A stretch of 64,000 nucleotides of DNA from Streptomyces sp. LBL (GTDB taxonomy: Bacteria > Actinomycetota > Actinomycetes > Streptomycetales > Streptomycetaceae), in assembly GCF_029893585.1 (NCBI RefSeq), contig NZ_JARXYX010000007.1, positions 124,001 to 188,000 of the forward strand. Direction: 5' to 3'. The position numbers and the translations under genes were made by a program. The notes under the pieces were generated by a model that was not told the origin of the DNA, did no database searches, and saw only the letters and a program-made list of their open reading frames with translations. This document shows positions 1 through 64,000 of this stretch, piece by piece. The first letter of the stretch is position 1. Each line of letters opens with the position of its first letter.

Positions 1-904
1 CACCCGGACAGGAGATCGACGGCGGCGCCAGGGTTCCCGCGCGCGATGCCCTGGATCATGCCGTCACGGCGACGGGCGCGCAGCAGTGGAAGACCGTCGA
101 CGTCGTTGGGCACAGGTGCCGGCCACAGACGCGTCAGCCACAACCAAGTGGCGACCGAAGGGTCGCCGGAAGCCCGGCTTCCGGAGCGGCGTCGATGCTG
201 TGTGCCAGCTGCTCGCCGACCAGACCGATCAGCTGGCCTCGGCTGTCGTGTCGAGGCTGTATCCCTCGTACCAGCGGGGGATCGCGGACGGGGATGGGCG
301 ACATACCCAGAGAAGGAGCGACTTCGGCAAGGGACCGGTAGTTGCCTCGGCGCCCCGGGGCCCGCCGCAGCCGGTAGTCCTGCACCGCGGTGTACGAGCC
401 GTCGGCGAGGTGAGGCGCCTGGAGTGCGTGGCACAACAGGCTGGTGAACGCGCGGTACACCGAGCGGCGTACCCGGGCCCACTGCTCCGGGTCGCTGCCG
501 ATCACGCGCATCAGGGCGTGCCAGCGGTCGGCGTACGGTCCGGTGGGGGCCGGCCACCCGGCGCCGCCGGGCGTGAGCCTGGCCCCGTCCTCGTCTTCGT
601 CCTCGGTCCAGTTACGCAGCTCGGACCCGAGCCGGTCCAGGTCCAGGTCGCCGATCGCGGCGCCGGTCCATCCCATCGCGATCCGGAGGGACTCCGCGAT
701 CGCGGCCACCAGGTGGTCGCGGGCTTGCGGATCGTCTCCGAGCAGGAAGGCGCGGTCGGCCAGCACCGGGGGGTCTTGGTCCTGGTGCCAGCGGACGACT
801 GCTTCTGCCCATGGCCATGCGTCGCTGTAGGGGGCGCTTCCGCCATGAGTGGCCCGGTACTGGTCGGCGAATTGGGGCAGTACGGCATACGGGTCAAAAG
901 CCAT
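1..904 (-). CDS. unnamed protein, C-terminus beyond the left edge, one apparent frameshift
   Basis: Not a family I can name. The start is the ATG of MAFDPYAVLPQ (position 904). The protein has a WPWAEAVVRW stretch and a GWPAPTGPYADRW motif, both repeated in the next gene, so the two are paralogues. The starting frame stops at 134. From about 175 leftwards the neighbouring frame is open to the edge and reads like real protein (SGDPSVATWLWLTRLWPAP, then RGNPGAAVDLL). One added base in the CCC run near 173-175 would join the two halves. I therefore read this as one longer protein with a one-base loss. Function is unknown; a cytosolic protein is likely because no signal or membrane segment is seen. 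Confidence 0.6.
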
Positions 905-973
905 GGCTGCAGTCTGTCTCATCGGACGATGTCGCAAGCGCGGAATGTCGCTGAGTCGCCGAACTCCTACGTG

Positions 974-1566
974 TCAGGCTGCCGTTGACGCAGAGACAGA
1001 TGCCACGCCCTCGCTGCCTTGGTAGGCGAGCGGGTCCTTGACCGCGACCGGCGCTGTGATGCCGAGGGTGGGCGCGGTGTCGGCAAGGGCGACGTAGTCG
1101 ATGTTGTAAGTGTGCAAGCGGTGGTCGGCGGCGCCTTTGCGCTGCGGGTCTTTGGCCGTGTGGAACAGCAGCCCGTGCAGCACGTCGTTCGCGCCTGCGG
1201 CCAGCCGCTCCGCTCGTTCGGGGTTGCTGGGCGGGAATGCCGCCCGCCACTGGTCGGCGTACGGGCCGGTGGGCCCGGGCCAGCCGGATGTTCCCGGTGC
1301 CAGATAGTTCCTGCCGCGGACCCAGTACCAGACTCCCTGGAGGGTGTTGTCGAGGGGCAGGTCCCCTGGAGTCCGGTCGTGGCGGGTCATGTTCAGGCGC
1401 AGGGTCTCGGCGATGGCGGCGGGAACGTGCTTGATGTCGTCGTCATCGAGCGGTCGGCGCTTTTCAGGCTCAGCCCGAGGTGCTGCTCGTTCGCTCGGGA
1501 CCAGGCCAGCACCGCCTCTGCCCACGGCCGGCGGTCGGTGTACGGATGGTCGGCCGGTTCTGGCAA
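974..1566 (-). pseudogene. frameshifted paralogue of the preceding unnamed protein
   Basis: The frame from about 1453 down to 974 matches the first gene through GWPGPTGPYADQW and a conserved AP-x-LG region near the C-terminus. The expected N-terminal segment (HPYTDRRPWAEAVLAW) lies in another frame at about 1460-1560. One added base at about 1448-1453 joins them. No ATG or GTG is found upstream in the N-terminal frame. A TTG at 1566 is the best start I can offer, so the 5' end is uncertain. The gene sits in tandem with its paralogue on the same strand. It may be a true pseudogene or an intact gene with a consensus error. Confidence 0.55.
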
Positions 1567-1825
1567 CGTACCGCTCGGTGTGCGTCTACACCCACCCCTG
1601 GGTGATGAACATTCCCGTCGCGCCTCCTGGAACGGTCATGGTCATTCCGTCTTCGCCGGAGGCTTCCGCCAACTCCGGTGTGCGGTTGGGGTGATGCCGG
1701 CGGGAGCGTACGCGGGGACCGCGCAGCAGGCTCACCGTCAGCGGGCTCTGCCGGCTGGCCGTGGGTGGTCAGGTACTGGCACAGTGAGGCCGAGGAGCCG
1801 GACACGGTGAGAGGAGCGGGCTGAC

Positions 1826-2338
1826 GTGGCTTGGCTACGCCGAAAGAAGCGGGTGAATGCCGGCATGGGCGAGCCCGCGCAGCAGGTCGCGGCTCGCGCA
1901 GCACAGCTCGCGCTCGCCGACTTGGCCCCGCTGGTATGGGCGTACAGTGACAGGGAGTACGGCCTGGAGCTGATCGTTGGGGAGGCCGTCGAGCACAGCG
2001 GCGAGGTGTACCAGGTCGTCGAGGATCTGTTCACCGCGCTCGGACCCGAGCATCCCTTGCACACGGCTGCCATCGCGGCAGGGGAGGCGGCTGCGGGTCT
2101 TTCCCTGCTCCGTGAGAGCTGGGTGGGCTTCTGCGCCCAGCATGCTCCGCCCGGGCGGGACGAGCCGACGGCGGCGACGGACCGGGTATGGCCCAATCCC
2201 TCGGTACTGTCCGCCTGGCCGCGGTATGAGGTGGCCTGTGCCAGGACGCGGCGGGCCCTCGTGGCGCTGACCGAGCTCAAGGCCCAACTGACCCAGTACA
2301 CCGGGCACGACGTCCCCGCGGCGTGGTGTGCCGCGTGA
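1826..2338 (+). CDS. unnamed 170-aa soluble protein
   Basis: The GTG start at 1826 is preceded by GAGGAGCGGG. The product is alanine-rich and probably helical, with no signal peptide or membrane segment. I do not recognise a domain. It is transcribed away from the frameshifted pair to its left and convergently with the Nudix gene to its right. The length and third-position G/C of the frame support it as real coding sequence. Confidence 0.6.
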   Translation: MAWLRRKKRVNAGMGEPAQQVAARAAQLALADLAPLVWAYSDREYGLELIVGEAVEHSGEVYQVVEDLFTALGPEHPLHTAAIAAGEAAAGLSLLRESWVGFCAQHAPPGRDEPTAATDRVWPNPSVLSAWPRYEVACARTRRALVALTELKAQLTQYTGHDVPAAWCAA

Positions 2339-2449
2339 GCACCTCATGAACGCGGCGGGTTTGGCATCGCCGCCTCCCGCGCGACGTTCAGGGACGGACG
2401 GGCGTCCTGCGGGCGTAGAGGGTTGCGATCGGGCGGACGTGACGATGGA

Positions 2450-2992
2450 TCACCCACGCGGCTGGGGGCGGTGAGCGTGCTCCGCCAGGAGCAGGGCGCA
2501 GACGCTCCCGGCTTCGGTAATGGTGCCGGCACGGACTGCCTCAACGGCATCCTGGAACGTCCGCCAGTGCAGCGTCATCCCGGCCTCGGTGTCGTCTCGG
2601 TGCAACGTGCCGGGCCGCAGGTCGGTGGCGAGGAAGAGGTGCGTGCGCGCGGCTGTGGCCGAGGGCAGCGGATCGATGACGGTCAGCGGGCGGAGTGCGT
2701 CGGCGACAAGGCCCGTCTCTTCTTCCAACTCCCGTGCTGCCGCGGCGAGCGGATCCTGGCCGCCGCAGCCGCCACCGGGCAGGTGAAGGAGGCGCCGCTC
2801 CTGAAGGCAGAAGTCGTCCTCGACGAGAACGACATGGTCCTGCTCGTCGAGCGCCACGATCCGGACCGCGTCGTCGACGCTCACGTACTCGTACGCGCCG
2901 GTACTGCCGTCGGGCCGTATGACTGCATCGCTGAAGAGGGACAGGAAGGGACCCTCGTGGAGGAGTTTGGTCGATGTCCGTGTCCAACCCAT
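2450..2992 (-). CDS. Nudix hydrolase
   Basis: Nudix enzymes cleave nucleoside diphosphates linked to another group, usually as soluble metal-dependent enzymes. The 180-aa product carries the core RELEEETG of the Nudix box after a GGGCGG-containing loop, about residues 95-118. The start is set by ATG at 2992 with AGGAGGT about ten bases upstream; an open frame continues upstream to 3232 but lacks such a site. The N-terminal part (VVLVEDDF, then LHLPGGG) resembles the ADP-ribose pyrophosphatase subgroup, but the substrate cannot be fixed from sequence. Confidence 0.88.
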   Translation of the reverse strand: MGWTRTSTKLLHEGPFLSLFSDAVIRPDGSTGAYEYVSVDDAVRIVALDEQDHVVLVEDDFCLQERRLLHLPGGGCGGQDPLAAAARELEEETGLVADALRPLTVIDPLPSATAARTHLFLATDLRPGTLHRDDTEAGMTLHWRTFQDAVEAVRAGTITEAGSVCALLLAEHAHRPQPRG

Positions 2993-3290
2993 GATCGCCC
3001 AGACCTCCTGCAATCCTCTGTCGCCCTGTGTCGGGGCCGGTACCAGGCCCTCGGGAACCCTGCCGTGCACCCACGCTAAGGGCTCCGTACGTGTCTGGCG
3101 GTCGTGAACCGTCCTTGCTGCGGGCCGAGTTGAGCGGTCGCGGAATCCACTCTGCCGCTGTTGGGAGGGTCGGCGCGAACACGGCCTGAGCCAGAGCTGG
3201 TTGTCGTGGAGCTGCCCACCGGTCCTTGACACGGGCTGGCCGCCCTGCGGTTGTCGGACTGCTCGCTCGGACCGCTGTCTGCGCTGTTGG

Positions 3291-3965
3291 TCAGGCCGCC
3301 ATGGTCGCGTTGTCCTCCACCGCGAGGTGGCTGAGTTGCCCGGCCGCCATCTCGATGGCCAGGCAGTCCCAGTAGCCGCCCTTCTGGGTGCCGGTGGTTT
3401 CCAGGAGGACTCGCATACCTGCGGTAATGTCCTCGGGGATGCACGCCCACTCCGGCGCGTCCTTGGGCATGCTCACCGGCCGGCGGGTGATCTCTTCCCG
3501 GGAGGTTCGGTTGCGGCGGACCCGTTCGCTGCGCATGACCGACTCCACGGAGGTGTAGACGGCCCGGGTCCGGGATGGTTGTTCCTGGACGCGGTCCAGG
3601 AGCAACCGCAGCCCGAAGATCAAGGCCAGGCAGATGTCGTTGACCGTCATGCCGGGGTCCCGGAAAGTGTCCAGGAGGCCGGGATCGCCCTCGGCGGGGC
3701 CTGCGTGGTGCGCCCAGGCCACCGTGTGGTACCAGCGGCAGTGCTGCTTTTCGGGAGCCTCGCGCCCGGACCGCTCCGGCAGGTCGCGGGGGAACCGCGG
3801 CCCGGGGTGCGGGTTGACCCATCCGCACAGGCATCCGGCTGTGAGTGAGGATGCATCGTCGCGGAACAGTGCGACGTCGATTTCGACGTCGTCGTCAAAG
3901 ACCTCGGGGGCCTGGCCGGGCTGTGCCCGGATCAGCCTGAAGGCGTGCACCTTAGGTGTGTCCAT
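3291..3965 (-). CDS. unnamed 224-aa protein
   Basis: The product has an acidic N-terminus, a Cys-x-Cys pair (GCLCGW) near residue 45, and basic stretches in the middle. I see no domain I can name and no membrane segment. The gene is alone on its strand, with about 300 bases free of other genes towards the Nudix start at 2992. Confidence 0.55.
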   Translation of the reverse strand: MDTPKVHAFRLIRAQPGQAPEVFDDDVEIDVALFRDDASSLTAGCLCGWVNPHPGPRFPRDLPERSGREAPEKQHCRWYHTVAWAHHAGPAEGDPGLLDTFRDPGMTVNDICLALIFGLRLLLDRVQEQPSRTRAVYTSVESVMRSERVRRNRTSREEITRRPVSMPKDAPEWACIPEDITAGMRVLLETTGTQKGGYWDCLAIEMAAGQLSHLAVEDNATMAA

Positions 3966-4222
3966 CGGGGCCTCCGCAAGCGTGACGTCAGTACAGCGGG
4001 CAGATCAACTGCCGCCAGAGCGCGAGGAGATGATCTGTGCAGAGCCTTGCCGCTCGCCGTGTCCGGCGTCAAGGCGGCGCTGCAGATGCCTGACGCCGTC
4101 GGCGCCCTCCGAGCGCGTGCGATCGGTTGTTTTTGGTCTGCCGGCGTAGAAAGTGCGCCTGCCGGGTGCGGGATTTGCTGGTCAACCTGTCGAGGTGGCC
4201 GTCGAATCGCTACCGTGCTGCC

Positions 4223-4719
4223 ATGGGATCGCATCTGCGCACAGCGGTGGAAAAGGTTTCGGCGGTCGGCCGGGACGAGCCCGGATGGGATGCCGCTGTG
4301 GCCCGGGCTGTGCGGCTCATCGAGCCGCAGTGGCTGAGGAAGGGGTGGGAGTACAGGCGCCATCTCGCCCTGCAGACCCTCGCCCTGATCCTGTTTGCGC
4401 TCGACCGAGATGAGCAGCTTGATGATCCGGCGACGCTCACCGCCCTCACGCCGTATGTGCACACGCCGCGTTTTGAGGCTTTCGGCGTCGACTGCCTGCG
4501 CACGGCGGACGCGGTGTCCGCCACGCGCGCGCTGTTCGCCGAACGCCTCCCCGATGACGGCGGACCACTCAGCCACCTGGCCACCTCCCTGACGACACCC
4601 CAGGAGGTATTGGTGACGATGGACCTGCCGTCGATGGAGACACCCGACTTCCGCGCGCCGCTGGCACCGCTCTGGAGTGGCTCGACCACGCGCTCCAGGC
4701 AGGGGCACAGACTGCCTAG
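4223..4719 (+). CDS. unnamed protein with an apparent frameshift near its C-terminus
   Basis: The start is taken as MGSHLRTAVEKV at 4223. The frame is convincing as far as FRAPLA (about 4665) and then turns into a basic, low-complexity read-through. One added base there (GGCACC to GGCCACC) gives TALEWLDHALQAGAQTA followed by a stop at 4717-4719, a natural helical end. As written in the sequence, the frame runs on to 4840 and overlaps the end of the next gene on the other strand. A one-base loss is the simplest reading. Function unknown. Confidence 0.5.
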
Positions 4720-4761
4720 ACGAGGAGAACCCGCAGGAACAGGCGCACAGCGCCAGGCGGG

Positions 4762-5394
4762 TCAGCGCCATTCGGTGGGATCGCGCGGTTCGTGTACGGA
4801 GGAGATGGACGCGTCGGCCGGGGTGATGGTGAGACGGTAGGTGTCGCAGAGCACGGTGGCGTCGATGCGGCCCGGTGGACGGGCCTGCAGCAGACCGAGG
4901 GGAAGACCCTCCGGGAAGCCGGTCTGATGGTCGGCCCACCACCTGATCCAGCCGTAGATCACCGACGGGTACAGGCCTACCGGCCCTGGTTCGTCGCTGC
5001 GGATCGTGACCGTATAGCCAGCCGGCTCCCACACCGCGGGCGGCTGGACGCGCACCCACACCAGCGCCGAACGACTGCTCGTCACCGCGGCCACGACCAG
5101 GGCACCGGGAAGCGACCGCACCCTATCTTGCAGCTCCTCCCGTGCGGCCTGCCAGCTGGCGTGCTCGCGGACATCGGCCACGACCACGGACGCGCTCTGG
5201 ACAACCGGATCGGGAACGATCAGTGACCGGCCGGCCGGTGCCAGCAGATGCCATGTCCCCTCCGACTTCGGCGGATGCTCTCCTGCCGACGGGTGCCAGT
5301 CCACACGGACCCGCACAACCGAGTCCGGCCCGGTATCCGCCTGCGTTTCCACATACCCAGCAGCCACAACCTCGTCCGTCGGCACGTCGATCAC
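4762..5394 (-). CDS. unnamed 210-aa protein
   Basis: I choose the GTG at 5394 (VIDVPTDEVV) because AAGGGAGAGG lies just upstream; a GTG at 5427 lacks a ribosome site. The product alternates beta-like segments and short acidic loops, has several Trp residues in its middle (VIYGWIRWW), and shows no membrane segment. No family recognised. It faces the preceding gene with a short gap. Confidence 0.55.
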   Translation of the reverse strand: MIDVPTDEVVAAGYVETQADTGPDSVVRVRVDWHPSAGEHPPKSEGTWHLLAPAGRSLIVPDPVVQSASVVVADVREHASWQAAREELQDRVRSLPGALVVAAVTSSRSALVWVRVQPPAVWEPAGYTVTIRSDEPGPVGLYPSVIYGWIRWWADHQTGFPEGLPLGLLQARPPGRIDATVLCDTYRLTITPADASISSVHEPRDPTEWR

Positions 5395-5427
5395 ACCGGG
5401 CCCCTCTCCCTTGCTGCCACGGGTCAC

Positions 5428-5732
5428 CCGCCCGGCTCGGCGGATGTACTTTTCCTATCCTCCCCGCACGGCGCAAGTCCAGTGACTCCACGGTGATTTA
5501 CTCATCCCCGGCACCCAAGAGAGGGGCGCCTGCGGCCCTCTGCTCGTCCTCCGTGACGAGCCGCGGTCTTCGCCTCCTCGGCAGGGGATGACGCCGCCCC
5601 CACGCAGACTCTGTGTAAGTTGCCTGCCGGGGCCGTAGTCCATGAAGCGGCCAATGAGGTCCGCGCGTCGGCTGGTGCCTTGCGTCTACAGGCACCGTGG
5701 CAGCTGCCGTCGATCGCCGGTACGGTTTGGGA
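5428..5732. other. 305-base intergenic stretch
   Basis: No convincing coding frame, repeat or hairpin was seen here. It separates two divergent genes, so promoters for both probably lie in it. Confidence 0.4.
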
Positions 5733-6117
5733 ATGGCTGATATTGCGGACCGCGTGGCCGCGTTGGACCTCGGATTCGGCGCGTTGCCCCGGCCGTCGGG
5801 GGTGGGCCTGGACGAGGTCTGGGATGTGGTCGTCGGGGTGATCCGGCTACAGGTCGCCCCGGACTGCGGCTGCGAGTTCAGCGACTGCACCACATCCGGC
5901 GGCCGTTACGAGGCGGTGGCGTGTCCTCAGTGCGGCAACAGCGCCGAACTCCACCTGCGTGGGCTCTGGAGCGGCCCGGCCATGGTTCTGTGTCCGTGCG
6001 GCCACTCCTGGCGCCTGGGCGCCGAGAACCCGGCATGGGCAGCGGTCGGAGGCCCGTCTCATGCAGACAGCCATCACCGCTGCCGTACGGGCACATGGCG
6101 TACCCGCTAAGCCGTAG
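5733..6117 (+). CDS. small zinc-ribbon-like unnamed protein, possibly frameshifted
   Basis: The start is MADIADRVAALD at 5733. The middle holds two Cys pairs, CPQC and CPC, typical of a zinc-binding ribbon, plus a CGC-x4-C cluster. The written frame ends at 6110 with a Ser/His/Arg-rich tail. Shifting frame at about 6039 (TGGGCAGCGG) gives QRSEARLMQTAITAAVRAHG and a stop at 6115-6117, which looks more natural. Unlike the other cases in this window it needs one base fewer. Function unknown. Confidence 0.5.
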
Positions 6118-6163
6118 CCACCACGGCGAGGGGCGACGGCGACCGCATTGCCGTTCGGGGAAG

Positions 6164-6406
6164 TTACGGCAGGACGAGGAGCACGAGCGCGGCGACCGCG
6201 AAGGCGATGGACATCTGGGCCGAGCGCATCGTGATGAAGTGACGATCGCGGTACGCGGCGTTGACCTGATCGCGGTGGGCCACCCCGGATTCGGCGAATG
6301 CCCGCATCCGCTCGCGGTGGATACGAGCGCGACGCCGGGTGGAGACCATGGTGTAGATCATCAGCGCGAAGCTGGTCACAGAGCACGCCAGGGACAGTGC
6401 GATCAT
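6164..6406 (-). CDS. small two-helix membrane protein
   Basis: An 80-aa product with a hydrophobic segment at each end (ALSLACSVTSFALMIYTM and IAFAVAALVLLVLP) and a basic, soluble middle. This suggests a hairpin-like inner-membrane protein. Its ATG overlaps the stop of the upstream gene (6403-6406), so the two are probably translated together. Confidence 0.65.
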   Translation of the reverse strand: MIALSLACSVTSFALMIYTMVSTRRRARIHRERMRAFAESGVAHRDQVNAAYRDRHFITMRSAQMSIAFAVAALVLLVLP

Positions 6407-6918
6407 CGTGCGCCGTCCAGGGGCAGTCGGTGACCGGTCATCATCTGCACGAACTGCTGGTGCGTCTCATGGGTCTGGATACGCAGTCCCGTCGTCGCCC
6501 TGCGCCCCTGCCGCTTCTCGTACAGGGACAGCGACCGCTTCAGCGGCTCTCGCCACTGCTTGGCCTCGATCAGGTCCGCGCATGGCGGGCACGCGTACCA
6601 GGGCGTGTCATTGAGGCCCGTGGAGGAGAACACTTCTCCTGGCCGGAGTCCTTCCGTCACGCCGATCCGTGTCTCCACGGGGATGACCTGGTAGGACCAG
6701 ATGGCTTCGATCTCCGGATCGCAGAAGTCGCACCGGTGGAAGACTTCGCCCCAGACCGGCTCGACCTCATGTCCGGCCGTTGCCTCGCCCTCCGCGTGCC
6801 GGAACACCTGCTTGACCGCATGGCCGCCGGTCAGCGTCCCGGCGTACGCCCGATGCCCGCACCTGCCGCACGTCAGGCGCCTGTCGTCACGGGGCTGCGT
6901 CGTCGTCTTGTCATCCAC
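6403..6918 (-). CDS. Cys-rich putative zinc-binding protein
   Basis: Three Cys pairs stand out: CGRCGH near the N-terminus, CDFC in the middle and CPPC further on, suggesting a zinc-stabilised fold. The GTG at 6918 is used as start because the longer open frame to 7026 begins with Arg-rich, non-coding-like sequence. No strong ribosome site is visible, so the start is uncertain. It ends in an ATGA overlap with the small membrane-protein gene. Function unknown. Confidence 0.55.
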   Translation of the reverse strand: MDDKTTTQPRDDRRLTCGRCGHRAYAGTLTGGHAVKQVFRHAEGEATAGHEVEPVWGEVFHRCDFCDPEIEAIWSYQVIPVETRIGVTEGLRPGEVFSSTGLNDTPWYACPPCADLIEAKQWREPLKRSLSLYEKRQGRRATTGLRIQTHETHQQFVQMMTGHRLPLDGAR

Positions 6919-7345
6919 GGCTGTTGACGATAGCGCCGCCGGAACGGCACGTGCTCGGTGGCCTGGCTGGATGGCCCCGCGGTCGTCAGCCGTCTTCACC
7001 CAGCCCCGCCCGAGCCGCCGCGCCACTGGGTGAGGATCACCCAGCGCGGCGGCCGATGGCCCCGCGCAGACCAGGCAGCCGCGGGCACTGGCCGCAGTGC
7101 GGGGTCAGGACTCGTCGCCGAACACGGGGGCCAGGCGTACTGCTTGGCATCGGTACTGCTCGCCGAGGAGGACGGCGGCCGTCATCACGCCGCGTTCCCA
7201 GGAGGTACCGGACCGCTGGGCGAGGAGGTCACGGCGCCCGCCGTGGCGACTGCCGGCCAAGGTGGCGACGTCGACGACCCTCTCTTGAATTTCCCCACCG
7301 CCAATCGGCTCGGTTCCCCAGACCTGCTCTTGTTCCCCACCCCCG
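6919..7345. other. 427-base stretch without a confident gene
   Basis: A minus-strand frame at 7105-7437 has some coding character near its end (VMTAAVLLGEQYRC). It overlaps the end of the TPR gene, has no ribosome site, and may be a gene fragment. Nothing else was recognised. Confidence 0.35.
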
Positions 7346-8160
7346 CTATCCGGCGATCGTGGCGAGGTTCGCGCGGACCCGGACCGCGCACGGGTGCTCC
7401 TCGCCCAGGACCCGGCCGCACGTCGCGGCCAGCTCACCGATCAGCTCGCGCGCCTCGGGCGTCCGGCCTTGGGAGTGCAGGATCAGGGCGAGGTCGGCGA
7501 GGTCGGCGCGGGCGCGCAGGGTGTAGGGGTGTGCGGCGCCCTGGTGCTGTTGCCGTGCGGCGATCACCGCCCGGGCCTCCGTCTCCGCCTCCTCCCACCG
7601 GCCCAGGGCGTGCAGGGTCTCGCTCAGGAGGTGGTGGATGGCCCAGATGTCGCCGTGCCTGGTGCCGAGCGCGGTGTCGATGTCGCGCGCGGTCTGGCGG
7701 ACGAGCGGCTCGGCCTCGGCGGGCTGGGTGTGCAAGAGGACCCAGGCCAGGGTGAGGCGGGCGCCGAGGGTGCTCTCGTGCTCGGTGCCCAGCAGCCGGG
7801 CGGCGCGCTCGGCGGCGTCACGGGACAGGGCGAGCGCCTCGCTCCAGCGTCCCTGTTCGCCCAGGTTGTCGGCGAGCCGGGCGAGCGTGGTGAGGGTGGC
7901 CGGGTCGTTCGGGCCAATGAGACGTTCCTGCCCGCCAAGCGCGCGGCGCAGATGGATCTCACCGGCCTCGTAGTCGGCGAGGTTGTACAGCGGGAGCGCG
8001 TAGGCCGTGCGCAGTGCGAGAGTGTGCGCGTCTTCGGCTTGCCGGACGGCGAGCGGGCCGTCCAGCAGCTGGGCGTACAGGTGGGCGGAGGTGGCGAAGT
8101 CCCTTCGCAGAAGGCTTGTTCGGCTTGCGGTATGCCGTCGTCCAGGGTGGGTGTGGTCAT
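7346..8160 (-). CDS. tetratricopeptide-repeat protein, frameshift near its start
   Basis: TPR proteins act as protein-binding scaffolds. The C-terminal 240 residues hold repeated 40-residue helical units of the kinesin-light-chain/NB-ARC-associated TPR type (ALSRDAAERAARLLG; EARAVIAARQQHQG). The natural start, MTTPTLDDGIPQAEQ at 8160 behind AGAGGA, lies in a different frame from LLRRDFATSAHLYAQ. One added base at about 8113 (GCCTT to GCCCTT) joins them. It is the last gene of the operon that starts at 10817. Confidence 0.65.
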
Positions 8161-8180
8161 GTCGTGAGTCCTCTCTCGGG

Positions 8181-8891
8181 TCAGATGCGGTGGGAGGGGC
8201 CTTGTCCGTGAGATGCGGGCAGGCCGGGTGCCGGTGTCGTGGGGCGGGGGCCGCCCAGGGGGATGGCGGCGAGCGGGGTCCACTCCATCTCCCACCGGGT
8301 GCCGCCCCCGGGTACGGGGCGTTCACTCCAGGTCACGTCGAGGAGATGAAGGTGGGAGACGGTCATGCGGGCGTGGCTGGGACTGATGGTGCGCAGCGTG
8401 CTCTGGAGCGGGTCGGAGTCGCTGTCGTCCCAGGCGTAGCCGACCTGTGCGTGCATCCGGCCGCCGTCGTGCGCGAGCGCCGCAGAGTCGTGCACCTCCC
8501 ACAGCGCGGCGCGCGCCACGTTCTGGACTCGCCGGAGGTGTTCGTCGGGGTAGGTGTCGAGCAGAACCCCGGCCTTGTTCACGATGGGCGATCCGCACCA
8601 CACGGTGCCCGGTTCCACCTCGGCCAGACGCCGCGTCAGGACGTTAACGAGGCGCTCCCGCTGGGCCGGTGTGATCTGCTCGGCCCTCGCCCAGGCGTCC
8701 ATCTCGACGGTGATGTGGATCAGGTCGTCGGGCACGGGCCAGACCGGGTACGGCTCCATCGCCTGCCGGCAGGCAGCGGCCAGGGTGAACAGGCCGGTGT
8801 CCACCAAAGGGACGGGAGTTGCGTACAGGTGCAGCACGGACGTCCCCGACACCCACGGACGCCCCTGGAACCGGGGCTCGAACCGCTTCAC
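8181..8891 (-). CDS. 2H-phosphoesterase-like (2'-5' RNA ligase family) protein
   Basis: A 236-aa product with an HITV motif near residue 60 and an HLHLL motif about 120 residues later. This spacing recalls the two His motifs of the LigT/2H phosphoesterase fold, although the second lacks the usual Thr/Ser. Such enzymes act on 2',3'-cyclic or 2'-5' phosphodiesters of RNA or nucleotides. Its ATG overlaps the stop of the small gene before it. Family assignment is inferred from motifs only. Confidence 0.5.
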   Translation of the reverse strand: MKRFEPRFQGRPWVSGTSVLHLYATPVPLVDTGLFTLAAACRQAMEPYPVWPVPDDLIHITVEMDAWARAEQITPAQRERLVNVLTRRLAEVEPGTVWCGSPIVNKAGVLLDTYPDEHLRRVQNVARAALWEVHDSAALAHDGGRMHAQVGYAWDDSDSDPLQSTLRTISPSHARMTVSHLHLLDVTWSERPVPGGGTRWEMEWTPLAAIPLGGPRPTTPAPGLPASHGQGPSHRI

Positions 8892-9172
8892 GACGCCCTC
8901 CCGGAACCGGAAGCGGCTGCTATGCCCGGTGTCACGGCACTGAGTAGAGGGCTGCGGGTGCCGCGGCCACGTTTGTGGCGCAGGACGCCCCTGGCCGCGA
9001 GGAGGCCCCCGGTCCAGCCGGCGGTGAGAACGACGTCCTCCTGTCCGGCCGCCCGGAAGTCGGGAGCGGGGAGCCGGTGTCCGCCGGCCGGCAGGAGAGG
9101 GCTCGCCCCGGGAACGGAGGTGCTGGTGGACTGTGCCCGGCGTCCTCTCGGAGAGTACGGTTTCGCCGTCAT
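8888..9172 (-). CDS. small unnamed protein in the 2H/EEP operon
   Basis: A 94-aa product, rich in Ser, Pro, Gly and Arg, with one weakly hydrophobic stretch (VVLTAGWTGGLLAA). Its ATG at 9172 overlaps the previous stop and its stop overlaps the next ATG at 8891, which argues that it is translated. No family recognised. Confidence 0.5.
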   Translation of the reverse strand: MTAKPYSPRGRRAQSTSTSVPGASPLLPAGGHRLPAPDFRAAGQEDVVLTAGWTGGLLAARGVLRHKRGRGTRSPLLSAVTPGIAAASGSGRAS

Positions 9173-9852
9173 GATGCGGATTCCTTCCGTCCGAGACGGA
9201 TCTCGTGGACGCGATCGAAGCTGTACCTGCTGCGTACGGGGTCCTGGCGTTCCATCACGAGCCAGAGGGAGGCGACGGTCGCCGTGACGCGGCTGCCCGG
9301 CCGCAGACCGCGGCCGAGTTCGGAGGCAAGACGGTCCGCCTGCCCGGCCAGGACGCGGGTGTCGGTATTCGTGAGCCCGTAGCCTCCGCTCATATGTCCC
9401 CAAAAAAAGGGTTCGGCGGATGGCAGGGTGAGCCCGGCGGCGAGCAGGCCGGCCCGTACACGGAGATAGCACTCGTGTAGGCCGGCCTCCGGCCACATAT
9501 CTGCCACAGCGGCGGAGCCCGAAGCGCGCGGCGGGCCGATCTCCACGTCGATCGGTGCCATGGAAGAAAGCTCGCGCTGGAGTACCGGGGCAGCAGTGTG
9601 GAGCCGCTGCTTGTCTACGCGCCGTCCGTCGCCGTCGAGGGTCTCGATCTTCTGGACCGTCATGTGTTCGCCGCCCGCGGCGACCGGAGCGATCACGTCG
9701 GGATAGCGGGCGAGGATCTCGCGCATGCGGGCGAAGTACTCCAGCACCTGGGGCTGACCGTGCGGCAGCCACAGCACGTGCGGCCGGACCCGGTCCTCCT
9801 CGGGCCCGTCCTCCGGTGCCCACAGCCGCCTCTCGCTCATGAACCGCCTCAT
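9169..9852 (-). CDS. second 2H-phosphoesterase-like protein
   Basis: Start at ATG 9852 (MRRFMSERRLW), overlapping the stop of the endonuclease-family gene as ATGA. The 227-aa product has HVLWLP, HMTVQKI near residue 60 and HMSGGYG further on. These His-x-(Thr/Ser) motifs are those expected for the 2H phosphoesterase fold. Pairing of two such proteins with an EEP-fold protein suggests a small nucleic-acid or nucleotide-processing operon. Confidence 0.55.
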   Translation of the reverse strand: MRRFMSERRLWAPEDGPEEDRVRPHVLWLPHGQPQVLEYFARMREILARYPDVIAPVAAGGEHMTVQKIETLDGDGRRVDKQRLHTAAPVLQRELSSMAPIDVEIGPPRASGSAAVADMWPEAGLHECYLRVRAGLLAAGLTLPSAEPFFWGHMSGGYGLTNTDTRVLAGQADRLASELGRGLRPGSRVTATVASLWLVMERQDPVRSRYSFDRVHEIRLGRKESAS

Positions 9853-10817
9853 CGGCCGCGCTCCGTCGCAGCAATTCCGGCCGGGGCGAGGGTGGTCCAG
9901 ACGATCCGGTGGTCGGAGCCGGCCAGCGCGGCCTCGCTGTCCATCACGCCGTACGCCGTCAAGGCGGGGGCGACCGGGCGGGATACGAGGATCAGGTCGA
10001 TGCGGCGCTCGCCCCAGGGATCGGGGTCTCCCTGTCCGTCCGGCCAGTGTCCGACCGTCGCCTGCCACGGGGCGCCCAGGTGGGCCGCGGCGTCGACCAT
10101 GTAGCCGTCGCGCAGCAGCATTTCGGTCTGACGCCGGTCGGCGAGCTGCTCGCCGCCGATGCTGCCGTCCTGTACCTGGTATTCGAGATCGTCGTGGCGC
10201 TGGGCCGCGTAAGCCTCGGCGTCGTAGTAGCGGAGTGTCCCGTCCGGGCCGGGTACGCGGGCGGCGGACAGGGCGTTGAAGTCGCCGACGACGATGCTGG
10301 GCTTCACGCCTCCGGTGCGGCGCAGGATCATCTTGATGCGCCGGGCTTCTTCAGTGCGCCAAACGGGGCTGCCGGGGTGCCCGTGGTACGAGACCACGGT
10401 GAGGGGTTCGACGGCCCCGATGTCGAAGCCGGCCGTGGTCAGCCCGTGCCAGAAGTCCGGGGCGCCCAGGGGCCGATAGCTGCCGGGCACGTGGGCCCCG
10501 GAGGCGGGGTTCCACAACACGGCCGTGTACCAACTGCGGTGGGTGTTGGCGGCCATGGCCGTGCCGTGCGGACGCGCCGGGGTGGCGGGGACGGTAGCGG
10601 TCAGTCCGCAGTCCTCGGCGAACCCGGTGATCGTCTGGGCCGCGACGGCATCCCACTGGGCGGGCGGCGTGGCATCCTCGTCGACCACGATCTCCTGGAG
10701 GCCGAGGAAGTCGGGGGCGAGTTCTCGGACGGCCGTGACACGGGCATTCCAGGCGGCACTGCCGCGTGCGTCGAGGCCGAGCTTGTAGGCGTTGTAGTTG
10801 CCGATCTTTAGGGTCAT
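9849..10817 (-). CDS. endonuclease/exonuclease/phosphatase (EEP) family protein
   Basis: EEP-fold enzymes are metal-dependent phosphodiesterases acting on DNA, RNA, lipids or nucleotides. The motifs appear in order: FLGLQEIV near residue 35 (metal-binding Glu), VVGDFNAL in the middle (Asp/Asn), RIDLILVS, and a terminal GSDHRIVW (Asp-His). The start is MTLKIGNYNAYK at 10817 with GGAGAC upstream. It is the first gene of a five-gene overlapping set running to 7346. Substrate unknown. Confidence 0.82.
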   Translation of the reverse strand: MTLKIGNYNAYKLGLDARGSAAWNARVTAVRELAPDFLGLQEIVVDEDATPPAQWDAVAAQTITGFAEDCGLTATVPATPARPHGTAMAANTHRSWYTAVLWNPASGAHVPGSYRPLGAPDFWHGLTTAGFDIGAVEPLTVVSYHGHPGSPVWRTEEARRIKMILRRTGGVKPSIVVGDFNALSAARVPGPDGTLRYYDAEAYAAQRHDDLEYQVQDGSIGGEQLADRRQTEMLLRDGYMVDAAAHLGAPWQATVGHWPDGQGDPDPWGERRIDLILVSRPVAPALTAYGVMDSEAALAGSDHRIVWTTLAPAGIAATERGR

Positions 10818-10987
10818 GTGGTGTCTCCGCAGGGTCGGCGGGAATGCTGTCGCGTGCGTCAGTCGCAGGTGTCCTGGGCTGGGGCTTCGTAGCGGGTGAA
10901 GTGGGCGGGCAGGTGGTCGAGGACGCACAGGCCGAGCTGCATGGCCCTCCACGTCGCAAACAGGACCCACCCAGTGCAATCAGCCCC

Positions 10988-11461
10988 TCACCCAGCGGTA
11001 CCCGAGCCGGGCGGCAGCAAGACCGTTCCGGTTTCGTCCTGGTAGGCCGCCTCCAACAGTCGATGGAAGCGGCGACCGCGGCTGTCACTTGCGGCGTGGG
11101 CTCGCCTTTCTCGCACGCGGATCCACCACTCCCGGCCCTCGGGTGTGGCGAACAGGGCGCCCGCTGCGTCGTGTACCCCGTCGGCCGACAGGGCGCCGAC
11201 GCGATACAGCGCCTCCCAAGCAGAGACCCATGCGTTGCGATGCATGTGAAGGCGGCGCTCGCGGGGGTCGAGCGGCGTCAGGCTGCCCCAGATCTCGCGA
11301 AGTCCGGGACGCTCGACCTGAGCAGCGAGCAGCCGCTGGTGTATCCGTGCGCTCTCCAGGACGGTCCAGTCGCGGTGCCGGCGCTCGCTGAGAACGACGT
11401 GGGCAATGCCCGTGGCCGCGATGGTGAGCAAGGTGGCGGTCATTACACGGTTGCTGCGCAT
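10988..11461 (-). CDS. DUF6082-like membrane-anchored protein
   Basis: A 157-aa product with an N-terminal hydrophobic helix (TATLLTIAATGIAHVVL) followed by RHRDWTVLESARIHQRLL, a pattern I associate with Streptomyces DUF6082 proteins, which commonly sit beside XRE/DUF5753 regulators as here. Function is unknown. It starts six bases after the regulator-like gene upstream ends, so they are probably co-transcribed. Confidence 0.65.
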   Translation of the reverse strand: MRSNRVMTATLLTIAATGIAHVVLSERRHRDWTVLESARIHQRLLAAQVERPGLREIWGSLTPLDPRERRLHMHRNAWVSAWEALYRVGALSADGVHDAAGALFATPEGREWWIRVRERRAHAASDSRGRRFHRLLEAAYQDETGTVLLPPGSGTAG

Positions 11462-11467
11462 GGGAAA

Positions 11468-12091
11468 TCACTTCCTTCTCTGACGTCGGCCAGGTACAGA
11501 CGTTGGTGCGAGCGCGTTGTGAAGCCCCAACAGGTGTTGGGAAGCCAAGGGTCCGGTGAAGGCGAGTCGATAGAGCCGCGCAAATGCGGCGGTGTAGCGG
11601 GAGGTCTGTTCGCGGTGTTCAAGGACAACCGGCTTGGGAGTGACAGGGAGGACGACCCGGTGGCTGTCGATGATCACGAAGGGTTCCATGGGGAGTTCCT
11701 CCGGCGTACGGCCCGCGTGCAGGGGAATCAGCGACACCGAGAGGTTCGTCGCCTGGCGGAGAAGTCCCAGCAGGTGGCTGATCTGGGCGCGCATGACGTC
11801 GTGCCCGCCGACTTGGTGGTGGAGCACCGATTCCTCAAGCACGAACGCGACGGGTACGCCGTTCGGAAGAACGGCTTCGTCGTGACCGCATTCCCGGGCA
11901 AGCGGATACGAGCGAACGGCCTCCCGATATCCGTAGATCTGCAAGGGCCCCGGCACAAGAGTGGAGGCGTAAATCCGGATACGCCGTGCCCCATGCCATG
12001 GCACTCCCCAGATGGTGGGCCTGCTCGGGCCTGACGCGTGCCTTGCCCCGCCCGCGTTCCGGTGTTCGCCGCTTCGCGTGATCAGTGCCAT
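11468..12091 (-). CDS. DUF5753-domain protein lacking the usual helix-turn-helix
   Basis: DUF5753 is normally the C-terminal part of Streptomyces XRE regulators. It is seen here from about residue 40: VPGPLQIYGYREAV, then VLEESVLHHQVGG, then a VSLIPLHAGRTPEE region and EPFVIID. The first 35 residues hold no DNA-binding helix-turn-helix, and only about 100 bases separate this gene from the ABC transporter gene upstream, so there is no room for one. It is either a truncated regulator or a free-standing sensor domain. Confidence 0.7.
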   Translation of the reverse strand: MALITRSGEHRNAGGARHASGPSRPTIWGVPWHGARRIRIYASTLVPGPLQIYGYREAVRSYPLARECGHDEAVLPNGVPVAFVLEESVLHHQVGGHDVMRAQISHLLGLLRQATNLSVSLIPLHAGRTPEELPMEPFVIIDSHRVVLPVTPKPVVLEHREQTSRYTAAFARLYRLAFTGPLASQHLLGLHNALAPTSVPGRRQRRK

Positions 12092-12193
12092 CGCGGCCGT
12101 CGTCCGTCAAGGCCGGACAGGTCGGGCGTCCGCTTCTCTCGTACGACGTCGTCTCTGTTCATCTGTTGAGCCTTCTGGCTGGTGTCGGATCGT

Positions 12194-14167
12194 TCAGAAC
12201 AAGGCGGGCTGGTTTGGGGACGCGTCCTCGTCGGAGCCAACCTGAGCGGGAACGCGGCCAGTGCGCTCGTTTTGCAGGTCCCACAGTTCGCGGAACAACC
12301 CGTCGTGCTGGGCCAGCAACTCCTCTGGGGTGCCGTGTTGGATCACACGCCCCTTGTCCAAGACAACGATGCGGTCTGCGACGGTCACATTGGTGAGCCG
12401 GTGGGTGACCAGGACGACCGCACGGTCAGCGGCGAGACGGCGTAGTCCGGTGAAGATGCGGTGTTCGGCCCGCGGGTCGAGGGCTGCGGTCGGTTCGTCC
12501 AGGACGAGCAGTCCGGCTGGCCGGTGGAAGGCTCGGGCGAGTGCGATTCTCTGCCACTGTCCGCCGGACAGTTCCTGTCCTCCCCACCATTCCTTGGCCA
12601 GCAGGGTGTTCAGCCCGCTGCGCAGTCCGTCGATGACCTCGTCGGCGCCCGCGGCATGCGCCGCGGCGAGCACTGCGGCGTCCCCGTCCTCGGTGGCCTG
12701 GCCGAGGGTGATGTTCTCCCTCGCCGACAGGGGCCAGTTCGCGTAGGACTGCGGTACGACGGCAACACGCGCCCAGGTGGCTTGCGCGTCCAAGTCCCTG
12801 GTGTCGGTACCGTCCCAGGTGACAGCTCCTCCCTGATCGGGCAGATACAGAGCCGAAAGGATCTTGCTGAGGGTGGTCTTCCCAGAGCCGTTCTCGCCCA
12901 CCAGTGCGACGACTTCGCCGCGCCGGACCTCCAGGGAGACGTCGTCGAGGGCTGGGCGGTCGGCGCTCGGGTACTGGAAGGTGATGTTCTCGGCGCGTAC
13001 GAGCGTGGGCGCGGCCGGCGCCCTGGGGCCGCGGTCGATGCGGTGTCCGCCGGCTTCGTCGATGAAGTCCGCCCAGTCGTCCAAGTACATGCCGGTACGG
13101 AAGAGTTGGGCTCCGTAGCCGACGATCCCGTCCAGTCCTGCGCTGACGCGTCCCAGCGCGAGGAACGCGGTGCCGAGGGCGGCGACCGAGATCTGCCCGG
13201 CGGACACCAACAGCGCCAAGGCCACCCACACCACGGCGTGGGCGAGACCTCCGGCGGCCCCACCCACCAGGGAGATCCTGGCGGAGCGCCAGGTGGCCTG
13301 GTCGGTCGTCGCGTCGATCCGCGCTCCGGCCGTGCGGTACTTGTCGAGCAGGAACGGCGCCATGGTGCCTGAGCGGACCTGGTCGGCGGTCTGCTTGTCG
13401 ACCAGGTACCAGCGCAGCATGCCCAGTAGCCGCCTGTCCTTCGACGTGGCGAGCGAGGCGATGTAGCTGAGGCGTGCTCCTCGCACGCTGGCCAGACCCT
13501 TCGGCAGGGCGGCCAGGACAAGCAACGGCAGGAGGATGGGATGCACCGCGGTCAGGACGAGCGCCGAGGCGACCAGCGACGCCGATGCGGCGAGGATGTA
13601 CTGGGCTTGGGTGAGAAGGTCCCTAGAGACCTCTACACCTCGGTCGGCGGCGTCCCAGCGGTCGTTGTATCCGGGGTTGTCGTACGCGGCCAGTTCCGCC
13701 TTGGTCGCCGCGTCGAGGAGCTCAAGTTCGGCTTCCCGGGCAATGCGCGGAGCGAGCCGGGCCGACAGCGCGCTGGAGACGATGCCGAGCAGGGCACGCA
13801 GACCAATTGCCCCCGACAGGACCACAAGAGACGGTACGGCGGAGCGGAGCTGGTCGCCGCTGATGTGCTGGGAGGCGACCAGCGGCTTGATCACACCGGT
13901 GGTGGCCATCAGCCCGAACGCCTCCAGCACCCCCGAGAGGAGTTGGACGCCGAGGAGGGTGATGACCGCGGCGCGGTCGACCTGCCAGCCCAGTGCGAAG
14001 GATCGGCCGATCAGTTGGGGCAGGCGCCTGGCCATCGCGCGGGAGGTGATCGCGTTGGCGGCCTCGATACGGCGGTCGCCTGGGATGACGAACTTCAGCT
14101 CCTCATCCGACACGTCCGTCTCACCAGTCGGCGCGGTTGTGGCAGCGGGCTTCGGGATGGTGGTCAT
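12194..14167 (-). CDS. ABC transporter, fused membrane and ATPase domains
   Basis: A 657-aa half-transporter, probably an exporter of a small molecule or peptide. An N-terminal membrane region (about residues 60-330) is followed by the ATPase: Walker A GENGSGKTT at about 424, signature LSGGQ at about 533, Walker B LLVLDEP at about 553 and the switch His in THR at about 588. ATG 14167 is preceded by GGAG and overlaps the stop of a possible 24-codon gene. The neighbours (two kinases, methyltransferase, amide ligase, permease) suggest export of, or resistance to, a locally made metabolite. Confidence 0.88.
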   Translation of the reverse strand: MTTIPKPAATTAPTGETDVSDEELKFVIPGDRRIEAANAITSRAMARRLPQLIGRSFALGWQVDRAAVITLLGVQLLSGVLEAFGLMATTGVIKPLVASQHISGDQLRSAVPSLVVLSGAIGLRALLGIVSSALSARLAPRIAREAELELLDAATKAELAAYDNPGYNDRWDAADRGVEVSRDLLTQAQYILAASASLVASALVLTAVHPILLPLLVLAALPKGLASVRGARLSYIASLATSKDRRLLGMLRWYLVDKQTADQVRSGTMAPFLLDKYRTAGARIDATTDQATWRSARISLVGGAAGGLAHAVVWVALALLVSAGQISVAALGTAFLALGRVSAGLDGIVGYGAQLFRTGMYLDDWADFIDEAGGHRIDRGPRAPAAPTLVRAENITFQYPSADRPALDDVSLEVRRGEVVALVGENGSGKTTLSKILSALYLPDQGGAVTWDGTDTRDLDAQATWARVAVVPQSYANWPLSARENITLGQATEDGDAAVLAAAHAAGADEVIDGLRSGLNTLLAKEWWGGQELSGGQWQRIALARAFHRPAGLLVLDEPTAALDPRAEHRIFTGLRRLAADRAVVLVTHRLTNVTVADRIVVLDKGRVIQHGTPEELLAQHDGLFRELWDLQNERTGRVPAQVGSDEDASPNQPALF

Positions 14168-14241
14168 CAGCTCCAGCTCTCCGCCGACACGCAGCACCTG
14201 GCCCGGATGCCGTCGATGCTGATCACTGTTTGATACGCCAA
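14167..14241 (-). CDS. possible 24-residue Cys-Cys peptide coupled to the ABC transporter
   Basis: A TTG at 14241 follows AGGGGGA by four bases and opens a 24-residue frame ending in RARCCVSAESWS. Its TGA overlaps the transporter ATG (TGATG). It could be a short leader that couples translation, or a precursor of a small peptide exported by the transporter. Such a short frame can occur by chance; the ribosome site and stop/start overlap are the only support. Confidence 0.3.
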   Translation of the reverse strand: MAYQTVISIDGIRARCCVSAESWS

Positions 14242-14323
14242 GGTGTCCCCCTGTATGCCGTGTGAGGTTGAGGCTGTCGCTCAACCCCCTTGGAATGTCG
14301 TGCAGTTGCGGGCCGCCTGTTGA

Positions 14324-15370
14324 TCACGAGGGGCCTCCGTTCACCGCAAGGGCGGTGAGCTCGTCTTCGAGGTCCTCGAGGTCGCCGAGCACGCGGCGGA
14401 TGGCGATCTGCCGCTCGTTCCAGTGCCGCTTCAGATCCAGCTCCGCGTCTGGAGGCAGGATGTACTCGGCGGTGGTGGCGCCGTAGAAGCTGAACAGCAT
14501 GTACAGCAGCGCGATCCGGGCGCAGGCTCGCACCTCCTGGATCGGGAGGCTGGGGTGCTCCGACCGGTAGGCCCTGACCATGGCCAGGGCGCAGTCCGTC
14601 CAGTTGGCGCTGGTGGCGACGGTGCGCGGATCGAATGCTGCTCGCCCCAGTTCCCAGGCCGGCATCGCGGTGGCGCAGCGGAAGTCGATGATTCCGGTGA
14701 CGGCATTGAAGAGGGTGATCAGGTTGGTGCGGGTGAGATCCGCGTGCAGGGCCTGTTCCACCAGTGTCTCGGGCAGTTGTTCCCGCAGCGCCGTCGAGTG
14801 GGCGCGTAAGTCCGTCCGCCGACGGTCGAGGTCTGCTCGCAGTTGGTCAAGTAGGTCATGGCCTTGTCGTGTGGCTCTGGCCGTCACGGTGTCGCACTTC
14901 GCTACCGCGTCGCCGACGGACTCCGTCCGCCAGCGGGTCTGCTGCACGCGCTTGGGCAGCGGGTACGCGGCGAGCACACGGTGCATGCGCCCCATGACGA
15001 CGCCGATGCTTTCGGCGAGGGATACCGTCATAGCCGACGTGGTCACCCGGCCGGGGGCCTCGTCTACGACAGCCCATGCACTGCCTTCCGCGATGGTGAC
15101 CAGGTTGTCGTCGGCATCGGGCCACACGCGTGGAACGGGGAGTTTCGCGGCCCGGCAGTATTCCGACATGTCCCACGCGTTGCGTGCCTCGTCCAGGTCG
15201 GCCATGGCCGGGTACTGCTTGACGAACAGCCGCAGCCCGTCGTCGGTCAGGACTCGCCAGTTGATCGTGTCTGTGTCCATGTGCACCGGCTCGACAACGT
15301 CGACGACGAGCCCGTATCGGTCCTCCAGCACGTCAGCCGCCAGCTGCGCACCCCGCTCTGCTTCGTCCAT
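14324..15370 (-). CDS. APH-type phosphotransferase
   Basis: A 348-aa protein-kinase-like small-molecule kinase. The catalytic-loop motif HADLTRTN is at about residues 209-216 and the metal-binding IDF at about 228-230. Such enzymes phosphorylate hydroxyls on aminoglycosides, choline, homoserine or biosynthetic intermediates. The start is MDEAERGAQLAA at 15370; the frame extends upstream but overlaps the methyltransferase gene in a non-coding-like way. The methyltransferase gene upstream ends seven bases before this start. Substrate unknown. Confidence 0.8.
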   Translation of the reverse strand: MDEAERGAQLAADVLEDRYGLVVDVVEPVHMDTDTINWRVLTDDGLRLFVKQYPAMADLDEARNAWDMSEYCRAAKLPVPRVWPDADDNLVTIAEGSAWAVVDEAPGRVTTSAMTVSLAESIGVVMGRMHRVLAAYPLPKRVQQTRWRTESVGDAVAKCDTVTARATRQGHDLLDQLRADLDRRRTDLRAHSTALREQLPETLVEQALHADLTRTNLITLFNAVTGIIDFRCATAMPAWELGRAAFDPRTVATSANWTDCALAMVRAYRSEHPSLPIQEVRACARIALLYMLFSFYGATTAEYILPPDAELDLKRHWNERQIAIRRVLGDLEDLEDELTALAVNGGPS

Positions 15371-15377
15371 CTGGATA

Positions 15378-16124
15378 TCACCGGCCTTCGTGTGCGTGGG
15401 GGCGGCGGGCAGTGAGGACGGTGAACGCGTTGTCCTCCGTGAGCACTCCGCTGTCGGCGAAGGGGGTGAGGGCGTTGGCGACGACCACCTCGAAGGCGTC
15501 ACGGCGGTCGCCGAACAGATGCGGGGCCGCGAATGACGCCGAGTACAGGTAGCCCAGCACCTGGGAGATGGTCCACTGGCGGCGGACGGGCACGACGGCG
15601 GAGGTGACGTGCGAGAAGGAAGAGGCACGAAGTACCTCCTCATACGGCGGTCCCTGCGTGCTGAAGACCCCGTCGCCGGCCTTGCGTTGCTCGCCGAGGA
15701 AGTCCTGGACGACCTCGCGGGCGGCCTGCTGCCACGCAGTGCCGGCGGTCCACAGACTCCGGTCGCTGAACACCGCGACCACGCCGTCCGGTGCCAGGTA
15801 CTCACTGAGGCGGTCAAGGAAGCGGGGTTGGTTCAGCCAGTGGAAGACACGGCCGCAGGTGACGAGATGCGGCTGCCATCCCTCCGGTGGCAGAAAGTCC
15901 TCCGCCAGCGCATGCCGAAGCTGCAGCCTCTGGGCATCGACCGCGACCAGATCGTCGAAGTACTGCCGGAGGGCGTGGACAACGAGTCCCGGGCCGCTGC
16001 CGATGTCCAGAAGACGGCGCGGACTGCTGGTGGGCGCAGCCCGGTCGAGAAGGACGGCGAGAGCGACAGGGACACCCGGACGGAAGCGTCGGTAGTAAGC
16101 GGGAGTTCCGGCGAATGCGTTCAC
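15378..16124 (-). CDS. class I SAM-dependent methyltransferase
   Basis: The 248-aa product carries the SAM-binding motif LLDIGSGPG at about residues 38-46, a VAVDAQ acidic motif and a later VTCGRVFHWLNQPRF region, as in small-molecule methyltransferases. GTG 16124 overlaps the stop of the upstream kinase as GTGA, indicating coupled translation. It lies between two APH-type kinases in one operon, so it probably modifies the same metabolite. Confidence 0.82.
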   Translation of the reverse strand: MNAFAGTPAYYRRFRPGVPVALAVLLDRAAPTSSPRRLLDIGSGPGLVVHALRQYFDDLVAVDAQRLQLRHALAEDFLPPEGWQPHLVTCGRVFHWLNQPRFLDRLSEYLAPDGVVAVFSDRSLWTAGTAWQQAAREVVQDFLGEQRKAGDGVFSTQGPPYEEVLRASSFSHVTSAVVPVRRQWTISQVLGYLYSASFAAPHLFGDRRDAFEVVVANALTPFADSGVLTEDNAFTVLTARRPHAHEGR

Positions 16125-17032
16125 GAACGCCAGCCACCCCACACGCGCTTGCCGTTCTCCAGGCGCAGGTTCTCCAACATGGTGTGCGCTTCGTCGACCA
16201 ATCCGATGTCACGACGCTGGATCCCCCAGGACAGCGAGTCCAGAGCGTCCAGCGCCGCGTACACCCGGCACGCGACCTCTTCCTCCTCGGTCAGGTGACG
16301 GCCGTACCCGTGGTGGAAGGCAGCGGCGAGGTCGGGCTGGTGATGCAGGATCCGGTAACGCAGACGGCTCATGTCCCGGTAGACGGCGGGGCGGAGTTCG
16401 GCTCGTTCGAAGTCGATCACCCGCAGCAGTTGCTCGCTCTCCTCCCACATCCAGTTCTTGGGCATGTAGTCGCCGTGGCTGGCCACCCGCGGCAGGTGCG
16501 GCGGAGCGTGCTGGGTGAGCGAGCGCACCAGCGCGATGTCGTGTTCCGGCACATACATCGCGGTGCGGTCCAGGAGATCGCTGGCTGCTCGTCCCCACTC
16601 CTCCTCGGTTGATTCCGATGTCGGCCCGTCGCCTGCCGCAGCGTGATGCCGGGCGAGCAGTTCACCAGCCTGCTCGTACGCCTTGCGTTCCTGCTCGGCA
16701 GGCAGACGCAGTCGGTCGAGGCCGCGCCCGGAGACGGCAGTGACCAGGATGGTGCGCGCTTCCCCGTCCGCTGCGACCAGTTCCGGTGCACGGCCCGTAC
16801 CGAGGGCGATCGTCCACTTCCGGTATGCGTCGACCTCGCGTTGGTGCAGCTTGGGCCCCACATGCTGCTTGGCGAACCACCGTTCGCCCCCAGCGCCGTT
16901 GATCTCCCACACGGACGGCCGGAAATCTCCGGGCCGGGCGTGTTCGGCAACCACGGCGTACGTGTCGGTCACCGACCCCACCAAATGGTGGAGTGCGCTG
17001 GGCATGTCAGTCACGGTGGTGCGTCCTTCCAT
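16121..17032 (-). CDS. second APH-type phosphotransferase
   Basis: About 303 residues with the kinase catalytic motif SHGDYMPKNW and the metal site VIDFERAEL, both standard for APH/choline-kinase-like enzymes. Several in-frame ATGs occur (17044, 17032, 17005) without a clear ribosome site; 17032 (MEGRTTVTDM) is a compromise. The stop overlaps the methyltransferase GTG. The two kinases in this operon are not close copies. Confidence 0.78.
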   Translation of the reverse strand: MEGRTTVTDMPSALHHLVGSVTDTYAVVAEHARPGDFRPSVWEINGAGGERWFAKQHVGPKLHQREVDAYRKWTIALGTGRAPELVAADGEARTILVTAVSGRGLDRLRLPAEQERKAYEQAGELLARHHAAAGDGPTSESTEEEWGRAASDLLDRTAMYVPEHDIALVRSLTQHAPPHLPRVASHGDYMPKNWMWEESEQLLRVIDFERAELRPAVYRDMSRLRYRILHHQPDLAAAFHHGYGRHLTEEEEVACRVYAALDALDSLSWGIQRRDIGLVDEAHTMLENLRLENGKRVWGGWRS

Positions 17033-17184
17033 TCGCTGAACCATCCAGTCAGACCACAAGTTGTAATCAGTCGGACACTTTGGGTGGTGTTTGTGTGCGG
17101 GTGGGTAGCTTGGCAAGAGCCACTGACAACGCGCTCTGGCCTGGTCATCTGCGCGCTATGGCGAGGCGTCTGCGCCTGATGGGC

Positions 17185-18609
17185 TCAGGCGCGTGCAAGC
17201 CACCGATGCCGCTCGCCGTCGGTGACCACACGCTGGTCATGGTCGAGTTCCAGTTGGGCGAGCCGGGCGTAGTGCTCGACCACATCCGTGCCGAAGGCTG
17301 CTTCCGCGAAGGCGCTGTTCTGGAAGGCGGCCAGGGCGTGGGCGAGGGTGGGCGGCACGGGCGTGCCGCCCACCCTGTAGGCGTTCCCGGTCTCCGCGGG
17401 GCTGAGTGCGAGCTTCTGTTCGATGCCGTGGTCGATGGCCGCCAGAGCCGCAGCCAGGGCGAGGTACGGGTTGGCGTCTGCGCCCGGCATGCGGATCTCA
17501 AGGTTGAGGCCGTCGCCGTGGCCGACAACGCGGATGGCGCACGTGCGGTTGTCGTGGCCCCAACTGAACGTGGTCGGCGCGCACGCGCTGGGCGTGAATC
17601 GCTTGTAGGAGTTGACGTTCGGCGCGTACAGCGGCCCCAGATCCGGCAAGCCGTCGAGGAGGCCCGCGACGGCGTACCGGCCGATCTGGGACAGTCCGCC
17701 GGTGGGTTCGTGCAGTTGGCTGATGCCCTTCGACCACAGCGACACGTGCAGGTGCAGGCCGTTGGCCCGGCCGGTCTCCGGGGCTGCCATGAAGGTGGGT
17801 GCCAGACCCGCTCGTGACCCCAGGGCGCGTACCGCGTGTTTGAAGAGGGGGTGCCGGTCGCAGGCGGTGAGCGCGGGCCCGTACGGGAAGGTCACCTCGA
17901 CCTGGCCGGGGCCGGCCTCGGTCTTGATCGCTTCCACGGGCATTCCGGCGCCGGCGAGCGCACGCTGAAGACGACGGAGGAAACGGGCGGATACCGGATC
18001 GTGGTCGAGGGCGTAGTCCAGGTTCTCCATCGTCAATGGACGCAGGCCCTGAAATCCGGTCTGTTCCGCGTCTGCGTACGTGCCCTTGTAGAGGACGAAC
18101 TCGGTTTCGATCCCGGCCTTGGCGTGCAGGCCGTGCCGGGCCAGCCGGGTCAGCTGCGCATGGAGGACCTGGCGGGGTGCGATGTCGATGGGTGTTCCGT
18201 CCTGGTGCACGGCGTCGCCGAGCACGATGGCGGTGCGCGGCAGCCACGGCACCACGCGCAGGGTCGACAGGGCTGGTTGCACGGACAGGTCCTGGTAGCC
18301 GGTATCCCATGAGGTCAGCGCGAAGCCTTCCACCGGGCTCATTTCGATGTCGGTGGCCAGGATGTACGCGCATGCCTCGGCGCCGTGATGTGCGACCCGC
18401 TTGATGAAGTGGTCAGCGTCATACCGCTTCCCCTTCAATCGTCCCTGCAGGTCGGGGACGGCCAGCAGGACCGTGTCTATCGCGCCCGCCTTGACGAGGT
18501 TCCGCAGGTCTGTGAGCGAGAAGGCCTTTTCGGAGTTGCCGCCCGAAGCGGGAGTGGACTCCGTGGCGAGGCGCGCCATGGTCCCGTTGCCGGTCGCGGC
18601 CCCCGTCAT
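17185..18609 (-). CDS. glutamine-synthetase-like glutamate-amine ligase
   Basis: A 474-aa type-I glutamine-synthetase-fold enzyme joining glutamate to ammonia or an amine using ATP. Motifs include GIETEFVLY (metal-binding Glu), NGLHLHVSLW (ATP/metal His) and NRTCAIRVVG near the catalytic Arg. ATG 18609 overlaps the permease stop (TGATG). Pairing with an amino-acid/polyamine permease is typical of GlnA3/PuuA-type enzymes that gamma-glutamylate polyamines or ethanolamine, so it is probably not the housekeeping enzyme. Substrate inferred from context. Confidence 0.85.
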   Translation of the reverse strand: MTGAATGNGTMARLATESTPASGGNSEKAFSLTDLRNLVKAGAIDTVLLAVPDLQGRLKGKRYDADHFIKRVAHHGAEACAYILATDIEMSPVEGFALTSWDTGYQDLSVQPALSTLRVVPWLPRTAIVLGDAVHQDGTPIDIAPRQVLHAQLTRLARHGLHAKAGIETEFVLYKGTYADAEQTGFQGLRPLTMENLDYALDHDPVSARFLRRLQRALAGAGMPVEAIKTEAGPGQVEVTFPYGPALTACDRHPLFKHAVRALGSRAGLAPTFMAAPETGRANGLHLHVSLWSKGISQLHEPTGGLSQIGRYAVAGLLDGLPDLGPLYAPNVNSYKRFTPSACAPTTFSWGHDNRTCAIRVVGHGDGLNLEIRMPGADANPYLALAAALAAIDHGIEQKLALSPAETGNAYRVGGTPVPPTLAHALAAFQNSAFAEAAFGTDVVEHYARLAQLELDHDQRVVTDGERHRWLARA

Positions 18610-20144
18610 CAGACGACCTCGTCTTCGTACGTGCTCGCCGAGCTGTCGGAATTCTGGACCGGCACCTCGTACGAGCGTCGCCCCTTGAAACGCCACGAGA
18701 TCCAGGCCAGAGCCAGAACCGACACCAGCGCGATCGACGCGTAGTTGAACGTGTCGACGGACACCAGCTCACCGCCCTCCGGTCGGGTCTGCGGCAGGCA
18801 GAAGAGCACGGTCACGAAGCCGACCCAGCCCACCGCTGTCCAGCCGATCGGCGTGCTCCACTTGCCCAGGTGCCAAGGGCCGCGCACGAATCGCTTGCCG
18901 GCGCGCAACCGCAGGTAGACCGGGATGGCGTAGGCGGGGGTGATCCCGATGACGTTGATTGAGGTGATCGCGGTGTAGGCGGTGGTGGAGTACAGCGAGG
19001 GCAGGGCGAGGACGAAGGGAACGGCGACGGAGAGCCAGACGGCCGGGACGGGGGTCTTCGTGCGGGGACTCAGGCGCCGCCAGGTGTTGGAGAAGGGCAG
19101 GGCGCCGTCCCGCGAGAACGCGAACACCATCCTCGACGCAGCCGCGAGTCCTGCGTTCGCGCAGAACAACTGCGCCACGATGACGACCAGCAGCAGGGCC
19201 TTGGCGGCGGTGGGTCCGAGCGCGTCGATGAAGATCTGGGCCGGGGGGACGCCGGTCGCGCTGCCCACGGTGCCGGCGTAGTCCTGGATCGCGAAGAGCA
19301 TCCCGGCGAGCAGCACGAAGCCGACGATCCACGACCAGAAGATCGAGCGGACGATGCCACGGGCGGCACTGACCTGTGCGTGCACCGTCTCCTCCGACAG
19401 GTGCGCGGAGGCGTCGTAGCCGCTGAAGGTGTACTGGGCCAACAGCAGGCCCAGCAGCCCGACATAGAGCGGGTTGCTCCAGCCGGTGTGGTTGCTGAAC
19501 TCGCCGAACACGAAGCCGGGCGGCTGGTGGTGGGAGGGTACGAGGGCGAGCGCGCCGACGATCACCGCGACACCGGTGACGTGCCACCACACGCTGATCG
19601 AGTTCAGGATGCTGACCAGGCGTACGCCGAAGAGGTTGAGCGTGGCGAGCAGCAGCAGGATGACCGCGAAGATACCCAGAGTCTTCTCCGGGGTGGGGGT
19701 GAAACCCCACTGCAAGTTGAGCCACGCGCCGGTGAACAGAGCGATCCCGTAGCAGCCGCCGGCCATCCCGCCCAGCAAACCGAGCAGGTTGAGCCAGCCG
19801 GTGGTGTAGCCCCAGCGGGGGCCACCGAGCTTGCTGGCCATGAAGTACAGGGCACCGCTGACGGGGTAGGCGGACGTGACCTCGGCGAGCGCGGCACCGA
19901 CGGCCAGCACCATCAGCCCGACCACGGCCCAGCCCCACATCATGACGGCCGGCCCGCCAGTGACGAGCCCGAATCCGAAGAGCGTCATGCAGCCCGACAG
20001 GACCGAGATGATCGAAAAGGACAGCGCGAAATTCCCGAACGGGCCCATGCGCCGGGTCAGGGCGGGCTCGTAGCCGAGCTCTCGAAGATAGGCGTCATCG
20101 GACTTCCGATGTGCGGCGTGGCGGGTGGGATCTGAGTGGGGCAC
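18609..20144 (-). CDS. APC-superfamily amino-acid/polyamine permease
   Basis: A 511-aa integral membrane protein with about twelve hydrophobic segments, beginning with RMGPFGNFALSFSIISV and ending with a soluble acidic tail. This is typical of the amino-acid/choline/GABA branch of the APC superfamily, which imports substrates by symport. It is first in an operon with the glutamate-amine ligase, suggesting uptake of the amine that the ligase uses. Confidence 0.87.
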   Translation of the reverse strand: MPHSDPTRHAAHRKSDDAYLRELGYEPALTRRMGPFGNFALSFSIISVLSGCMTLFGFGLVTGGPAVMMWGWAVVGLMVLAVGAALAEVTSAYPVSGALYFMASKLGGPRWGYTTGWLNLLGLLGGMAGGCYGIALFTGAWLNLQWGFTPTPEKTLGIFAVILLLLATLNLFGVRLVSILNSISVWWHVTGVAVIVGALALVPSHHQPPGFVFGEFSNHTGWSNPLYVGLLGLLLAQYTFSGYDASAHLSEETVHAQVSAARGIVRSIFWSWIVGFVLLAGMLFAIQDYAGTVGSATGVPPAQIFIDALGPTAAKALLLVVIVAQLFCANAGLAAASRMVFAFSRDGALPFSNTWRRLSPRTKTPVPAVWLSVAVPFVLALPSLYSTTAYTAITSINVIGITPAYAIPVYLRLRAGKRFVRGPWHLGKWSTPIGWTAVGWVGFVTVLFCLPQTRPEGGELVSVDTFNYASIALVSVLALAWISWRFKGRRSYEVPVQNSDSSASTYEDEVV

Positions 20145-20224
20145 TGAACTACCTCCAGGGGATCAAGGGGCGGAAATTCTGACGGGAGCATGCCAAATGC
20201 TGGCTAATCGGCACTCAATGACGA

Positions 20225-21226
20225 TCACGGGTACGGACCGGCACGGGGCCGGTGAGCGCGGGCGTAGGAAAGCGACTCCGCGCGTGCTCGAAGAAGCAGT
20301 GCCTCGCCGGGATCTGCCGTTGCTGCGCCGTCGTGCACCGACGTCCAGGGCTCGCGCGCCGCATAGGGCCCCATCGCCTCGAAGACCTCGGCTGCCTCCA
20401 GGTACCGGTGGCCCGCCCATAACGCGTAGGCGAGATGGTTGAGGTCGGCCACCGACCACAGCCCAGGAGGCGCCTTCTGGAACCAGTCGTGGAAGGCATT
20501 CAGCGTGTAGTTGAGCGCAGGTTCCTCCGCCCACTGTCGCCGCCACAGCGGATCAACACGGGCCCGGCGCTGCTCGATCAGCGCGTACACCGGCAGAAGC
20601 AGCAGTGGCGATCCGACGGGCCGCTGCCCCGCCACCGCCCAGCTGAAGTCGACGACCGCGGCCAGGGAGGCGGCTCGCGGGGCATCGAGAGCGAGCATGA
20701 ACTGCAGCACGCGATGGTAGGCCTCGCGGTTGTACGGATCACGCTGGTTGACCTCGTAGAGCAGTCCCCACGGACCACTCGGCAGCATCGGTTCGGCGGA
20801 CATCAGGCGGTGTTCACACCGCAGTTGGCGTGTGTCGATCTGCGCCAACGCCATCAGACACACCCACGGCACGGGATCGTGCGGCGCGCGACGAGCCGCC
20901 AGCAAGGCATCACGTCGCGCCTTGATCTCGAACTCGAAGGTCTGCGGATGCCGTTGGCGGTGTGCGCGCAACGCCCTCTCGACAGCGACGCGGACACTCA
21001 TGAGTTGCGCGTCGTAGCTGCCCGGCTCTTCGTCGAGCCAGACGCTGACCACATCCGACCGCGCGGCTGCCACTGCCAGCAACTGAGTGCGCGACGTTCG
21101 CTGAGCCCAATGCCCGTCTGTCTTCGCCAGCAGATCCCGGGCCGTTTTCCAACGCCCCGCCTCCAGTTCGACCAGGGCCACGCGCAGGTCGTCGTCATGG
21201 CCGGCCGGGTGATACACGAGACGCAT
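20225..21226 (-). CDS. unnamed 333-aa helical protein
   Basis: The start is MRLVYHPAGHDDDLR at 21226, preceded by GAGGGA. The product is all-helical and Trp-rich, with TPR-like pairs (ALVELEAGRWKTARDLLA; ALWAGHRYLEAAEVFEAMG). It resembles Streptomyces proteins in which a short N-terminal repeat region precedes an unnamed helical domain. No catalytic motif seen. Confidence 0.6.
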   Translation of the reverse strand: MRLVYHPAGHDDDLRVALVELEAGRWKTARDLLAKTDGHWAQRTSRTQLLAVAAARSDVVSVWLDEEPGSYDAQLMSVRVAVERALRAHRQRHPQTFEFEIKARRDALLAARRAPHDPVPWVCLMALAQIDTRQLRCEHRLMSAEPMLPSGPWGLLYEVNQRDPYNREAYHRVLQFMLALDAPRAASLAAVVDFSWAVAGQRPVGSPLLLLPVYALIEQRRARVDPLWRRQWAEEPALNYTLNAFHDWFQKAPPGLWSVADLNHLAYALWAGHRYLEAAEVFEAMGPYAAREPWTSVHDGAATADPGEALLLRARAESLSYARAHRPRAGPYP

Positions 21227-21431
21227 CAGAGTCCCTCGCCACGGACAACGCGACGCCGACGAGCGAGATCGGGACCGCTCTTCGTATGCGTGCGGACCGT
21301 ACAAGCTGGCGCGCTGTCCGGAATGGACGTGAATGTCATCGAGGGCCTTAGACATGTGGGGGATGGGACCGCGAACGGTATGGGTGAAGTGCTGTCCGAG
21401 CGGCGGGAGGCTGGGCACCGAGTCGGCCGCC

Positions 21432-21626
21432 CTAGAAGCGGATCTGGCCGATCATGTTCGCGATGCTGGTAATGAAGCGGTTGATGTTCGGGGCCATGGA
21501 CGTGCTCGCCAGGAAGAACCCGAAGAGCACGCAGACGATCGCGGGTCCGGGCTTCACGGTTTTCCCGCGGATCAGAACGACCACGAGGATGCCGAGCACC
21601 AGGACGAGGGAGATGCTCAGGGCCAT
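21432..21626 (-). CDS. 64-aa small membrane protein
   Basis: Two hydrophobic stretches (SISLVLVLGILVVVLI and GPAIVCVLFGFFLA) separated by a short basic turn (RGKTVK) indicate a two-helix membrane protein with a soluble C-terminus. Its ATG overlaps the stop of the next gene upstream (TGATG), so the two are co-translated. Function unknown. Confidence 0.7.
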   Translation of the reverse strand: MALSISLVLVLGILVVVLIRGKTVKPGPAIVCVLFGFFLASTSMAPNINRFITSIANMIGQIRF

Positions 21627-22267
21627 CAGGAGGCTGCTTCCTCCGCAGACCCTCGCCGCTCCCTGCGAACCTGGCTCAGCGCACGGCGGAGCGCGTCGGG
21701 CCGAGTCAACGATCGCGGGCCGCTCGGGAGGACATGCCAGTGCATCCCCGGAGGGGTCGTGCTCTCCGCAGGCGGCACGACAACGTGGCATTTCTGACCC
21801 AGTGCGACAGTTCCCGGCTCCTCCCAGCGAGTCGCGGTGCCCACCGGAACCAGGAAGTACAGCCGCGGCTCCGGCCCACCGGCGTCCAGGATCACCGGGC
21901 CGACCGGCTCGTCACCCTCGTGGAGGATCTCGATCGCGCGCCGGCCCACGGCCTCCACGGCGCGTACGCCATCCCACCATTCACCCGCGGAGCACAGCTC
22001 GGGCTCGATTCGGTCACCCTCGACCGCACGTAACTCAACGAGCAGTCCCACCTGCACGACATCGACGGGCCCGAGTCGCGGCAGCGGACGGGACGCGAGC
22101 TGGATCCTCCAGAGCAGTTCGGTCTGTGCGAGCGTCACTGCCGACTCCGGTAAGACGAAGCGGCGTTGCGACCGCTGCCAGCCAGCCAGTGGCACTACAG
22201 GTGCGACTGGCCGCTGGGCGGCAGGCGGATTGGGGACGGCTTCAACTCGGCCGGGCGAGACAATCAC
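21626..22267 (-). CDS. unnamed protein, paralogue of the gene at 29789-30232
   Basis: GTG 22267 is chosen because AGGAG lies seven bases upstream; earlier starts have none. The C-terminal 110 residues (EWWDGVRAVEAVGRRAIEIL; WEEPGTVALGQKCHVVVPP) match the product of 29789-30232 closely. The LYFLVP, PGTVALG and VVVPP pattern faintly recalls the C-terminal half of phage-type primase-polymerases, but the catalytic residues are not evident, so this is only a hint. The gene is divergent from a zinc-ribbon/XRE regulator. Confidence 0.65.
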   Translation of the reverse strand: MIVSPGRVEAVPNPPAAQRPVAPVVPLAGWQRSQRRFVLPESAVTLAQTELLWRIQLASRPLPRLGPVDVVQVGLLVELRAVEGDRIEPELCSAGEWWDGVRAVEAVGRRAIEILHEGDEPVGPVILDAGGPEPRLYFLVPVGTATRWEEPGTVALGQKCHVVVPPAESTTPPGMHWHVLPSGPRSLTRPDALRRALSQVRRERRGSAEEAAS

Positions 22268-22386
22268 CGGGATCTCCTGTGCGTCCGGACACACTGACGG
22301 AGCCGCTTGACCAAGCGACTGCTGTCACAAGGACGTTGGCTGATCCCTAAGATTGTTTACCGAAAGGGGATTAGGCACATTCCGAG

Positions 22387-22397
22387 GGTGATATCAC
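22387..22397. promoter_or_regulatory. GGTGATATCAC operator-like site in a divergent promoter
   Basis: The palindromic core GTGATATCAC lies between the divergent starts at 22267 and 22460. The same 11-mer forms the centre of a perfect 28-bp palindrome at 37972-37999. Its position suggests a regulator-binding site; this is inference from position and symmetry. Confidence 0.35.
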
Positions 22398-22459
22398 TGA
22401 GGTGATTCCGGCTCCGGAAAGGTCGGGAACCACAGGCGCTCGGCCGGGGGAGGTACAGA

Positions 22460-23977
22460 GTGCCGCAGCAGGCGCAGCGACGCTGTGATCGCTGCGGCTG
22501 CCCCCTGAGCCAGTACAACATGGACATACTCTGCGCCGCCTGCGTTCGCGCACGGACTTGGGAGAAGAACACCCCTTCCATCCCGGAACGCATCTGGAAC
22601 GACCCAGATGTGCGGAACGCGTTCGATGCTTGGGATTTTGGCCGGGCCAGCCGCCTCATCCGACTCCACGGTGGTCTCCGTCAGGACGACATGGCCAACC
22701 TCACCGGTCTCAGTCAGGCGTTTCTTTCCATGTTGGAGAAGGGCAACCGCCGCCTCACCAACATCGACAAGATCATCGAGTTCCTCACCGGCCTTGGTGT
22801 GCCCCCGGATCTGGTTGCGCTTCCGCTACCGCATGCTTTTGCCCCAGCAGCACAGGAGCGGTCAGCCCAGTTCGCTGGCGACGCTGATCCCAGCCTGCCC
22901 TGGACCGCGGCCCGTATGGTGGCAGCACTGGACACAGCGGCAGGAGGCAGCGCGATGGACCGTCGACGATTCCTCACCGCAAGCGGCGTCGCCCTCACTG
23001 CGTTCGTGAACGCGTGGGACACCGCCGAAGCCGAACCCCTCCATCGAGCAGCAGAGGGAAGCCGCCTCACCCACGACCTCCTCGATGGTCTCCAACGCAC
23101 CACCGACAACCTGCGAACCATGGACGCGAGCGACGGCAGCGGCACCCTCACCAGTCTCGGCAACCGCCACCTCCAGTTCCTCCAACACCTCCTGGAAGAA
23201 ACGTCGTACGACGAGGCCACAGGACGACGGCTCGCGGCGATCATCGCCGACACCGCCACCCAGACCGGATGGTTCGTCTTCGACTCCGGCGACCGCGACC
23301 GCCCACTCAGCTACCTCTACGCCGCACTCCGCGCCGCGAAGGCCTCACAAGATGTACGGCTCGGCGCCGGCGCTCTGTCCTACATCGCCATCCACGGCTA
23401 CTCCACCGGGGCTCCGCACCACGCGGTCTCCGCGGCACAGCGGGCTCGCGGCAAGATCAGGAAACTCGGCACGCCTGCACTCGAAGCGATGCTCCTGACC
23501 CGACAGGCCCGCGGGCACGCCAAACTCGGCGAACGTCAGGCGGCCCTCGCCGCGCTCGGGAAAGCCGCCGAACTCTGTGCCCAGGGCCGCTCCGAACACG
23601 ACCCGCACTGGCTCTACTGGGTCAACGAGGGCGAGATCCACGGACAGGCAGGCAGCTGCTACCTCGACCTCGGCGACCCCCGCAACGCTGTCGCCAGCTT
23701 CACGAAGGCCCGGGAGGCACTCAACCCAGCGGACCACCGCACGAGAGGGCTTTTCCTCTCCCGCGCCGCGACCGCCCACATCGAGCAGGGCGACATCGAA
23801 GCCGGCTGCGCCACAGCACAGGAGGTCCTCGACCTCGCCGAGACGCTTCAGTCGGCACGGTTCGAAAGTCACGTCACGAGCATGATCCAACAACTCCAGC
23901 CCGTCGCCCACACCCCGTACGCTCAGGACGTACTGGAGCGACGCGCCACCGTGAGGGCGACAGGGAGCCGAACTTGA
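22460..23977 (+). CDS. zinc-ribbon/XRE/TPR transcriptional regulator
   Basis: The GTG start at 22460 follows GGGGGAGG. A 505-aa product with a Cys4 ribbon (CxxC near residues 9-12 and 25-28), a XRE helix-turn-helix around residues 73-115 (LRQDDMANLTGLSQAFLSML), a twin-Arg-like internal stretch (MDRRRFLTASGVALTAF) and C-terminal TPR helices. Such proteins bind DNA and probably sense a peptide or partner through the TPRs. The ribbon ahead of the XRE domain is shared with the products at 24812 and 29157. It is translationally coupled (TTGA) to a HAD hydrolase. Confidence 0.82.
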   Translation: MPQQAQRRCDRCGCPLSQYNMDILCAACVRARTWEKNTPSIPERIWNDPDVRNAFDAWDFGRASRLIRLHGGLRQDDMANLTGLSQAFLSMLEKGNRRLTNIDKIIEFLTGLGVPPDLVALPLPHAFAPAAQERSAQFAGDADPSLPWTAARMVAALDTAAGGSAMDRRRFLTASGVALTAFVNAWDTAEAEPLHRAAEGSRLTHDLLDGLQRTTDNLRTMDASDGSGTLTSLGNRHLQFLQHLLEETSYDEATGRRLAAIIADTATQTGWFVFDSGDRDRPLSYLYAALRAAKASQDVRLGAGALSYIAIHGYSTGAPHHAVSAAQRARGKIRKLGTPALEAMLLTRQARGHAKLGERQAALAALGKAAELCAQGRSEHDPHWLYWVNEGEIHGQAGSCYLDLGDPRNAVASFTKAREALNPADHRTRGLFLSRAATAHIEQGDIEAGCATAQEVLDLAETLQSARFESHVTSMIQQLQPVAHTPYAQDVLERRATVRATGSRT

Positions 23978-24705
23978 CCGACGCCAGGCAGATTCTCGTG
24001 CTCTGGGACATCGACCGCACACTGCTCTACGTCGGTGATATCGACCGGCAGGTATACCGGGAGACCTTCGCTGAGGTCGTCGGCCGCCCCGCGGAACGCC
24101 TTCCGGCCCGCGGCACCGGCGTCACCATGCCCCTCGCGATTCGATCCCTACTCCTGGACAACGGCGTCTCCGAGGCAGAGGTCCCCGGCCTGGTGCCACG
24201 CATGGTGGAGCTCCTGCCGCAGCGCCTGGCCGCGCACGCAGACGACCTTCGTGAGCAAGGCGTGCTCCTGCCTGGCGCCGTGAACGCGCTCAAGGCTATG
24301 CGCGCGCAACCAGGTTGCATTCCTACCGTCGTCACGGGGAACCTCAAGCCCAACGCGCTGCTGAAGCTCGAAGCGTTCCACCTCGACGGGTTCCTTGACA
24401 CGGAGATCGGCGGATACTCTTCGGACGACGACCACCGCCCAGCTCTCGTCGCCGTCGCACAGAAACGAGCCCAGGCGAAGTACGGAACCACCGCCTTCAG
24501 CCGCTCCAACACGGTCATCATCGGTGATTCCCTCGAAGACGTCCGTACTGGGCTTGAAGGCGGCGCTCCGGTGATTGGAGTCGCGTCCGGCAAGACCACT
24601 GCCGCCGAACTCTCCACGGCCGGAGCCGACGTGGTCCTCGATAGTCTCGAAGACGTCCCACGGCTCCTGGACGCGATCATCGAGACGACCCTCGGCCGCG
24701 CCTAA
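23974..24705 (+). CDS. HAD-family hydrolase
   Basis: The TTG start at 23974 overlaps the regulator's TGA and follows GGGAG. The 243-aa product shows HAD motif I WDIDRTLL (nucleophile Asp plus Asp), motif II VVTGN, and motif IV IIGDSLEDV, as in phosphoglycolate-phosphatase-like enzymes. The role is probably dephosphorylation of a small metabolite; coupling to a regulator gene is unusual. Confidence 0.82.
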   Translation: MTDARQILVLWDIDRTLLYVGDIDRQVYRETFAEVVGRPAERLPARGTGVTMPLAIRSLLLDNGVSEAEVPGLVPRMVELLPQRLAAHADDLREQGVLLPGAVNALKAMRAQPGCIPTVVTGNLKPNALLKLEAFHLDGFLDTEIGGYSSDDDHRPALVAVAQKRAQAKYGTTAFSRSNTVIIGDSLEDVRTGLEGGAPVIGVASGKTTAAELSTAGADVVLDSLEDVPRLLDAIIETTLGRA

Positions 24706-24747
24706 TGGCGGCTGCTCGCGAGAGTGCCTCAACTGCCCGTATTACAT

Positions 24748-24764
24748 GAGTGATACCGGCACTC
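24748..24764. promoter_or_regulatory. short inverted repeat upstream of the second zinc-ribbon regulator
   Basis: GAGTG and CACTC flank a seven-base spacer about 50 bases before the regulator start at 24812. It is a candidate operator only because of its position; five-base arms can arise by chance. Confidence 0.2.
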
Positions 24765-24811
24765 GCGTACCCCGCCTACGCTGTCGGGCGCAGACGAGAA
24801 ACGGGGGTGCG

Positions 24812-26290
24812 ATGCCAAGGCACGCTCGCGTATGCGCTGACTGCGGATGCCGCTTAAGCCAGTACAACGATGAGGACCGCTGTTCCGCGTGCGCACGCGG
24901 CAGGCGTCTCGACACCCGCCTTCAACGCCGCGTTCCAGACACCGTCTGGCAGCATCCCGAAGTTCAATCCGCCATCACGGAATGGGACTTCGGGCGGGCG
25001 AGCCGTCTCATCCGCGAGCGGGCGAAGCTCCGCCAAGACGACATGGCCCACATGACGGGGCTCAGCCAGGGTTTCCTGTCCATGCTCGAGGCAGGAACCC
25101 GCCGACTGACGAACCTCGACAAGGTCGCGCGGTTCCTCAACGGCATCGAAACACCCGACGCCTTTCTCCCCCCACCGTTCGGTGAACATCACGTGGCCCT
25201 CACGCCACTGCCGTTGCCGCTCCCAGGACCGGCCGCCCTCGATTTCCAGGTCGCGACCGGCGAGCGGGCAGCGGACCTCTATGAGCTCGCGACACAAGCT
25301 GCGGCCCAGTCCCTGCAGTTCGCGGAAGTGGTCACGAACAGCAACGTGAGCGACGTCGAGCTTGAGGGGTTGGAGTCCACAATCACCCGAATTGCGACGG
25401 ACTACGTCCACGCTCCGCTGTACCCGCTCTTCCACGACCTGCTGTCGACGCGAGACCAACTCTTCTCGTTGCTGAGCGGCAACCAACCCCCGGGTCAAAC
25501 TCGCGAGTTGTACCTTCTCGCCGGCACGAGCTGCCTACTCCTGGCCCACGCGTCACAGAATCTCGGCGACCAGGACTCCGCTGTCGCCCAACTCCAGACA
25601 GCCGGGACCCTCGCCGAGCATGCCGACCACGACGATCTCCGGGCGTGGGTCAAGGGCACCGCCGCGCTGATCGCGGAGTGGTCAACCCATCGGCACACTG
25701 CCCTGGAGTACACGCAACAGGCAATCCGATTTGCCCCCGTCGGCGAGACCCGGGTCAGGACCGCAGCGATCGGGGCCAGGGCCGCGGCACGCGTCGGAGA
25801 CCGGAACACGGCACTGGCGACGCTCAAGGAACTTGAGCATGCCCGCGAGCGGCAAATGGACCCCAACGGACTCACCAGATTCGGAGGGTTGCTCACCTTC
25901 CCGGAAGCCAAGCAGGAGTACTACATCGGCGGAACGTACGCTCTCCTCGGCGAACACGAGAGGGCCGAGCAGCACGCCGCCGCCGCGATCGATCTGTACG
26001 AGATGGGCCCGAAAGAGCAGCGGTCGTATGGCGACGAAGCCCTGGCGCGCCTCGACATCGTCACTGCGCGCATCGCCGCAGGGGAGATCGAGGGAGCCGC
26101 CGAGCAACTCCAGCCTATCCTGGAGATGCCGGTCGACCGTCGTATCCGGCAGCTCGGCGACGCCGTGCAGGAAGTAGCTAGGCTTCTTGAAGAACCTCGG
26201 TTCGCCCGGAGCCGGGTTGCTCGCGAGCTCGCCGACGCCACTCGCGGCTATCAAGTGATCGACACGAGAGCGAAGGCCCTCACCTCATGA
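24812..26290 (+). CDS. second zinc-ribbon/XRE/TPR transcriptional regulator
   Basis: ATG 24812 follows a G-rich site. The 492-aa product repeats the plan of the regulator at 22460: a Cys4 ribbon (CADCGC, then CSAC), a XRE domain with KLRQDDMAHMTGLSQGFLSM, and a TPR-rich C-terminal two-thirds. The two proteins share WDFGRASRLIR between ribbon and HTH. Its stop overlaps the ATG of a kinase gene (ATGA), so regulator and kinase form one unit. Confidence 0.82.
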   Translation: MPRHARVCADCGCRLSQYNDEDRCSACARGRRLDTRLQRRVPDTVWQHPEVQSAITEWDFGRASRLIRERAKLRQDDMAHMTGLSQGFLSMLEAGTRRLTNLDKVARFLNGIETPDAFLPPPFGEHHVALTPLPLPLPGPAALDFQVATGERAADLYELATQAAAQSLQFAEVVTNSNVSDVELEGLESTITRIATDYVHAPLYPLFHDLLSTRDQLFSLLSGNQPPGQTRELYLLAGTSCLLLAHASQNLGDQDSAVAQLQTAGTLAEHADHDDLRAWVKGTAALIAEWSTHRHTALEYTQQAIRFAPVGETRVRTAAIGARAAARVGDRNTALATLKELEHARERQMDPNGLTRFGGLLTFPEAKQEYYIGGTYALLGEHERAEQHAAAAIDLYEMGPKEQRSYGDEALARLDIVTARIAAGEIEGAAEQLQPILEMPVDRRIRQLGDAVQEVARLLEEPRFARSRVARELADATRGYQVIDTRAKALTS

Positions 26291-27162
26291 CAATGACGGT
26301 CTCCGCCGAGTCCGCCGCCCGCATGGCCTGCCGGGCGTCAGGCATGGCAGAACGCTCCCTCGTCCCACTTCACCACCACGCCACTTCCGTGTTCCTTCTT
26401 GCCGCAGAAGGCGTTGTGGTGCGCGTCAGCCCCGTCTCGCAGCAGCGGCGCCTGGCAACGGCCGTCGCCCTAACGCGCTGGCTCGTCGCGAACCACTTTC
26501 CGGCGACAGAGCCTGCCGACGTGGCCCAGCCGGTGGCATACGAGCCGTATGTCGTCACGTTCTGGCGGCACTACCCGCAACCCGCACGCGGCGCGCCTCC
26601 GGCTGGACGGCTGGGCGATCTACTGAGAACCCTGCATTCTCTATCGTCCCCGCCGGTGACTCTGCCGAGGTACCAACCGCTTGCCTCACTCAAGACCGCC
26701 GTGGAATCCAGCACCTACCTGGCACCGGACCAGCGGGCGTGGCTCATGGAGCGCAGGCAGGAACTCCTCCACGCTTACGGAGAGCTCGATTTCCCCTTGG
26801 GGCACGGGCACATCCACGGCGACGCCTATCCTGGCAACACGCTCTGGGACGACCAGGACGTCAGGCTTGGAGACTGGGACGAGGTGGCATTCGGTCCGCG
26901 AGAGATCGACTTGGCTAATACGTTCCAAGGAGTCCGCTTCGGGCGAAGCGCCGGAGAGCTGGATGATTTCAGCGAACGATATGGCCACGACATCCGGCAG
27001 TGGTCTGGCCTTTCGGCTCTCTGTGAAATCCGAGACCTACACACACTCGGGTCCTTCATTCGGCGCGCGGATCAGGGAGATGCTGCTGCTGCCCAGCAGT
27101 TGTCTTATCGTATAGAGACGCTTAGAAACGCGGATGCCCAAGCTCAATGGGGCGCCACCTGA
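26287..27162 (+). CDS. APH-type phosphotransferase coupled to an XRE regulator
   Basis: A 291-aa kinase-fold protein with HIHGDAYPGNTLW as the catalytic loop and GDWDEVAFGPREIDL as the metal site, as in aminoglycoside/choline kinase relatives. ATG 26287 overlaps the regulator stop. The small-molecule substrate is unknown. It may act on the signal sensed by the regulator, which is inference from coupling alone. Confidence 0.8.
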   Translation: MTMTVSAESAARMACRASGMAERSLVPLHHHATSVFLLAAEGVVVRVSPVSQQRRLATAVALTRWLVANHFPATEPADVAQPVAYEPYVVTFWRHYPQPARGAPPAGRLGDLLRTLHSLSSPPVTLPRYQPLASLKTAVESSTYLAPDQRAWLMERRQELLHAYGELDFPLGHGHIHGDAYPGNTLWDDQDVRLGDWDEVAFGPREIDLANTFQGVRFGRSAGELDDFSERYGHDIRQWSGLSALCEIRDLHTLGSFIRRADQGDAAAAQQLSYRIETLRNADAQAQWGAT

Positions 27163-27195
27163 AGGAGCACAGAGCTCTCGGAAAACAGGCAAAAT

Positions 27196-28158
27196 TCACG
27201 GCGTATTCATCGTGGCCGCCATACCGACGATCTCGCGTGCGCAGCCCCACGACAGCGTGACGCCGCTTCCGCTGTGTCCGTAGTTGTGGAGCACGGTGAT
27301 CCTTGTTCCGTGGTCCTCCGCCTCGACTCGCACTTCGGGACGACTGAGCCTGGTCCCCACTCGGTGGGCGACGACGCGTGCTTTCGCCAGTTCGGGCCTG
27401 ATCGAAGCGCAGCGGTCCACGATGGCTCGAGCAGCTTCGGGATCGTCCTGCAGACCCGCCTCACCGTCGAGCGCCGTTCCGCCAAGTACCACGGTGTCGC
27501 CGTGCGGGTAGATGCAGAGGAGATCGGAAGACAGACCCGTGTCTTCCGAGAAGAACTCCGTGATGCCGGGTTCTCCACGACCACGTGCTGACCCCGGATC
27601 GGTCGGACATCAGGGTCTCCAGCGAGATCCCCGCCTCCCAGACCCGCACAGTTAACGATTACGGAGGCAAGTCGAATCCGTCAAATGAACCGATCATCGC
27701 GTGCTGCACCGTCCCTCCTGCGTTCCTGAATCGGCGGAGCAGGTACTCCAGGTAGACCGGCATATCGATAAGAGGCACCGTGAACCGGTAGCCGCTTGCG
27801 AAACCGGCGGGCAACTCGTCCGGTTCGCACATGCGGAAGTCAGGCAGCACCGTGCTCCACTCAGGCGCCGGCGTTGGGTTGCGAGCCGCCTCGATCCCGC
27901 TGACCATGCGCACGCCGGTCGTCGGGTCGTCGGGTCGTCTGCGAGGCTTCGGAATTCGTTGAGGGAGGTGAGACTCCACTCGCGTACTCGTGCCCACGGT
28001 TCGACCAGGTACGGCCCCCACATCGCCCCAGCAGCGAGGGACGTATGACCCGGGACCTCTGCCGCCACCAGACGTACGGGAAACCTGGCTTCGAGGAGGG
28101 CAACACCTGTGGTCAGCCCAGAGATGCCCCCACCGACAACAACTATCCTCGTACTCAC
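27196..28158 (-). pseudogene. broken D-amino-acid-oxidase-type FAD oxidoreductase
   Basis: Three frames together make a full DAO-family flavoprotein. The N-terminal VVVGGGISGLTTGVALLEA is the FAD-binding site and is followed by TSLAAGAMWGPYL. The middle segment contains GYRFTVPLIDMPVYLEYLL. The C-terminal part has IRGQHVVVENPG, PHGDTVVLGGTA and HNYGHSGSGVTLSWG. The first break coincides with a tandem octamer expansion at 27917-27940. The second, at about 27660, is fixed by one added base (giving LASVIVNCAG). Such enzymes oxidise D-amino acids or glycine-like amines. As written it cannot make the full enzyme. Confidence 0.8.
27917..27940. repeat. tandem octamer (about 3 copies) inside the oxidase pseudogene
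   Basis: GGTCGTCG is present three times in a row, the last copy ending in T. Loss of one copy (8 bases) restores the reading frame of the oxidase, so slippage at this repeat is a simple cause of the break. Confidence 0.7.
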
Positions 28159-28222
28159 AGACACGGATCGACCGTAGCCTGCCGCCAGGTGCGGGCTCCT
28201 CTGAGACGGCGTGGACCGAAGC

Positions 28223-28888
28223 TCAGGCCCGTTCCGCACCTTCCGGTACGAGTCGGCTCGTGAAACCGTCGCTACGCAACCGCTCGAAAGCCGCCGCCAC
28301 GTCGTCGGGAATCTCCTGCTCGATCATGAACTCTTGCTGTGGGTACACCATGAGCCGCTGCTGGGCCCCCACCAGCATGTCGATGACCAGACGCGCATCC
28401 TGGATCGAATCGACGTACTCGGAGAGCGCCATGGGCGTGGAGGCGCTCACCCACTCGACATCCGGCCAGAGCTTTCGCGCCGTCGCATAGGCCCGTCGCT
28501 CCTCGTACGGCTTGCTGACCAGCAGGACCGACGAGACGGGAACACGCTGCTCTTCGAGGAGAGCGCGGGAGAAACGGATGTTCTCGCCAGTGTTCCGGGC
28601 CTTCGGCTCGACGGTGATGGCGCACTCAGGAACCCCAAGCTCCACCGCACGGTCCTGATAGTGTTCGGCCTCACCACGGGGCATCCGTTCACGCGTCGTA
28701 CGGCTGGTTGCTCCGGTGAAGACGATGAGCGGCGCCATGCCACGGTGGTAGAGGTCCGCGGTGGTGTCGGCCACTCCCAGGTCGTGGCTACCGAGACCGA
28801 TCGCCACGGAGCAAGGGCGCAGCTCGTGACCCATCTGCTGGAAATCCCACAGCCGCCGAGCATCCGCCCATGCCTGCGTTGAGATCAC
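28223..28888 (-). CDS. YdcF/SanA-like DUF218 protein
   Basis: The GTG start at 28888 (VISTQAWADARRLWDFQ) follows GGGAGCGAGAG. The 221-aa product has a Rossmann-like core of the DUF218 family: SVAIGLGSHDLGVADTTADLY, LIVFTGATS, GVPECAITVEPKARNTGENI and VLLVSKPYEERRA. In this family the conserved E-x-x-S/A-x-N-T-x-E-N stretch marks the active region; roles in envelope or nucleotide metabolism are proposed. It lacks the usual membrane anchor, so it is a cytosolic version. Confidence 0.78.
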   Translation of the reverse strand: MISTQAWADARRLWDFQQMGHELRPCSVAIGLGSHDLGVADTTADLYHRGMAPLIVFTGATSRTTRERMPRGEAEHYQDRAVELGVPECAITVEPKARNTGENIRFSRALLEEQRVPVSSVLLVSKPYEERRAYATARKLWPDVEWVSASTPMALSEYVDSIQDARLVIDMLVGAQQRLMVYPQQEFMIEQEIPDDVAAAFERLRSDGFTSRLVPEGAERA

Positions 28889-29156
28889 TTGCTCTCGCTC
28901 CCCATGCTCGACGAGGACAGCTCCTCGCCGTTGAAAACGTACAAGACCTTGTCTTCCCCGCGTCACTCGGAACCGGTCGGCGACGAGCAACCCTCCGATG
29001 GGATCAGCTTACGTTCCAGATCACCGCGCCCTCAGACGATGTTTCGCCTGTCGCACCCTCCCTGCTGGGGGCCGGAAACGGGCACCGGGATTGGCTGGCC
29101 CGCGACGCCCCTCGCCCACCTCGCACGCGACTCCCTTGGCTGGCGGATCACAGGGC

Positions 29157-29630
29157 TTACGCAGACTCGAGCTCGGACTCTGCGGTTCGCTGGCGAGGGA
29201 GCGCGGTGGAGGCTTTGGGGCCACGAAGGATTGGGCCCGTGAGCTCGATGGGCACATCAAGGCCGTCGAGGAGCAGGACGATCTTGTCGATGTTGGTGAG
29301 TCTTCGCGCTCCGGATTCCAGCATCGATAGGAAGGCCTGGCTCAGGCCGGTCAGTGTGGCCAGATCATCTTGCCGGAGCGAGCCGAGTCTCCGGACGAGT
29401 AAGCAGACAGTCCCGAAGTCTCTTTCCTGGAGGGCTAATTGGACTTCACTTGACTCCCAGACGTGCTCCGGTACGCACGGTTGAGCCTCCGGGGCTTCCA
29501 CCCACGCTAGGCGGAGGCATGCGTTGCAGTGTGCGTCGTTGTTATATCTACTCAGGTGGCACCCGCAACCGTGACAGCGACGCGGATGTCCCGTCATCCC
29601 GGGCGCCTGGGCAGTGCGGAGTGCCGACAC
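29157..29630 (-). CDS. third zinc-ribbon/XRE protein, short form
   Basis: The GTG start at 29630 follows AAGGAG. The 157-aa product has the same Cys4 ribbon (CHGCGC, CNAC) and XRE domain (LRQDDLATLTGLSQAFLSM) as the large regulators but ends soon after the HTH, without TPRs. It may be a natural short form or a truncation. It lies downstream of the paralogue gene 29789-30232, mirroring the gene content of 21.6-24 kb. Confidence 0.78.
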   Translation of the reverse strand: MSALRTAQAPGMTGHPRRCHGCGCHLSRYNNDAHCNACLRLAWVEAPEAQPCVPEHVWESSEVQLALQERDFGTVCLLVRRLGSLRQDDLATLTGLSQAFLSMLESGARRLTNIDKIVLLLDGLDVPIELTGPILRGPKASTALPRQRTAESELESA

Positions 29631-29788
29631 GGAGATCTTCTCCTTGGTGAACCGAGATACCGATGGGGGCGATGGGGCGCCTCGCGTTATGCCCGGCCGA
29701 TGTTGTCCGTGAACAGTGGGGGCGTCGCCCTATTGGTGCGTTGGGCGGCACCGGCAGCGAGGTTGTTCGTGATTCGAATGTGCGCGGC

Positions 29789-30232
29789 CTACGAGGCCGG
29801 GTCTTCCGCGGACCCACGGCGCTCTCTGCGCGCTTTACTCAGGGCTCGACGCAACGCGGCGGGCTGTGTGAGAGCCCTGGGAGAACTGGGCAACCTGTGC
29901 CAGTAGAGACCGGGCGGCTCGGTCTTGCCTGCTGGCGGGACGATGACGTGGCACTTCAAACCAAGGGCGACCGTCCCAGGCTCTTCCCAATCCGCGGCGG
30001 CACCCGCGGGTACGAGGAAGTAGAGACGAGGCTCCGGGCCTTCGGGCGCGAGAATCACAGGGCCCATGGGTTCGCCGACGTCGGTGAGGATGTCCATCGC
30101 TCGGAGGCCGATGGCCTCGACTGCGCGAATGGCGTCCCACCACTGCCCTGCGGCGCACAGTTCGGGCTCCTCGCCGATGGGCATCCATCGGGGCATAGGG
30201 GCGGATGCGCTCGGGTCAGCATCAGACATCAT
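29789..30232 (-). CDS. unnamed protein, paralogue of the product of 21626-22267
   Basis: A 147-aa product nearly matching the C-terminal two-thirds of the other copy (QWWDAIRAVEAIGLRAMDIL; WEEPGTVALGLKCHVIVPP; then a terminal RRALSKARRERRGSAE). The long N-terminal part of the other copy is missing. The start is one of two adjacent ATGs at 30232 and 30229, just after a long hairpin. Function unknown; the repeated association with zinc-ribbon/XRE proteins suggests they work together. Confidence 0.68.
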   Translation of the reverse strand: MMSDADPSASAPMPRWMPIGEEPELCAAGQWWDAIRAVEAIGLRAMDILTDVGEPMGPVILAPEGPEPRLYFLVPAGAAADWEEPGTVALGLKCHVIVPPAGKTEPPGLYWHRLPSSPRALTQPAALRRALSKARRERRGSAEDPAS

Positions 30233-30238
30233 GCGAAT

Positions 30239-30268
30239 GGTCTCCCCACAACTGGTTGTGAGGAGACC
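30239..30268 (-). promoter_or_regulatory. hairpin over the ribosome site of 29789-30232
   Basis: GGTCTCC-x-CACAA and its complement TTGTG-x-GGAGACC flank CTGG, a near-perfect 13-bp stem ending six bases before the start codon. On the transcript the GGAGA ribosome site lies in the stem, so folding could block translation. Regulation is inferred. Confidence 0.45.
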
Positions 30269-30292
30269 ATTCCATTCTGCAAGCTCCGTGAG

Positions 30293-30307
30293 CGGACAGA
30301 CTGTCCG
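30293..30307. promoter_or_regulatory. 15-bp palindrome CGGACA-GAC-TGTCCG, copy 1
   Basis: Perfect six-base arms around a three-base spacer, 60 bases upstream of the gene starting at 30232 and just past the end of the XRE gene at 30341. The same palindrome recurs at 31849-31863, suggesting a shared operator. Confidence 0.5.
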
Positions 30308-30340
30308 GGGGATTCCTCCGCGAACCCCCTTGACGTCCCG

Positions 30341-31579
30341 TCAGGCTGTGGTAAGTCCCGCCCAACTCCCGAATGCAGAAAGCTCGTTGGAAGGATGCGT
30401 CTCCAACCGCAGCAGGGCAGACGTCGTCTCGCGGACAGACGGGTGGAACCTGACGTGGTTCGGTGCCACCTTGCGCGCCCGCTGAAGGTCAGCGAACGCC
30501 CCTGCCCTGTCCCCTGTCGTGAGCTTCGCCGAAGCCACGTCGATGAAGTGGTGGCTTGACCGCTCGCCAACCGTCGTTGCGGGCGGCATCCACTCGCCGC
30601 CAGAGGAGAGGGCCCACTCTCCAAGCCGCGCCAGAGCCTGCTCCGTGTCACCCATGTCGATCATCGCGTGCACTTCATGGATGCGGATGTTCGTCGGCCC
30701 GAATGACATCTCGTACGCGAGGGAATCACGGTCGTCGGCCATCCTGGACACCTGCTCCGCTTCCCGCAGGTAGTCGCTCGCGCGATCGGGGTTGTTCTCC
30801 CGCGCTTCGAGCACCGCGAGCTTGAGCAGGAGAGCGCCGTCCACTGCGAGCGCGTCCTCCGTGTACGAGCGTTCCGGCTGAATCCGCTCAAGCTCGCGTC
30901 GCAGCGCCAGTAGCTTGCGGCGAGCGGAACTGTAGGCGCCTTGCCGGAGCATCGCCCCGGTGACCAGGTACGCGGCAGTGACCTGCATCAACGGATCACG
31001 GGACTGGTCCGCGGCCCAACGGACGCGCTCCAGCGAGGTGGTGGAGAGATCGTGATGGCCCAACTTGTGCGCCAGAGAGTTGACCGCTCGGTAGGCGCGG
31101 GCGAGATGCCAGAAAGCCGTCCGCTCCTCATCGCCCTGGGCGCTGAGCGCCACATGCGTCAGCTCGGTGATGATCGGCGCCAGGAGCGGCCCCATGGGGG
31201 CGTACCGCGCATCGCGGCGCAGGGCCGCGACCTGGTCGACCTCCGAAGCGAGCACCGGCAATGCGCGGGGAGCGGCCTCCAGCTCGTCGGGCGTGTCGTA
31301 GCACAACATGATCCGCCGGAGCTCCGGGATCACCGCGTGAACGCCGTCCTCGGCCTCCGGCTCGCCGTAGTACGGCTGCCCCGTGAGAACCTCGACGCCG
31401 AAGTGCAGGGCTTTCGCGAGCGCCAGGACCAAGGAGAGCGGGGCCTTCCGCTTTCCGGATTCGAGCTTTTCGATGTAGCTGGGTGATACGGCGACTTTCT
31501 GAGCGAGTTGAGCGACAGACAGTCTCCGAATCTTGCGGGCTATTCGGAGCCGGTCGCCCAGCGTCACATTCTCAGCCAT
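30341..31579 (-). CDS. XRE-family transcriptional regulator with TPR-like C-terminus
   Basis: The start is MAENVTLGDRLRIARKIR at 31579. The helix-turn-helix lies in residues 10-60 (LSVAQLAQKVAVSPSYIEKL), followed by about 340 helical residues with TPR-like pairs, as in many Streptomyces regulators. It lacks the Cys4 ribbon of the other three XRE proteins nearby. The long upstream region contains the CGGACA-GAT-TGTCCG palindrome, a possible autoregulatory site. Confidence 0.8.
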   Translation of the reverse strand: MAENVTLGDRLRIARKIRRLSVAQLAQKVAVSPSYIEKLESGKRKAPLSLVLALAKALHFGVEVLTGQPYYGEPEAEDGVHAVIPELRRIMLCYDTPDELEAAPRALPVLASEVDQVAALRRDARYAPMGPLLAPIITELTHVALSAQGDEERTAFWHLARAYRAVNSLAHKLGHHDLSTTSLERVRWAADQSRDPLMQVTAAYLVTGAMLRQGAYSSARRKLLALRRELERIQPERSYTEDALAVDGALLLKLAVLEARENNPDRASDYLREAEQVSRMADDRDSLAYEMSFGPTNIRIHEVHAMIDMGDTEQALARLGEWALSSGGEWMPPATTVGERSSHHFIDVASAKLTTGDRAGAFADLQRARKVAPNHVRFHPSVRETTSALLRLETHPSNELSAFGSWAGLTTA

Positions 31580-32012
31580 AGGCGGATCAATCCCTTCGCG
31601 ACGGAGCACTCAGATCAGAGTACGGACAAGGCCCCTCCTGGCGAGCCGCGTCGCCAAGTGTTTACGAGGACGCCGTCGGCTGCCGATGATCTCGTGCGTG
31701 ATGTGCGGGCAGCAGCCGTCGCCAGTAGCCCAATCCGCCAGCCGCGCCGCCCATCAGGAACGGCACTAATCAGGCTATTTGCGGTGGTTGGGCGGGATCC
31801 AGCCATGGTGAACCGACGTCGCGTCAAGAGGTGGGGCGCAGATACCCACGGACAGATTGTCCGGTCTCGCTCACTACCCAGTGGCATCGTAGCCTCGCGC
31901 TCAGTTGCCAATGGAGGTGGAGGGACGCTCCTCGTCCACCGCGCACAAGCACATCCATCTGACCGGCGAACCGAACACAGCACCACTCCACGCTGGCCGG
32001 AAACGCCTACTA
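31580..32012. other. 433-base intergenic stretch before the IS630 element
   Basis: No convincing gene. It holds the palindrome at 31849-31863 and, by position, the promoter of the regulator at 31579. An open frame spans it on the plus strand but reads as non-coding and runs into the transposase. Confidence 0.5.
31849..31863. promoter_or_regulatory. 15-bp palindrome CGGACA-GAT-TGTCCG, copy 2
   Basis: Perfect six-base arms with a GAT spacer, identical to the copy at 30293-30307 except for one spacer base. It lies 270 bases upstream of the XRE gene start. Two copies flanking the regulator gene suggest that the regulator binds both. Confidence 0.5.
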
Positions 32013-32034
32013 GGGCGTCGCTGCTTAGTTATGG
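32013..32034 (+). repeat. left terminal inverted repeat of the IS630 element
   Basis: It pairs with 33227-33248 at about 14 of 22 positions (GTCGC, and TGG at the inner end, are shared). Confidence 0.55.
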
Positions 32035-32095
32035 CGTGTCTGGGGAGACTGGTGTCTGGTGGGTTCCTTCCCTTTCACCAGACGGGACTGTCGTT

Positions 32096-33237
32096 GTGGG
32101 TTCGCAGAAGAAGCGGCCGGTCAGGCTGACCGCGCAGGATCGTGAAGAGTTGGTCCGGGTGACCACGACGGGTATTCGTCGGGCCTCGATGATCATGCGT
32201 GCGCGGGTACTGCTTGCACTGGACACCTCGGTGGGTCACGTGGATTCCAAGGCGGTGATCGCGGCCCGGCTCAACGTCTCCGGTGAGACGTTACGGCTGG
32301 TCGCCAAGCGTTTCGCCGAGACCGGTGGCGATATTCACGCCACGATCGCGCGGAAGATGCGCGACCTTCCGCCGGTACCCTCGCCGGTGACGGGCGAGGT
32401 CGAAGCCCGGCTGATCGCGCTGGCGTGCTCACAGCCGCCCCAGGGCCATACCCGGTGGTCGCTGCGGCTGCTGGAGAAGTACGTCGCGCTGGCCGAGGAC
32501 ATCCCCGACCTGGACCACTCCACCATCGGGCGGGTCTTAAAAAAACGGAACTGCGCCCTCACCTGAGAAAGTGCTGGACCATCCCGCCACGGGCGAACGC
32601 GGAGTTCGCGGCCCGGATGGAAGACGTGCTCGCCGTCTATGCCCGGCCCTACGACCCGGCACGTCCGGTGGTGTGCATGGACGAGAAGCCCTACCAACTC
32701 CTCGACCATGCCCGCGACCCGCTCCCAGCCCGCCCCGGTCACGACGCCCGCCAGGACAGCGAGTACATTCGCTGCGGCACGTCCTCCATCTTCGTATGGG
32801 TCGAACCCCTGCGCGGCTGGCGCCGCGTTCAGGCACTGTCCCGGCGGACCCGGACCGACTGGGCCGGCCAGGTCAGACAGCTGCTGAACGTGGACTACCC
32901 CGACGCCGAGACCGTGGTGCTGGTGATGGACAACCTCAACACCCACAACATCGCCTCGTTGTACGAGGCATTCGAGCCACAAGAGGCATTCGCCCTGGCC
33001 CAGCGCCTCGAGATCCACCACACGCCCAAGCACGGGTCATGGCTCAACATCGCCGAGATCGAACTCTCCGCGCTGACCCGGCAATGCCTCGACCGCCGGA
33101 TCAGCGACCTCGACATCCTCAACACCGAACTCTCAGCCTGGCAGAACGCCACCAACACCGACCAACGTCAGGTGAACTGGCAGTTCACCACCCACGACGC
33201 ACGCACCAGACTGCGCCACCTCTATCCCAAAAATTAG
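32096..33237 (+). CDS. IS630-family transposase, made by -1 frameshifting
   Basis: A DDE transposase in two frames. The first, from GTG 32096, holds the helix-turn-helix domain ([18 protein letters not shown]) and stops at 32566 after LKKRNCALT. The second, one base back, continues [13 protein letters not shown] to 33237 with the catalytic residues in [20 protein letters not shown] and [10 protein letters not shown]. The frames meet at a run of seven A (32539-32545), which in the first frame reads A-AAA-AAA, a classic -1 slippery site. Programmed frameshifting is therefore likely, as in other IS630 members, although a simple indel in the run cannot be excluded. Confidence 0.8.
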
Positions 33238-33248
33238 TCGCGACAGTC
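33227..33248 (-). repeat. right terminal inverted repeat of the IS630 element
   Basis: Counterpart of 32013-32034. The transposase stop codon (33235-33237) lies inside it, as is common in compact insertion sequences. Confidence 0.55.
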
Positions 33249-33319
33249 TACTACTTGGCAAATGCGGCCACACACTTCCACACTGCGCACGAGATTCACC
33301 ACAGGGGGAAGGGGGTCCG

Positions 33320-34024
33320 ATGCCCGAGCGGAAGGGACGCCGCGCCAAGGCACAACGGCAGAGAGAACAACGCCAACGGGCAAGCATAGCGGCGGCCGGG
33401 ATCGCAGCCGCGCTCTTCGTCTTTTGGCAGTCGCCATGGCTCCTGCTGGGCATCGCCGGAACAGGGAGTGCGGGCATCGCCGCCTGGCTTCTGTGGAAGG
33501 CCCACAAACGGGAGCGCGCCGGCGACCGCACGTGGCGCGAACAGGACCGGCGCATGGAGCTGGAACGTTCCATGACCACCATCGACGCCATGACCTGGCA
33601 GGACTTCGAACACTACGTGGCCGAGTTGTGCCGCCGGGATGGCTGCACCAACGTCGCCGTGGTCGGCGGCTCAGGGGATCTTGCCGCAGACATCCTCGGT
33701 AACATGCCCGACGGGCGACGCTTGGTCGTACAGGTCAAGCACTACGCGCCCCACCGCACGGTGCCCAGTGGCGACATGCAGAAGTTCGTCGGCATGGCCT
33801 TCAACGAACACCACGCGGACGTCGCCCTGTTCGTTGCCACCTGCGAGTACGGCAGAGCTGCACGAGACCTCGCGATCAAGCACCAAATCGTAGCTCTGAA
33901 CCGCAACTTGTTCGGCTCTTGGAATAGCGGAGCGCCACTGGAATCGCTCCTGTCCTTGAGTGGGACCGGCTGCGGAGTGCCCCGCCGCCGCTCGGCGAGA
34001 AGGCGCCCGGAAGAGGCTTCCTGA
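33320..34024 (+). CDS. membrane-anchored Mrr-like restriction endonuclease
   Basis: A 234-aa protein with a basic N-terminus, two hydrophobic helices (about residues 22-60) and a C-terminal Mrr-type nuclease domain: MTWQDFEHYVAELCRRDG, then GGSGDLAADIL (catalytic Asp) and RRLVVQVKHY (Gln-x-Lys). Mrr-like enzymes often cut modified or foreign DNA. The membrane anchor suggests action at DNA entry. It starts just after the IS630 element, behind a G-rich ribosome site. Confidence 0.82.
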   Translation: MPERKGRRAKAQRQREQRQRASIAAAGIAAALFVFWQSPWLLLGIAGTGSAGIAAWLLWKAHKRERAGDRTWREQDRRMELERSMTTIDAMTWQDFEHYVAELCRRDGCTNVAVVGGSGDLAADILGNMPDGRRLVVQVKHYAPHRTVPSGDMQKFVGMAFNEHHADVALFVATCEYGRAARDLAIKHQIVALNRNLFGSWNSGAPLESLLSLSGTGCGVPRRRSARRRPEEAS

Positions 34025-34071
34025 TCTCTCCACGGGGGTGTCTGCAGCCTCCGCTGTCTGCCGTGGAGATC
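34023..34071 (+). terminator. probable terminator after the Mrr-like gene
   Basis: GATCTC-TCCACGG pairs with CCGTGGA-GATC across a 25-base loop, starting at the stop codon. No T run follows, which is usual in this group. Confidence 0.4.
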
Positions 34072-34165
34072 GCCCGCGAGGTGGTGGCCCCCACCGGGTG
34101 GATCGGCAGGGGCGGACACCAGAACTCGGTGGCGCCGGGGACCGTAATTCCCTCACGCTGACGGA

Positions 34166-35152
34166 ATGCCGAACACGATCACCCCGCGCCTTGAGTACAG
34201 CTCCACAGCCGTACGCCCGCGCTGGGCCGACCTGCCACGGGACGTCCGTCGGCTTGTCTCCCGACGCCTGGGCGGCGCGGTGGACGCCGGGCCGAGCGCC
34301 GGAAGCGGGTTCACCAGCGGCTTCGCCGCCGTGCTCCATGGCGTCAACGGGCCCGAGTTCGTCAAGGCGGTCAACGCCCTGGACAACACCGTGATTGCCG
34401 ACTGCTACCGGCAGGAGGTATTGATCAACCAGGCGCTCCCCGCAGAAGTTCCGGCGCCCCGCTTGCGGTGGATCGAGGAACATGCAGACGGGTGGATCGT
34501 CTTGGGATTCGATGCGGTCAATGGCGGCCGCATGCCCAGCGCGCCGTGGAACCCTGCCGAACTCGCAGCGACGCTCGACGCCTACACGGTCACGGCCGGA
34601 GCACTCTCCACACCATCCGAGGCACTCCAGCAGGTCGGCCTCAAGCCGATCGGTGACGGCAGCGACTTCGCCGACTGGCGCGGCCTCGCCAGCGGCACTT
34701 CCAGTGTGGAAGCCCTGCCGGCATGGGTGCCGACCAACCGGCTGGACACGTTGGCTGACCTCGAAACCCAATGGCGACAGGCCGTGGCCGGCGATGCAGT
34801 CCTCCACCACGACCTGCGCCAGGACAACGTTCTGCTCGATACGAACGGAGCTGCGTGGATCTGTGACTGGAACTGGCCGTGCCTCGGGGCGAGTTGGTTT
34901 GACCTCGTGCTCCTCCTGGCCACAGCGCACGCCGACGGACACGATGCCACCGCCCTCTTCGCGAGCCACCCAACGGCCCGAGAAGTCGACGATCAGCAGC
35001 TCGATGCGGCCCTGGCCGCCCTCTCTGGCTTCTTCCTGGTCTCCGGAGCACAGCCTCCATCAGACTGGTCCCCATACATTCGCCAGCACCAGACGTGGTG
35101 CGGCGAGGTCACGCTGCGATGGCTGGCCAACCGTCGCGGCTGGGCCTTCTGA
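34166..35152 (+). CDS. APH-type phosphotransferase
   Basis: A 328-aa kinase-fold protein. Catalytic loop VLHHDLRQDNVLL and metal site ICDWNWPCLG (Asp, with WNWP in place of the common D-F/W-E) place it with aminoglycoside-phosphotransferase-like enzymes. The start MPNTITPRLEYSS at 34166 has no strong ribosome site. The gene stands alone. Substrate unknown. Confidence 0.78.
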   Translation: MPNTITPRLEYSSTAVRPRWADLPRDVRRLVSRRLGGAVDAGPSAGSGFTSGFAAVLHGVNGPEFVKAVNALDNTVIADCYRQEVLINQALPAEVPAPRLRWIEEHADGWIVLGFDAVNGGRMPSAPWNPAELAATLDAYTVTAGALSTPSEALQQVGLKPIGDGSDFADWRGLASGTSSVEALPAWVPTNRLDTLADLETQWRQAVAGDAVLHHDLRQDNVLLDTNGAAWICDWNWPCLGASWFDLVLLLATAHADGHDATALFASHPTAREVDDQQLDAALAALSGFFLVSGAQPPSDWSPYIRQHQTWCGEVTLRWLANRRGWAF

Positions 35153-35226
35153 CCTGCGGCCATCCGGTCAGTGCGCGACAGGCAATCCACTCAGCGTCAC
35201 GCCGGAGTGCCCTTAGTAGGGCTTGG

Positions 35227-35650
35227 TCAGGTCCGTAGTGGAGTGGGTATGTCGCGGTGGCAGGTGGGGCAGGCGCCGGTCCATGCCGCGAGCAGGGTCT
35301 GTAGCTCGCGGACGACCTGGTAGAGGCTCAGGCCGGCGCCCCGTCTTTTGGGGCCCGGGCCAGTCGTTGCAGGGTGCAGAAGGCATGGGCAACGGAAACG
35401 AGGGTCACATGGTGATGCCAGCCGGCCCAGGTGCGGCCCTCGAAGTGGGCCAGTCCCAGGGCCTGCTTCATCTCCCGGTAGTCGTGCTCGATGCGCCAGC
35501 GGAGCTTGGCCAGGTGGACCAGCGTGGTCAGAGGCGTGCCGGAGGGCAGGTCGGACAGCCAGTACTGCACCGGCTCGCTCTCGTCGGCGGGCCATTCGGC
35601 CAGCAGCCAGCACTCGGGCAGTTCCGGGCCGCGGGGCGTGGTCCGCTGGG
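35227..35650 (-). pseudogene. IS701-type transposase, C-terminal remnant with frameshift
   Basis: The minus strand encodes the C-terminal end of an IS701-family DDE transposase: LPECWLLAEWP, YWLSDLPSGTPL, KLRWRIEHDYREMKQALGL and WAGWHHHVTLVSVAHAF, then in another frame GLSLYQVVRELQTLLAAWTG and CPTCHRDIPT. One added base at about 35336 joins the frames. The N-terminal two-thirds are missing. The fragment abuts an opposite-facing ISAs1 remnant. Confidence 0.75.
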
Positions 35651-35659
35651 CCGGCGGCC

Positions 35660-36659
35660 AGGGCGCCGGTATCCTCGCCGCCCTCGAAGTCCTCGACGCT
35701 GACCCGGGGCAGCTACCGGTAGCCACGACGCTCACCCGCGCGCTCGCCCGCGTGGACGGGGACGCGCTGGACGCCGCCGTCGGCGCGTTCGTGCAGGCCC
35801 ACGCCACCGATCCGCTGGCCGGCATCGCCGGAGACCTGCCGGTGCTGCAGCTCGCCGCGGACGGCAAGACCGTGCGCGGTGCCCGCGAGCCGACGGCCTG
35901 CAGCTGCATCTGCTCGGCGTCTACCAGGTCGACCCCGGAGTCATGCTCGCCCAGCGGCAGATGCGCCACAAGCCGCACGAGACCGTGCACTTCACCGCCG
36001 CGCTGGACATGATCGCCGACATCAGCGGCGCGATCGTCATCGCCGATGCCCTGCACACCGTCGCCGACCATGCCCACTACCTGTACCGGCGGGGCGTCTT
36101 CGGCCTCTTCCCGGTCAAGGAGAACCGCCCGACCCTGTTCGCCCAGCTGGACGCGCTCGACTGGGACGAGACCACCAACCCGGGCATCACCGTGCACCGC
36201 ACCGAGGAGGCCAACTCAGGCCGCCACGAGATCCGCATCGTGCGCGTCCAGCCCCTCGCCGAAGACCAGGTGCGTTTCCCGCACGCCACCCAGGCCCTGC
36301 TCGTCGAGCGGTACACCACCGGCCGCGGCGACGGAAAGACCCACGCCGACGCCCAGCTCGGCATCACCACCGCCCCGGCCGGCACAGCCGACACGGCGGC
36401 CCTCGCCCGATGCGTCCGCGGTCAATGGGCCATCGAAGCCCAGCACTTCGTCCGCGACGTGACCTTCGGCGAGGACTCCTCCCGCGCCCGCACCGGCAGC
36501 CTGCCCCGAGCCCTCGCGACCTTCCGCAGCCTCGCGATCAGCCTCGCCCACCTCGCCCACCTCGCCGGCTGGACGAACAACGCTGCCGCTCACGACCACT
36601 ACCGCAACCACCCCGCCGACGCCCTACGCGAACTCGGTCTTACCCATCGCGGTGGATGA
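35660..36659 (+). pseudogene. ISAs1-type transposase, 5'-truncated and frameshifted
   Basis: The plus strand encodes most of an ISAs1-family transposase: [32 protein letters not shown], then in a second frame [60 protein letters not shown] and a normal C-terminus. One added base at about 35890 joins the frames. The N-terminal segment is absent, replaced by the IS701 fragment. The longest single open piece is 35943-36659. Confidence 0.78.
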
Positions 36660-36693
36660 AGTCACCGGAGGCCAACCTGGCGTATTCCGGTCT

Positions 36694-36984
36694 CTATGCC
36701 TCGCGGTATCCCGGGTCACCGGCGAACGGCAGTGCCAGGGACCGGACAGCCTGACAGGGCCACTCTTCGGCGGCGTAGTAGAGCGAGTCGGGCGGGAGTT
36801 GGGAGCAGGTGGTGCAGCCGGTGAACGATCGTGCTCGCTGCTCCGCCCGGCCACCTGCCGTCTCGATATAGGGGGCCCACATCGCCCTGGGCTCGTGGGC
36901 CACGAGGTGTTCAAAGCCGGTCTCGTCCAGCCGCATCAGCAGGAAGCCGAGCAGTTCCTCTACCCACAGCGCGTGACGAGCCAC
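36694..36984 (-). CDS. small DUF6221-like protein
   Basis: A 96-aa product whose end, SLALPFAGDPGYREA, matches the C-terminal signature I know from Streptomyces DUF6221 proteins, whose members also carry a central CxxC as here (GCTTC). It is shorter than usual at the N-terminus. Function unknown. It lies next to IS remnants, so truncation is possible. Confidence 0.5.
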   Translation of the reverse strand: MARHALWVEELLGFLLMRLDETGFEHLVAHEPRAMWAPYIETAGGRAEQRARSFTGCTTCSQLPPDSLYYAAEEWPCQAVRSLALPFAGDPGYREA

Positions 36985-37298
36985 CGCTCGATGATCCAGT
37001 CTTCAGCGCCCTGACGCAACGGTCAGGGGAGGATGACACGCGCACGCGACTCCTGTTCGTGATCAAAGGCTTCGACAACCTTGATCATCAGGGGTCGCAT
37101 CTCTGATTACGAACCGGGCAAACCATAAACACCGGCACGCAGGCACGCGTTCGGCTCATCTCGCCAGCGGAGAACGCGTCAACCCTGGCGGACGGGTAGA
37201 CCATGGCGTGATAATCCGGATGTACGCGAAGAAGATGGTCAGGAATAGTGCGAATGACGCAAACCGAATTATGAGACACTGGGCTGGAGGGGTCCAGC
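36985..37298. other. 314-base intergenic stretch
   Basis: No gene, repeat or hairpin recognised. Base composition is less GC-rich than the surroundings, with several short A/T patches around 37200-37280. Confidence 0.4.
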
Positions 37299-37805
37299 TC
37301 AGGCCGCTTGATGCGCGATTCGTACGCGGGCATCGGCGATTGGCGCGGATTCCTCTGCAGTGACGTCACTATGAGACAAGGACGCGGCTGCGGTGCCGCC
37401 TGCGAAATCTTGGACCGCCAGTTCGAACCACGTTTTCTTACCTGCCGTACAGGGTTCCGAGCCCCACTCGGTTGCCAATGTGGCGACGAGGACTAGGCCG
37501 CGGCCATGCTCGTCCATGGATGACGCCTGGGACGGAGCCGCCGCGATGGGGTCGACATCGGTGACTTCCACGCGGAGCCGCTCTCCGGTCCACCGCACGC
37601 ACACCACGCACGCGGCCTTGGTGTGCGTGACGGAGTTCGCGACCAGTTCCCCGGTGAGCAGCTTCAAGTCGTAGATCAGTTCCTCGCTCAGGCTCAGCCC
37701 AAGTCGCCCAGCGCGGACCGCGACGCGCTCCCGTGCTGCCGGCACTCCCTCGACCAGAGGTGGGACCGTGAACGCGTAGCGCGATTCTTCGAGCGGGGGC
37801 AACAT
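37299..37805 (-). CDS. RsbW-like ATP-binding protein (anti-sigma-type HATPase)
   Basis: A 168-aa single-domain GHKL ATPase. The N box is ELVANSVTHT at about residues 52-61 and the G1 box is DEHGRGLVLV further on. Such proteins are serine kinases that control sigma factors, and Streptomyces has dozens of them. ATG 37805 follows GAGAGG. A second member is at 53169-53615. Confidence 0.82.
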   Translation of the reverse strand: MLPPLEESRYAFTVPPLVEGVPAARERVAVRAGRLGLSLSEELIYDLKLLTGELVANSVTHTKAACVVCVRWTGERLRVEVTDVDPIAAAPSQASSMDEHGRGLVLVATLATEWGSEPCTAGKKTWFELAVQDFAGGTAAASLSHSDVTAEESAPIADARVRIAHQAA

Positions 37806-37971
37806 GGCTGGAACCTCTCGATGGGCGGGAGCTAGGGCGTCAACGCGATCCCATAAATGAACGGATCGCTCGCCGACCTCACCGGGCAGTGCCTCAGGGC
37901 AACCGGAGATCCGGTTAGAAGTCCAGCAAGTGGCGGATGACCACCATGGGTCCTGGACCGCCCAACTCCCT

Positions 37972-37999
37972 ATCCCTCCGGTGATATCACCGGAGGGAT
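37972..37999. terminator. perfect 28-bp palindrome, terminator or operator
   Basis: A fully symmetrical sequence, ATCCCTCCGGTG-ATAT-CACCGGAGGGAT, begins two bases after the stop of the gene at 38001-38369. As RNA it forms a 12-bp stem with a four-base loop, so it is probably a terminator. Its core GGTGATATCAC also occurs in the divergent promoter at 22387-22397, so an operator role is an alternative. Confidence 0.55.
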
Positions 38000-38000
38000 G

Positions 38001-38369
38001 TCAATGGGACTGCGCCAGCCACTCGCCCAGCGCCGCGACGACCGAAATCTTTGCCCACCCCACGAACACACGGTTCTGTTCACCCTCGGGCAACGCGGCC
38101 AGCGTCCTGGCCGCGCCGTTCGGCACGAAGATCGACCACAGATCGGACCAGGAACGTGGGCTGTTTCCACGGTCTGCAGCGGCTGCAATCGTTCCGGAGC
38201 TACGCGTGTCCTCTGTGAAGGTTGTCAACCAGCCGTCAGCGTCCGTGTAGACAGCGGCACTCGCGAAGCACGCCTGCTTCGGGGCCAGGCTGGTGATCAG
38301 GCAGACGGTGTTGACGGCGTTCCGTCGGGACTTAAGGAAAGATAGGTGACACCATTGCAGATCTGTCAT
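38001..38369 (-). CDS. unnamed 122-aa protein
   Basis: The start is MTDLQWCHLSFLKSRR at 38369; the open frame continues upstream but overlaps the divergent phage-type gene. The product ends in FVGWAKISVVAALGEWLAQSH, a plausible amphipathic helix. No domain recognised. The perfect palindrome right after its stop supports it as a transcribed gene. Confidence 0.42.
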   Translation of the reverse strand: MTDLQWCHLSFLKSRRNAVNTVCLITSLAPKQACFASAAVYTDADGWLTTFTEDTRSSGTIAAAADRGNSPRSWSDLWSIFVPNGAARTLAALPEGEQNRVFVGWAKISVVAALGEWLAQSH

Positions 38370-38451
38370 CGCATTTTGAGTCGGGTGTCCGGCCCGGCTC
38401 GTGTCGGCCGGGCACCGCCGTTCATTGCAACTGTGAATCAGGAGGCGAGAG

Positions 38452-39786
38452 TTGTTCCAGGGCACCATCCCGAACCCGATGCGCGCGATAGTGCGTGAGA
38501 CAGCAGGTCTCTGGCAGCGAGGGCCTGTGTACGTCCCGTGCTGCGGCAACTTCACCATCGAACGGTCGCTGTCCGGGATGGGCTTCAAGCTGCATTCCTC
38601 AGATGTGTCCATCTACACCAGCGCCGTCGGCCGGTGGCTCACCAAACAGCCCGTCGGCATACGCCTCCGAGACGAGAGCAGCGACCAACTTCAATGGCTC
38701 GCTGACTCCTTGGATGACGGCGTAGGCACTGTGGCCACGATGATGCTCGGCACGCGCTTCCTGGCGAGCGTCGGCCGCGAAGGGCTCTGGCACGAACGAG
38801 TCGTGCGTTCCTACCGCGACCAGTGGAAGACCAAGCACGCTGAGACCACCGAGCGCCTGTCCGCCTCGGATGTCCAACTTGCCTCCTACGAGGTCGAAGA
38901 CGTGCGCTCTTGGCTCCGAAAGGTGCCCCGCGACGCTCCGGTGTGCTCGTTCCCTCCGTTCTATGGCGGCGGCTACGAGAAGCTGTACGAGCCGTTGGAA
39001 GCCCACTTCACCTGGGATGCGCCGCAGTACGAGCCGCTGTCGGATGACGACGTGGTCGATGTGCTCGGCGCGATCACGGACCGCCCGTTCTGGCTAACTG
39101 CCTCCAACCATGACGTGCCCGAGCTGCACTCGTACCTGCGCGGCGTGATCAAGGCGACGCCGCGTGCGGCTCCCTTCTACGTGTACGCCAGCGAGGCCCG
39201 GACTCGGATCGTGGCCCCGCGTCAGCCGATCGAGCCGGTGACGGTTCCTCGCCTGCGTGAGGGTGACGAACTAGTGGGCCCGCTCATGCTGTCGCTGTTG
39301 AAGCCGGGCCAGTTCAATGCCCTGCGCTCCCGGTACCTCAATCCGAGGATCGCGCCTGGCGCGGCGAACCTGGCCGTTGCGGTCCGGGACGGTGGCGGGC
39401 GGCTGCTCGGCGTGTTCGCGATGGCGCCCAGCACGTTCACGCCGGACGAGGCGTACGTGCTCTCGGACTTCGCGGTCGCGCCGACTGACTACCCGCGGTT
39501 GTCGAAGCTGATCGTGCTTGCGGCCACGAGCGCCGAGGCGCAGTTGCTGTGTCAGCGGGCATTCTCGCGGCGGATCCGGCGGGTGGCGACCACGGCGTTC
39601 AGTAATAACCCGGTGTCGATGAAGTACCGCGGGCTGCTGCGGCTGAACAAGCGCAGCCCGTCGAACGAGGACGGCTGGAAGTTCCAGCTTCAGTACCAGG
39701 GGGCCATGGGCGAGCACACGCTGGCCGAGGCCCTTCAGATATGGGTGAAGCGGTGGGGTTCCCCGACGACGAAGACGGGAGTCTGA
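38452..39786 (+). CDS. phage-type adenine-methyltransferase-like/Mom-like DNA modification protein
   Basis: The TTG start at 38452 follows GGAGG. A 444-aa product. The N-terminal half resembles a DNA adenine methyltransferase: VYVPCCGNFTIERSL at about residues 26-40 in the place of the SAM motif, and SFPPFYGGGYE at about 166-176 in the place of DPPY. The C-terminal part (LSDFAVAPTDYPRLSKLIV, then TTAFSNNPVSMKYRGL) resembles the GNAT fold of Mu Mom, which alters adenine to resist restriction. Phage genomes carry this type as 'antirestriction' proteins before ParB-like and terminase genes, as here. The exact base change is unknown. Confidence 0.6.
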   Translation: MFQGTIPNPMRAIVRETAGLWQRGPVYVPCCGNFTIERSLSGMGFKLHSSDVSIYTSAVGRWLTKQPVGIRLRDESSDQLQWLADSLDDGVGTVATMMLGTRFLASVGREGLWHERVVRSYRDQWKTKHAETTERLSASDVQLASYEVEDVRSWLRKVPRDAPVCSFPPFYGGGYEKLYEPLEAHFTWDAPQYEPLSDDDVVDVLGAITDRPFWLTASNHDVPELHSYLRGVIKATPRAAPFYVYASEARTRIVAPRQPIEPVTVPRLREGDELVGPLMLSLLKPGQFNALRSRYLNPRIAPGAANLAVAVRDGGGRLLGVFAMAPSTFTPDEAYVLSDFAVAPTDYPRLSKLIVLAATSAEAQLLCQRAFSRRIRRVATTAFSNNPVSMKYRGLLRLNKRSPSNEDGWKFQLQYQGAMGEHTLAEALQIWVKRWGSPTTKTGV

Positions 39787-39788
39787 CC

Positions 39789-40691
39789 ATGGAGGACACG
39801 AACCGCCTCGCCCCGCCGCAGATGGTGCAGGGCGACCCCCGCACGCTGACGCTCCTCGACGTCAACGCGCGGTTCCTGCCGCACGAGCAGTTCCGGCAGC
39901 TCGTCACGAACGTAGAGCGCGACGGCTGCCTGACCTCGACGCCACTTGTGTGGAGCGACACCGAGTCCGGGCGGCTGGTCGTGCTGTCCGGCAACCACCG
40001 CACGCTCGCGGCGATCGAGGCCGGCCTGCCGCAGATCTGGTGGATGCAGATCGACGAGCCGCTGCCTCGCCAGCGGCAGATCGCGCTCCAGCTCTCGCAC
40101 AATGCGATCGCGGGCCAGGACGATCCGGCGATCCTCAAGGAGCTGTACGACGAGCTGGAGTCGGTGGAGTGGCGGCAGTACACGGGTCTGGATGACAAGA
40201 CTCTGGATCTGCTGGAGAAGGTGGACATCTCTTCCCTCGGTGAGGCGAACCTGGACTTCGCCAGCGTGCAGTTCATGTTCCTGCCCGATGAGCTGGAGAG
40301 AGCGGAAGCGGCGTTTGACGCAGCCCGGTCGACAGCCACAGCGGACCGGCGGTGGGTGGCCGGGCTGGAGCAGTACGAGCCGGTGCTGGACGCGTTGGAG
40401 ACCTCCCGAGCCGCGTACAAGATCGGCAACAGCGCGACGGCGCTCGGCGTGATCCTCGCTGTGTTCGAGCGGCATGTGGGCGAACTGGCCGAGGGCTGGT
40501 TCGACGCGGCCTCCGGGGAGCCGACCCGGGCGGGGACGGCGCCGCTGGAGACCGTGTTCGGGGCACGGGTCGTACCAGTGGAGACGGCGGCCGTCGTACG
40601 GGCGGCGGTCGACCGGATGGTGAAGGACGGCACCGTGCCGGCCGACGAGCCGTGGCGGGCGTTGGAAGTCCTGGCCATGCAGCAGAACTAG
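39789..40691 (+). CDS. ParB-like nuclease-domain protein
   Basis: A 300-aa product. ATG 39789 follows GGGAG by seven bases and lies two bases after the previous stop. The ParB/sulfiredoxin-like motif VVLSGNHRTLAAIEAG is at about residues 64-79, preceded by LDVNARFLPHEQFRQLV. In phages, ParB-like proteins of this sort often accompany DNA-modifying enzymes and precede terminase genes; they can bind nucleotides and cut DNA. Here it probably works with the upstream modification protein or in packaging. Confidence 0.75.
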   Translation: MEDTNRLAPPQMVQGDPRTLTLLDVNARFLPHEQFRQLVTNVERDGCLTSTPLVWSDTESGRLVVLSGNHRTLAAIEAGLPQIWWMQIDEPLPRQRQIALQLSHNAIAGQDDPAILKELYDELESVEWRQYTGLDDKTLDLLEKVDISSLGEANLDFASVQFMFLPDELERAEAAFDAARSTATADRRWVAGLEQYEPVLDALETSRAAYKIGNSATALGVILAVFERHVGELAEGWFDAASGEPTRAGTAPLETVFGARVVPVETAAVVRAAVDRMVKDGTVPADEPWRALEVLAMQQN

Positions 40692-40717
40692 GAAGGCCGT
40701 CGGCCAGGAGGTGAGCG

Positions 40718-41251
40718 GTGGCCGAGGGCACCGTGGAGTCCTGGGAGCGGCAGGGCGGGGAGTCGGTCCAGGCGTTCGAGGCGTTTGCCGTGTACCGCGA
40801 TCTCGGTCCGGCGCGGAGTGTCACGAAGGTGGCACGGGAGTTGGATAAATCCCGCGCGCTGATGGGCCGGTGGTCGCGGCAGTTCGCATGGGTGCTGCGA
40901 GCGATGGCGTACGACCGGGAGCAGGACCGACTGTTCCTCGCGGAGCAGGCGCAGGCGCGGCGTGAAATCGCCCGCAGGCACGCGAAGTTGGCGCAGGCAG
41001 TGCAAAGCAAGGCGGTGGCGCGGCTTCAGGCGCTGGACCCTCGGGAGCTGTCGCCGTCGGAGCTGCTGCGGTACATCCAGGTCGCGGCAGAGATCGAACG
41101 CCGGGCCGTGGGCGAGGCACCGGCGGCCGGGACGGCTGAGGACCGGGACCAGGGCGCAGACGTGGCCGCTTTGTCGGATGAGGAGCGCCGGGCGCGGATG
41201 GATCAGCTGCGCCGGGAGTTGGAGCGTCGGCTGTCGGAGGGCGCCCAGTGA
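40718..41251 (+). CDS. phage terminase small subunit
   Basis: The GTG start at 40718 follows AGGAGGTGAGCG. The 177-aa product has an N-terminal helix-turn-helix (SVTKVARELDKSRALMGRWSRQ), a central helical region and an acidic C-terminus, as in small terminases that recognise packaging sites and recruit the large subunit. It overlaps the large terminase gene at GTGA, confirming the pair. Confidence 0.75.
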   Translation: MAEGTVESWERQGGESVQAFEAFAVYRDLGPARSVTKVARELDKSRALMGRWSRQFAWVLRAMAYDREQDRLFLAEQAQARREIARRHAKLAQAVQSKAVARLQALDPRELSPSELLRYIQVAAEIERRAVGEAPAAGTAEDRDQGADVAALSDEERRARMDQLRRELERRLSEGAQ

Positions 41252-42741
41252 GCAGGGGCTGGGCGAAGCGCCGGATGGTCGAGCAGTTCGCGGACCCGTC
41301 GGTGATGACCGAGGAGCAGCTCAAGGCCGAGGTCGCGGAACTGCTCCGGGCCGATGAGCTGTCGGCCCGGCGGTGGGCGTGCGAGGTCCCCGGCTGTGAC
41401 GGGCTGCCCCATGAGGGGTGGCTGCATCACCATGCCCGTGCGGCGCAGCGTCAGCCGCTGTGGCTGTGGACGGTGTGGATGCTGCTCACCGGCCGTGGCT
41501 GGGGCAAGTCACGGACGGCGGCGGAGGCGGTGCGTGAGTGGGCGCAGACGCCGGACTTGCAGATCGCGGTGGTGGCGAAGAACGCCACGCTGGTGCGGGA
41601 CATCTGCTTCGAGTCCCCCAAGTCGGGGCTGCTGTCGGTGTTTTCGCCGGAGGAGGTGGCGAAGTACAACTCCAGCCTTGGCGAGACGACACTCAGGCTG
41701 ACGAACGGCACGCTGATCCGGGGCTTCGGTGCGGAGACGCCGGACAACCTGCGCGGGTGGGCGTTCGACAAGGCGTGGTGCGACGAGTACGCGGCCTGGT
41801 CGCGGCACACCGCGCAAGAGGTCTACGACATGCTGTGGTTCTGCCTGCGCGAGGCGGCCACCCCGCAGATCGTCATCTCCACGACGCCGAAGCCGCTCCC
41901 GCACGTCAAGCGGCTCGTCGAGCGCGGCCGTACCCAGGAGAAGGCACACCAGGAGGGCGGGGCACCGCCCCGTGTGGTGCTGACTCGTGGCCACATGCGG
42001 GAGAACGACGCGAACCTGTCGGCGGCGGCCCGGGAGGAGCTGGAGGAGGGTTACGCCGGCACCCGGCTGGGGCGGCAGGAGCTGTCCGGCGAACTACTCG
42101 AGGATGTGGAAGGCGCGCTGTGGAAGGGATGGATGCTGGAGGTCGAGGGCTTCCGGCCTCGGCCCGATCATCTGCCGGACCTCCAACGCGTCGTGGTGGC
42201 CGTCGACCCGGCCACGAAGTCCCACGAGAACGCGGACATGACGGCGTTCACGGTGGCGGGGCGCGGCTTTCCGGTGGAGTCGATGTTCGGGGACGACCGG
42301 CCCCGCGGGTATCTGCTGCACGCGGAGCGGGACCGGTACACGCCGACGGCGGCGATGAAGCGGGCCGCTGCGCTGTATCACGAGCATCGCGCGGACTGCG
42401 TGGTCATCGAGGCGAACAACGGTGGTGACTATCTGCCTGCGCTGCTGGAGCAGGTGGACCCGACGGTGAACTGGCGAATCGTTCATGCGACGCGCGGGAA
42501 GAGGGCGCGGGCTGCTCCGGTGGCGCAGTTGTACGAGCAGGCGCGGGTGCATCACGTCGGGGCGGCGCGGTTGTTCGCGGAGCTGGAGGAGCAGATGACG
42601 ACGTTCGTGGGTCAGGGTGAGACGGAGGATTCGCCGGACTTGCTGGACTCGGCGGTGTGGGCGCTGTGGGATCTGTTCCTTGATCCAACGATGCCGCCAC
42701 CGCGGGGTGCAGCAGATCACCGACTCGACAGCCGACGCTGA
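41248..42741 (+). CDS. phage terminase large subunit
   Basis: A 497-aa packaging motor and nuclease. Walker A GRGWGKS at about residues 82-88, Walker B WCDE at about 177-180, and an RNase-H-like nuclease domain beginning with VVVAVDPA (Asp about 320) and ending with DLLDSAVWAL. It pumps DNA into the prohead and cuts it. The length is normal and no frame disruption is seen. Confidence 0.9.
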   Translation: MSRGWAKRRMVEQFADPSVMTEEQLKAEVAELLRADELSARRWACEVPGCDGLPHEGWLHHHARAAQRQPLWLWTVWMLLTGRGWGKSRTAAEAVREWAQTPDLQIAVVAKNATLVRDICFESPKSGLLSVFSPEEVAKYNSSLGETTLRLTNGTLIRGFGAETPDNLRGWAFDKAWCDEYAAWSRHTAQEVYDMLWFCLREAATPQIVISTTPKPLPHVKRLVERGRTQEKAHQEGGAPPRVVLTRGHMRENDANLSAAAREELEEGYAGTRLGRQELSGELLEDVEGALWKGWMLEVEGFRPRPDHLPDLQRVVVAVDPATKSHENADMTAFTVAGRGFPVESMFGDDRPRGYLLHAERDRYTPTAAMKRAAALYHEHRADCVVIEANNGGDYLPALLEQVDPTVNWRIVHATRGKRARAAPVAQLYEQARVHHVGAARLFAELEEQMTTFVGQGETEDSPDLLDSAVWALWDLFLDPTMPPPRGAADHRLDSRR

Positions 42742-42779
42742 GGAGCGTGGTGGTGCACGGCAGACGGTACACCGATCAG

Positions 42780-43790
42780 CTACTTCCTTGACGGGTGGGA
42801 ATTCCAGTACGCGCAGAGCTCCTGCCAGTGGAAACGAGCCCTGGTGAAGGAGGCCCATCTTGGGTTCGGGAGGTTATCGCCAAGGTCTTCGAGAGCGATT
42901 CGTACGGCGATGTCTACCCATCGGGGCGAGTACCATTCCCCGACGGCATCGCGCAGTTCGTTCTTGTTCTTTGGTACGGACTTCAGCCACACGTCGGCAG
43001 CGTTTATCTGGGCTGCGGTGAGCGCGCGGCTGAGCAGGATGGGAACTACGTCACGGACGTAGGCTTCGCACTTCTTCTGGAAGTCCGTGGACAGTCCGAT
43101 AGATGATTCTTGATTGCGCCGTAGCTCGATGCGATGTTGGAGGGCCCCCGGCGTGTGGTAGCCGAAGCCGAGAGTTCGAGGGGCCGGGGAGTCGATTCCA
43201 TCGTCGGGCTCTAGAGTCATGGTGATCTGCAGGTGCGGCGGCACGTTCGCCGGATCTTGCAAGCGGGACAGGGCTTGCTGTGCTTGTTCTTCAGTGAGTG
43301 GTCCGACTTTTTGCCACAAGGTGTCGGACGATAGCGGGACCGAGGTGATCTCGGTCCAATAGATGAATCGCCGCGTCAACTGGGCGTGCACGGCGGCCAA
43401 GCGGTGTATGAACTCGTCTTCTGTGATTGCGAGGTAAGGAAAATCGTCGGTGAACCGACTCAGGTTCATCGTGCCCGTTTGGGCGTAGGCGCGATGGAGA
43501 TCGCCAGCTAAAGATTGAAAACCGCGCCCCTTGGGGAGTCGTAGAGCACACTCAAGCGATCCGATTCGGCTGTTGCACCTCTGGCACAACGCGCCGCGCA
43601 CGAAATCGGTCTCATGGTCATGGTCGATGGAGCGGGCAACGTGGCCGCAGATCGCGCAGTTCGGATGCCAAGACCGGTATTTCTCCTTCTCCTTGTCGGA
43701 CATCTGGCTGTAGAGCAGCTTCACGTGACGCTCCGTTCGCTGGCGCAGGTGGGCGAGGTACTGGGAGTTGAGCATCGTATGTGTGGGCAC
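42780..43790 (-). CDS. HNH/recombination-endonuclease-VII-like protein, antisense within the head module
   Basis: The GTG start at 43790 follows GGGAG; the open frame runs further upstream but only as antisense of the portal gene. The 336-aa product has CAICGHVARSIDHDHETDFV then GALCQRCNSRIG, the His/Cys metal motif of endonuclease VII/HNH nucleases. The remaining 230 residues are unfamiliar. Codon use is less GC-rich than its neighbours. It looks like a later cargo insertion between terminase and portal genes; HNH proteins also help terminases cut in some phages. Confidence 0.75.
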   Translation of the reverse strand: MPTHTMLNSQYLAHLRQRTERHVKLLYSQMSDKEKEKYRSWHPNCAICGHVARSIDHDHETDFVRGALCQRCNSRIGSLECALRLPKGRGFQSLAGDLHRAYAQTGTMNLSRFTDDFPYLAITEDEFIHRLAAVHAQLTRRFIYWTEITSVPLSSDTLWQKVGPLTEEQAQQALSRLQDPANVPPHLQITMTLEPDDGIDSPAPRTLGFGYHTPGALQHRIELRRNQESSIGLSTDFQKKCEAYVRDVVPILLSRALTAAQINAADVWLKSVPKNKNELRDAVGEWYSPRWVDIAVRIALEDLGDNLPNPRWASFTRARFHWQELCAYWNSHPSRK

Positions 43791-43844
43791 TGACACTCCC
43801 TGCTGCGGAGGCCTGTGAGGTACTCGCAATGACCACCGGAGTCC

Positions 43845-45653
43845 TTGAGCGATACGGTTTCTCCGGCGCGGGGCCGACTTCCGGAGGGCAAAGTGGGCCT
43901 GCGCCAACTCGTGATCGATGCGTGGTCGTGGCTGAACTACAAGCCAGTGATGGCGGATGCTGGCCGTCCGGGAAGTCGCGCGTTTCCGGAGCTGGCCAAG
44001 ACGTGGGTGCCGCCGCACGAGTTGCGGCGCCTGGCCGCGTACAAGGTGTTGGCCAGCTACGACTCCAACCAGGCCGGGCAGCTCGCGGCGGCCGGTGGGG
44101 ATGCGGGCGCGCTGGAGCGGCGGGAGCTGGGTGACGCGGCGAACCTGGTGGACACCGCGCTCGGCTATCTCCTCGGCTCGGAGCAGAAGGTCGCCGTCGA
44201 GGGTGCGGAGCACGCTGACGAGGCGGTGCCGGGTGCGGCGGAGGCCGCCGCGGTGCAGGATCGACTCAGGAAGTGGGCGGACAAGGAGCTGCTGACGTTC
44301 CGGGTCCAGCAGGCGGAGCGGGCGGCGGTGCTGCTCGGGGACAGCGTGTTGGCGCTGGCGTGGAACCCGGAGAAACAGCGGCCGACGCTGCGCGCCTACG
44401 ATCCGGGGTTCTTCTTCCCGCAGTGGGACGACGAGGACGATGACTTCCCCACGCGGGTGCATCTGGCGTGGGAGCTGCCGGCGGACGACGACGCTGGGCT
44501 GAAGGCCCGGGTGCGTCGGGTGACGTACGAGCTGGGGCCGATATCCGAGGGCGGCGAGGAGAGCACGGACGGCGGAGGTGCGTCGGGGCGCATGTATCCG
44601 TGGGAGCCGGGCCGCACATCCAACGTGACCTGCTACCTCACCGATGCGGAATGGCTGCTGGACGACCTGAAGAACGGGGAGACGCTGGACCGTCTACCCA
44701 TGGGAAAGGCGAGCTTCCGAGTACGGCCGGACGGCACGGAGTTGAACCGGCTGGACTTGATGATCGACTTTGTTCCGGTGGTGCACATCGCGAACACGAT
44801 CCCGGACGGCGGGGAGCACTGGGGCCGGTCGGTGCTCGCGCGGGTTCTGCAGGCACTGGATGAGCTCGCCGCCACGGACTCGGACAGCTCAGCGGCGTCC
44901 GCGACGACGGGTACGCCGATCATCGGGCTTGCGGGTGCGCGGCTGCCGGTGGACCGTGCGACGGGCAGGCCGCAAGAGCTTGAGGTGAAGGCCGGTGCGG
45001 TGTGGCAGCTCGGCGAGACGGGGCGGATGGATGCGCTGGACACGTCGCCGCAGCTGGCTGAGCTGAGGGCGCGGGTGGATCACCTGCTGGAGCGGATCGC
45101 GGCGAACTCGCGCGTGACGGCGGCTGGGCTGGGGACGCTGGACGCCACGGAGGTGCCGTCCGGGTACGCGCTGAAGTTGGCGTTGGGGCCGCTGGACGCG
45201 CTGATCGGGATGATGCGGCTCGCGCGGGAGCACAAGTACCGGCTGCTGTTCAAGATGGTGCAGCGGCTGTACCAGGCCGGGCGGGCGGAGGGTTGGACGG
45301 CCGGGGAGACGCTGCCGGCGCGGCTGGCGTGGGCGCCGCACACGCCGACCGACCGGGGCGCGGTGCTGGAGGAGGTCGTCAAGGCGTACGGGGCTGGGGT
45401 GTTGTCGCTGGAGACGGCGGTGATGATGCTGCTGGAGGCCGGGTATCCGATCAAGGATGCGTCGCAGGAGGTCGAGCGGATCCGGGCGAAGGCGGAGCAG
45501 GAGGCGGCCGTGCGGATGGCGAAGGCCGCCGCGCGGCGCGGGCCGGGTGAGGACGGCGAGGACCAGGAGGAGAGCGACGAGCCGGGTTCGGCCGGTGGAC
45601 GCGCGAGGGCGGAGAAGGGCAGCGAGCGGGAGCCGGTGTCTGCGGGCCGGTGA
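43845..45653 (+). CDS. phage portal protein
   Basis: A 602-aa portal, the DNA gateway at one capsid vertex. The TTG start at 43845 follows GGAG. Seen in order: an N-terminal helical region, a central beta-rich part (TLRAYDPGFFFPQWDDE), a VHIANTIPDGGEHWGRSVLARV stretch typical of portals, and a long C-terminal helical region (GPLDALIGMMRLAREHKYRL) ending in an acidic, charged tail. The order small terminase, large terminase, portal, scaffold, capsid supports the call. Confidence 0.8.
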   Translation: MSDTVSPARGRLPEGKVGLRQLVIDAWSWLNYKPVMADAGRPGSRAFPELAKTWVPPHELRRLAAYKVLASYDSNQAGQLAAAGGDAGALERRELGDAANLVDTALGYLLGSEQKVAVEGAEHADEAVPGAAEAAAVQDRLRKWADKELLTFRVQQAERAAVLLGDSVLALAWNPEKQRPTLRAYDPGFFFPQWDDEDDDFPTRVHLAWELPADDDAGLKARVRRVTYELGPISEGGEESTDGGGASGRMYPWEPGRTSNVTCYLTDAEWLLDDLKNGETLDRLPMGKASFRVRPDGTELNRLDLMIDFVPVVHIANTIPDGGEHWGRSVLARVLQALDELAATDSDSSAASATTGTPIIGLAGARLPVDRATGRPQELEVKAGAVWQLGETGRMDALDTSPQLAELRARVDHLLERIAANSRVTAAGLGTLDATEVPSGYALKLALGPLDALIGMMRLAREHKYRLLFKMVQRLYQAGRAEGWTAGETLPARLAWAPHTPTDRGAVLEEVVKAYGAGVLSLETAVMMLLEAGYPIKDASQEVERIRAKAEQEAAVRMAKAAARRGPGEDGEDQEESDEPGSAGGRARAEKGSEREPVSAGR

Positions 45654-45747
45654 CCTGGATGGTGGGGTCGGTCGGCCGTTTCCTGCTTGTGTCCGGGCGG
45701 GTGGCTACACTGATCGGCAGCGCGGGGGCGCGCTCTGGAGGAGATGT

Positions 45748-46455
45748 ATGGTCCGGCCCCTGCCGCCTCGCCGTCCTGTCGGCTTCCGCCGTGATGGGCG
45801 GCCGATCTATCCGATTCTCGGTGCCTCTTCGGAGGACGAGACGAATGACCAGCTGGACGAGGGCGCCGACGCGGGCGCTTCTGACCAGCAGGTCACTGTG
45901 ACCCAGGATCGTCTGGGGAAGCTGCTGACGCGGGAGAAGGCCCAGGGCGAACGGGCCGCGATCAAACGCCTGTTGTCCTCCCTCGGCTTTGACACCCCGA
46001 AGGCCCTGTCCGAGTTCGTGTCCACGCAGCGGGAGGCCGAGCAGGCCGCGCTGTCGGAGGTGGAACGCCGCGAACAGACGGCGCAGGAACGCGAGTTGCA
46101 GGCTGCGCGCCGGGAGGAGCTGGCCGCCGAGCGGGAGCGGGCCGCGCTTCGCCGGGCCGCGCTGGTGGCGCTCGGCGCGGAGGGTGATGACCTGGTGGAC
46201 GCGGAGCGTCTGCTGACCGTGGAGGATGAGGATGCGGACGAGGCGCACATCCAGTCGGCGGCCGAGGCGCTTCGAGCGCGCCGTCCTGAGCTGTTCGGGG
46301 AGGTCCGCACGGCGGTGCCGGCGGCTCCTGCGGGCGCACCGGCCGGGCGCGGCCCCACCCGTACGAACCCGGTGGCGAAGCCTGGTTCGGCAGGGCTGGA
46401 GATGGCCAAACGGCGGGGCCTGATCCCCGAGTTCCGCGAGGCGCCTGCCCAGTAG
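45748..46455 (+). CDS. phage scaffolding protein
   Basis: A 235-aa product; ATG 45748 follows CTGGAGGAG. An acidic N-terminal region is followed by a long charged coiled coil rich in Glu, Arg, Gln and Ala (about residues 85-150) and a flexible Pro/Ala/Gly tail. This composition and the position between portal and capsid genes are typical of scaffolding proteins, which guide prohead assembly and then leave. Confidence 0.72.
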   Translation: MVRPLPPRRPVGFRRDGRPIYPILGASSEDETNDQLDEGADAGASDQQVTVTQDRLGKLLTREKAQGERAAIKRLLSSLGFDTPKALSEFVSTQREAEQAALSEVERREQTAQERELQAARREELAAERERAALRRAALVALGAEGDDLVDAERLLTVEDEDADEAHIQSAAEALRARRPELFGEVRTAVPAAPAGAPAGRGPTRTNPVAKPGSAGLEMAKRRGLIPEFREAPAQ

Positions 46456-46557
46456 TCCGGGCCCAGATATTGGGGACCACGCCCCTTCAACTTCGTGGAC
46501 GGCATCGCCTCTTTGGGCGGTGTGCGGATTCTGACCGCAGCGTCCATGGAGACACAC

Positions 46558-46974
46558 ATGTCCATCCAGCCTGTATCCAAGTCCGAGTACACGACCGCCA
46601 ACCGTGAGTGGCTGGCGTCCCTACACGGCACCGACTCCGTCGACACGATCACCCTCGACCTCAACCTGTTCTGCGAGGGCACGCACTACGTGTGCGGCGA
46701 CGGGTGCGAGCCTTACGGCCGGGTGCTGTCCGGTGTGCCGGTCGGACGGGTCGCGGAGTCCGGCCTGTATGGCCCGTATGACCCGGAGGCGCACTGCGGG
46801 CGTCAGATCCTGCGCGGCTTCGTGATCGCGGAGGCGCCGTTCGCGCCGGGGCAGACGCGGGTTCCGGCCGCGGTGCTGTGGCACGGCGCGGTGCGCGCGT
46901 CGAAGGTGCCGGGCGGCATCGAGGTGTCCGAGCTGGTGTGGCACCCGCGTGCCGCGCAGATCCGTTTCGTCTGA
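46558..46974 (+). CDS. phage head decoration protein (probable)
   Basis: A 138-aa beta-rich protein; ATG 46558 follows GGAG. Small size, position just before the capsid gene, and the pattern PYDPEAHCGRQILRGFVIAE fit a decoration/stabilisation protein analogous to lambda gpD. No membrane segment. The assignment rests on gene order and general character more than on a diagnostic motif. Confidence 0.6.
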   Translation: MSIQPVSKSEYTTANREWLASLHGTDSVDTITLDLNLFCEGTHYVCGDGCEPYGRVLSGVPVGRVAESGLYGPYDPEAHCGRQILRGFVIAEAPFAPGQTRVPAAVLWHGAVRASKVPGGIEVSELVWHPRAAQIRFV

Positions 46975-46989
46975 GCGGCGGTCTGAGCT

Positions 46990-48039
46990 GTGACGATTCA
47001 GGACTTGCTCAAGGACCTCTCGGTGATGGACCTGACGACGTTCGCCAGGGCCATCCCGTCCCCGAAGGACTTCCTTCTCACCCAGTCGATCTTCCCGAAC
47101 GTGGAGATGCGGGAGGTGAAGTGGCGTACGAAGGACTCCGGCCGGTACGTGAACGTCGCAAAGTACCGCGCGTTCAACGCGAGCGTGCCGTTTGCGACGC
47201 GTGAGGCGTGGCAGACCTCCCGCGAGGGTGCGCTGCCCGCGCTGGGTCAGAAGCTCGTCGTCTCCGAGCAGGAGCAGATCCTGCTGGAGGCGTCGCACGG
47301 CTCGGATCAGGACCGACTGATCGAGCTGCTGTACGACGATGTGGAACGCCACGTCGAGGCGATCCGGTCCCGGCTGGAGCTGGCGGCCGGCGATGTCCTC
47401 CTAGACGGCCGGTTCACGCTGGAGCAGGAGAACGGCCTGACGCTGGAGGTGGACTGGAACGTTCCCGCCGAGAACATGCCGGTCGCCTCGCGGCCGTGGT
47501 CGGACCCGGCCTCCGACCCGATCGCGGACGAGCTGCGGTGGATCCAGCACCTGGACGACATCGGCGCCCCGGAACCCGAGCTGGTGCTCACCAGCCGCAA
47601 GGCGTTCTCGTACCTTGCGGCGAACAATGCCTACCGGGCGGCGTACTACGGCAGCGTGAACCCGTCGACCACGCCGACAGCGACGCTCACCCCGCAGCAG
47701 ATCAACGTGGTGCGTGGAAACTACTCGCTGCCGCCGATCCAGTTCTACAAGGCCCAGGTGAGGGTCGACGGTAAGCCCCGCAAGGTGCTGCCGGAGGACC
47801 GGTGGATTCTGGTGCCGCCGGAGCGGGAGAAGTGGGCGCAGACCATGTACGGGGTGACGGCAGAGGGCCTGGTGCTGTCGCGCGGCTCGAACCCGGAGAT
47901 CATCCGCGAGGACGCTCCCGGCCTGATCATCACCCGAGGTGTGCAGGATGATCCGGTGCAGATCTGGACCAAGGGCGCCGGGGTCGCGATGCCGGTCATG
48001 CACACCCCCGACGCGCACATCGTGGCGAAGGTCCTGTGA
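46990..48039 (+). CDS. phage major capsid protein E family
   Basis: A 349-aa shell protein from GTG 46990. The N-terminal FLLTQSIFPN, the mid-region RDRLEL-like VERHVEAIRSRLELAAGDVLLDG, RAAYYGSVNPS and the late EKWAQTMYGVTAEGL region fit the lambda gpE-type capsid family. The length is typical and the frame intact. Its stop overlaps the start of the next small gene (TGATG). Confidence 0.82.
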   Translation: MTIQDLLKDLSVMDLTTFARAIPSPKDFLLTQSIFPNVEMREVKWRTKDSGRYVNVAKYRAFNASVPFATREAWQTSREGALPALGQKLVVSEQEQILLEASHGSDQDRLIELLYDDVERHVEAIRSRLELAAGDVLLDGRFTLEQENGLTLEVDWNVPAENMPVASRPWSDPASDPIADELRWIQHLDDIGAPEPELVLTSRKAFSYLAANNAYRAAYYGSVNPSTTPTATLTPQQINVVRGNYSLPPIQFYKAQVRVDGKPRKVLPEDRWILVPPEREKWAQTMYGVTAEGLVLSRGSNPEIIREDAPGLIITRGVQDDPVQIWTKGAGVAMPVMHTPDAHIVAKVL

Positions 48040-48323
48040 TGGCGGGCCGCGGGCGGCTAAAGGCCGCGGTGTACGTACAGGACCCGGCTACCCGGGAGGA
48101 GCTGATCCTGCTGCCGGGTGAGTCCCCGGATCCGGAGGTGGCCGTACTGATCACCAACCCGGACGCGTGGGCTGAGGTACTCGAGGAGAGCGACTCGGAG
48201 CTGATTGCGGTCGGTGAGCCGGAGCCGACCGAGAGGGACAGTGCCGTGGAGGCTGCAGGAGCGGAGGCCGGCGGCGGGGCGAAGAAGCCGCAAGCGCGGC
48301 GTTCCCGCTCGTCCGGATCGTAG
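48039..48323 (+). CDS. small phage-module protein, probable head accessory
   Basis: A 94-aa acidic protein with a basic Ser/Arg tail. It begins with RLKAAVYVQDPATREELILLPG, as in short phage proteins encoded next to the capsid gene. ATG 48039 overlaps the capsid stop. The exact role (connector or stabiliser) is unknown. Confidence 0.6.
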   Translation: MAGRGRLKAAVYVQDPATREELILLPGESPDPEVAVLITNPDAWAEVLEESDSELIAVGEPEPTERDSAVEAAGAEAGGGAKKPQARRSRSSGS

Positions 48324-48337
48324 ATATGTTGTCCGTA

Positions 48338-48373
48338 GGCCCGTCACCAGCATCCCCCGTCTGGTGACGGGCC
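48338..48373 (+). terminator. strong hairpin after the capsid operon
   Basis: GGCCCGTCACCAG pairs perfectly with CTGGTGACGGGCC around a ten-base loop, 15 bases after the stop at 48323. It is a likely terminator or attenuator between capsid and the last head-module gene. Confidence 0.7.
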
Positions 48374-48400
48374 CTACTTCGTTCGACGAAGGAGTCCCTC

Positions 48401-48733
48401 GTGGACGAGTTCCAGAGGTCGTGGCTGCTGGCGCAGCTCGGCCCCGATACGGACCCCGCCGACCTGGAGCGTCGGTTCTTCCGGCTGCGGTCGGTGCGCG
48501 CGGTCGCCCTCGAGGTGTTGGGCGAGCGGCGGGCCAAGTTCCTCGCGGACCCGTTGAAGGTCACCGTCGACGGCGTGGTGACGATGGACCTCCAGGAGAA
48601 CTTGCGGGGTATCGAGCGACAGATCGAGCAGGTGCGCCAAGCCCCCGCCCCGGGCGACCCAGGCGACGAGGACGATGCAGCGGAGACGGTGATGGCGGTG
48701 ACGTGGCTGACGCCGACGCGCCAGTACCGGTAA
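48401..48733 (+). CDS. last head-module protein, unnamed
   Basis: A 110-aa product; GTG 48401 follows GGAG. It starts with DEFQRSWLLAQLGPDTDPADLERRF and ends in a flexible acidic tail. The position after the capsid gene suggests a head-tail connector or similar, but no motif proves this. It is the last phage-like gene; no tail genes follow. Confidence 0.55.
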   Translation: MDEFQRSWLLAQLGPDTDPADLERRFFRLRSVRAVALEVLGERRAKFLADPLKVTVDGVVTMDLQENLRGIERQIEQVRQAPAPGDPGDEDDAAETVMAVTWLTPTRQYR

Positions 48734-48843
48734 TGGCCCTTGAAGCAGGAGTCGCATATCCGGGCTCGCCGAGCACGATTCTCCGCATGACGATTGCGGA
48801 TTGTGTGAAAGTGAAACTCGGAGTCGTATTAACGGCGGGCTGG

Positions 48844-48886
48844 TGAGATGTGGATCATTAAATCTCACGCATTGAGCAAACCTCAA
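48844..48886. promoter_or_regulatory. paired inverted repeats upstream of the methyltransferase gene
   Basis: TGAGAT...ATCTCA (48844-48867) and TTGAG-CAAAC-CTCAA (48872-48886) lie in an AT-richer 290-base region before the methyltransferase start. Restriction-modification operons often have control sites here; these repeats are candidates, with no matching controller gene visible. Confidence 0.35.
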
Positions 48887-49027
48887 AATGATGTTGAGGA
48901 ATACAGGTGACGATCGGGCGGAAAGAAAAGCGCGTTGCCATGGAATTGTAATTTCGTGGCGCATTAGTATATACTCTGGACTGATTCACTCCCATGTAAA
49001 ACGCGTCCACGGTGCCCGAGGTTGAAA

Positions 49028-50029
49028 ATGACAGATTCCCGCACAATCACGCCTCCTCTTCAGGGGAAGACGGCCGAGGTCTATGAGGGTGACGCCTATG
49101 ACCTCATGGAGAAAATCCCAGCGGAATCTGTCGACCTGATCATTACTTCACCCCCTTACTGGGGACTCCGCACCTATGGCCTCGACCACAACGAGGAAAT
49201 CCTGCGTGAATGGGAAGCCGAGGGTGGGAGCAAGGAGGAACCCCCGCCGTACGACTGGTACCGGCTGCATGGCGGTTGCCTGGGATTGGAACCACTTCCG
49301 GAGTGGTACGTGAGCCACCTGGTTGAGATCTTCCAGCGCAGTGCTCCGGCGTTGAAGCCGGGTGGTAGCTTGTGGATCAATATTGGGGACACGTACTTTG
49401 CCCGCTGGTCAAGCATTCGGATGGACGGCCGGCAGGGGCTTGGCGATAACCCGCGGATGCGCCGGAAGACTCCCATGGGAGGCTTCCGGCAGGAGAAGCA
49501 GATGCTGCTGATTCCGGCGCGGTTCGCTATCGCCATGCAGGACAAGCGGTGGATTCTCCGCAACGACCTGATCTGGGAGAAACGGAACGTGCCGCCGCGT
49601 CCGGAGAAGGACCGGCTTCGACTGGCACATGAGCACTTCTTCCACTTCGTGAAGCGACCGAAGGAAGGGCGAGCGAAGTACTACTACGACATGTCTGCGG
49701 TGGAGGACGGGGCTCGGGACGTCGTTAGGGTGAATGCCGCGCCGGGTTCGGACGGTCATTCGGCGACTTTCCCTGTGAAGCTGATCGAGCCCCGTATCTT
49801 GAGCTCGTGCCCTCCTGATGGTCTTGTGTTGGACCCGTTCTGTGGTACAGGCAGGTCGCTTGCAGTGGCTGTCAAGAATGGCCGCCGCGGGATGGGCTTT
49901 GAGATCACGTCGAATTTCTCGGCATCCGCGCGAGCGAACGCAATGAACCTGAACTTCGCCACCGAACCTGATGACGAGGTAGATCTTCCATCGCAAAGGG
50001 ATACCGACCCGCAGTCTCAGCTGTTCTAG
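49028..50029 (+). CDS. site-specific DNA methyltransferase (beta-type, N4-cytosine or N6-adenine)
   Basis: A 333-aa amino-methyltransferase. The catalytic motif IV TSPPYWG is at residues 40-46 and the SAM motif LDPFCGTGRS lies late, at about 268-277, which is the beta order. TSPPY favours N4-cytosine, but N6-adenine is possible. ATG 49028 follows GAGG. It converges with a NotI-like endonuclease gene 105 bases away, so the pair is probably a type II restriction-modification system protecting and cutting the same site. Confidence 0.88.
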   Translation: MTDSRTITPPLQGKTAEVYEGDAYDLMEKIPAESVDLIITSPPYWGLRTYGLDHNEEILREWEAEGGSKEEPPPYDWYRLHGGCLGLEPLPEWYVSHLVEIFQRSAPALKPGGSLWINIGDTYFARWSSIRMDGRQGLGDNPRMRRKTPMGGFRQEKQMLLIPARFAIAMQDKRWILRNDLIWEKRNVPPRPEKDRLRLAHEHFFHFVKRPKEGRAKYYYDMSAVEDGARDVVRVNAAPGSDGHSATFPVKLIEPRILSSCPPDGLVLDPFCGTGRSLAVAVKNGRRGMGFEITSNFSASARANAMNLNFATEPDDEVDLPSQRDTDPQSQLF

Positions 50030-50133
50030 TCGGAAACCCCTTGCCGGATCGGCGACCGTCTGTGTGCCGTTCTGCTTTCCGAGTCGTGGCGGACACGGGG
50101 CGAGCGGTCGAGTCCAGGCCAAGACTGAGGCCA

Positions 50134-51060
50134 CTAGATCGTGAACAGATCCTGCTGATTGGGCGGCGTCTTTTTCTTCTTCCTGACTTTGGCTACGAAG
50201 TCGGAGCGAAGGGCGCCGCCCTCTCGGCTTGAGGTCATGGCTTCTAGATAGTTCGGCAGCGTGGTCCGTGTGGATTCAACTAGGTCGAGGCGGAGCTTGC
50301 CGTCCGAGTCTAAGTCGCCGCTGTACTCGAATCCGGCAAAAGTAATGTCCCAAGGTGCGCCGTCTTTGACCGGAGTGAAATTGATCCGCGAGCGAAGTTG
50401 TTCCAGGATGCTGTGCTGCATGACGACATACAGGGGTACATCTATTTGCTTGAAGTATTCCCCCTTCACGGCCACCTGAGTCCCTAGGCGCTTGTAGACG
50501 TTTCCCGTGTTCACGCCATAGTCAACGGTGTCGCGGCGTCCCTTGCGTTCGGCCTCCGCAGTGAAATACGCGCGCCAGTTCGCGACGTCATCTGCTTCCC
50601 ATGCTTCCCAAGCTGGACCGACCCCACCGCCCCGCAGATCGATCGCCTGTGTTTCGATAGCGATGAGGCGAGTTCCGTCAGGGGCGGAAGGGTCATCGGA
50701 GAAGGCGACGTAGTCGATGTTGAGTCTCGGCTTGCTCGTTGCCATGACTTCGGAAACTAGCGTTGCCTGATCGCTACCGAAGTAATCGGTCACCGCCCAT
50801 TCGACGGGAGGGCCGTCCAAGCGATGGTCGCAGACCGCGTAAGTCTTTTGCTGACCTTTGTTCCAATTGGCGGCATAGGTGACTGAGCAGTACCCAAAAT
50901 GGTACTGACGGTACTTCTCGCATAGGCCGCCGACGAAGGGGCATGCCTTCTCGCTCCGTGCCTTAGCGGCTTCAGGCGCCGCGCTGTCGTAGGGGAAGCC
51001 AAACGCTTCGACGATGGGGAAGACAGTGCCCCGCCCGTTCTGACCGTTACTCTGCACCAT
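50134..51060 (-). CDS. NotI-family type II restriction endonuclease
   Basis: A 308-aa product with the features of the NotI family: four Cys (about 40, 47, 58 and 77) in CPF, GLC, GYC and VCDHR, matching NotI's iron-binding site; a nuclease core IAIETQAIDLRG (Glu-x-Gln about 136-138); and NVYKRLGTQVAVKGEYF. It cleaves double-stranded DNA at a specific long site in that family; the site here is unknown. It faces the methyltransferase gene. Base composition is lower in GC than typical neighbours, which suggests transfer. Confidence 0.75.
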   Translation of the reverse strand: MVQSNGQNGRGTVFPIVEAFGFPYDSAAPEAAKARSEKACPFVGGLCEKYRQYHFGYCSVTYAANWNKGQQKTYAVCDHRLDGPPVEWAVTDYFGSDQATLVSEVMATSKPRLNIDYVAFSDDPSAPDGTRLIAIETQAIDLRGGGVGPAWEAWEADDVANWRAYFTAEAERKGRRDTVDYGVNTGNVYKRLGTQVAVKGEYFKQIDVPLYVVMQHSILEQLRSRINFTPVKDGAPWDITFAGFEYSGDLDSDGKLRLDLVESTRTTLPNYLEAMTSSREGGALRSDFVAKVRKKKKTPPNQQDLFTI

Positions 51061-51277
51061 CCCGACATGGTATCTGGGGTGGCTTGAGTGTCTAACCTTC
51101 CTGCCCGTGCAGGGTAGTTGAGGACTATCCCTATCGACCCCTGGCTCTGACGGCGCAGGTGTCGTGCGATGGCCATGCTAAGGGCATGGTGACTGAGGAG
51201 TTACCGGAGGTGACGGGCTTCGACATGCCGCGGCGGCTGGGTAGGGTCGTGGTACACCGAGCTGGAGAGGTAGTCGC

Positions 51278-51604
51278 ATGGCCAACGAGATTGTGATCGC
51301 GCAGACGACCATCGACGATGAGGACCAGGCGAAGACTCTGGCGCGGGGCGCGGTCGAGAGCAAGTTGGCAGCGGGCGTTCACATCGACGCGCCGATCACC
51401 GCCGTCTATTGGTGGAAGAACGAGGTCGAGACGGCGCGGGAGTGGCGTATCTCCTACATGACGACGACAGAGCGTCTCCAGCAGTTGGAGGCGTGGCTGT
51501 CCGAGAAGCACCCGTACGACGTCCCCCAGTGGATCACGCTGCCTGTGACCGGCGGGTCAGAGGCATACTTGTCGTGGGTCGTTGAGGAGACAACGCGGGG
51601 CTGA
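51278..51604 (+). CDS. cutA: CutA-like divalent-cation tolerance protein
   Basis: A 108-aa product; ATG 51278 follows GAGAGG. It shows the CutA1 pattern: an N-terminal beta strand (IVIAQTTIDDEDQAKTLAR), KLAAGVHIDAPITAVYWWKNEV and EKHPYDVPQWITLPV, ending in YLSWVVEET. CutA proteins form stable trimers of uncertain function, linked to metal tolerance. The gene stands alone between the NotI-like gene and a regulator. Confidence 0.85.
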   Translation: MANEIVIAQTTIDDEDQAKTLARGAVESKLAAGVHIDAPITAVYWWKNEVETAREWRISYMTTTERLQQLEAWLSEKHPYDVPQWITLPVTGGSEAYLSWVVEETTRG

Positions 51605-51671
51605 GGAGCGACGTACCGCGCGACGGCGTTCGTGTCCTGAGCTTGCCCGGGTATCGAACGAAGGTATCGGT

Positions 51672-52913
51672 TCAGGATGCGAACTGCCGCAAGTGATGGG
51701 CGAGTTCCCGCTCGCTGTTGGGGAGCCACGTGGCGATTTTCGCGGCACGTTCCTTGCTCATCGTGTTGGGCTTGGCCTGTGATGCGGCCGTGAACTGGCG
51801 TGATACGTAGACGCCTTGTTCGACGTCGCCTCCGCGTAGCAGGGCCGAGGCGAGGTCACCGAGCACGACGACGCCGCCATCCGGTAGTTCGTCCCCGAGG
51901 CGGTCGACCGCGGTGTCGGCTGTGGCGGTGAGTTCGGATCGCCCCAACTGCCCGTACACGGATAGGGCCAACGAATCCATCCGGTACGGCGTCACGAAGC
52001 GGACCCACGCCTGCTCGTTGGTGTGATCCGCGAAGTCGTAGGCGAAGCGTGCTCGATCAAGCGCACGCAGAGCCCCTGTCTCGTCGCCTACCGCGGCGGC
52101 TTCCTCCGCGTGCCTTCCGAGGACCCAGGCTGCGGCCGTGGCGTTGCCGTGGCCGCGCACGTCCTGGGAGGCTTGGATCAGGAGTTCCAGCTTCCTCTTC
52201 GGCGTCGGAGCCCCGTAGCTGGCGTAGGTGAGGGCCAAGGCTCTGAGGGGAGGATGCCCGGCTTTCGCCGCGCACTCAGTCGTGACGTCGTAGTAGGCGC
52301 CAGCCTTGTCGTTCTCGCCCAGGTCCCAGGCCACCCATCCGGCAAGGGCGGCGGTCTCCCCGGCGGCGATCGTGAGAGCCCGTTCGTGCTCGCCGGCATG
52401 AGGCAGGGCTGCGGTGATCGCGTCAAGGTGCGACTCAACGGTGCTTTGCAGGCGGAGGGCACTGAGATTGAGTTCCTGGACGTGCAGGTCAGCAGCTCGG
52501 GTGATGAGCGCGACCGCAGCGGGCTTGTCGATGCGGGAGCCCTTGCTGAGCGCGAAGGCGAGCCGCCCCCAGGGCTCGGCAGCCGCGCTTACGCCAATGG
52601 CGGCGCTGCCCAGCAGCTTGCGGCGCTTCACGTCGTCCTGGTCCTCCTCTTCACGGACGTTCCCCCTCCTCCGTCGGGCGCGGGCGGCCTTGGCCTCCCG
52701 CAGTAGTTCTTCGAAGGGGACGCCGCAGGCCACCGCGATGTGGGCGAGTGTGTGGTTCGTAGGGACGTTCTCGAACTTCTCGTAGCGGCTGATTTCCCGG
52801 CGGGTCATGGTGTCCCGACCGGAGACAGCGTTGATCGCGTCTGCCTGCTGCTCTTGCGTCCGGCCTGCGTCCTTCCGGAGCTGGAGGAGCAGCTCGGCGA
52901 ACGGATCTGTCAT
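51672..52913 (-). CDS. XRE-family transcriptional regulator with TPR-like domain
   Basis: A 413-aa protein. The N-terminal helix-turn-helix (about residues 8-70, with TMTRREISRYEKFENVP) is followed by a basic linker, VKRRKLLGSAAIGVSAAA and about 280 helical residues with TPR-like pairs. This architecture is common in Streptomyces regulators of development or secondary metabolism. It is divergent from the ATP-binding protein gene at 53169, so both may respond to it. Confidence 0.8.
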   Translation of the reverse strand: MTDPFAELLLQLRKDAGRTQEQQADAINAVSGRDTMTRREISRYEKFENVPTNHTLAHIAVACGVPFEELLREAKAARARRRRGNVREEEDQDDVKRRKLLGSAAIGVSAAAEPWGRLAFALSKGSRIDKPAAVALITRAADLHVQELNLSALRLQSTVESHLDAITAALPHAGEHERALTIAAGETAALAGWVAWDLGENDKAGAYYDVTTECAAKAGHPPLRALALTYASYGAPTPKRKLELLIQASQDVRGHGNATAAAWVLGRHAEEAAAVGDETGALRALDRARFAYDFADHTNEQAWVRFVTPYRMDSLALSVYGQLGRSELTATADTAVDRLGDELPDGGVVVLGDLASALLRGGDVEQGVYVSRQFTAASQAKPNTMSKERAAKIATWLPNSERELAHHLRQFAS

Positions 52914-53168
52914 GAGTGTGACCTTTGTCGTGGACGGAATCCAATCATGGCCTCAATTCCCCCCGGGGTTTCCCCCCTTGACAGATTTTTCCCCCTCTGG
53001 ATTCCCCTGGTGGACGGCTTCGTAGCGCGGTGTGATGGGTGCATGACCAGGCTCCAAGAGGCGACCCCGCCGGGCGGGGGCACGGACAGAACTGCGGCGG
53101 TAGCACGCCGAGGGACGCCGCCCATATCCGGCGTGGACCCGAGATCGAGACGGGATTGGAGAACGCCG

Positions 53169-53615
53169 ATGACCCCCACCACGGCCCTCGCCCCGGTCGC
53201 CTCCGCCCCAGATCACACCGCCGCGACTGGCTTCGAAGTTGACTTCCTTCCGGCCGAGTTGCGCGTCGGGCAGATGAGACGGATCACAGCAGCCCACCTG
53301 CGTCGCTGGCACCTGACCGCGCTAACCCACGACGCCGCGCTCGTCGTCTCCGAGCTGGTCACCAACGCCGTCCGACACGCCGAGGGAACTCCGGTTGGAC
53401 TGAGGATGTGGCGCGCCGCGCACGAACTTCGCATCGAAGTCACCGACGGATCGCCGACACCGGCGCGTCTGCGTTGCGCGGGCGAGGCAGACGAGAGTGG
53501 CCGTGGGCTGTTACTCGTCGCTGCCATCGCGAAGGAGTGGGGCACGAGTCCCGACGGGACGATGACGTGGTGCTCCCTCGCGATCCCCGAAGGGGGATCG
53601 CGATGGTTGCAGTGA
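53169..53615 (+). CDS. RsbW-like ATP-binding protein
   Basis: A 148-aa GHKL ATPase domain with ELVTNAVRHAEGTP (N box, about residues 61-74) and ADESGRGLLLVAAI (G1 box), as in anti-sigma-factor kinases. The start is MTPTTALAPVAS at 53169. It overlaps the next gene by 13 bases, so they form an operon with the two unnamed genes that follow. Confidence 0.82.
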   Translation: MTPTTALAPVASAPDHTAATGFEVDFLPAELRVGQMRRITAAHLRRWHLTALTHDAALVVSELVTNAVRHAEGTPVGLRMWRAAHELRIEVTDGSPTPARLRCAGEADESGRGLLLVAAIAKEWGTSPDGTMTWCSLAIPEGGSRWLQ

Positions 53616-54001
53616 CGGCCGGCGTGGCCGCGCAGTTGCTGACCCGGCGAACGTCCAACGACCACGACACGCTGGGCACGCTCCTCTACTCCCTGCGCCG
53701 CTCCCTCGTCGGTGAGGCGATCGACGAGCAGCTGTACGACGACCTGGACGCTGTACTCGACCAGTACGCACAACCCGCCCCGCACGAGATCAGGGTCATC
53801 GCGGAGCGGTTCCGGAGGACGACCACCAAAATCGTAGAGGTCGTTCCCTATCTCGTCCGGCCGTACCCGGTCGGGGCGATGCGGCGCCTGATCTACCTGA
53901 GCGCCGAGCCTCCCCACCCCGATGACGCACTGGGCCACCTCCGACGGTTCGCCCTCACCATCCTCGCGATCCTCGACCTGATGGGAGAGAGCGCCTCATG
54001 A
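53603..54001 (+). CDS. unnamed 132-aa protein coupled to the ATPase
   Basis: The start is MVAVTAGVAAQLLTRR at 53603, inside the end of the ATPase gene. The product is soluble and helical, with TLLYSLRRSLVGEAIDEQLYDDLDA early and LGHLRRFALTILAILDLMG at its end. No domain recognised. This position beside RsbW-like genes recurs in Streptomyces, so it may be a partner protein. Confidence 0.62.
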   Translation: MVAVTAGVAAQLLTRRTSNDHDTLGTLLYSLRRSLVGEAIDEQLYDDLDAVLDQYAQPAPHEIRVIAERFRRTTTKIVEVVPYLVRPYPVGAMRRLIYLSAEPPHPDDALGHLRRFALTILAILDLMGESAS

Positions 54002-54026
54002 ACGCCCTCCACTTCGGAGTCTCACC

Positions 54027-54833
54027 ATGACCACGAACCCGCAGCGGCCTGACATCGCCCGCGACCTGATCGACCGTGCTAAGAGATCACGGCAGTACCA
54101 CTCCAGGCTCGCCCGCGGCCTCTTGAGCCGGACTGAGATCGACATGGGACGCCACAACGAACACGTCAACGCCCAGGTGCTCCGGCGGATCGTCAGCGAA
54201 CACGGATGGCCGGGCAGGAGCCTGGTCGGAGAGGAGGGGGCAAAGTCGGCGTGGCAGATCGCTCTCCACGCTGACCACCTCGCCGACTTCCAGCGTCTGG
54301 CCTTGCGTCTCATGGCCACCACCGTGGAACGGGGCGAGGCGACCATCCAGCAGTGGGCACATCTGCACGACCGGTGCAGCATCAACGCCGGCGCGGCGCA
54401 AACCTACGGCACCCAGTACCGCAGCGGACCCGATGGTGTGGAACCCTTGCCAGTCCGAGAGCCCAAGCACCTTAACGCCCGCCGCGCGAGCGTCGGCCTG
54501 CAGTCATTCGCCACCGCTCACGAAGCCTTACGACGACGCCACACCCGCGAACCGGAATCCGGGCCGCCCGACGACACCGAGCACCGCGCCGCGGCACTTC
54601 CCGTGAAGACGGCGGCAAGAGGACCGCCGCCAGGAGCTCTTCAGCGCAAGCCTCTGCCGCGAAGCGAATCACCGCCGGTTGGGTGTTGGTCGAGAGCCGG
54701 GCCGACGCTTGAGGCTTCCCTCAGCGACAAGGTCGAAAACAGGCCAAGAGATCGCTGCAGGTCAAAGCAATCTTGTGGAGTCAACCCAGATCGAAATAGC
54801 CTTCGTTGCCCCCAAGGGGGGCTTCGATGCTGA
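54027..54833 (+). CDS. DUF6624-family protein with an odd C-terminal tail
   Basis: Residues 1-165 match DUF6624: IVSEHGWPGRSLVGEEGAKS, then WQIALHADHLADFQRLAL, AHLHDRCSINAG, QTYGTQYRSGPDGV and LNARRASVGLQ. Function unknown. After about residue 185 the sequence becomes Arg/Pro/Ser-rich and non-coding in feel, so the true end may lie near 54590 if a base has been lost; I could not fix the position. It precedes the biosynthetic operon by 36 bases, but the shared strand alone does not tie it to that pathway. Confidence 0.65.
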   Translation: MTTNPQRPDIARDLIDRAKRSRQYHSRLARGLLSRTEIDMGRHNEHVNAQVLRRIVSEHGWPGRSLVGEEGAKSAWQIALHADHLADFQRLALRLMATTVERGEATIQQWAHLHDRCSINAGAAQTYGTQYRSGPDGVEPLPVREPKHLNARRASVGLQSFATAHEALRRRHTREPESGPPDDTEHRAAALPVKTAARGPPPGALQRKPLPRSESPPVGCWSRAGPTLEASLSDKVENRPRDRCRSKQSCGVNPDRNSLRCPQGGLRC

Positions 54834-54869
54834 CGAGTTCCCCTGCAGCGACCCGAGGAGGAAAGATCC

Positions 54870-55022
54870 GTGACTGTTCTCACGCGAGACCTTCAGGAGA
54901 CACGCAGCACCACCGTCCGCCCTACAGCCCTGGCCGCTGCGCTGAGGGAAGTCGCGGCGAAGCGAGAGGGTGACCTGATCCGCTTCCGTACGTGCTGCGC
55001 GGACCCACGCGCCAGCAAGTAG
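54870..55022 (+). CDS. candidate precursor peptide (50 residues, Cys-Cys core)
   Basis: GTG 54870 follows GAGGAGGA by seven bases, one of the strongest ribosome sites in the window. The product has a charged helical leader-like part (residues 1-36, with ALAAALREVAAKREGD) and a C-terminal part RFRTCCADPRASK. The adjacent Cys residues at 42-43 would be the natural target for sulfur or radical SAM chemistry. A perfect hairpin follows the stop and six enzyme genes follow that, the classic layout of a modified-peptide operon. No homologous precursor family is known to me. Confidence 0.65.
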   Translation: MTVLTRDLQETRSTTVRPTALAAALREVAAKREGDLIRFRTCCADPRASK

Positions 55023-55026
55023 CGAC

Positions 55027-55063
55027 GTGAGGTCAGGCCCCGCTGTGCGGGGCCTGACCTCAC
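55027..55063 (+). terminator. perfect 17-bp attenuator hairpin between precursor and enzymes
   Basis: GTGAGGTCAGGCCCCGC and its exact complement surround a TGT loop, beginning four bases after the precursor stop. Partial termination here would give more precursor than enzyme transcript, as in many ribosomal-peptide operons. The next gene starts 40 bases downstream. Confidence 0.8.
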
Positions 55064-55102
55064 CTGCGCCCATGCTGCGCTGCCCTTGCTGGAGGAGAAA
55101 CC

Positions 55103-56314
55103 TTGACGACCTTTTCACTACTCGACCGGCGAGGGGGAAAGCACTCCCTTATCGCCCAGCCTGGCGACACCGTCGCGTCCGTGCTGCTGCGCAACCACAT
55201 ACCCCCGACATCGGTCCTCACCTACAGCGGCCAGGAACGCATCGTCGTCGACGACCACGTCATAGACCCTGAGCAGACGTACGAGGCCCGGCTGATCGAG
55301 GGCTACGACTTGGCCGGAATCCGTAGGCTCTTCGAGAGCCGGGACAGCAGCGCCGCATACATCCGGAGGCGTCTTTCGGTCGCTTCCGATGGAGCACTGG
55401 CGATGGAGCGAGCGCCGCTAGATCTTCCGTCCGCCGCCGCGCATGTCGACACGATGGTGCGGGAGACCATCAACGAGTTCAAGCTGATGAGCGACGGCGA
55501 CCGGGTAGTTCTCGGCCTGTCCGGCGGGGTCGACAGCGGGTCCCTCCTGATGTTGCTCGCTGCTCACCGGGAGGCAGAAGAACTAGCAGACGTCCAGATC
55601 GAAGCGGCGACCTTCCAGGACTTCGACAGTAAATGGTCGGAGACCTTCGACTTCGCCGCGGCTCTGGCTGCCAAGCACGGGGTGCGGCATCACGTGCTCG
55701 AAGCGGGCCTGGCTGAGGAGGTCTTTCACCTCAACCGGCCCATTGCGCAGATCCTCATGCTCTTGATGGAGACCGAGGACGCCCACTTCGCCATGTATGC
55801 CGACCACCACTCCACCCGCCGCGTCCTGGAGGTCTTCGCTGATCGTGTCGGGGCCCGGAAGATCGCGCTCGGGCTGCACACCACCGACTTGCTCGCCGGG
55901 ATGATGAACGCCCACACCACCGGCTTCACCATGGGGCAAGTCCCTTCCCGCACAGTCGGTCCGTACGAGTACATCCTCCCTCTGGCGTTCACCCCGAAGC
56001 GGGAGTTGCACCTGTACTACACGCACCACACCGGCCACGCCCCGAAGCAGACCACGCCCAATCAGTGGGAATTCAACCCTACTGACCGGAACTTCTACTA
56101 CTACCTCGCCGACCAGCTCCAATGGTCCTGGCCGGGTATCGAGACGTGGATGTTCACCGCCCACGCCCAGCATGCCGCTGCCCATCCCGCGGTCTTCAAG
56201 GAGTGCGAGAACTGCGGGGCCTCCGTGAGCCTGCAGACCATGGCCGATGCGCCGTGGGCGGGCGTGTGCGACGTGTGCGCGCTGCTCGACAAGCACGGCT
56301 GGATCCGCCACTAA
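55103..56314 (+). CDS. PP-loop ATP-pyrophosphatase with N-terminal beta-grasp-like segment (TtcA/TtuA type)
   Basis: A 403-aa product; TTG 55103 follows GGAGGAG. Residues 1-70 have the strand pattern of a ThiS/ubiquitin-like beta-grasp domain (SLIAQPGDTVASVLLRN, then VVDDHVIDPEQTYEARL) but no Gly-Gly end. The ATP-binding PP-loop SGGVDSGS is at 140-147. A Cys4 zinc ribbon (CENC 368-371, CDVC 389-392) closes the protein. TtcA/TtuA enzymes adenylate a carbon-oxygen group and replace oxygen with sulfur, usually on tRNA. In this setting the peptide or a small molecule is a likelier target. The fused carrier-like domain is unusual. Confidence 0.78.
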   Translation: MTTFSLLDRRGGKHSLIAQPGDTVASVLLRNHIPPTSVLTYSGQERIVVDDHVIDPEQTYEARLIEGYDLAGIRRLFESRDSSAAYIRRRLSVASDGALAMERAPLDLPSAAAHVDTMVRETINEFKLMSDGDRVVLGLSGGVDSGSLLMLLAAHREAEELADVQIEAATFQDFDSKWSETFDFAAALAAKHGVRHHVLEAGLAEEVFHLNRPIAQILMLLMETEDAHFAMYADHHSTRRVLEVFADRVGARKIALGLHTTDLLAGMMNAHTTGFTMGQVPSRTVGPYEYILPLAFTPKRELHLYYTHHTGHAPKQTTPNQWEFNPTDRNFYYYLADQLQWSWPGIETWMFTAHAQHAAAHPAVFKECENCGASVSLQTMADAPWAGVCDVCALLDKHGWIRH

Positions 56315-56329
56315 ATCTGGAGGGTGACC

Positions 56330-57817
56330 TTGAGCAGCAACCAGGAAAAGACAGCCAGGCGCAGGCTTCCGCTGATCACCGACCACGACTTGGCCCCCCT
56401 GAAGGCCGCCGGCGTCGTAGACGGCCACCAAGCGTTCCCCGTCGGCGACCACGAGACACTGTTCTCCAACGAGGAGCTGATCACCCCGCTCCAGCCCTAC
56501 CCCGGGGCTGTACTGCCGCGCATAGCAGGCCGCACCGCGTACCCGATTCCAGACCGGCCCGGCGACTATGGAACCTACACAGACTTCCGCAAAGCACCCA
56601 AATACATGGCGCAGTGGGTTCACTGGAAGAACCGCGCGAACATGGTTCTCGAAGGCCGCTACCACGAGCTTCCCCCCGCGCACTTCGAGGGCATCTTCAC
56701 CCTGGTCTGCAACTTCATGTGCCCGCACTGCACCCGCCGCGTCACCCGCACCAAATGGGTCGAAGACGGCACCTGGGAGCACAACACTGAAGTCGAGAAG
56801 AAGAACACGATGCACCCCGCCGGCCTCAGGCGGGTCATCGACCAGCTCGCGCTGCACCGCACCGACGACCAGATGGGCATCGTGTGGGGAGGCGGAGACC
56901 CGACCGCCAATCCCTACACCTACGACGGGATGATGTACGCCCGGAACCTGGGCATTACCTCCAGCTTCCTCACTAATGGCACCTTCCTCGAAGTAGACCG
57001 CTGCCTAGACGCCGACCCGACGCTGATCAGGATCAGCCTCAACTGCGGAACCGAAGAAACGTATCGCAAGTTCCACGGCTATCCGCGCGGATGGGACTAC
57101 TTCGACCGGGTCAAAGCCAACATGCGCGATCTAGCTCGCCGCAAGCTCGAACGCGGCGCCCGGACTCTGGTCGGCATCTCTCTGATCACTGACGAGCGCA
57201 ACATGGACGACACAGTCGCCGCCGCGAAGGAGATCCGCGCCGTCGTCGAGGAAGCCGGCCCCGGCATCGACTACGTCATCGCCCGCCCCGTCATGAACTA
57301 CGAGCACTTCGACGACGATTGGGCTCGCGTCAAGGACGGCACCAAGCAGCGCGCCCTCGACTTGGTCAGCGATGGCGGCGAGGCGTGGAGCATCATCAAC
57401 GACCTCGGCATTCCCCTCGTCCTCATCAAGGACTCTTACGAAACTCCACCGGCCCCCGAAACGTACGAGGGTACGGACTGTCTGGCCTACGGGATGTACG
57501 GCGAACTGCGCCACAACGGCGATGTCCAACTGTGCTCCGACTCCTACGGCAACCCCGAGTACACCGTCGGGAACCTCTTCGAGAACACACTCGAAGAAAT
57601 CTGGAGATCCGACCGGCGTCGCGAGGTCCTGGACAAGGTCAACGCCAAGAAGTGCTTCCAGACGGCGTGCCCGCACAACTCTCGAGGCCACCACCACAAC
57701 CGGGTCTTCCATCAGATCGAAAAACTCCGGCAGGCAGGGGAGATCGAGCGGGTCCGCCGCTGGATGGACGACCTCAGGGAAGTCACCTACCCCCTCGGAC
57801 ACTCCTTCTTCGTCTGA
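56330..57817 (+). CDS. radical SAM enzyme, SPASM-like, first of two
   Basis: TTG 56330 is chosen because GGAGG lies six bases upstream; GTG 56324 would be too close to it. A 495-aa protein. The SAM cluster motif CNFMCPHC places Cys at about 127, 131 and 134, followed by GIVWGGGDPT. Late Cys (DCLAYG, QLCSDSYGN, KCFQTACP) suggest extra iron-sulfur clusters of the SPASM/twitch type, typical of peptide-modifying enzymes. It shares the C-terminal region and the ending HSFF with the next enzyme, so they are paralogues. Confidence 0.87.
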   Translation: MSSNQEKTARRRLPLITDHDLAPLKAAGVVDGHQAFPVGDHETLFSNEELITPLQPYPGAVLPRIAGRTAYPIPDRPGDYGTYTDFRKAPKYMAQWVHWKNRANMVLEGRYHELPPAHFEGIFTLVCNFMCPHCTRRVTRTKWVEDGTWEHNTEVEKKNTMHPAGLRRVIDQLALHRTDDQMGIVWGGGDPTANPYTYDGMMYARNLGITSSFLTNGTFLEVDRCLDADPTLIRISLNCGTEETYRKFHGYPRGWDYFDRVKANMRDLARRKLERGARTLVGISLITDERNMDDTVAAAKEIRAVVEEAGPGIDYVIARPVMNYEHFDDDWARVKDGTKQRALDLVSDGGEAWSIINDLGIPLVLIKDSYETPPAPETYEGTDCLAYGMYGELRHNGDVQLCSDSYGNPEYTVGNLFENTLEEIWRSDRRREVLDKVNAKKCFQTACPHNSRGHHHNRVFHQIEKLRQAGEIERVRRWMDDLREVTYPLGHSFFV

Positions 57818-57858
57818 CCGCCGGGCCTGCCTAGCTGCCCACCGGAGGCCCAACCATC

Positions 57859-59172
57859 ATGAACACCACTGGAAGCACGCGCACGCGCACGCGCTGGCCA
57901 CTGCCCGACCAGGTCGCCACATGGGGCGACCTGGAAGCATTCCGTGCCTCCCGCGTGGAAAGCGGGCAGTGGGTCTTCTGGGAGGACCGAGCCGACCTGG
58001 TCCTCCAAGCCCGCTACGACGACGTCAAACCCCTCCACATCGAACTGTCTCCCACCTACCTGTGCAACTTCGCCTGTCCTTGGTGCAGTTGCCGCAGCGC
58101 ACGGGAGGACTGGTCAGACGACGATGTCTTCAACCACCCCCGCGCTACCCCCATGACCGTCATGCGGAAGGACAAACTCGACCACGTTCTCACCCACCTC
58201 GCCGAAGACCAGGTGGGCATCATGTGGGTCGGCGGTGAACCGACCATGAATCCGCTGATGTACCCCGCCGCTCTCCGCGGCACCGAACTCGGCCTCCAGC
58301 AATGCCTGTTCACCAACGGCAGCCTCCTCCAGCCCAAGCGCATTGCGACCTTGTTCGACGCCCGCTTGGCATTCATCAGGGTCAGCCTCAACGCCGTAAC
58401 CCCTGACGTCCACCAGGCCCACCACGACTACGACCCCCGCCGCGGATATGCCAAGCGGGTCATGGACAACCTGCGCGCTCTGGCTGAGACAGGCGCACGC
58501 CGACAGGGATCAACCAAGGTCGGGGTGTCGGTGGTCGTCGATGAACGTAACCTCGACGACCTTGAAGCCACAGCCGAGCACCTATGCCGCCTCGCCGAGA
58601 AATACGGGCACGGCGCCGTCTCCTATGCGATCTTCCGCCCCGCATTCCCTTTGAACACGGCGCAGATCGACATGCGCCCGGACACCGTCGACCGCTTCCT
58701 CAACGCAGTCGGTCCGGACTCTCCGTGGAACCGGCGGATGCGCGAGGCGGGCATTGACGTAGTAGTGCCCGAACAGTCGCTCTCAACCCAGAACGAGACG
58801 CCAGCGGACCTTCCCGTCCGCGACGACATGGGATGCCTCTCCGCTGGCTGGTTCGGAGAGATCACCCCGAACGCCGACATGGTTCTGTGCTCAGACCAGT
58901 ACGGCAACCCCGACTACTTCATCGGGAACGTCGCCACCACCCCTCTCACGGCACTGTGGGCAGGCGAGGGGCGCCGCACGGCCCTCGAACACGCCCGACA
59001 GACCTCCTGCTACACCACCTCCTGCCCTCGCAACGGCCGCGGCTACTTCTTCAACCGCATATTCCGGCAGGTCGAGAACCTGCGCAGGCAGGGACGCATC
59101 CACGAGGTGGCCGCATGGATGGAAGACCTCCGCGCCGTGCTGCCCCGCCCGACCCACAGCTTCTTCCTATGA
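57859..59172 (+). CDS. radical SAM enzyme, SPASM-like, second of two
   Basis: A 437-aa paralogue of the previous enzyme; ATG 57859 follows GGAGG. The cluster motif CNFACPWC has Cys at about 69, 73 and 76, then GIMWVGGEPT. C-terminal Cys (GCLSAGW, VLCSDQYGN, SCYTTSCP) mirror the first copy. It probably performs a related step on the same substrate, such as a carbon-carbon or carbon-sulfur bond. It lacks about 50 N-terminal residues of the first copy. Its stop overlaps the reductase ATG. Confidence 0.87.
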   Translation: MNTTGSTRTRTRWPLPDQVATWGDLEAFRASRVESGQWVFWEDRADLVLQARYDDVKPLHIELSPTYLCNFACPWCSCRSAREDWSDDDVFNHPRATPMTVMRKDKLDHVLTHLAEDQVGIMWVGGEPTMNPLMYPAALRGTELGLQQCLFTNGSLLQPKRIATLFDARLAFIRVSLNAVTPDVHQAHHDYDPRRGYAKRVMDNLRALAETGARRQGSTKVGVSVVVDERNLDDLEATAEHLCRLAEKYGHGAVSYAIFRPAFPLNTAQIDMRPDTVDRFLNAVGPDSPWNRRMREAGIDVVVPEQSLSTQNETPADLPVRDDMGCLSAGWFGEITPNADMVLCSDQYGNPDYFIGNVATTPLTALWAGEGRRTALEHARQTSCYTTSCPRNGRGYFFNRIFRQVENLRRQGRIHEVAAWMEDLRAVLPRPTHSFFL

Positions 59173-60149
59173 CCCCTGCCCACCCCCCTCTGCGGCGCCT
59201 GGGAGTGGGCGGCCCGGCGATACACCCCCTGGTGCTCGGGACTATGAACTTCGGTCCCCACACCCCCGAGCCTGCGGCGCACCGCATCCTCTGCGCGGCC
59301 GTCGACCTCGGCATCACCCTCATCGACACGGCCAACGTCTACGGATGGCGGCCCGGTGGAGGATGGACCGAGCAGATCATCGGCCGCTGGCTGAAGCGCA
59401 GCCCGCACGCCCGCGATCGAGTCTTGATCGCCACCAAGGCGTACCGGCCCGTGGACGACTGGCCAAACTCCGGCGGCCTGTCGGCCCTGAGCGTCCGCCG
59501 CGCCTGCGAACGCTCCCTGCGCAACCTCGGCGTCGACACGATCGACCTGTTCTTTCTCCACCATGTCGACCGGACCACACCTATCCACGAAACTCTCTGC
59601 GCCTTGGAAAGCCTCCGGACTCGCGGCCTCATCCGCTCCTTCGGCTACTCCAACTTCGCCGGCTGGCACCTTGCTCAAGCCCAAGAGACCGCGCGAACCG
59701 CTGGCTTTCCCGGCGGCGTGGCCGAACAGTGCCTCTACAACCCCATGGTCCGCGCCGCCGAACTCGACGTGATCCCCGCCTGCACCGAGTACGGCATGGG
59801 AACGCTGGCGTGGAGCCCCCTCAACCGCGGTCTCCTCGCCGGCCTCACAGGGGCAGGACCCCGCAGAAACGACCCGCGCACCACCGCAACCCACAGGCGC
59901 CACACAAGGGCCCTGGAAGGCTTCTGGGACGCCTGCGCGCATCTCGGCATCCGACCCGCCCAGGCGGCCCTAGCGTGGGTGCTCAGACGTGTCACCGCGG
60001 CCGTGATCGGTCCGCGCACCGAAGCTCACCTGCGAGACGCTGCTGCCGCCCTCGACCTCATCACCAGCGAAGAACTCTTCAAGACCCTGGACACTGAGAT
60101 CGACGGCGCATTCCCGCCGCCGCGTCCCCTCGAGGGAGCCGACCCGTGA
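59169..60149 (+). CDS. aldo/keto reductase
   Basis: A 326-aa NADPH-dependent carbonyl reductase-fold protein. It shows LVLGTMNFG, then GITLIDTANVYG with the catalytic Asp (about 53) and Tyr (about 58), DLFFLHHVD, a cofactor-site GYSNFAGWHL and a terminal AVIGPRT. The start ATG overlaps the radical SAM stop and its end overlaps the amidohydrolase GTG. It probably reduces an aldehyde, ketone or imine made by the upstream enzymes. Confidence 0.87.
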   Translation: MTPAHPPLRRLGVGGPAIHPLVLGTMNFGPHTPEPAAHRILCAAVDLGITLIDTANVYGWRPGGGWTEQIIGRWLKRSPHARDRVLIATKAYRPVDDWPNSGGLSALSVRRACERSLRNLGVDTIDLFFLHHVDRTTPIHETLCALESLRTRGLIRSFGYSNFAGWHLAQAQETARTAGFPGGVAEQCLYNPMVRAAELDVIPACTEYGMGTLAWSPLNRGLLAGLTGAGPRRNDPRTTATHRRHTRALEGFWDACAHLGIRPAQAALAWVLRRVTAAVIGPRTEAHLRDAAAALDLITSEELFKTLDTEIDGAFPPPRPLEGADP

Positions 60150-61321
60150 ACGAACCAACCGTTGACGATCTTGTGCTCCTGCGCAGGATCCGGCGGGTGA
60201 TCCATCGCCACCCTGAGACAGCGCACCGAGAGCATCGCACCGCCGCCTACGTCGAACGTCTCCTCACACGGTTCGGGCTTGCGCCCTTCCGCCCGGCCCC
60301 CACCAGCGTCGCCGTCCGCATCGGACCATCCACAGCCGACCTCGTGATCGGCTTCCGCGCGGACCTCGACGCCCTCCCCATCCCAGAAGAAACCGAGGCC
60401 CCGTACCGCTCAGGCATCCCTGGCGTCATGCACGCCTGCGGTCACGACGGGCACGCCGCAGCCGTCCTGACACTTGGCCGCCGACTTGCCGCCGATCCAC
60501 CCCGCTCCCACGCCGTACTCCTCGTCTTCCAGCAAGCCGAGGAATCCCACCCCTCGGGCGCACCCCTCGCACTGCAAGGGCTCCCGGCCGACATGCGTCC
60601 CCCCTTGTTCTTCGGGCTCCACCTGTGGCCCGAACTGCCGACCGGCGTGATCGGCCTGCGCTCCGGCCCGCTCCTGGCCTCGGTGGCAGGCATCACGATC
60701 CGGATCACCGGTAGCCAGGGCCGCTCCCATGGAACACAGGCCGAGGCCGGGGGCGTGGACGCTCTGAACGCCGGGGTACTCCTGTACGGCATGCTGCCTA
60801 CCACGCCTGCGGGCCGGACACTGGACGAAGACCATCCGCATGCCCTCCACATCGGGAGGCTTGCCGGTGGCGTTCTCCCGCACCGCGTGCCAGTCGAGTG
60901 TGAGATCCGCGGCACGCTGCGAGCCCTCTCAGAGAGCGCCGAATCGGAAGCCCTCAGCCAGATACAAGCACTGGCAGCGATGGCTGCGGCCCGGACGGGC
61001 GCCGCCATCGACGTGAAAGTGGAGCAGGACATCCGGCCACCGCTGTGCAACACGGAGTCGGCCGTAGATCTGGCTGCCGAAGCCTGCCGGGCGACAGGAG
61101 CCACGTGGCGCCCCTACCCGCCCCGGCCGATCGGGGTCAGTGACGACTTCGGCTGGTATCTGAAAGGCGCCGACGGTGCCATGCTCCTCGCCGGATGCGG
61201 CACCGGCCCGTCGCCCGCCGATCTGCACACCTCGCGCTTCGACTTCGACGAACAGGCCCTCCTGCCCATCGTCGACGTCTTCACATGGCTAGCGCACAAC
61301 CCGCGGAGGAGTACGCGGTGA
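60146..61321 (+). CDS. M20-family amidohydrolase/peptidase
   Basis: A 391-aa zinc enzyme of the M20 group (N-acyl amino-acid amidohydrolase-like). It shows GFRADLDALP at about 69-78, HACGHDGH at about 96-103, QQAEE near 130 and a late SDDFGWYL. GTG 60146 overlaps the reductase stop. In a peptide pathway it could remove the leader remnant or an acyl group and release the final product. That role is inferred; the family also includes carbamoylases and indole-acetyl-amino-acid hydrolases. Confidence 0.87.
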   Translation: MNEPTVDDLVLLRRIRRVIHRHPETAHREHRTAAYVERLLTRFGLAPFRPAPTSVAVRIGPSTADLVIGFRADLDALPIPEETEAPYRSGIPGVMHACGHDGHAAAVLTLGRRLAADPPRSHAVLLVFQQAEESHPSGAPLALQGLPADMRPPLFFGLHLWPELPTGVIGLRSGPLLASVAGITIRITGSQGRSHGTQAEAGGVDALNAGVLLYGMLPTTPAGRTLDEDHPHALHIGRLAGGVLPHRVPVECEIRGTLRALSESAESEALSQIQALAAMAAARTGAAIDVKVEQDIRPPLCNTESAVDLAAEACRATGATWRPYPPRPIGVSDDFGWYLKGADGAMLLAGCGTGPSPADLHTSRFDFDEQALLPIVDVFTWLAHNPRRSTR

Positions 61322-62205
61322 CACCCCAGGCAAGCCATCTGAGCCCCGCCCTGGTCGCGGTGGACGCGGAGACGGTCGGTGGCATCGAGCGCCTGTGGAG
61401 CACCCTTGGACTCTCCGACACTGCCCTCAAAGACCCGCAGCGACAAAAAGCATGGCGGCACCGGCTCTACGACACGGTCGGCGAGCCGTGGGAACAGGTT
61501 GTGCGGCAAGTGCGTGAGGGCCTGGACACCGAGCCGCATGCGGCAGTCATCACCTCGCACCCGCCACGGCAGGCGTCAGTACCGCTGCTCGCCGCCCTGT
61601 CAGCCGCCCTGGGCGCCCTCGTCGTCCCCCAGACGATGGGGCAGACGCTGCATGTCCTACGCCTACACGCCCCGGACGGCGCCGATACCCGCTGGCACAC
61701 CGACGGGGCAGGCTGGGCCCGGCAGAACGACTTCACATGCCTGCTCTGCATCAAGCCCGCACAGGAAGGAGGCGCCACCGAGCTCCTCCCCTGGGCGGTA
61801 CTGCGGTCCGCCCTCGCACGAGATCCAGACCTCTGGCGCAGGCTATGGGGGACGGATGTTCCGTGGATCCTGGACGACGAAAGCGGCGCTGGTACGGCCT
61901 TCACGCCAATCGTCACTTCGGAAGGCTTGCGCTACCTGCGCGAGCAGATCGAATCTGCCGCCGCAGCATTCCCGCACCTCGCCCACGACCTCCACGACCT
62001 GGACGACAGCTTGCACCAAGCACTACTGTCCACCACCGGCCATCTCGCGCTACGCCTCACCGAGGGCAAGGTCCTGGTGTTCGACAACCGGCGCTCTCTG
62101 CATCGCCGCGGCCCGCTGCCCGAGGGGAATGCCGGAGAACGGACGCTGGTACGAACGCGCCTCACCAACCCCACCTGGAGCAGGAACCTAAACGACCTCG
62201 ATTGA
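61318..62205 (+). CDS. Fe(II)/2-oxoglutarate-dependent oxygenase, TauD/TfdA-like
   Basis: A 295-aa product; GTG 61318 overlaps the amidohydrolase stop (GTGA). The iron-binding motif RWHTDGAGW gives His (about 127) and Asp (about 129). The distal His and the 2-oxoglutarate-binding Arg fall in SLHRRGPL and the RTLVRTRL region near the C-terminus. Such enzymes hydroxylate, desaturate or ring-close unactivated carbons. It is the last enzyme of the operon and probably tailors the product. Confidence 0.82.
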   Translation: MTPQASHLSPALVAVDAETVGGIERLWSTLGLSDTALKDPQRQKAWRHRLYDTVGEPWEQVVRQVREGLDTEPHAAVITSHPPRQASVPLLAALSAALGALVVPQTMGQTLHVLRLHAPDGADTRWHTDGAGWARQNDFTCLLCIKPAQEGGATELLPWAVLRSALARDPDLWRRLWGTDVPWILDDESGAGTAFTPIVTSEGLRYLREQIESAAAAFPHLAHDLHDLDDSLHQALLSTTGHLALRLTEGKVLVFDNRRSLHRRGPLPEGNAGERTLVRTRLTNPTWSRNLNDLD

Positions 62206-62211
62206 CGCGGA

Positions 62212-62241
62212 AGGGCCCCGCCGGCGACGCCCAGGGGCCCT
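62212..62241. terminator. bidirectional terminator between the operon and serS2
   Basis: AGGGCCCC and GGGGCCCT form an 8-bp stem in the 53-base gap between convergent genes, suitable for ending both transcripts. Confidence 0.6.
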
Positions 62242-62258
62242 CCTCACATCTCCTGGCA

Positions 62259-63539
62259 TCATCCCAGGGGCTCGAGGATCTTCTTCCCCATGTAGGGAAC
62301 CAGCACCTCAGGAAGCTCCACCGTGCCATCGGGCCTTTGCCCATGCTCCAGCAGCGCCGCCCACACGCGGGGCGTGACAATCCCGGTTCCGTTCAGCGTG
62401 TGCACGGGCGCCGTCTTCCCCTCCGCCGTGCGGTAACGGATGTTCCCCCGCCGGGCCTGGAAATCACTGAAGTGACCGACCGACGCGCACTCCAGCCACT
62501 TGCCGACACCAGGCGCGTAGACCTCAAGATCAAAGATCCGCGTCGAGGAGAACGTCAGGTCACCCGTGCACAGGTCCACGACCCGGTAGGGAAGCCCCAG
62601 CATGCGTAGCGGCTTCTCAGCATCAGCCAACAGCGCATCGAACTCCTCCTGAAACGTCTCGGGAGTACAGATGCGCACCAGCTCCACCTTGTGGAACTCA
62701 TGCACCCGCTGAAAGCCCCGCGTGTCCTTCCCAGCCGAACCAGCCTCGCGCCGGAAGCTCGCCGTGTGCGTCATGTAACGCTTCGGAAGATCCCCGGGCT
62801 CCAGGATCTCGTTCTGGTGCAGACCTGTGAGCGGAACCTCACCGGTGGGCACCAACCACAGATCGTCCAGCGTGGTGTTGTACGCATCATCGGCGAACTT
62901 TGGCAGGTGGCCGGTTCCCTCCATGATCGGACCGCGCACTAGGTGAGGCACGACCGTCTCAAGATAGGTGTCCCGATGGATGTCCAACCCGAACTGCACC
63001 AGAGCCCGCAACAGCCTCGCCCCGTCACCGTACAGGAGCGCAAACCCTGATCCGCTGAGCTTCGCCGCCCGCTCGGGGTCGAATACCTTCAGGTCAGCGG
63101 CGATATCCCAGTGCGGCCGGTACTCCTTCCCCTGGAACATCTCCACGGAAGGCCCTTCACGCCGCAGAACGACATTGCTGTCCTCCGTGCTCCCGACCGG
63201 AGCATCCGGAGAGGGCAGGTTCGGCAGGCGCAGCATATGGTGGCGGAACTGCTCCTCCGCCTCCCGGTACTCGGCCTCCTGCTTGCTGATCTGCGCCTTC
63301 AGCTCCCCCAGGCGCTTCCGTTCCTCCATTGCTGCGGGATCGCGCTGGGCGAGGAGCTTCCCGACCTCCTTGGAGCGCCGGTTCATCTCGGCCCGAAGGG
63401 TCTCCAGCTCAGAGAGTGCCGACCTGCGGTCCAGGAGGGCAGCGTGAGCCTGGTGCACAGCCTCGGGGGACGTTCCCTTCTTCTCCAGAGCCGCTGCGAC
63501 AGCTTCCACATCGTGGAGCAACAGATTCGGGTCGATCAT
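62259..63539 (-). CDS. serS2: divergent second seryl-tRNA synthetase
   Basis: A 426-aa class II synthetase that charges tRNA-Ser. The N-terminal arm is a long coiled coil (about residues 25-100). Motif 2 is FRREAGSAGKDTRGFQRVHEF and motif 3 region contains ASVGHFSDFQARRGNIRYR. ATG 63539 follows GAGAGGTG. The N-terminus (MIDPNLLLHDVEAV) differs clearly from the Streptomyces housekeeping enzyme as I remember it, so it is probably an extra copy. In other clusters such copies give resistance to synthetase inhibitors (albomycin) or supply seryl-tRNA (valanimycin). It is convergent with the peptide operon. Confidence 0.85.
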   Translation of the reverse strand: MIDPNLLLHDVEAVAAALEKKGTSPEAVHQAHAALLDRRSALSELETLRAEMNRRSKEVGKLLAQRDPAAMEERKRLGELKAQISKQEAEYREAEEQFRHHMLRLPNLPSPDAPVGSTEDSNVVLRREGPSVEMFQGKEYRPHWDIAADLKVFDPERAAKLSGSGFALLYGDGARLLRALVQFGLDIHRDTYLETVVPHLVRGPIMEGTGHLPKFADDAYNTTLDDLWLVPTGEVPLTGLHQNEILEPGDLPKRYMTHTASFRREAGSAGKDTRGFQRVHEFHKVELVRICTPETFQEEFDALLADAEKPLRMLGLPYRVVDLCTGDLTFSSTRIFDLEVYAPGVGKWLECASVGHFSDFQARRGNIRYRTAEGKTAPVHTLNGTGIVTPRVWAALLEHGQRPDGTVELPEVLVPYMGKKILEPLG

Positions 63540-63777
63540 CCTGCACCTCTCGAAGGGGGTAAGTGGCGCCGGACCGCCCCCCGCACGGAGAGGAGCACGG
63601 TACGCCACAAAGACATCGTGTCACGGTAGGGGGAATCCATGCGTCGCACAAAAACGCACGATCAGGTCGATAAGCGGGTTGGTAGGGGGCACTGCCAGCC
63701 GCCTGCCAAGGACCCCGCCGCGTGACGGTGGCCGTGTGCGCCGGGCGCTGTCCGACATCAGTCATAGCGTCGGCTGA

Positions 63778-64000
63778 ATGGAACACCACGACAACTCCCA
63801 GCACCACGTGCAGATCACCGCTCACGGAGGCAAGGCCGACGTCGAGATCGACGGCAATCCGGTGGACCCGCGCGCCGTCAAGGCGTACTCGGTCACCCAT
63901 CTCGCGGGCGAACGGCCGGAGGTCCTGCTGCACGTCGCAGACCGCGGCGGCACCCAGTGGTCCGGGATGGCCCGCGTCGCGGTCGCCGACCTCCCAGACC
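63778..64000 (+). CDS. unnamed protein, cut by the right edge
   Basis: The frame opens with MEHHDNSQHHVQITAHGG at 63778 and runs off the window after 74 codons. It continues as ADVEIDGNPVDPRAVKAYSV and a beta-rich stretch. No family recognised from this much; it may be a phage- or plasmid-like small protein, which I cannot decide. Confidence 0.5.
   Translation, partial: MEHHDNSQHHVQITAHGGKADVEIDGNPVDPRAVKAYSVTHLAGERPEVLLHVADRGGTQWSGMARVAVADLPD

Follow-up and report, generated by a model that had tools for sequence, protein, structure and literature searches.

A putative peptide-modifying operon of Streptomyces sp. LBL with a PP-loop enzyme lacking Fe-S cysteines and a linked divergent seryl-tRNA synthetase

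Introduction

Lasso cyclases are asparagine-synthetase-like enzymes of the PP-loop type that adenylate a side-chain carboxylate of a ribosomal peptide. Microcin C depends on MccB, an enzyme of the ThiF type, and on a peptide shorter than the one described in this study. Amino-group carrier proteins are ribosomal peptides of about 50 residues with a conserved C-terminus, and the attachment enzymes of known scaffold and carrier systems are PEARL and ATP-grasp ligases. Other PP-loop-type adenylating enzymes act on tRNA, as do the TtuA/NcsA (Ncs6) thiolases (5ztb, 5mkq, and 6scy), on cofactors, and on a non-ribosomal peptide bound to a carrier. The last case is represented by CtaC, the thioamide synthetase of the antibiotic closthioamide, which, in the available part of its description, is a member of the adenine-nucleotide alpha-hydrolase superfamily that needs an Fe-S cluster and acts on peptidic substrates held by a PCP (PMC6772006).

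According to the accessible part of a study of albomycin, the target of microcin C-type inhibitors is an aminoacyl-tRNA synthetase, and the Streptomyces albomycin cluster, which also contains radical SAM enzymes, encodes a divergent second seryl-tRNA synthetase (SerRS), AbmK, that confers immunity; the examples of AbmK and VlmL indicate that SerRS enzymes encoded in clusters can have a biosynthetic role as well (PMC9032320). We analyzed an operon of Streptomyces sp. LBL in which several of these elements meet. In what follows, the window is the whole stretch of 64,000 nucleotides in which this operon lies.

Results

Organization of the operon

A small peptide gene, a perfect hairpin, six enzyme genes on the plus strand, and a convergent SerRS gene make up the locus (Table 1), and our reading of the sequence agrees with this layout as an earlier note on the DNA had given it. 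The enzyme labels in that note each find support in Pfam/NCBIfam, weakly for the PP-loop enzyme (PPL) and with the exception of the term "sulfur-type". Junctions overlap at RS2/AKR (ATGA), AKR/M20 (GTGA), and M20/2-oxoglutarate oxygenase (GTGA). RS1 and RS2 both have a CxxxCxxC motif and a SPASM domain, the latter scoring 21.6 bits in RS2 against a Pfam cut-off of 21.5. The oxygenase ORF can start further upstream, at 61195 or 61285, and the SerRS ORF can extend to 63608. A DUF6624 gene (54027-54833) was rejected as an operon member because it had no tblastn match in L018-L020.

Table 1. Features of the peptide-PPL operon and the adjoining SerRS gene, in window positions
Feature	Position	Strand	Basis or remark
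Ribosome-binding site of the peptide gene, GAGGAGGA	54855..54862	+	read directly
Gene for the 50-aa precursor or carrier peptide, GTG start, TAG stop	54870..55022	+	read from sequence
Fixed 13-residue C-terminal tail, RFRTCCADPRASK	54981..55019	+	alignment, codon comparison
Perfect hairpin of 17 bp, separating the peptide gene from PPL	55027..55063	+	fold z-score -6.0
PPL, PP-loop ATP pyrophosphatase of the TtuA/NcsA type with beta-grasp domain and zinc ribbon; TTG start, 403 aa	55103..56314	+	
RS1, radical SAM/SPASM enzyme, 497 aa	56324..57817	+	Pfam/NCBIfam
RS2, radical SAM/SPASM paralog of RS1 (35% identity), 437 aa	57859..59172	+	
AKR, aldo/keto reductase, 326 aa	59169..60149	+	Aldo_ket_red 3e-60; start overlaps RS2 stop
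M20-family amidohydrolase, 391 aa	60146..61321	+	Peptidase_M20 1e-30, amidohydrolase 2e-60
TauD-type 2-oxoglutarate oxygenase, 295 aa if the start is GTG 61318	61318..62205	+	TauD 2e-15
Second seryl-tRNA synthetase, 426 aa, convergent	62259..63539	-	SerRS 6e-122 (Pfam/NCBIfam)

The operon proteins gave no match to YcaO (thioamitide/azoline RiPPs), to ThiF, to Lant_dehydr of the LanB-like PEARL ligases, or to a lasso-type (transglutaminase-like) leader protease, and YcaO, ThiF, PEARL, and lasso systems were set aside on this ground. Nor did they match PqqD, an RRE-type recognition domain, at E 0.01; many RiPP classes lack an RRE/PqqD domain or have a hidden one. No transporter gene lies inside the window operon, and transporters occur near PPL in some other loci (MFS in L017, L025, L033, and L040; EamA in L030).

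The peptide ends in a fixed tail

The 50-codon gene proposed in the earlier note proved to be real, as in L018, L019, and L020 this small ORF, with an identical tail, precedes PPL and RS1. The N-terminal part of the peptide is variable and the 13-residue tail is fixed, being identical in the four radical SAM-type clusters (the window, Streptomyces, Kutzneria, and a Pseudonocardiaceae MAG), where the codon changes in it are synonymous only. Across 17 aligned peptides, F39, R40, T41, and D45 are invariant, C43 is nearly invariant, and a Cys stands at tail position 5 or 6 in every case. Tail residues vary between PPL clades and are nearly fixed, up to the last residues, inside each of them. When the last 17 codons of six peptide genes were compared, synonymous changes outnumbered non-synonymous ones in 15 of 15 pairs: the window and L020, for example, had 10 codons the same, 6 synonymous changes, and 1 non-synonymous change, and the closest cases were of the kind of the window versus L040 (12, 3, and 2, respectively). 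Purine-rich sites comparable to the ribosome-binding site of the window gene precede most related peptide genes. A scan of 68 sequences (691,584 bases, duplicates included) for [KR]FRT followed by nine residues and a stop matched only these peptides, plus one false match across a stop. None of the 17 peptides matched a known precursor family in NCBIfam at E 0.1, and Pfam gave one chance match (E 0.068).

The peptide gene and PPL are paired across two phyla

Of the 21 distinct PPL loci found, 19 of them intact, 18 contain a small peptide gene ending in [KR]FRT and exactly nine further residues, and all 18 are among the intact ones. These 18 loci, the window and 17 others, have the encoded precursor conserved with candidate modifying enzymes that characterizes RiPPs. 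The pairing spans two phyla, with PPL identities down to 26%, and includes a locus on a Geobacillus plasmid. For these counts, duplicate records of one genome (L015/L026, L016/L029, L025/L041, and L034-L038) were counted once, and weaker or partial genus matches (L005-L013, n = 9), a partial match in G1043 (E 1e-9), and a phage match were left out, all of them being presumed, rather than individually checked, to be other PP-loop proteins. No FRT peptide accompanies the intact PPL of L030; in a Photorhabdus locus, where PPL is broken, the upstream small ORF contains no Cys, and its link to PPL is uncertain. The PPL phylogeny tracks the peptide tail, the loci with CCADPRASK and CCADPRASR tails forming one clade (support 1.000).

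PPL is rare, yet nearly always paired with the peptide gene. A peptide profile gave five matches in 295 genomes of the same genus, four of them with a full-length PPL and the fifth, G024, in a cluster remnant without PPL. At E 1e-15, no PPL was detected in 248 other genomes of the phylum of G1042 or in 118 of the family of G1043, and a PPL alignment found no relatives in 74 stretches of viral contigs. By tblastn, phages gave one weak match (MT835478); plasmids gave only pGS18 for PPL and, for RS1, one radical SAM record (Solidesulfovibrio, 24.5%). The small gene and the PP-loop and radical SAM genes are kept together in relatives, in support of the earlier note; neither a lack of conservation of the small gene upstream of these enzymes nor conservation of the enzymes next to an unrelated substrate gene, the two outcomes that it had set against its reading, was found.

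PPL has a TtuA/NcsA-type fold without the Fe-S cysteines

PPL carries the PP-loop motif SGGxDS, and its fold is of the TtuA/NcsA type (Z about 24; Foldseek E 1e-14), including the C-terminal zinc ribbon of these tRNA thiolases. Its PP-loop sequence matches in Pfam/NCBIfam are weak (Asn_synthase 1e-5, TtcA 3e-11, and NF033561), and PPL scores far below the Asn-synthetase equivalog cut-off. The beta-grasp label derives from one weak sequence match, to 1ryj, and the fold-search matches did not span that part. Other residues (in the window, M231 and D234) stand in PPL where NcsA has the cysteines of its CxxC motif, the further Fe-S cysteine is also unmatched, all four cysteines of the window PPL are inside the zinc ribbon, and these are the only conserved cysteines in 18 of 18 PPL sequences examined. 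PPL is therefore no ordinary sulfur transferase, and the designation "sulfur-type enzyme" did not hold beyond the fold itself; a normal Fe-S thiolase was rejected because the three [4Fe-4S]-binding cysteines are missing. PPL further differs from TtuA/NcsA in its N-terminal beta-grasp, its peptide gene partner, and its natural-product-like clusters. It shares its superfamily with CtaC, from which it differs in lacking the Fe-S cysteines and in having a ribosomal peptide as partner. When the peptide was modeled as a fusion to PPL, obtained by translating the natural DNA of L018 across two stops, it did not dock with confidence (pLDDT of 31-48 for ten-residue blocks of the peptide).

Tailoring sets are exchangeable

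RS1/RS2-type genes occur in 4 of the 21 PPL loci, exactly those with the CCADPRASK tail. In these relatives RS1 is 79% (L018), 74% (L019), and 86% (L020) identical, AKR 74% (L020), M20 74% (L020) and 56% (L018), and the oxygenase 62% (L020) and 36% (L018). In most of the other PPL clusters the tailoring genes form an entirely different set; the module is therefore the peptide plus PPL, and the tailoring genes are exchangeable.

This exchangeability bears on the main rival to a RiPP-type pathway, which we regard as somewhat unlikely, namely that the peptide is a reusable carrier. PPL would then join a small molecule to the tail, at the invariant Asp or at the Cys, at the expense of ATP. The tailoring enzymes would modify the tethered group, and its release by the M20 (or M28) hydrolase would regenerate the peptide. 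In G943/G1005, CCADPRASR, the same tail type, accompanies a different tailoring set and a single, ordinary SerRS, which is compatible with a carrier no less than with a core; one tailoring set also occurs with two tails. A metallo-hydrolase is found in both cluster types (M20 in three of four radical SAM-type loci and M28 in 10 of 17 others, some of which are incomplete). A conserved C-terminus and a length of about 50 residues are common to the window peptide, amino-group carrier proteins, and PEARL scaffolds, although the tails differ. However, within-clade conservation of the tail to its last residues exceeds the needs of a tether site, and neither a PEARL nor an ATP-grasp ligase was recognized among the window operon proteins. 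A precedent is TglA, which the available part of its description presents as a 50-residue scaffold regenerated after proteolysis (PMC9016710).

A divergent SerRS tracks the radical SAM-type clusters

The convergent second SerRS gene was correctly noted before, but its mention as a mere neighbor was incomplete, as the divergent enzyme tracks the radical SAM-type cluster. Cluster-type SerRS (at least 61% identity) is present in four of four radical SAM-type genomes and in none of 12 other genomes examined (best 44%). At E 1e-95, it was found in one of 199 genus genomes, its own, and in none of the 198 others. G284, G1034, and G1035 have two SerRS genes without a radical SAM-type cluster, and these are not of the cluster type. 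Position counts covered 23 of 24 SerRS, L044 being left out for want of a complete ORF, so that three cluster-type enzymes were represented; these share 15 residues that occur in none of the 20 others. One such change, S234G, sits in the TxE motif, several others are presumably near the active site, and the catalytic motifs are, we assume, retained. Restriction of the divergent SerRS to radical SAM-type genomes would be expected if it protects against a SerRS inhibitor, and from these comparisons the second SerRS probably gives immunity to the product.

An unlikely alternative is that this SerRS is biosynthetic, supplying seryl-tRNA or seryl-adenylate, and serves not, or not only, in immunity, in which case SerRS need not be the target. 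The presumed retention of the catalytic motifs would suit such a role; however, no tRNA-using transferase was recognized in the operon, and the cluster-specific changes, some of them close to the active site, affect positions that are conserved elsewhere, as insensitivity would require. Precedent for it is given by AbmK and VlmL, as far as the accessible part of the source describes them (PMC9032320). Since AbmK also gives immunity in albomycin, the two roles are compatible.

Other possible roles of the small ORF

The peptide might also be a single-use sulfur donor: PPL would adenylate a small molecule and take the sulfur of the peptide Cys, leaving dehydroalanine, in a LarE-like reaction with the Cys on a separate peptide. 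Both the sulfur-transferase fold of PPL, which has no conserved Cys outside the zinc ribbon to carry sulfur, and the tail Cys of all 17 aligned peptides would fit; we nevertheless consider this improbable, as a bare donor does not explain the invariant F, R, T, and D or the exact tail length, and the Photorhabdus ORF, if it belongs to its broken PPL, has no Cys.

The window hairpin was matched by none of 200 shuffles, and at the same position hairpins are strong in L018, L020, and L017, weak in L040, and absent in L019; it perhaps holds peptide expression above enzyme expression. Although a strong hairpin directly follows the small ORF in four of six loci examined, a regulatory leader peptide with an attenuator, rather than a substrate, is very improbable and was set aside, as the hairpin sequences are unrelated between loci, the distance of the gene from PPL is 5-6 kb on the downstream side in L025 and L032 and about 4 kb on the upstream side in L021, and a second copy in L018 is on the opposite strand.

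Discussion

We propose, with a probability of roughly 55%, that the operon makes a small ribosomal-peptide-derived antibiotic aimed at SerRS and represents an undescribed RiPP-type class with a PP-loop adenylating enzyme at its base. From the gene content we infer the reactions, their order, the product, and its target as follows. PPL would take the 50-aa peptide and use ATP to adenylate a tail carbonyl, that of the invariant Asp or of a backbone amide. The likely nucleophile would be the cysteine of the same tail, giving a thiazoline, a thioester, or an intrapeptide sulfur transfer. RS1 and RS2, together with the oxygenase and the aldo/keto reductase, would next rebuild the Cys tail into a product, which the M20 hydrolase would release. 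This product would inhibit SerRS, and the adjoining divergent SerRS would protect the producer.

The invariant Asp in the FRT tails and the combination of a PP-loop-type enzyme with a ribosomal peptide recall lasso systems, whereas PPL is closest to TtuA/NcsA and has a beta-grasp and a zinc ribbon. A short ribosomal peptide, an ATP-using enzyme, and an aminoacyl-tRNA synthetase as the likely target are shared with microcin C, from which the window operon differs in its PP-loop enzyme and longer peptide. An albomycin-like thionucleoside cluster, with which the window locus has a divergent second SerRS and radical SAM enzymes in common, was rejected, as a transaldolase, an epimerase, a siderophore NRPS, and nucleoside genes are absent among the operon proteins. 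A stronger and more tentative reading is that the operon founds a class in which an Fe-S-free TtuA/NcsA-type PP-loop enzyme uses the Cys of its own substrate, the radical SAM branch making the first ribosomal-peptide-derived SerRS inhibitor; we hold it as doubtful, the more so as lasso cyclases set a precedent for PP-loop chemistry on ribosomal peptides and the invariant Asp offers an alternative site.

The earlier statement that the locus belongs to no described family stands within the literature searched, which consisted mostly of titles and the beginnings of abstracts, largely outside subscription journals: besides the absence of a precursor-family match, neither a description of a peptide-PPL system nor a TtuA/NcsA-type enzyme with a dedicated ribosomal peptide was recognized there. 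The available part of a report on 4'-thiothymidine (PMC12691670) mentions no such peptide and does not contain the term "pp-loop".

Because the tailoring sets are exchangeable, product and carrier roles of the tail can be tested against each other, and the linked divergent SerRS offers a direct target assay ahead of a product structure. The 13-residue tail together with PPL provides a genome-mining handle for a family scattered across Actinomycetota, Bacillota, and perhaps beyond.

Organization of the operon

An earlier note had claimed a compact putative modified-peptide operon of no recognised class. Its layout was borne out, as the 50-codon gene, the hairpin, six plus-strand enzyme genes and the convergent second seryl-tRNA synthetase (SerRS) gene could all be read from the sequence. 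Domain searches agreed with its enzyme labels: a beta-grasp and PP-loop protein (PPL), two radical SAM/SPASM enzymes (RS1 and RS2), an aldo/keto reductase (AKR), an amidohydrolase (M20) and a 2-oxoglutarate oxygenase (2OG). The peptide gene is followed by a perfect 17-bp hairpin and then by the enzyme genes, whose junctions are short gaps or ATGA/GTGA overlaps. Six loci were compared for a hairpin at this place. Four have a strong one, with z between -4.2 and -6.0 (the window, Kutzneria, Streptomyces sp. MNU76 and plasmid pGS18 of Geobacillus); that of locus L040 is weak (z -1.6), and a Pseudonocardiaceae MAG has none (z +0.2).

Two further features lie in other parts of the window. In an ORF upstream of the operon, the C-terminal part (residues 201-280) matches at 45% a stretch directly before the MNU76 peptide gene, perhaps a regulator common to both loci. 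The other, encoding a phage DAM-like methylase with a GNAT-like domain, a terminase, major capsid protein E and a second DNA methylase, is a partial prophage or phage-derived element.

Coordinates of features in the window and in the retrieved loci
Feature	Locus	Position	Strand	Remark
Phage-type genes	window	38452-50026
ORF with match in MNU76	window	52740-53615
Claimed operon	window	54870-63539
Peptide gene, 50 codons	window	54870-55022		ribosome site GAGGAGGA; read from sequence
PPL	window	55103-56314	+
SerRS	window	62259-63539	-
Match to window ORF	L020 (MNU76)	9075-9317
Clp N-terminal domain protein	L017 (pGS18)	12237-13511
Small ORF	L030 (Parcubacteria)	9611-9877
ORF, broken PPL gene, transporter	L033 (Photorhabdus bodei)	9755-12756
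Cluster remnant	L074 (genome G024)	~8022-10045	-

Conservation of the peptide and its tail

The small peptide gene is real and conserved with PPL in relatives. A scan of genome contigs with the PPL alignment gave 16 loci, three of which are close: MNU76, with the whole cluster, and Kutzneria and the Pseudonocardiaceae MAG, each with only part of it (the latter cut by a contig end). The peptides of the window and these three loci, including both copies in Kutzneria, all end RFRTCCADPRASK. The five genes with this ending differ in their 13 tail codons by synonymous changes only. When L040 is added and the last 17 codons are compared, each of the 15 pairs has more synonymous than non-synonymous changes. 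Leaving aside a single Pfam hit put down to chance, neither Pfam nor NCBIfam has a model that matches the window peptide or 16 related peptides at E 0.1.

Most of the distant PPL loci (~30% identity) have peptides ending KFRT[TN]C[TS]DC[VL]PN[FYL]; those of genomes G943 and G1005 end RFRTCCADPRASR, and the tail on pGS18 is RFRTCATDPITSW. From [KR] to the last residue, every such peptide (ending [KR]FRT plus nine residues; FRT peptide) spans 13 residues. FRT peptides were present in 18 of 21 PPL loci, each genome record being counted once; none was found in the Parcubacteria locus, where PPL is intact, or in the Bacillus and Photorhabdus loci, where the PPL genes are broken. Of 295 same-genus genomes, five matched the peptide profile: four have full-length PPL, and the fifth is G024, where PPL and other genes are gone between a phosphodiesterase-like gene and an adjoining FemAB-like gene fragment. 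This stretch of G024, which retains the peptide and phosphodiesterase-like genes, is a remnant of an M28-type cluster.

Three loci showed further small features. A Cys-free 60-aa ORF, the broken PPL gene and an MFS transporter gene lie in a row in Photorhabdus bodei, perhaps a decayed minimal form of the peptide-PPL system. The Parcubacteria PPL gene has an EamA transporter gene behind it and, ahead of it, a small ORF whose product ends SITCDLMSHI; this ORF lacks the FRT motif and possibly represents another tail type. A 424-aa protein annotated as a Clp N-terminal domain protein closes the pGS18 cluster; speculatively, it is an immunity copy if the Geobacillus product targets ClpC.

Rarity, fold and cysteines of PPL

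PPL is rare: it matched at E 1e-3 in 13 of 295 genus genomes (full length in only four), in 2 of 396 of a phylum sample at 1e-10 and in 5 of 394 of a class sample at 1e-15. The best structural matches of its AlphaFold model (pLDDT 79, pTM 0.73) were TtuA and NcsA (Z ~24), followed by TilS (19.6). Its profile recovered the same proteins from the PDB (6scy, E 4e-16), and 1ryj matched the beta-grasp part weakly (E 0.004).

The cysteines common to 18 PPL sequences are the four of the zinc ribbon only; the window protein has no others, while in some relatives one or two more are scattered along the sequence. The columns of the NcsA CxxC, which binds the Fe-S cluster, lack Cys in PPL (M231 and D234 in the window, adjoining H235, which is invariant). 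The remaining NcsA cysteines ahead of the zinc ribbon likewise have no counterpart in this alignment. PMC6772006 states three Fe-S cysteines for the family and describes the superfamily chemistry as substrate adenylation followed by nucleophilic attack. We infer that the nucleophile in the PPL reaction is the peptide's own Cys. The invariant Asp of the tail is a possible alternative site, as in lasso cyclases.

Tailoring sets

A tblastn table of tailoring genes, covering 21 loci and one extension, revealed two sets without mixing. The rSAM set occurs in four of the 21 loci (RS1 in four, RS2, M20 and 2OG in three each, AKR in two), all with SerRS, which for Kutzneria was located in the extension. 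The second set, in actinobacterial loci, comprises aminotransferase/methyltransferase (12 of 17), phosphodiesterase-like (11), GNAT/FemAB-like (Pfam Acetyltransf_6; 11) and M28 (10) genes; NDK-like and nucleotidyltransferase-like genes accompany some of them. Several of the loci with this set end early at contig ends. Neither set was detected in the pGS18, Parcubacteria, Bacillus or Photorhabdus loci.

In the PPL tree, loci with the tail CCADPRASR, which carry the second set and are 51% identical to the window, cluster with the rSAM-type loci, whose tail is CCADPRASK (support 1.000). PPL thus follows the tail, and the tailoring set is open to change. No other observation argues as strongly that the peptide and PPL form a module with an exchangeable tailoring set, but a carrier peptide would also show this pattern.

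The second SerRS

Enzymes 61-100% identical to the window SerRS occurred in exactly the four rSAM-type genomes among 16 searched, each of which also has a further SerRS at ~40%; in Kutzneria the cluster-type gene lies ~23 kb from PPL. Three genomes without an rSAM-type cluster (G284, G1034 and G1035) also have two SerRSs, none above 44%. At E 1e-95, the cluster-type enzyme was found in its own genome only among 199 genus genomes. The three complete cluster enzymes share fifteen residues that none of 20 other SerRSs has, counting only positions on which 80% or more of those 20 agree; S234G (TxE motif) and Q282E are among them, the meaning of the positions being taken from SerRS structures. Albomycin SerRS2 is a precedent for immunity, with a part in biosynthesis too, according to PMC9032320.

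The Kutzneria region also contains two further radical SAM genes (Pfam Radical_SAM; RlmN-like by inspection), the first next to the second copy of the peptide gene and the other after RS2, together with a C39-peptidase ABC transporter, stand-alone condensation and adenylation proteins and a small protein resembling a carrier protein.

Proposed pathway

What is shown here is the genes and their association. In the most likely order of events, PPL would first use ATP to activate the peptide tail; the two radical SAM enzymes, the oxygenase and the reductase would then rebuild the tail, M20 would release the rebuilt product, and the cluster SerRS would protect the producer. A joined peptide-PPL model contained a low-confidence helix at peptide residues 21-44 and no confident docking of the peptide.

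Literature searches turned up no paper describing the peptide, the enzyme set or the pairing of a TtuA/NcsA-type enzyme with a ribosomal peptide, and within them the earlier statement that no described family has this set held. The system is best read as a peptide-derived natural product pathway whose founding enzyme is of a type that those searches did not find in such pathways, and it may constitute a class of its own.
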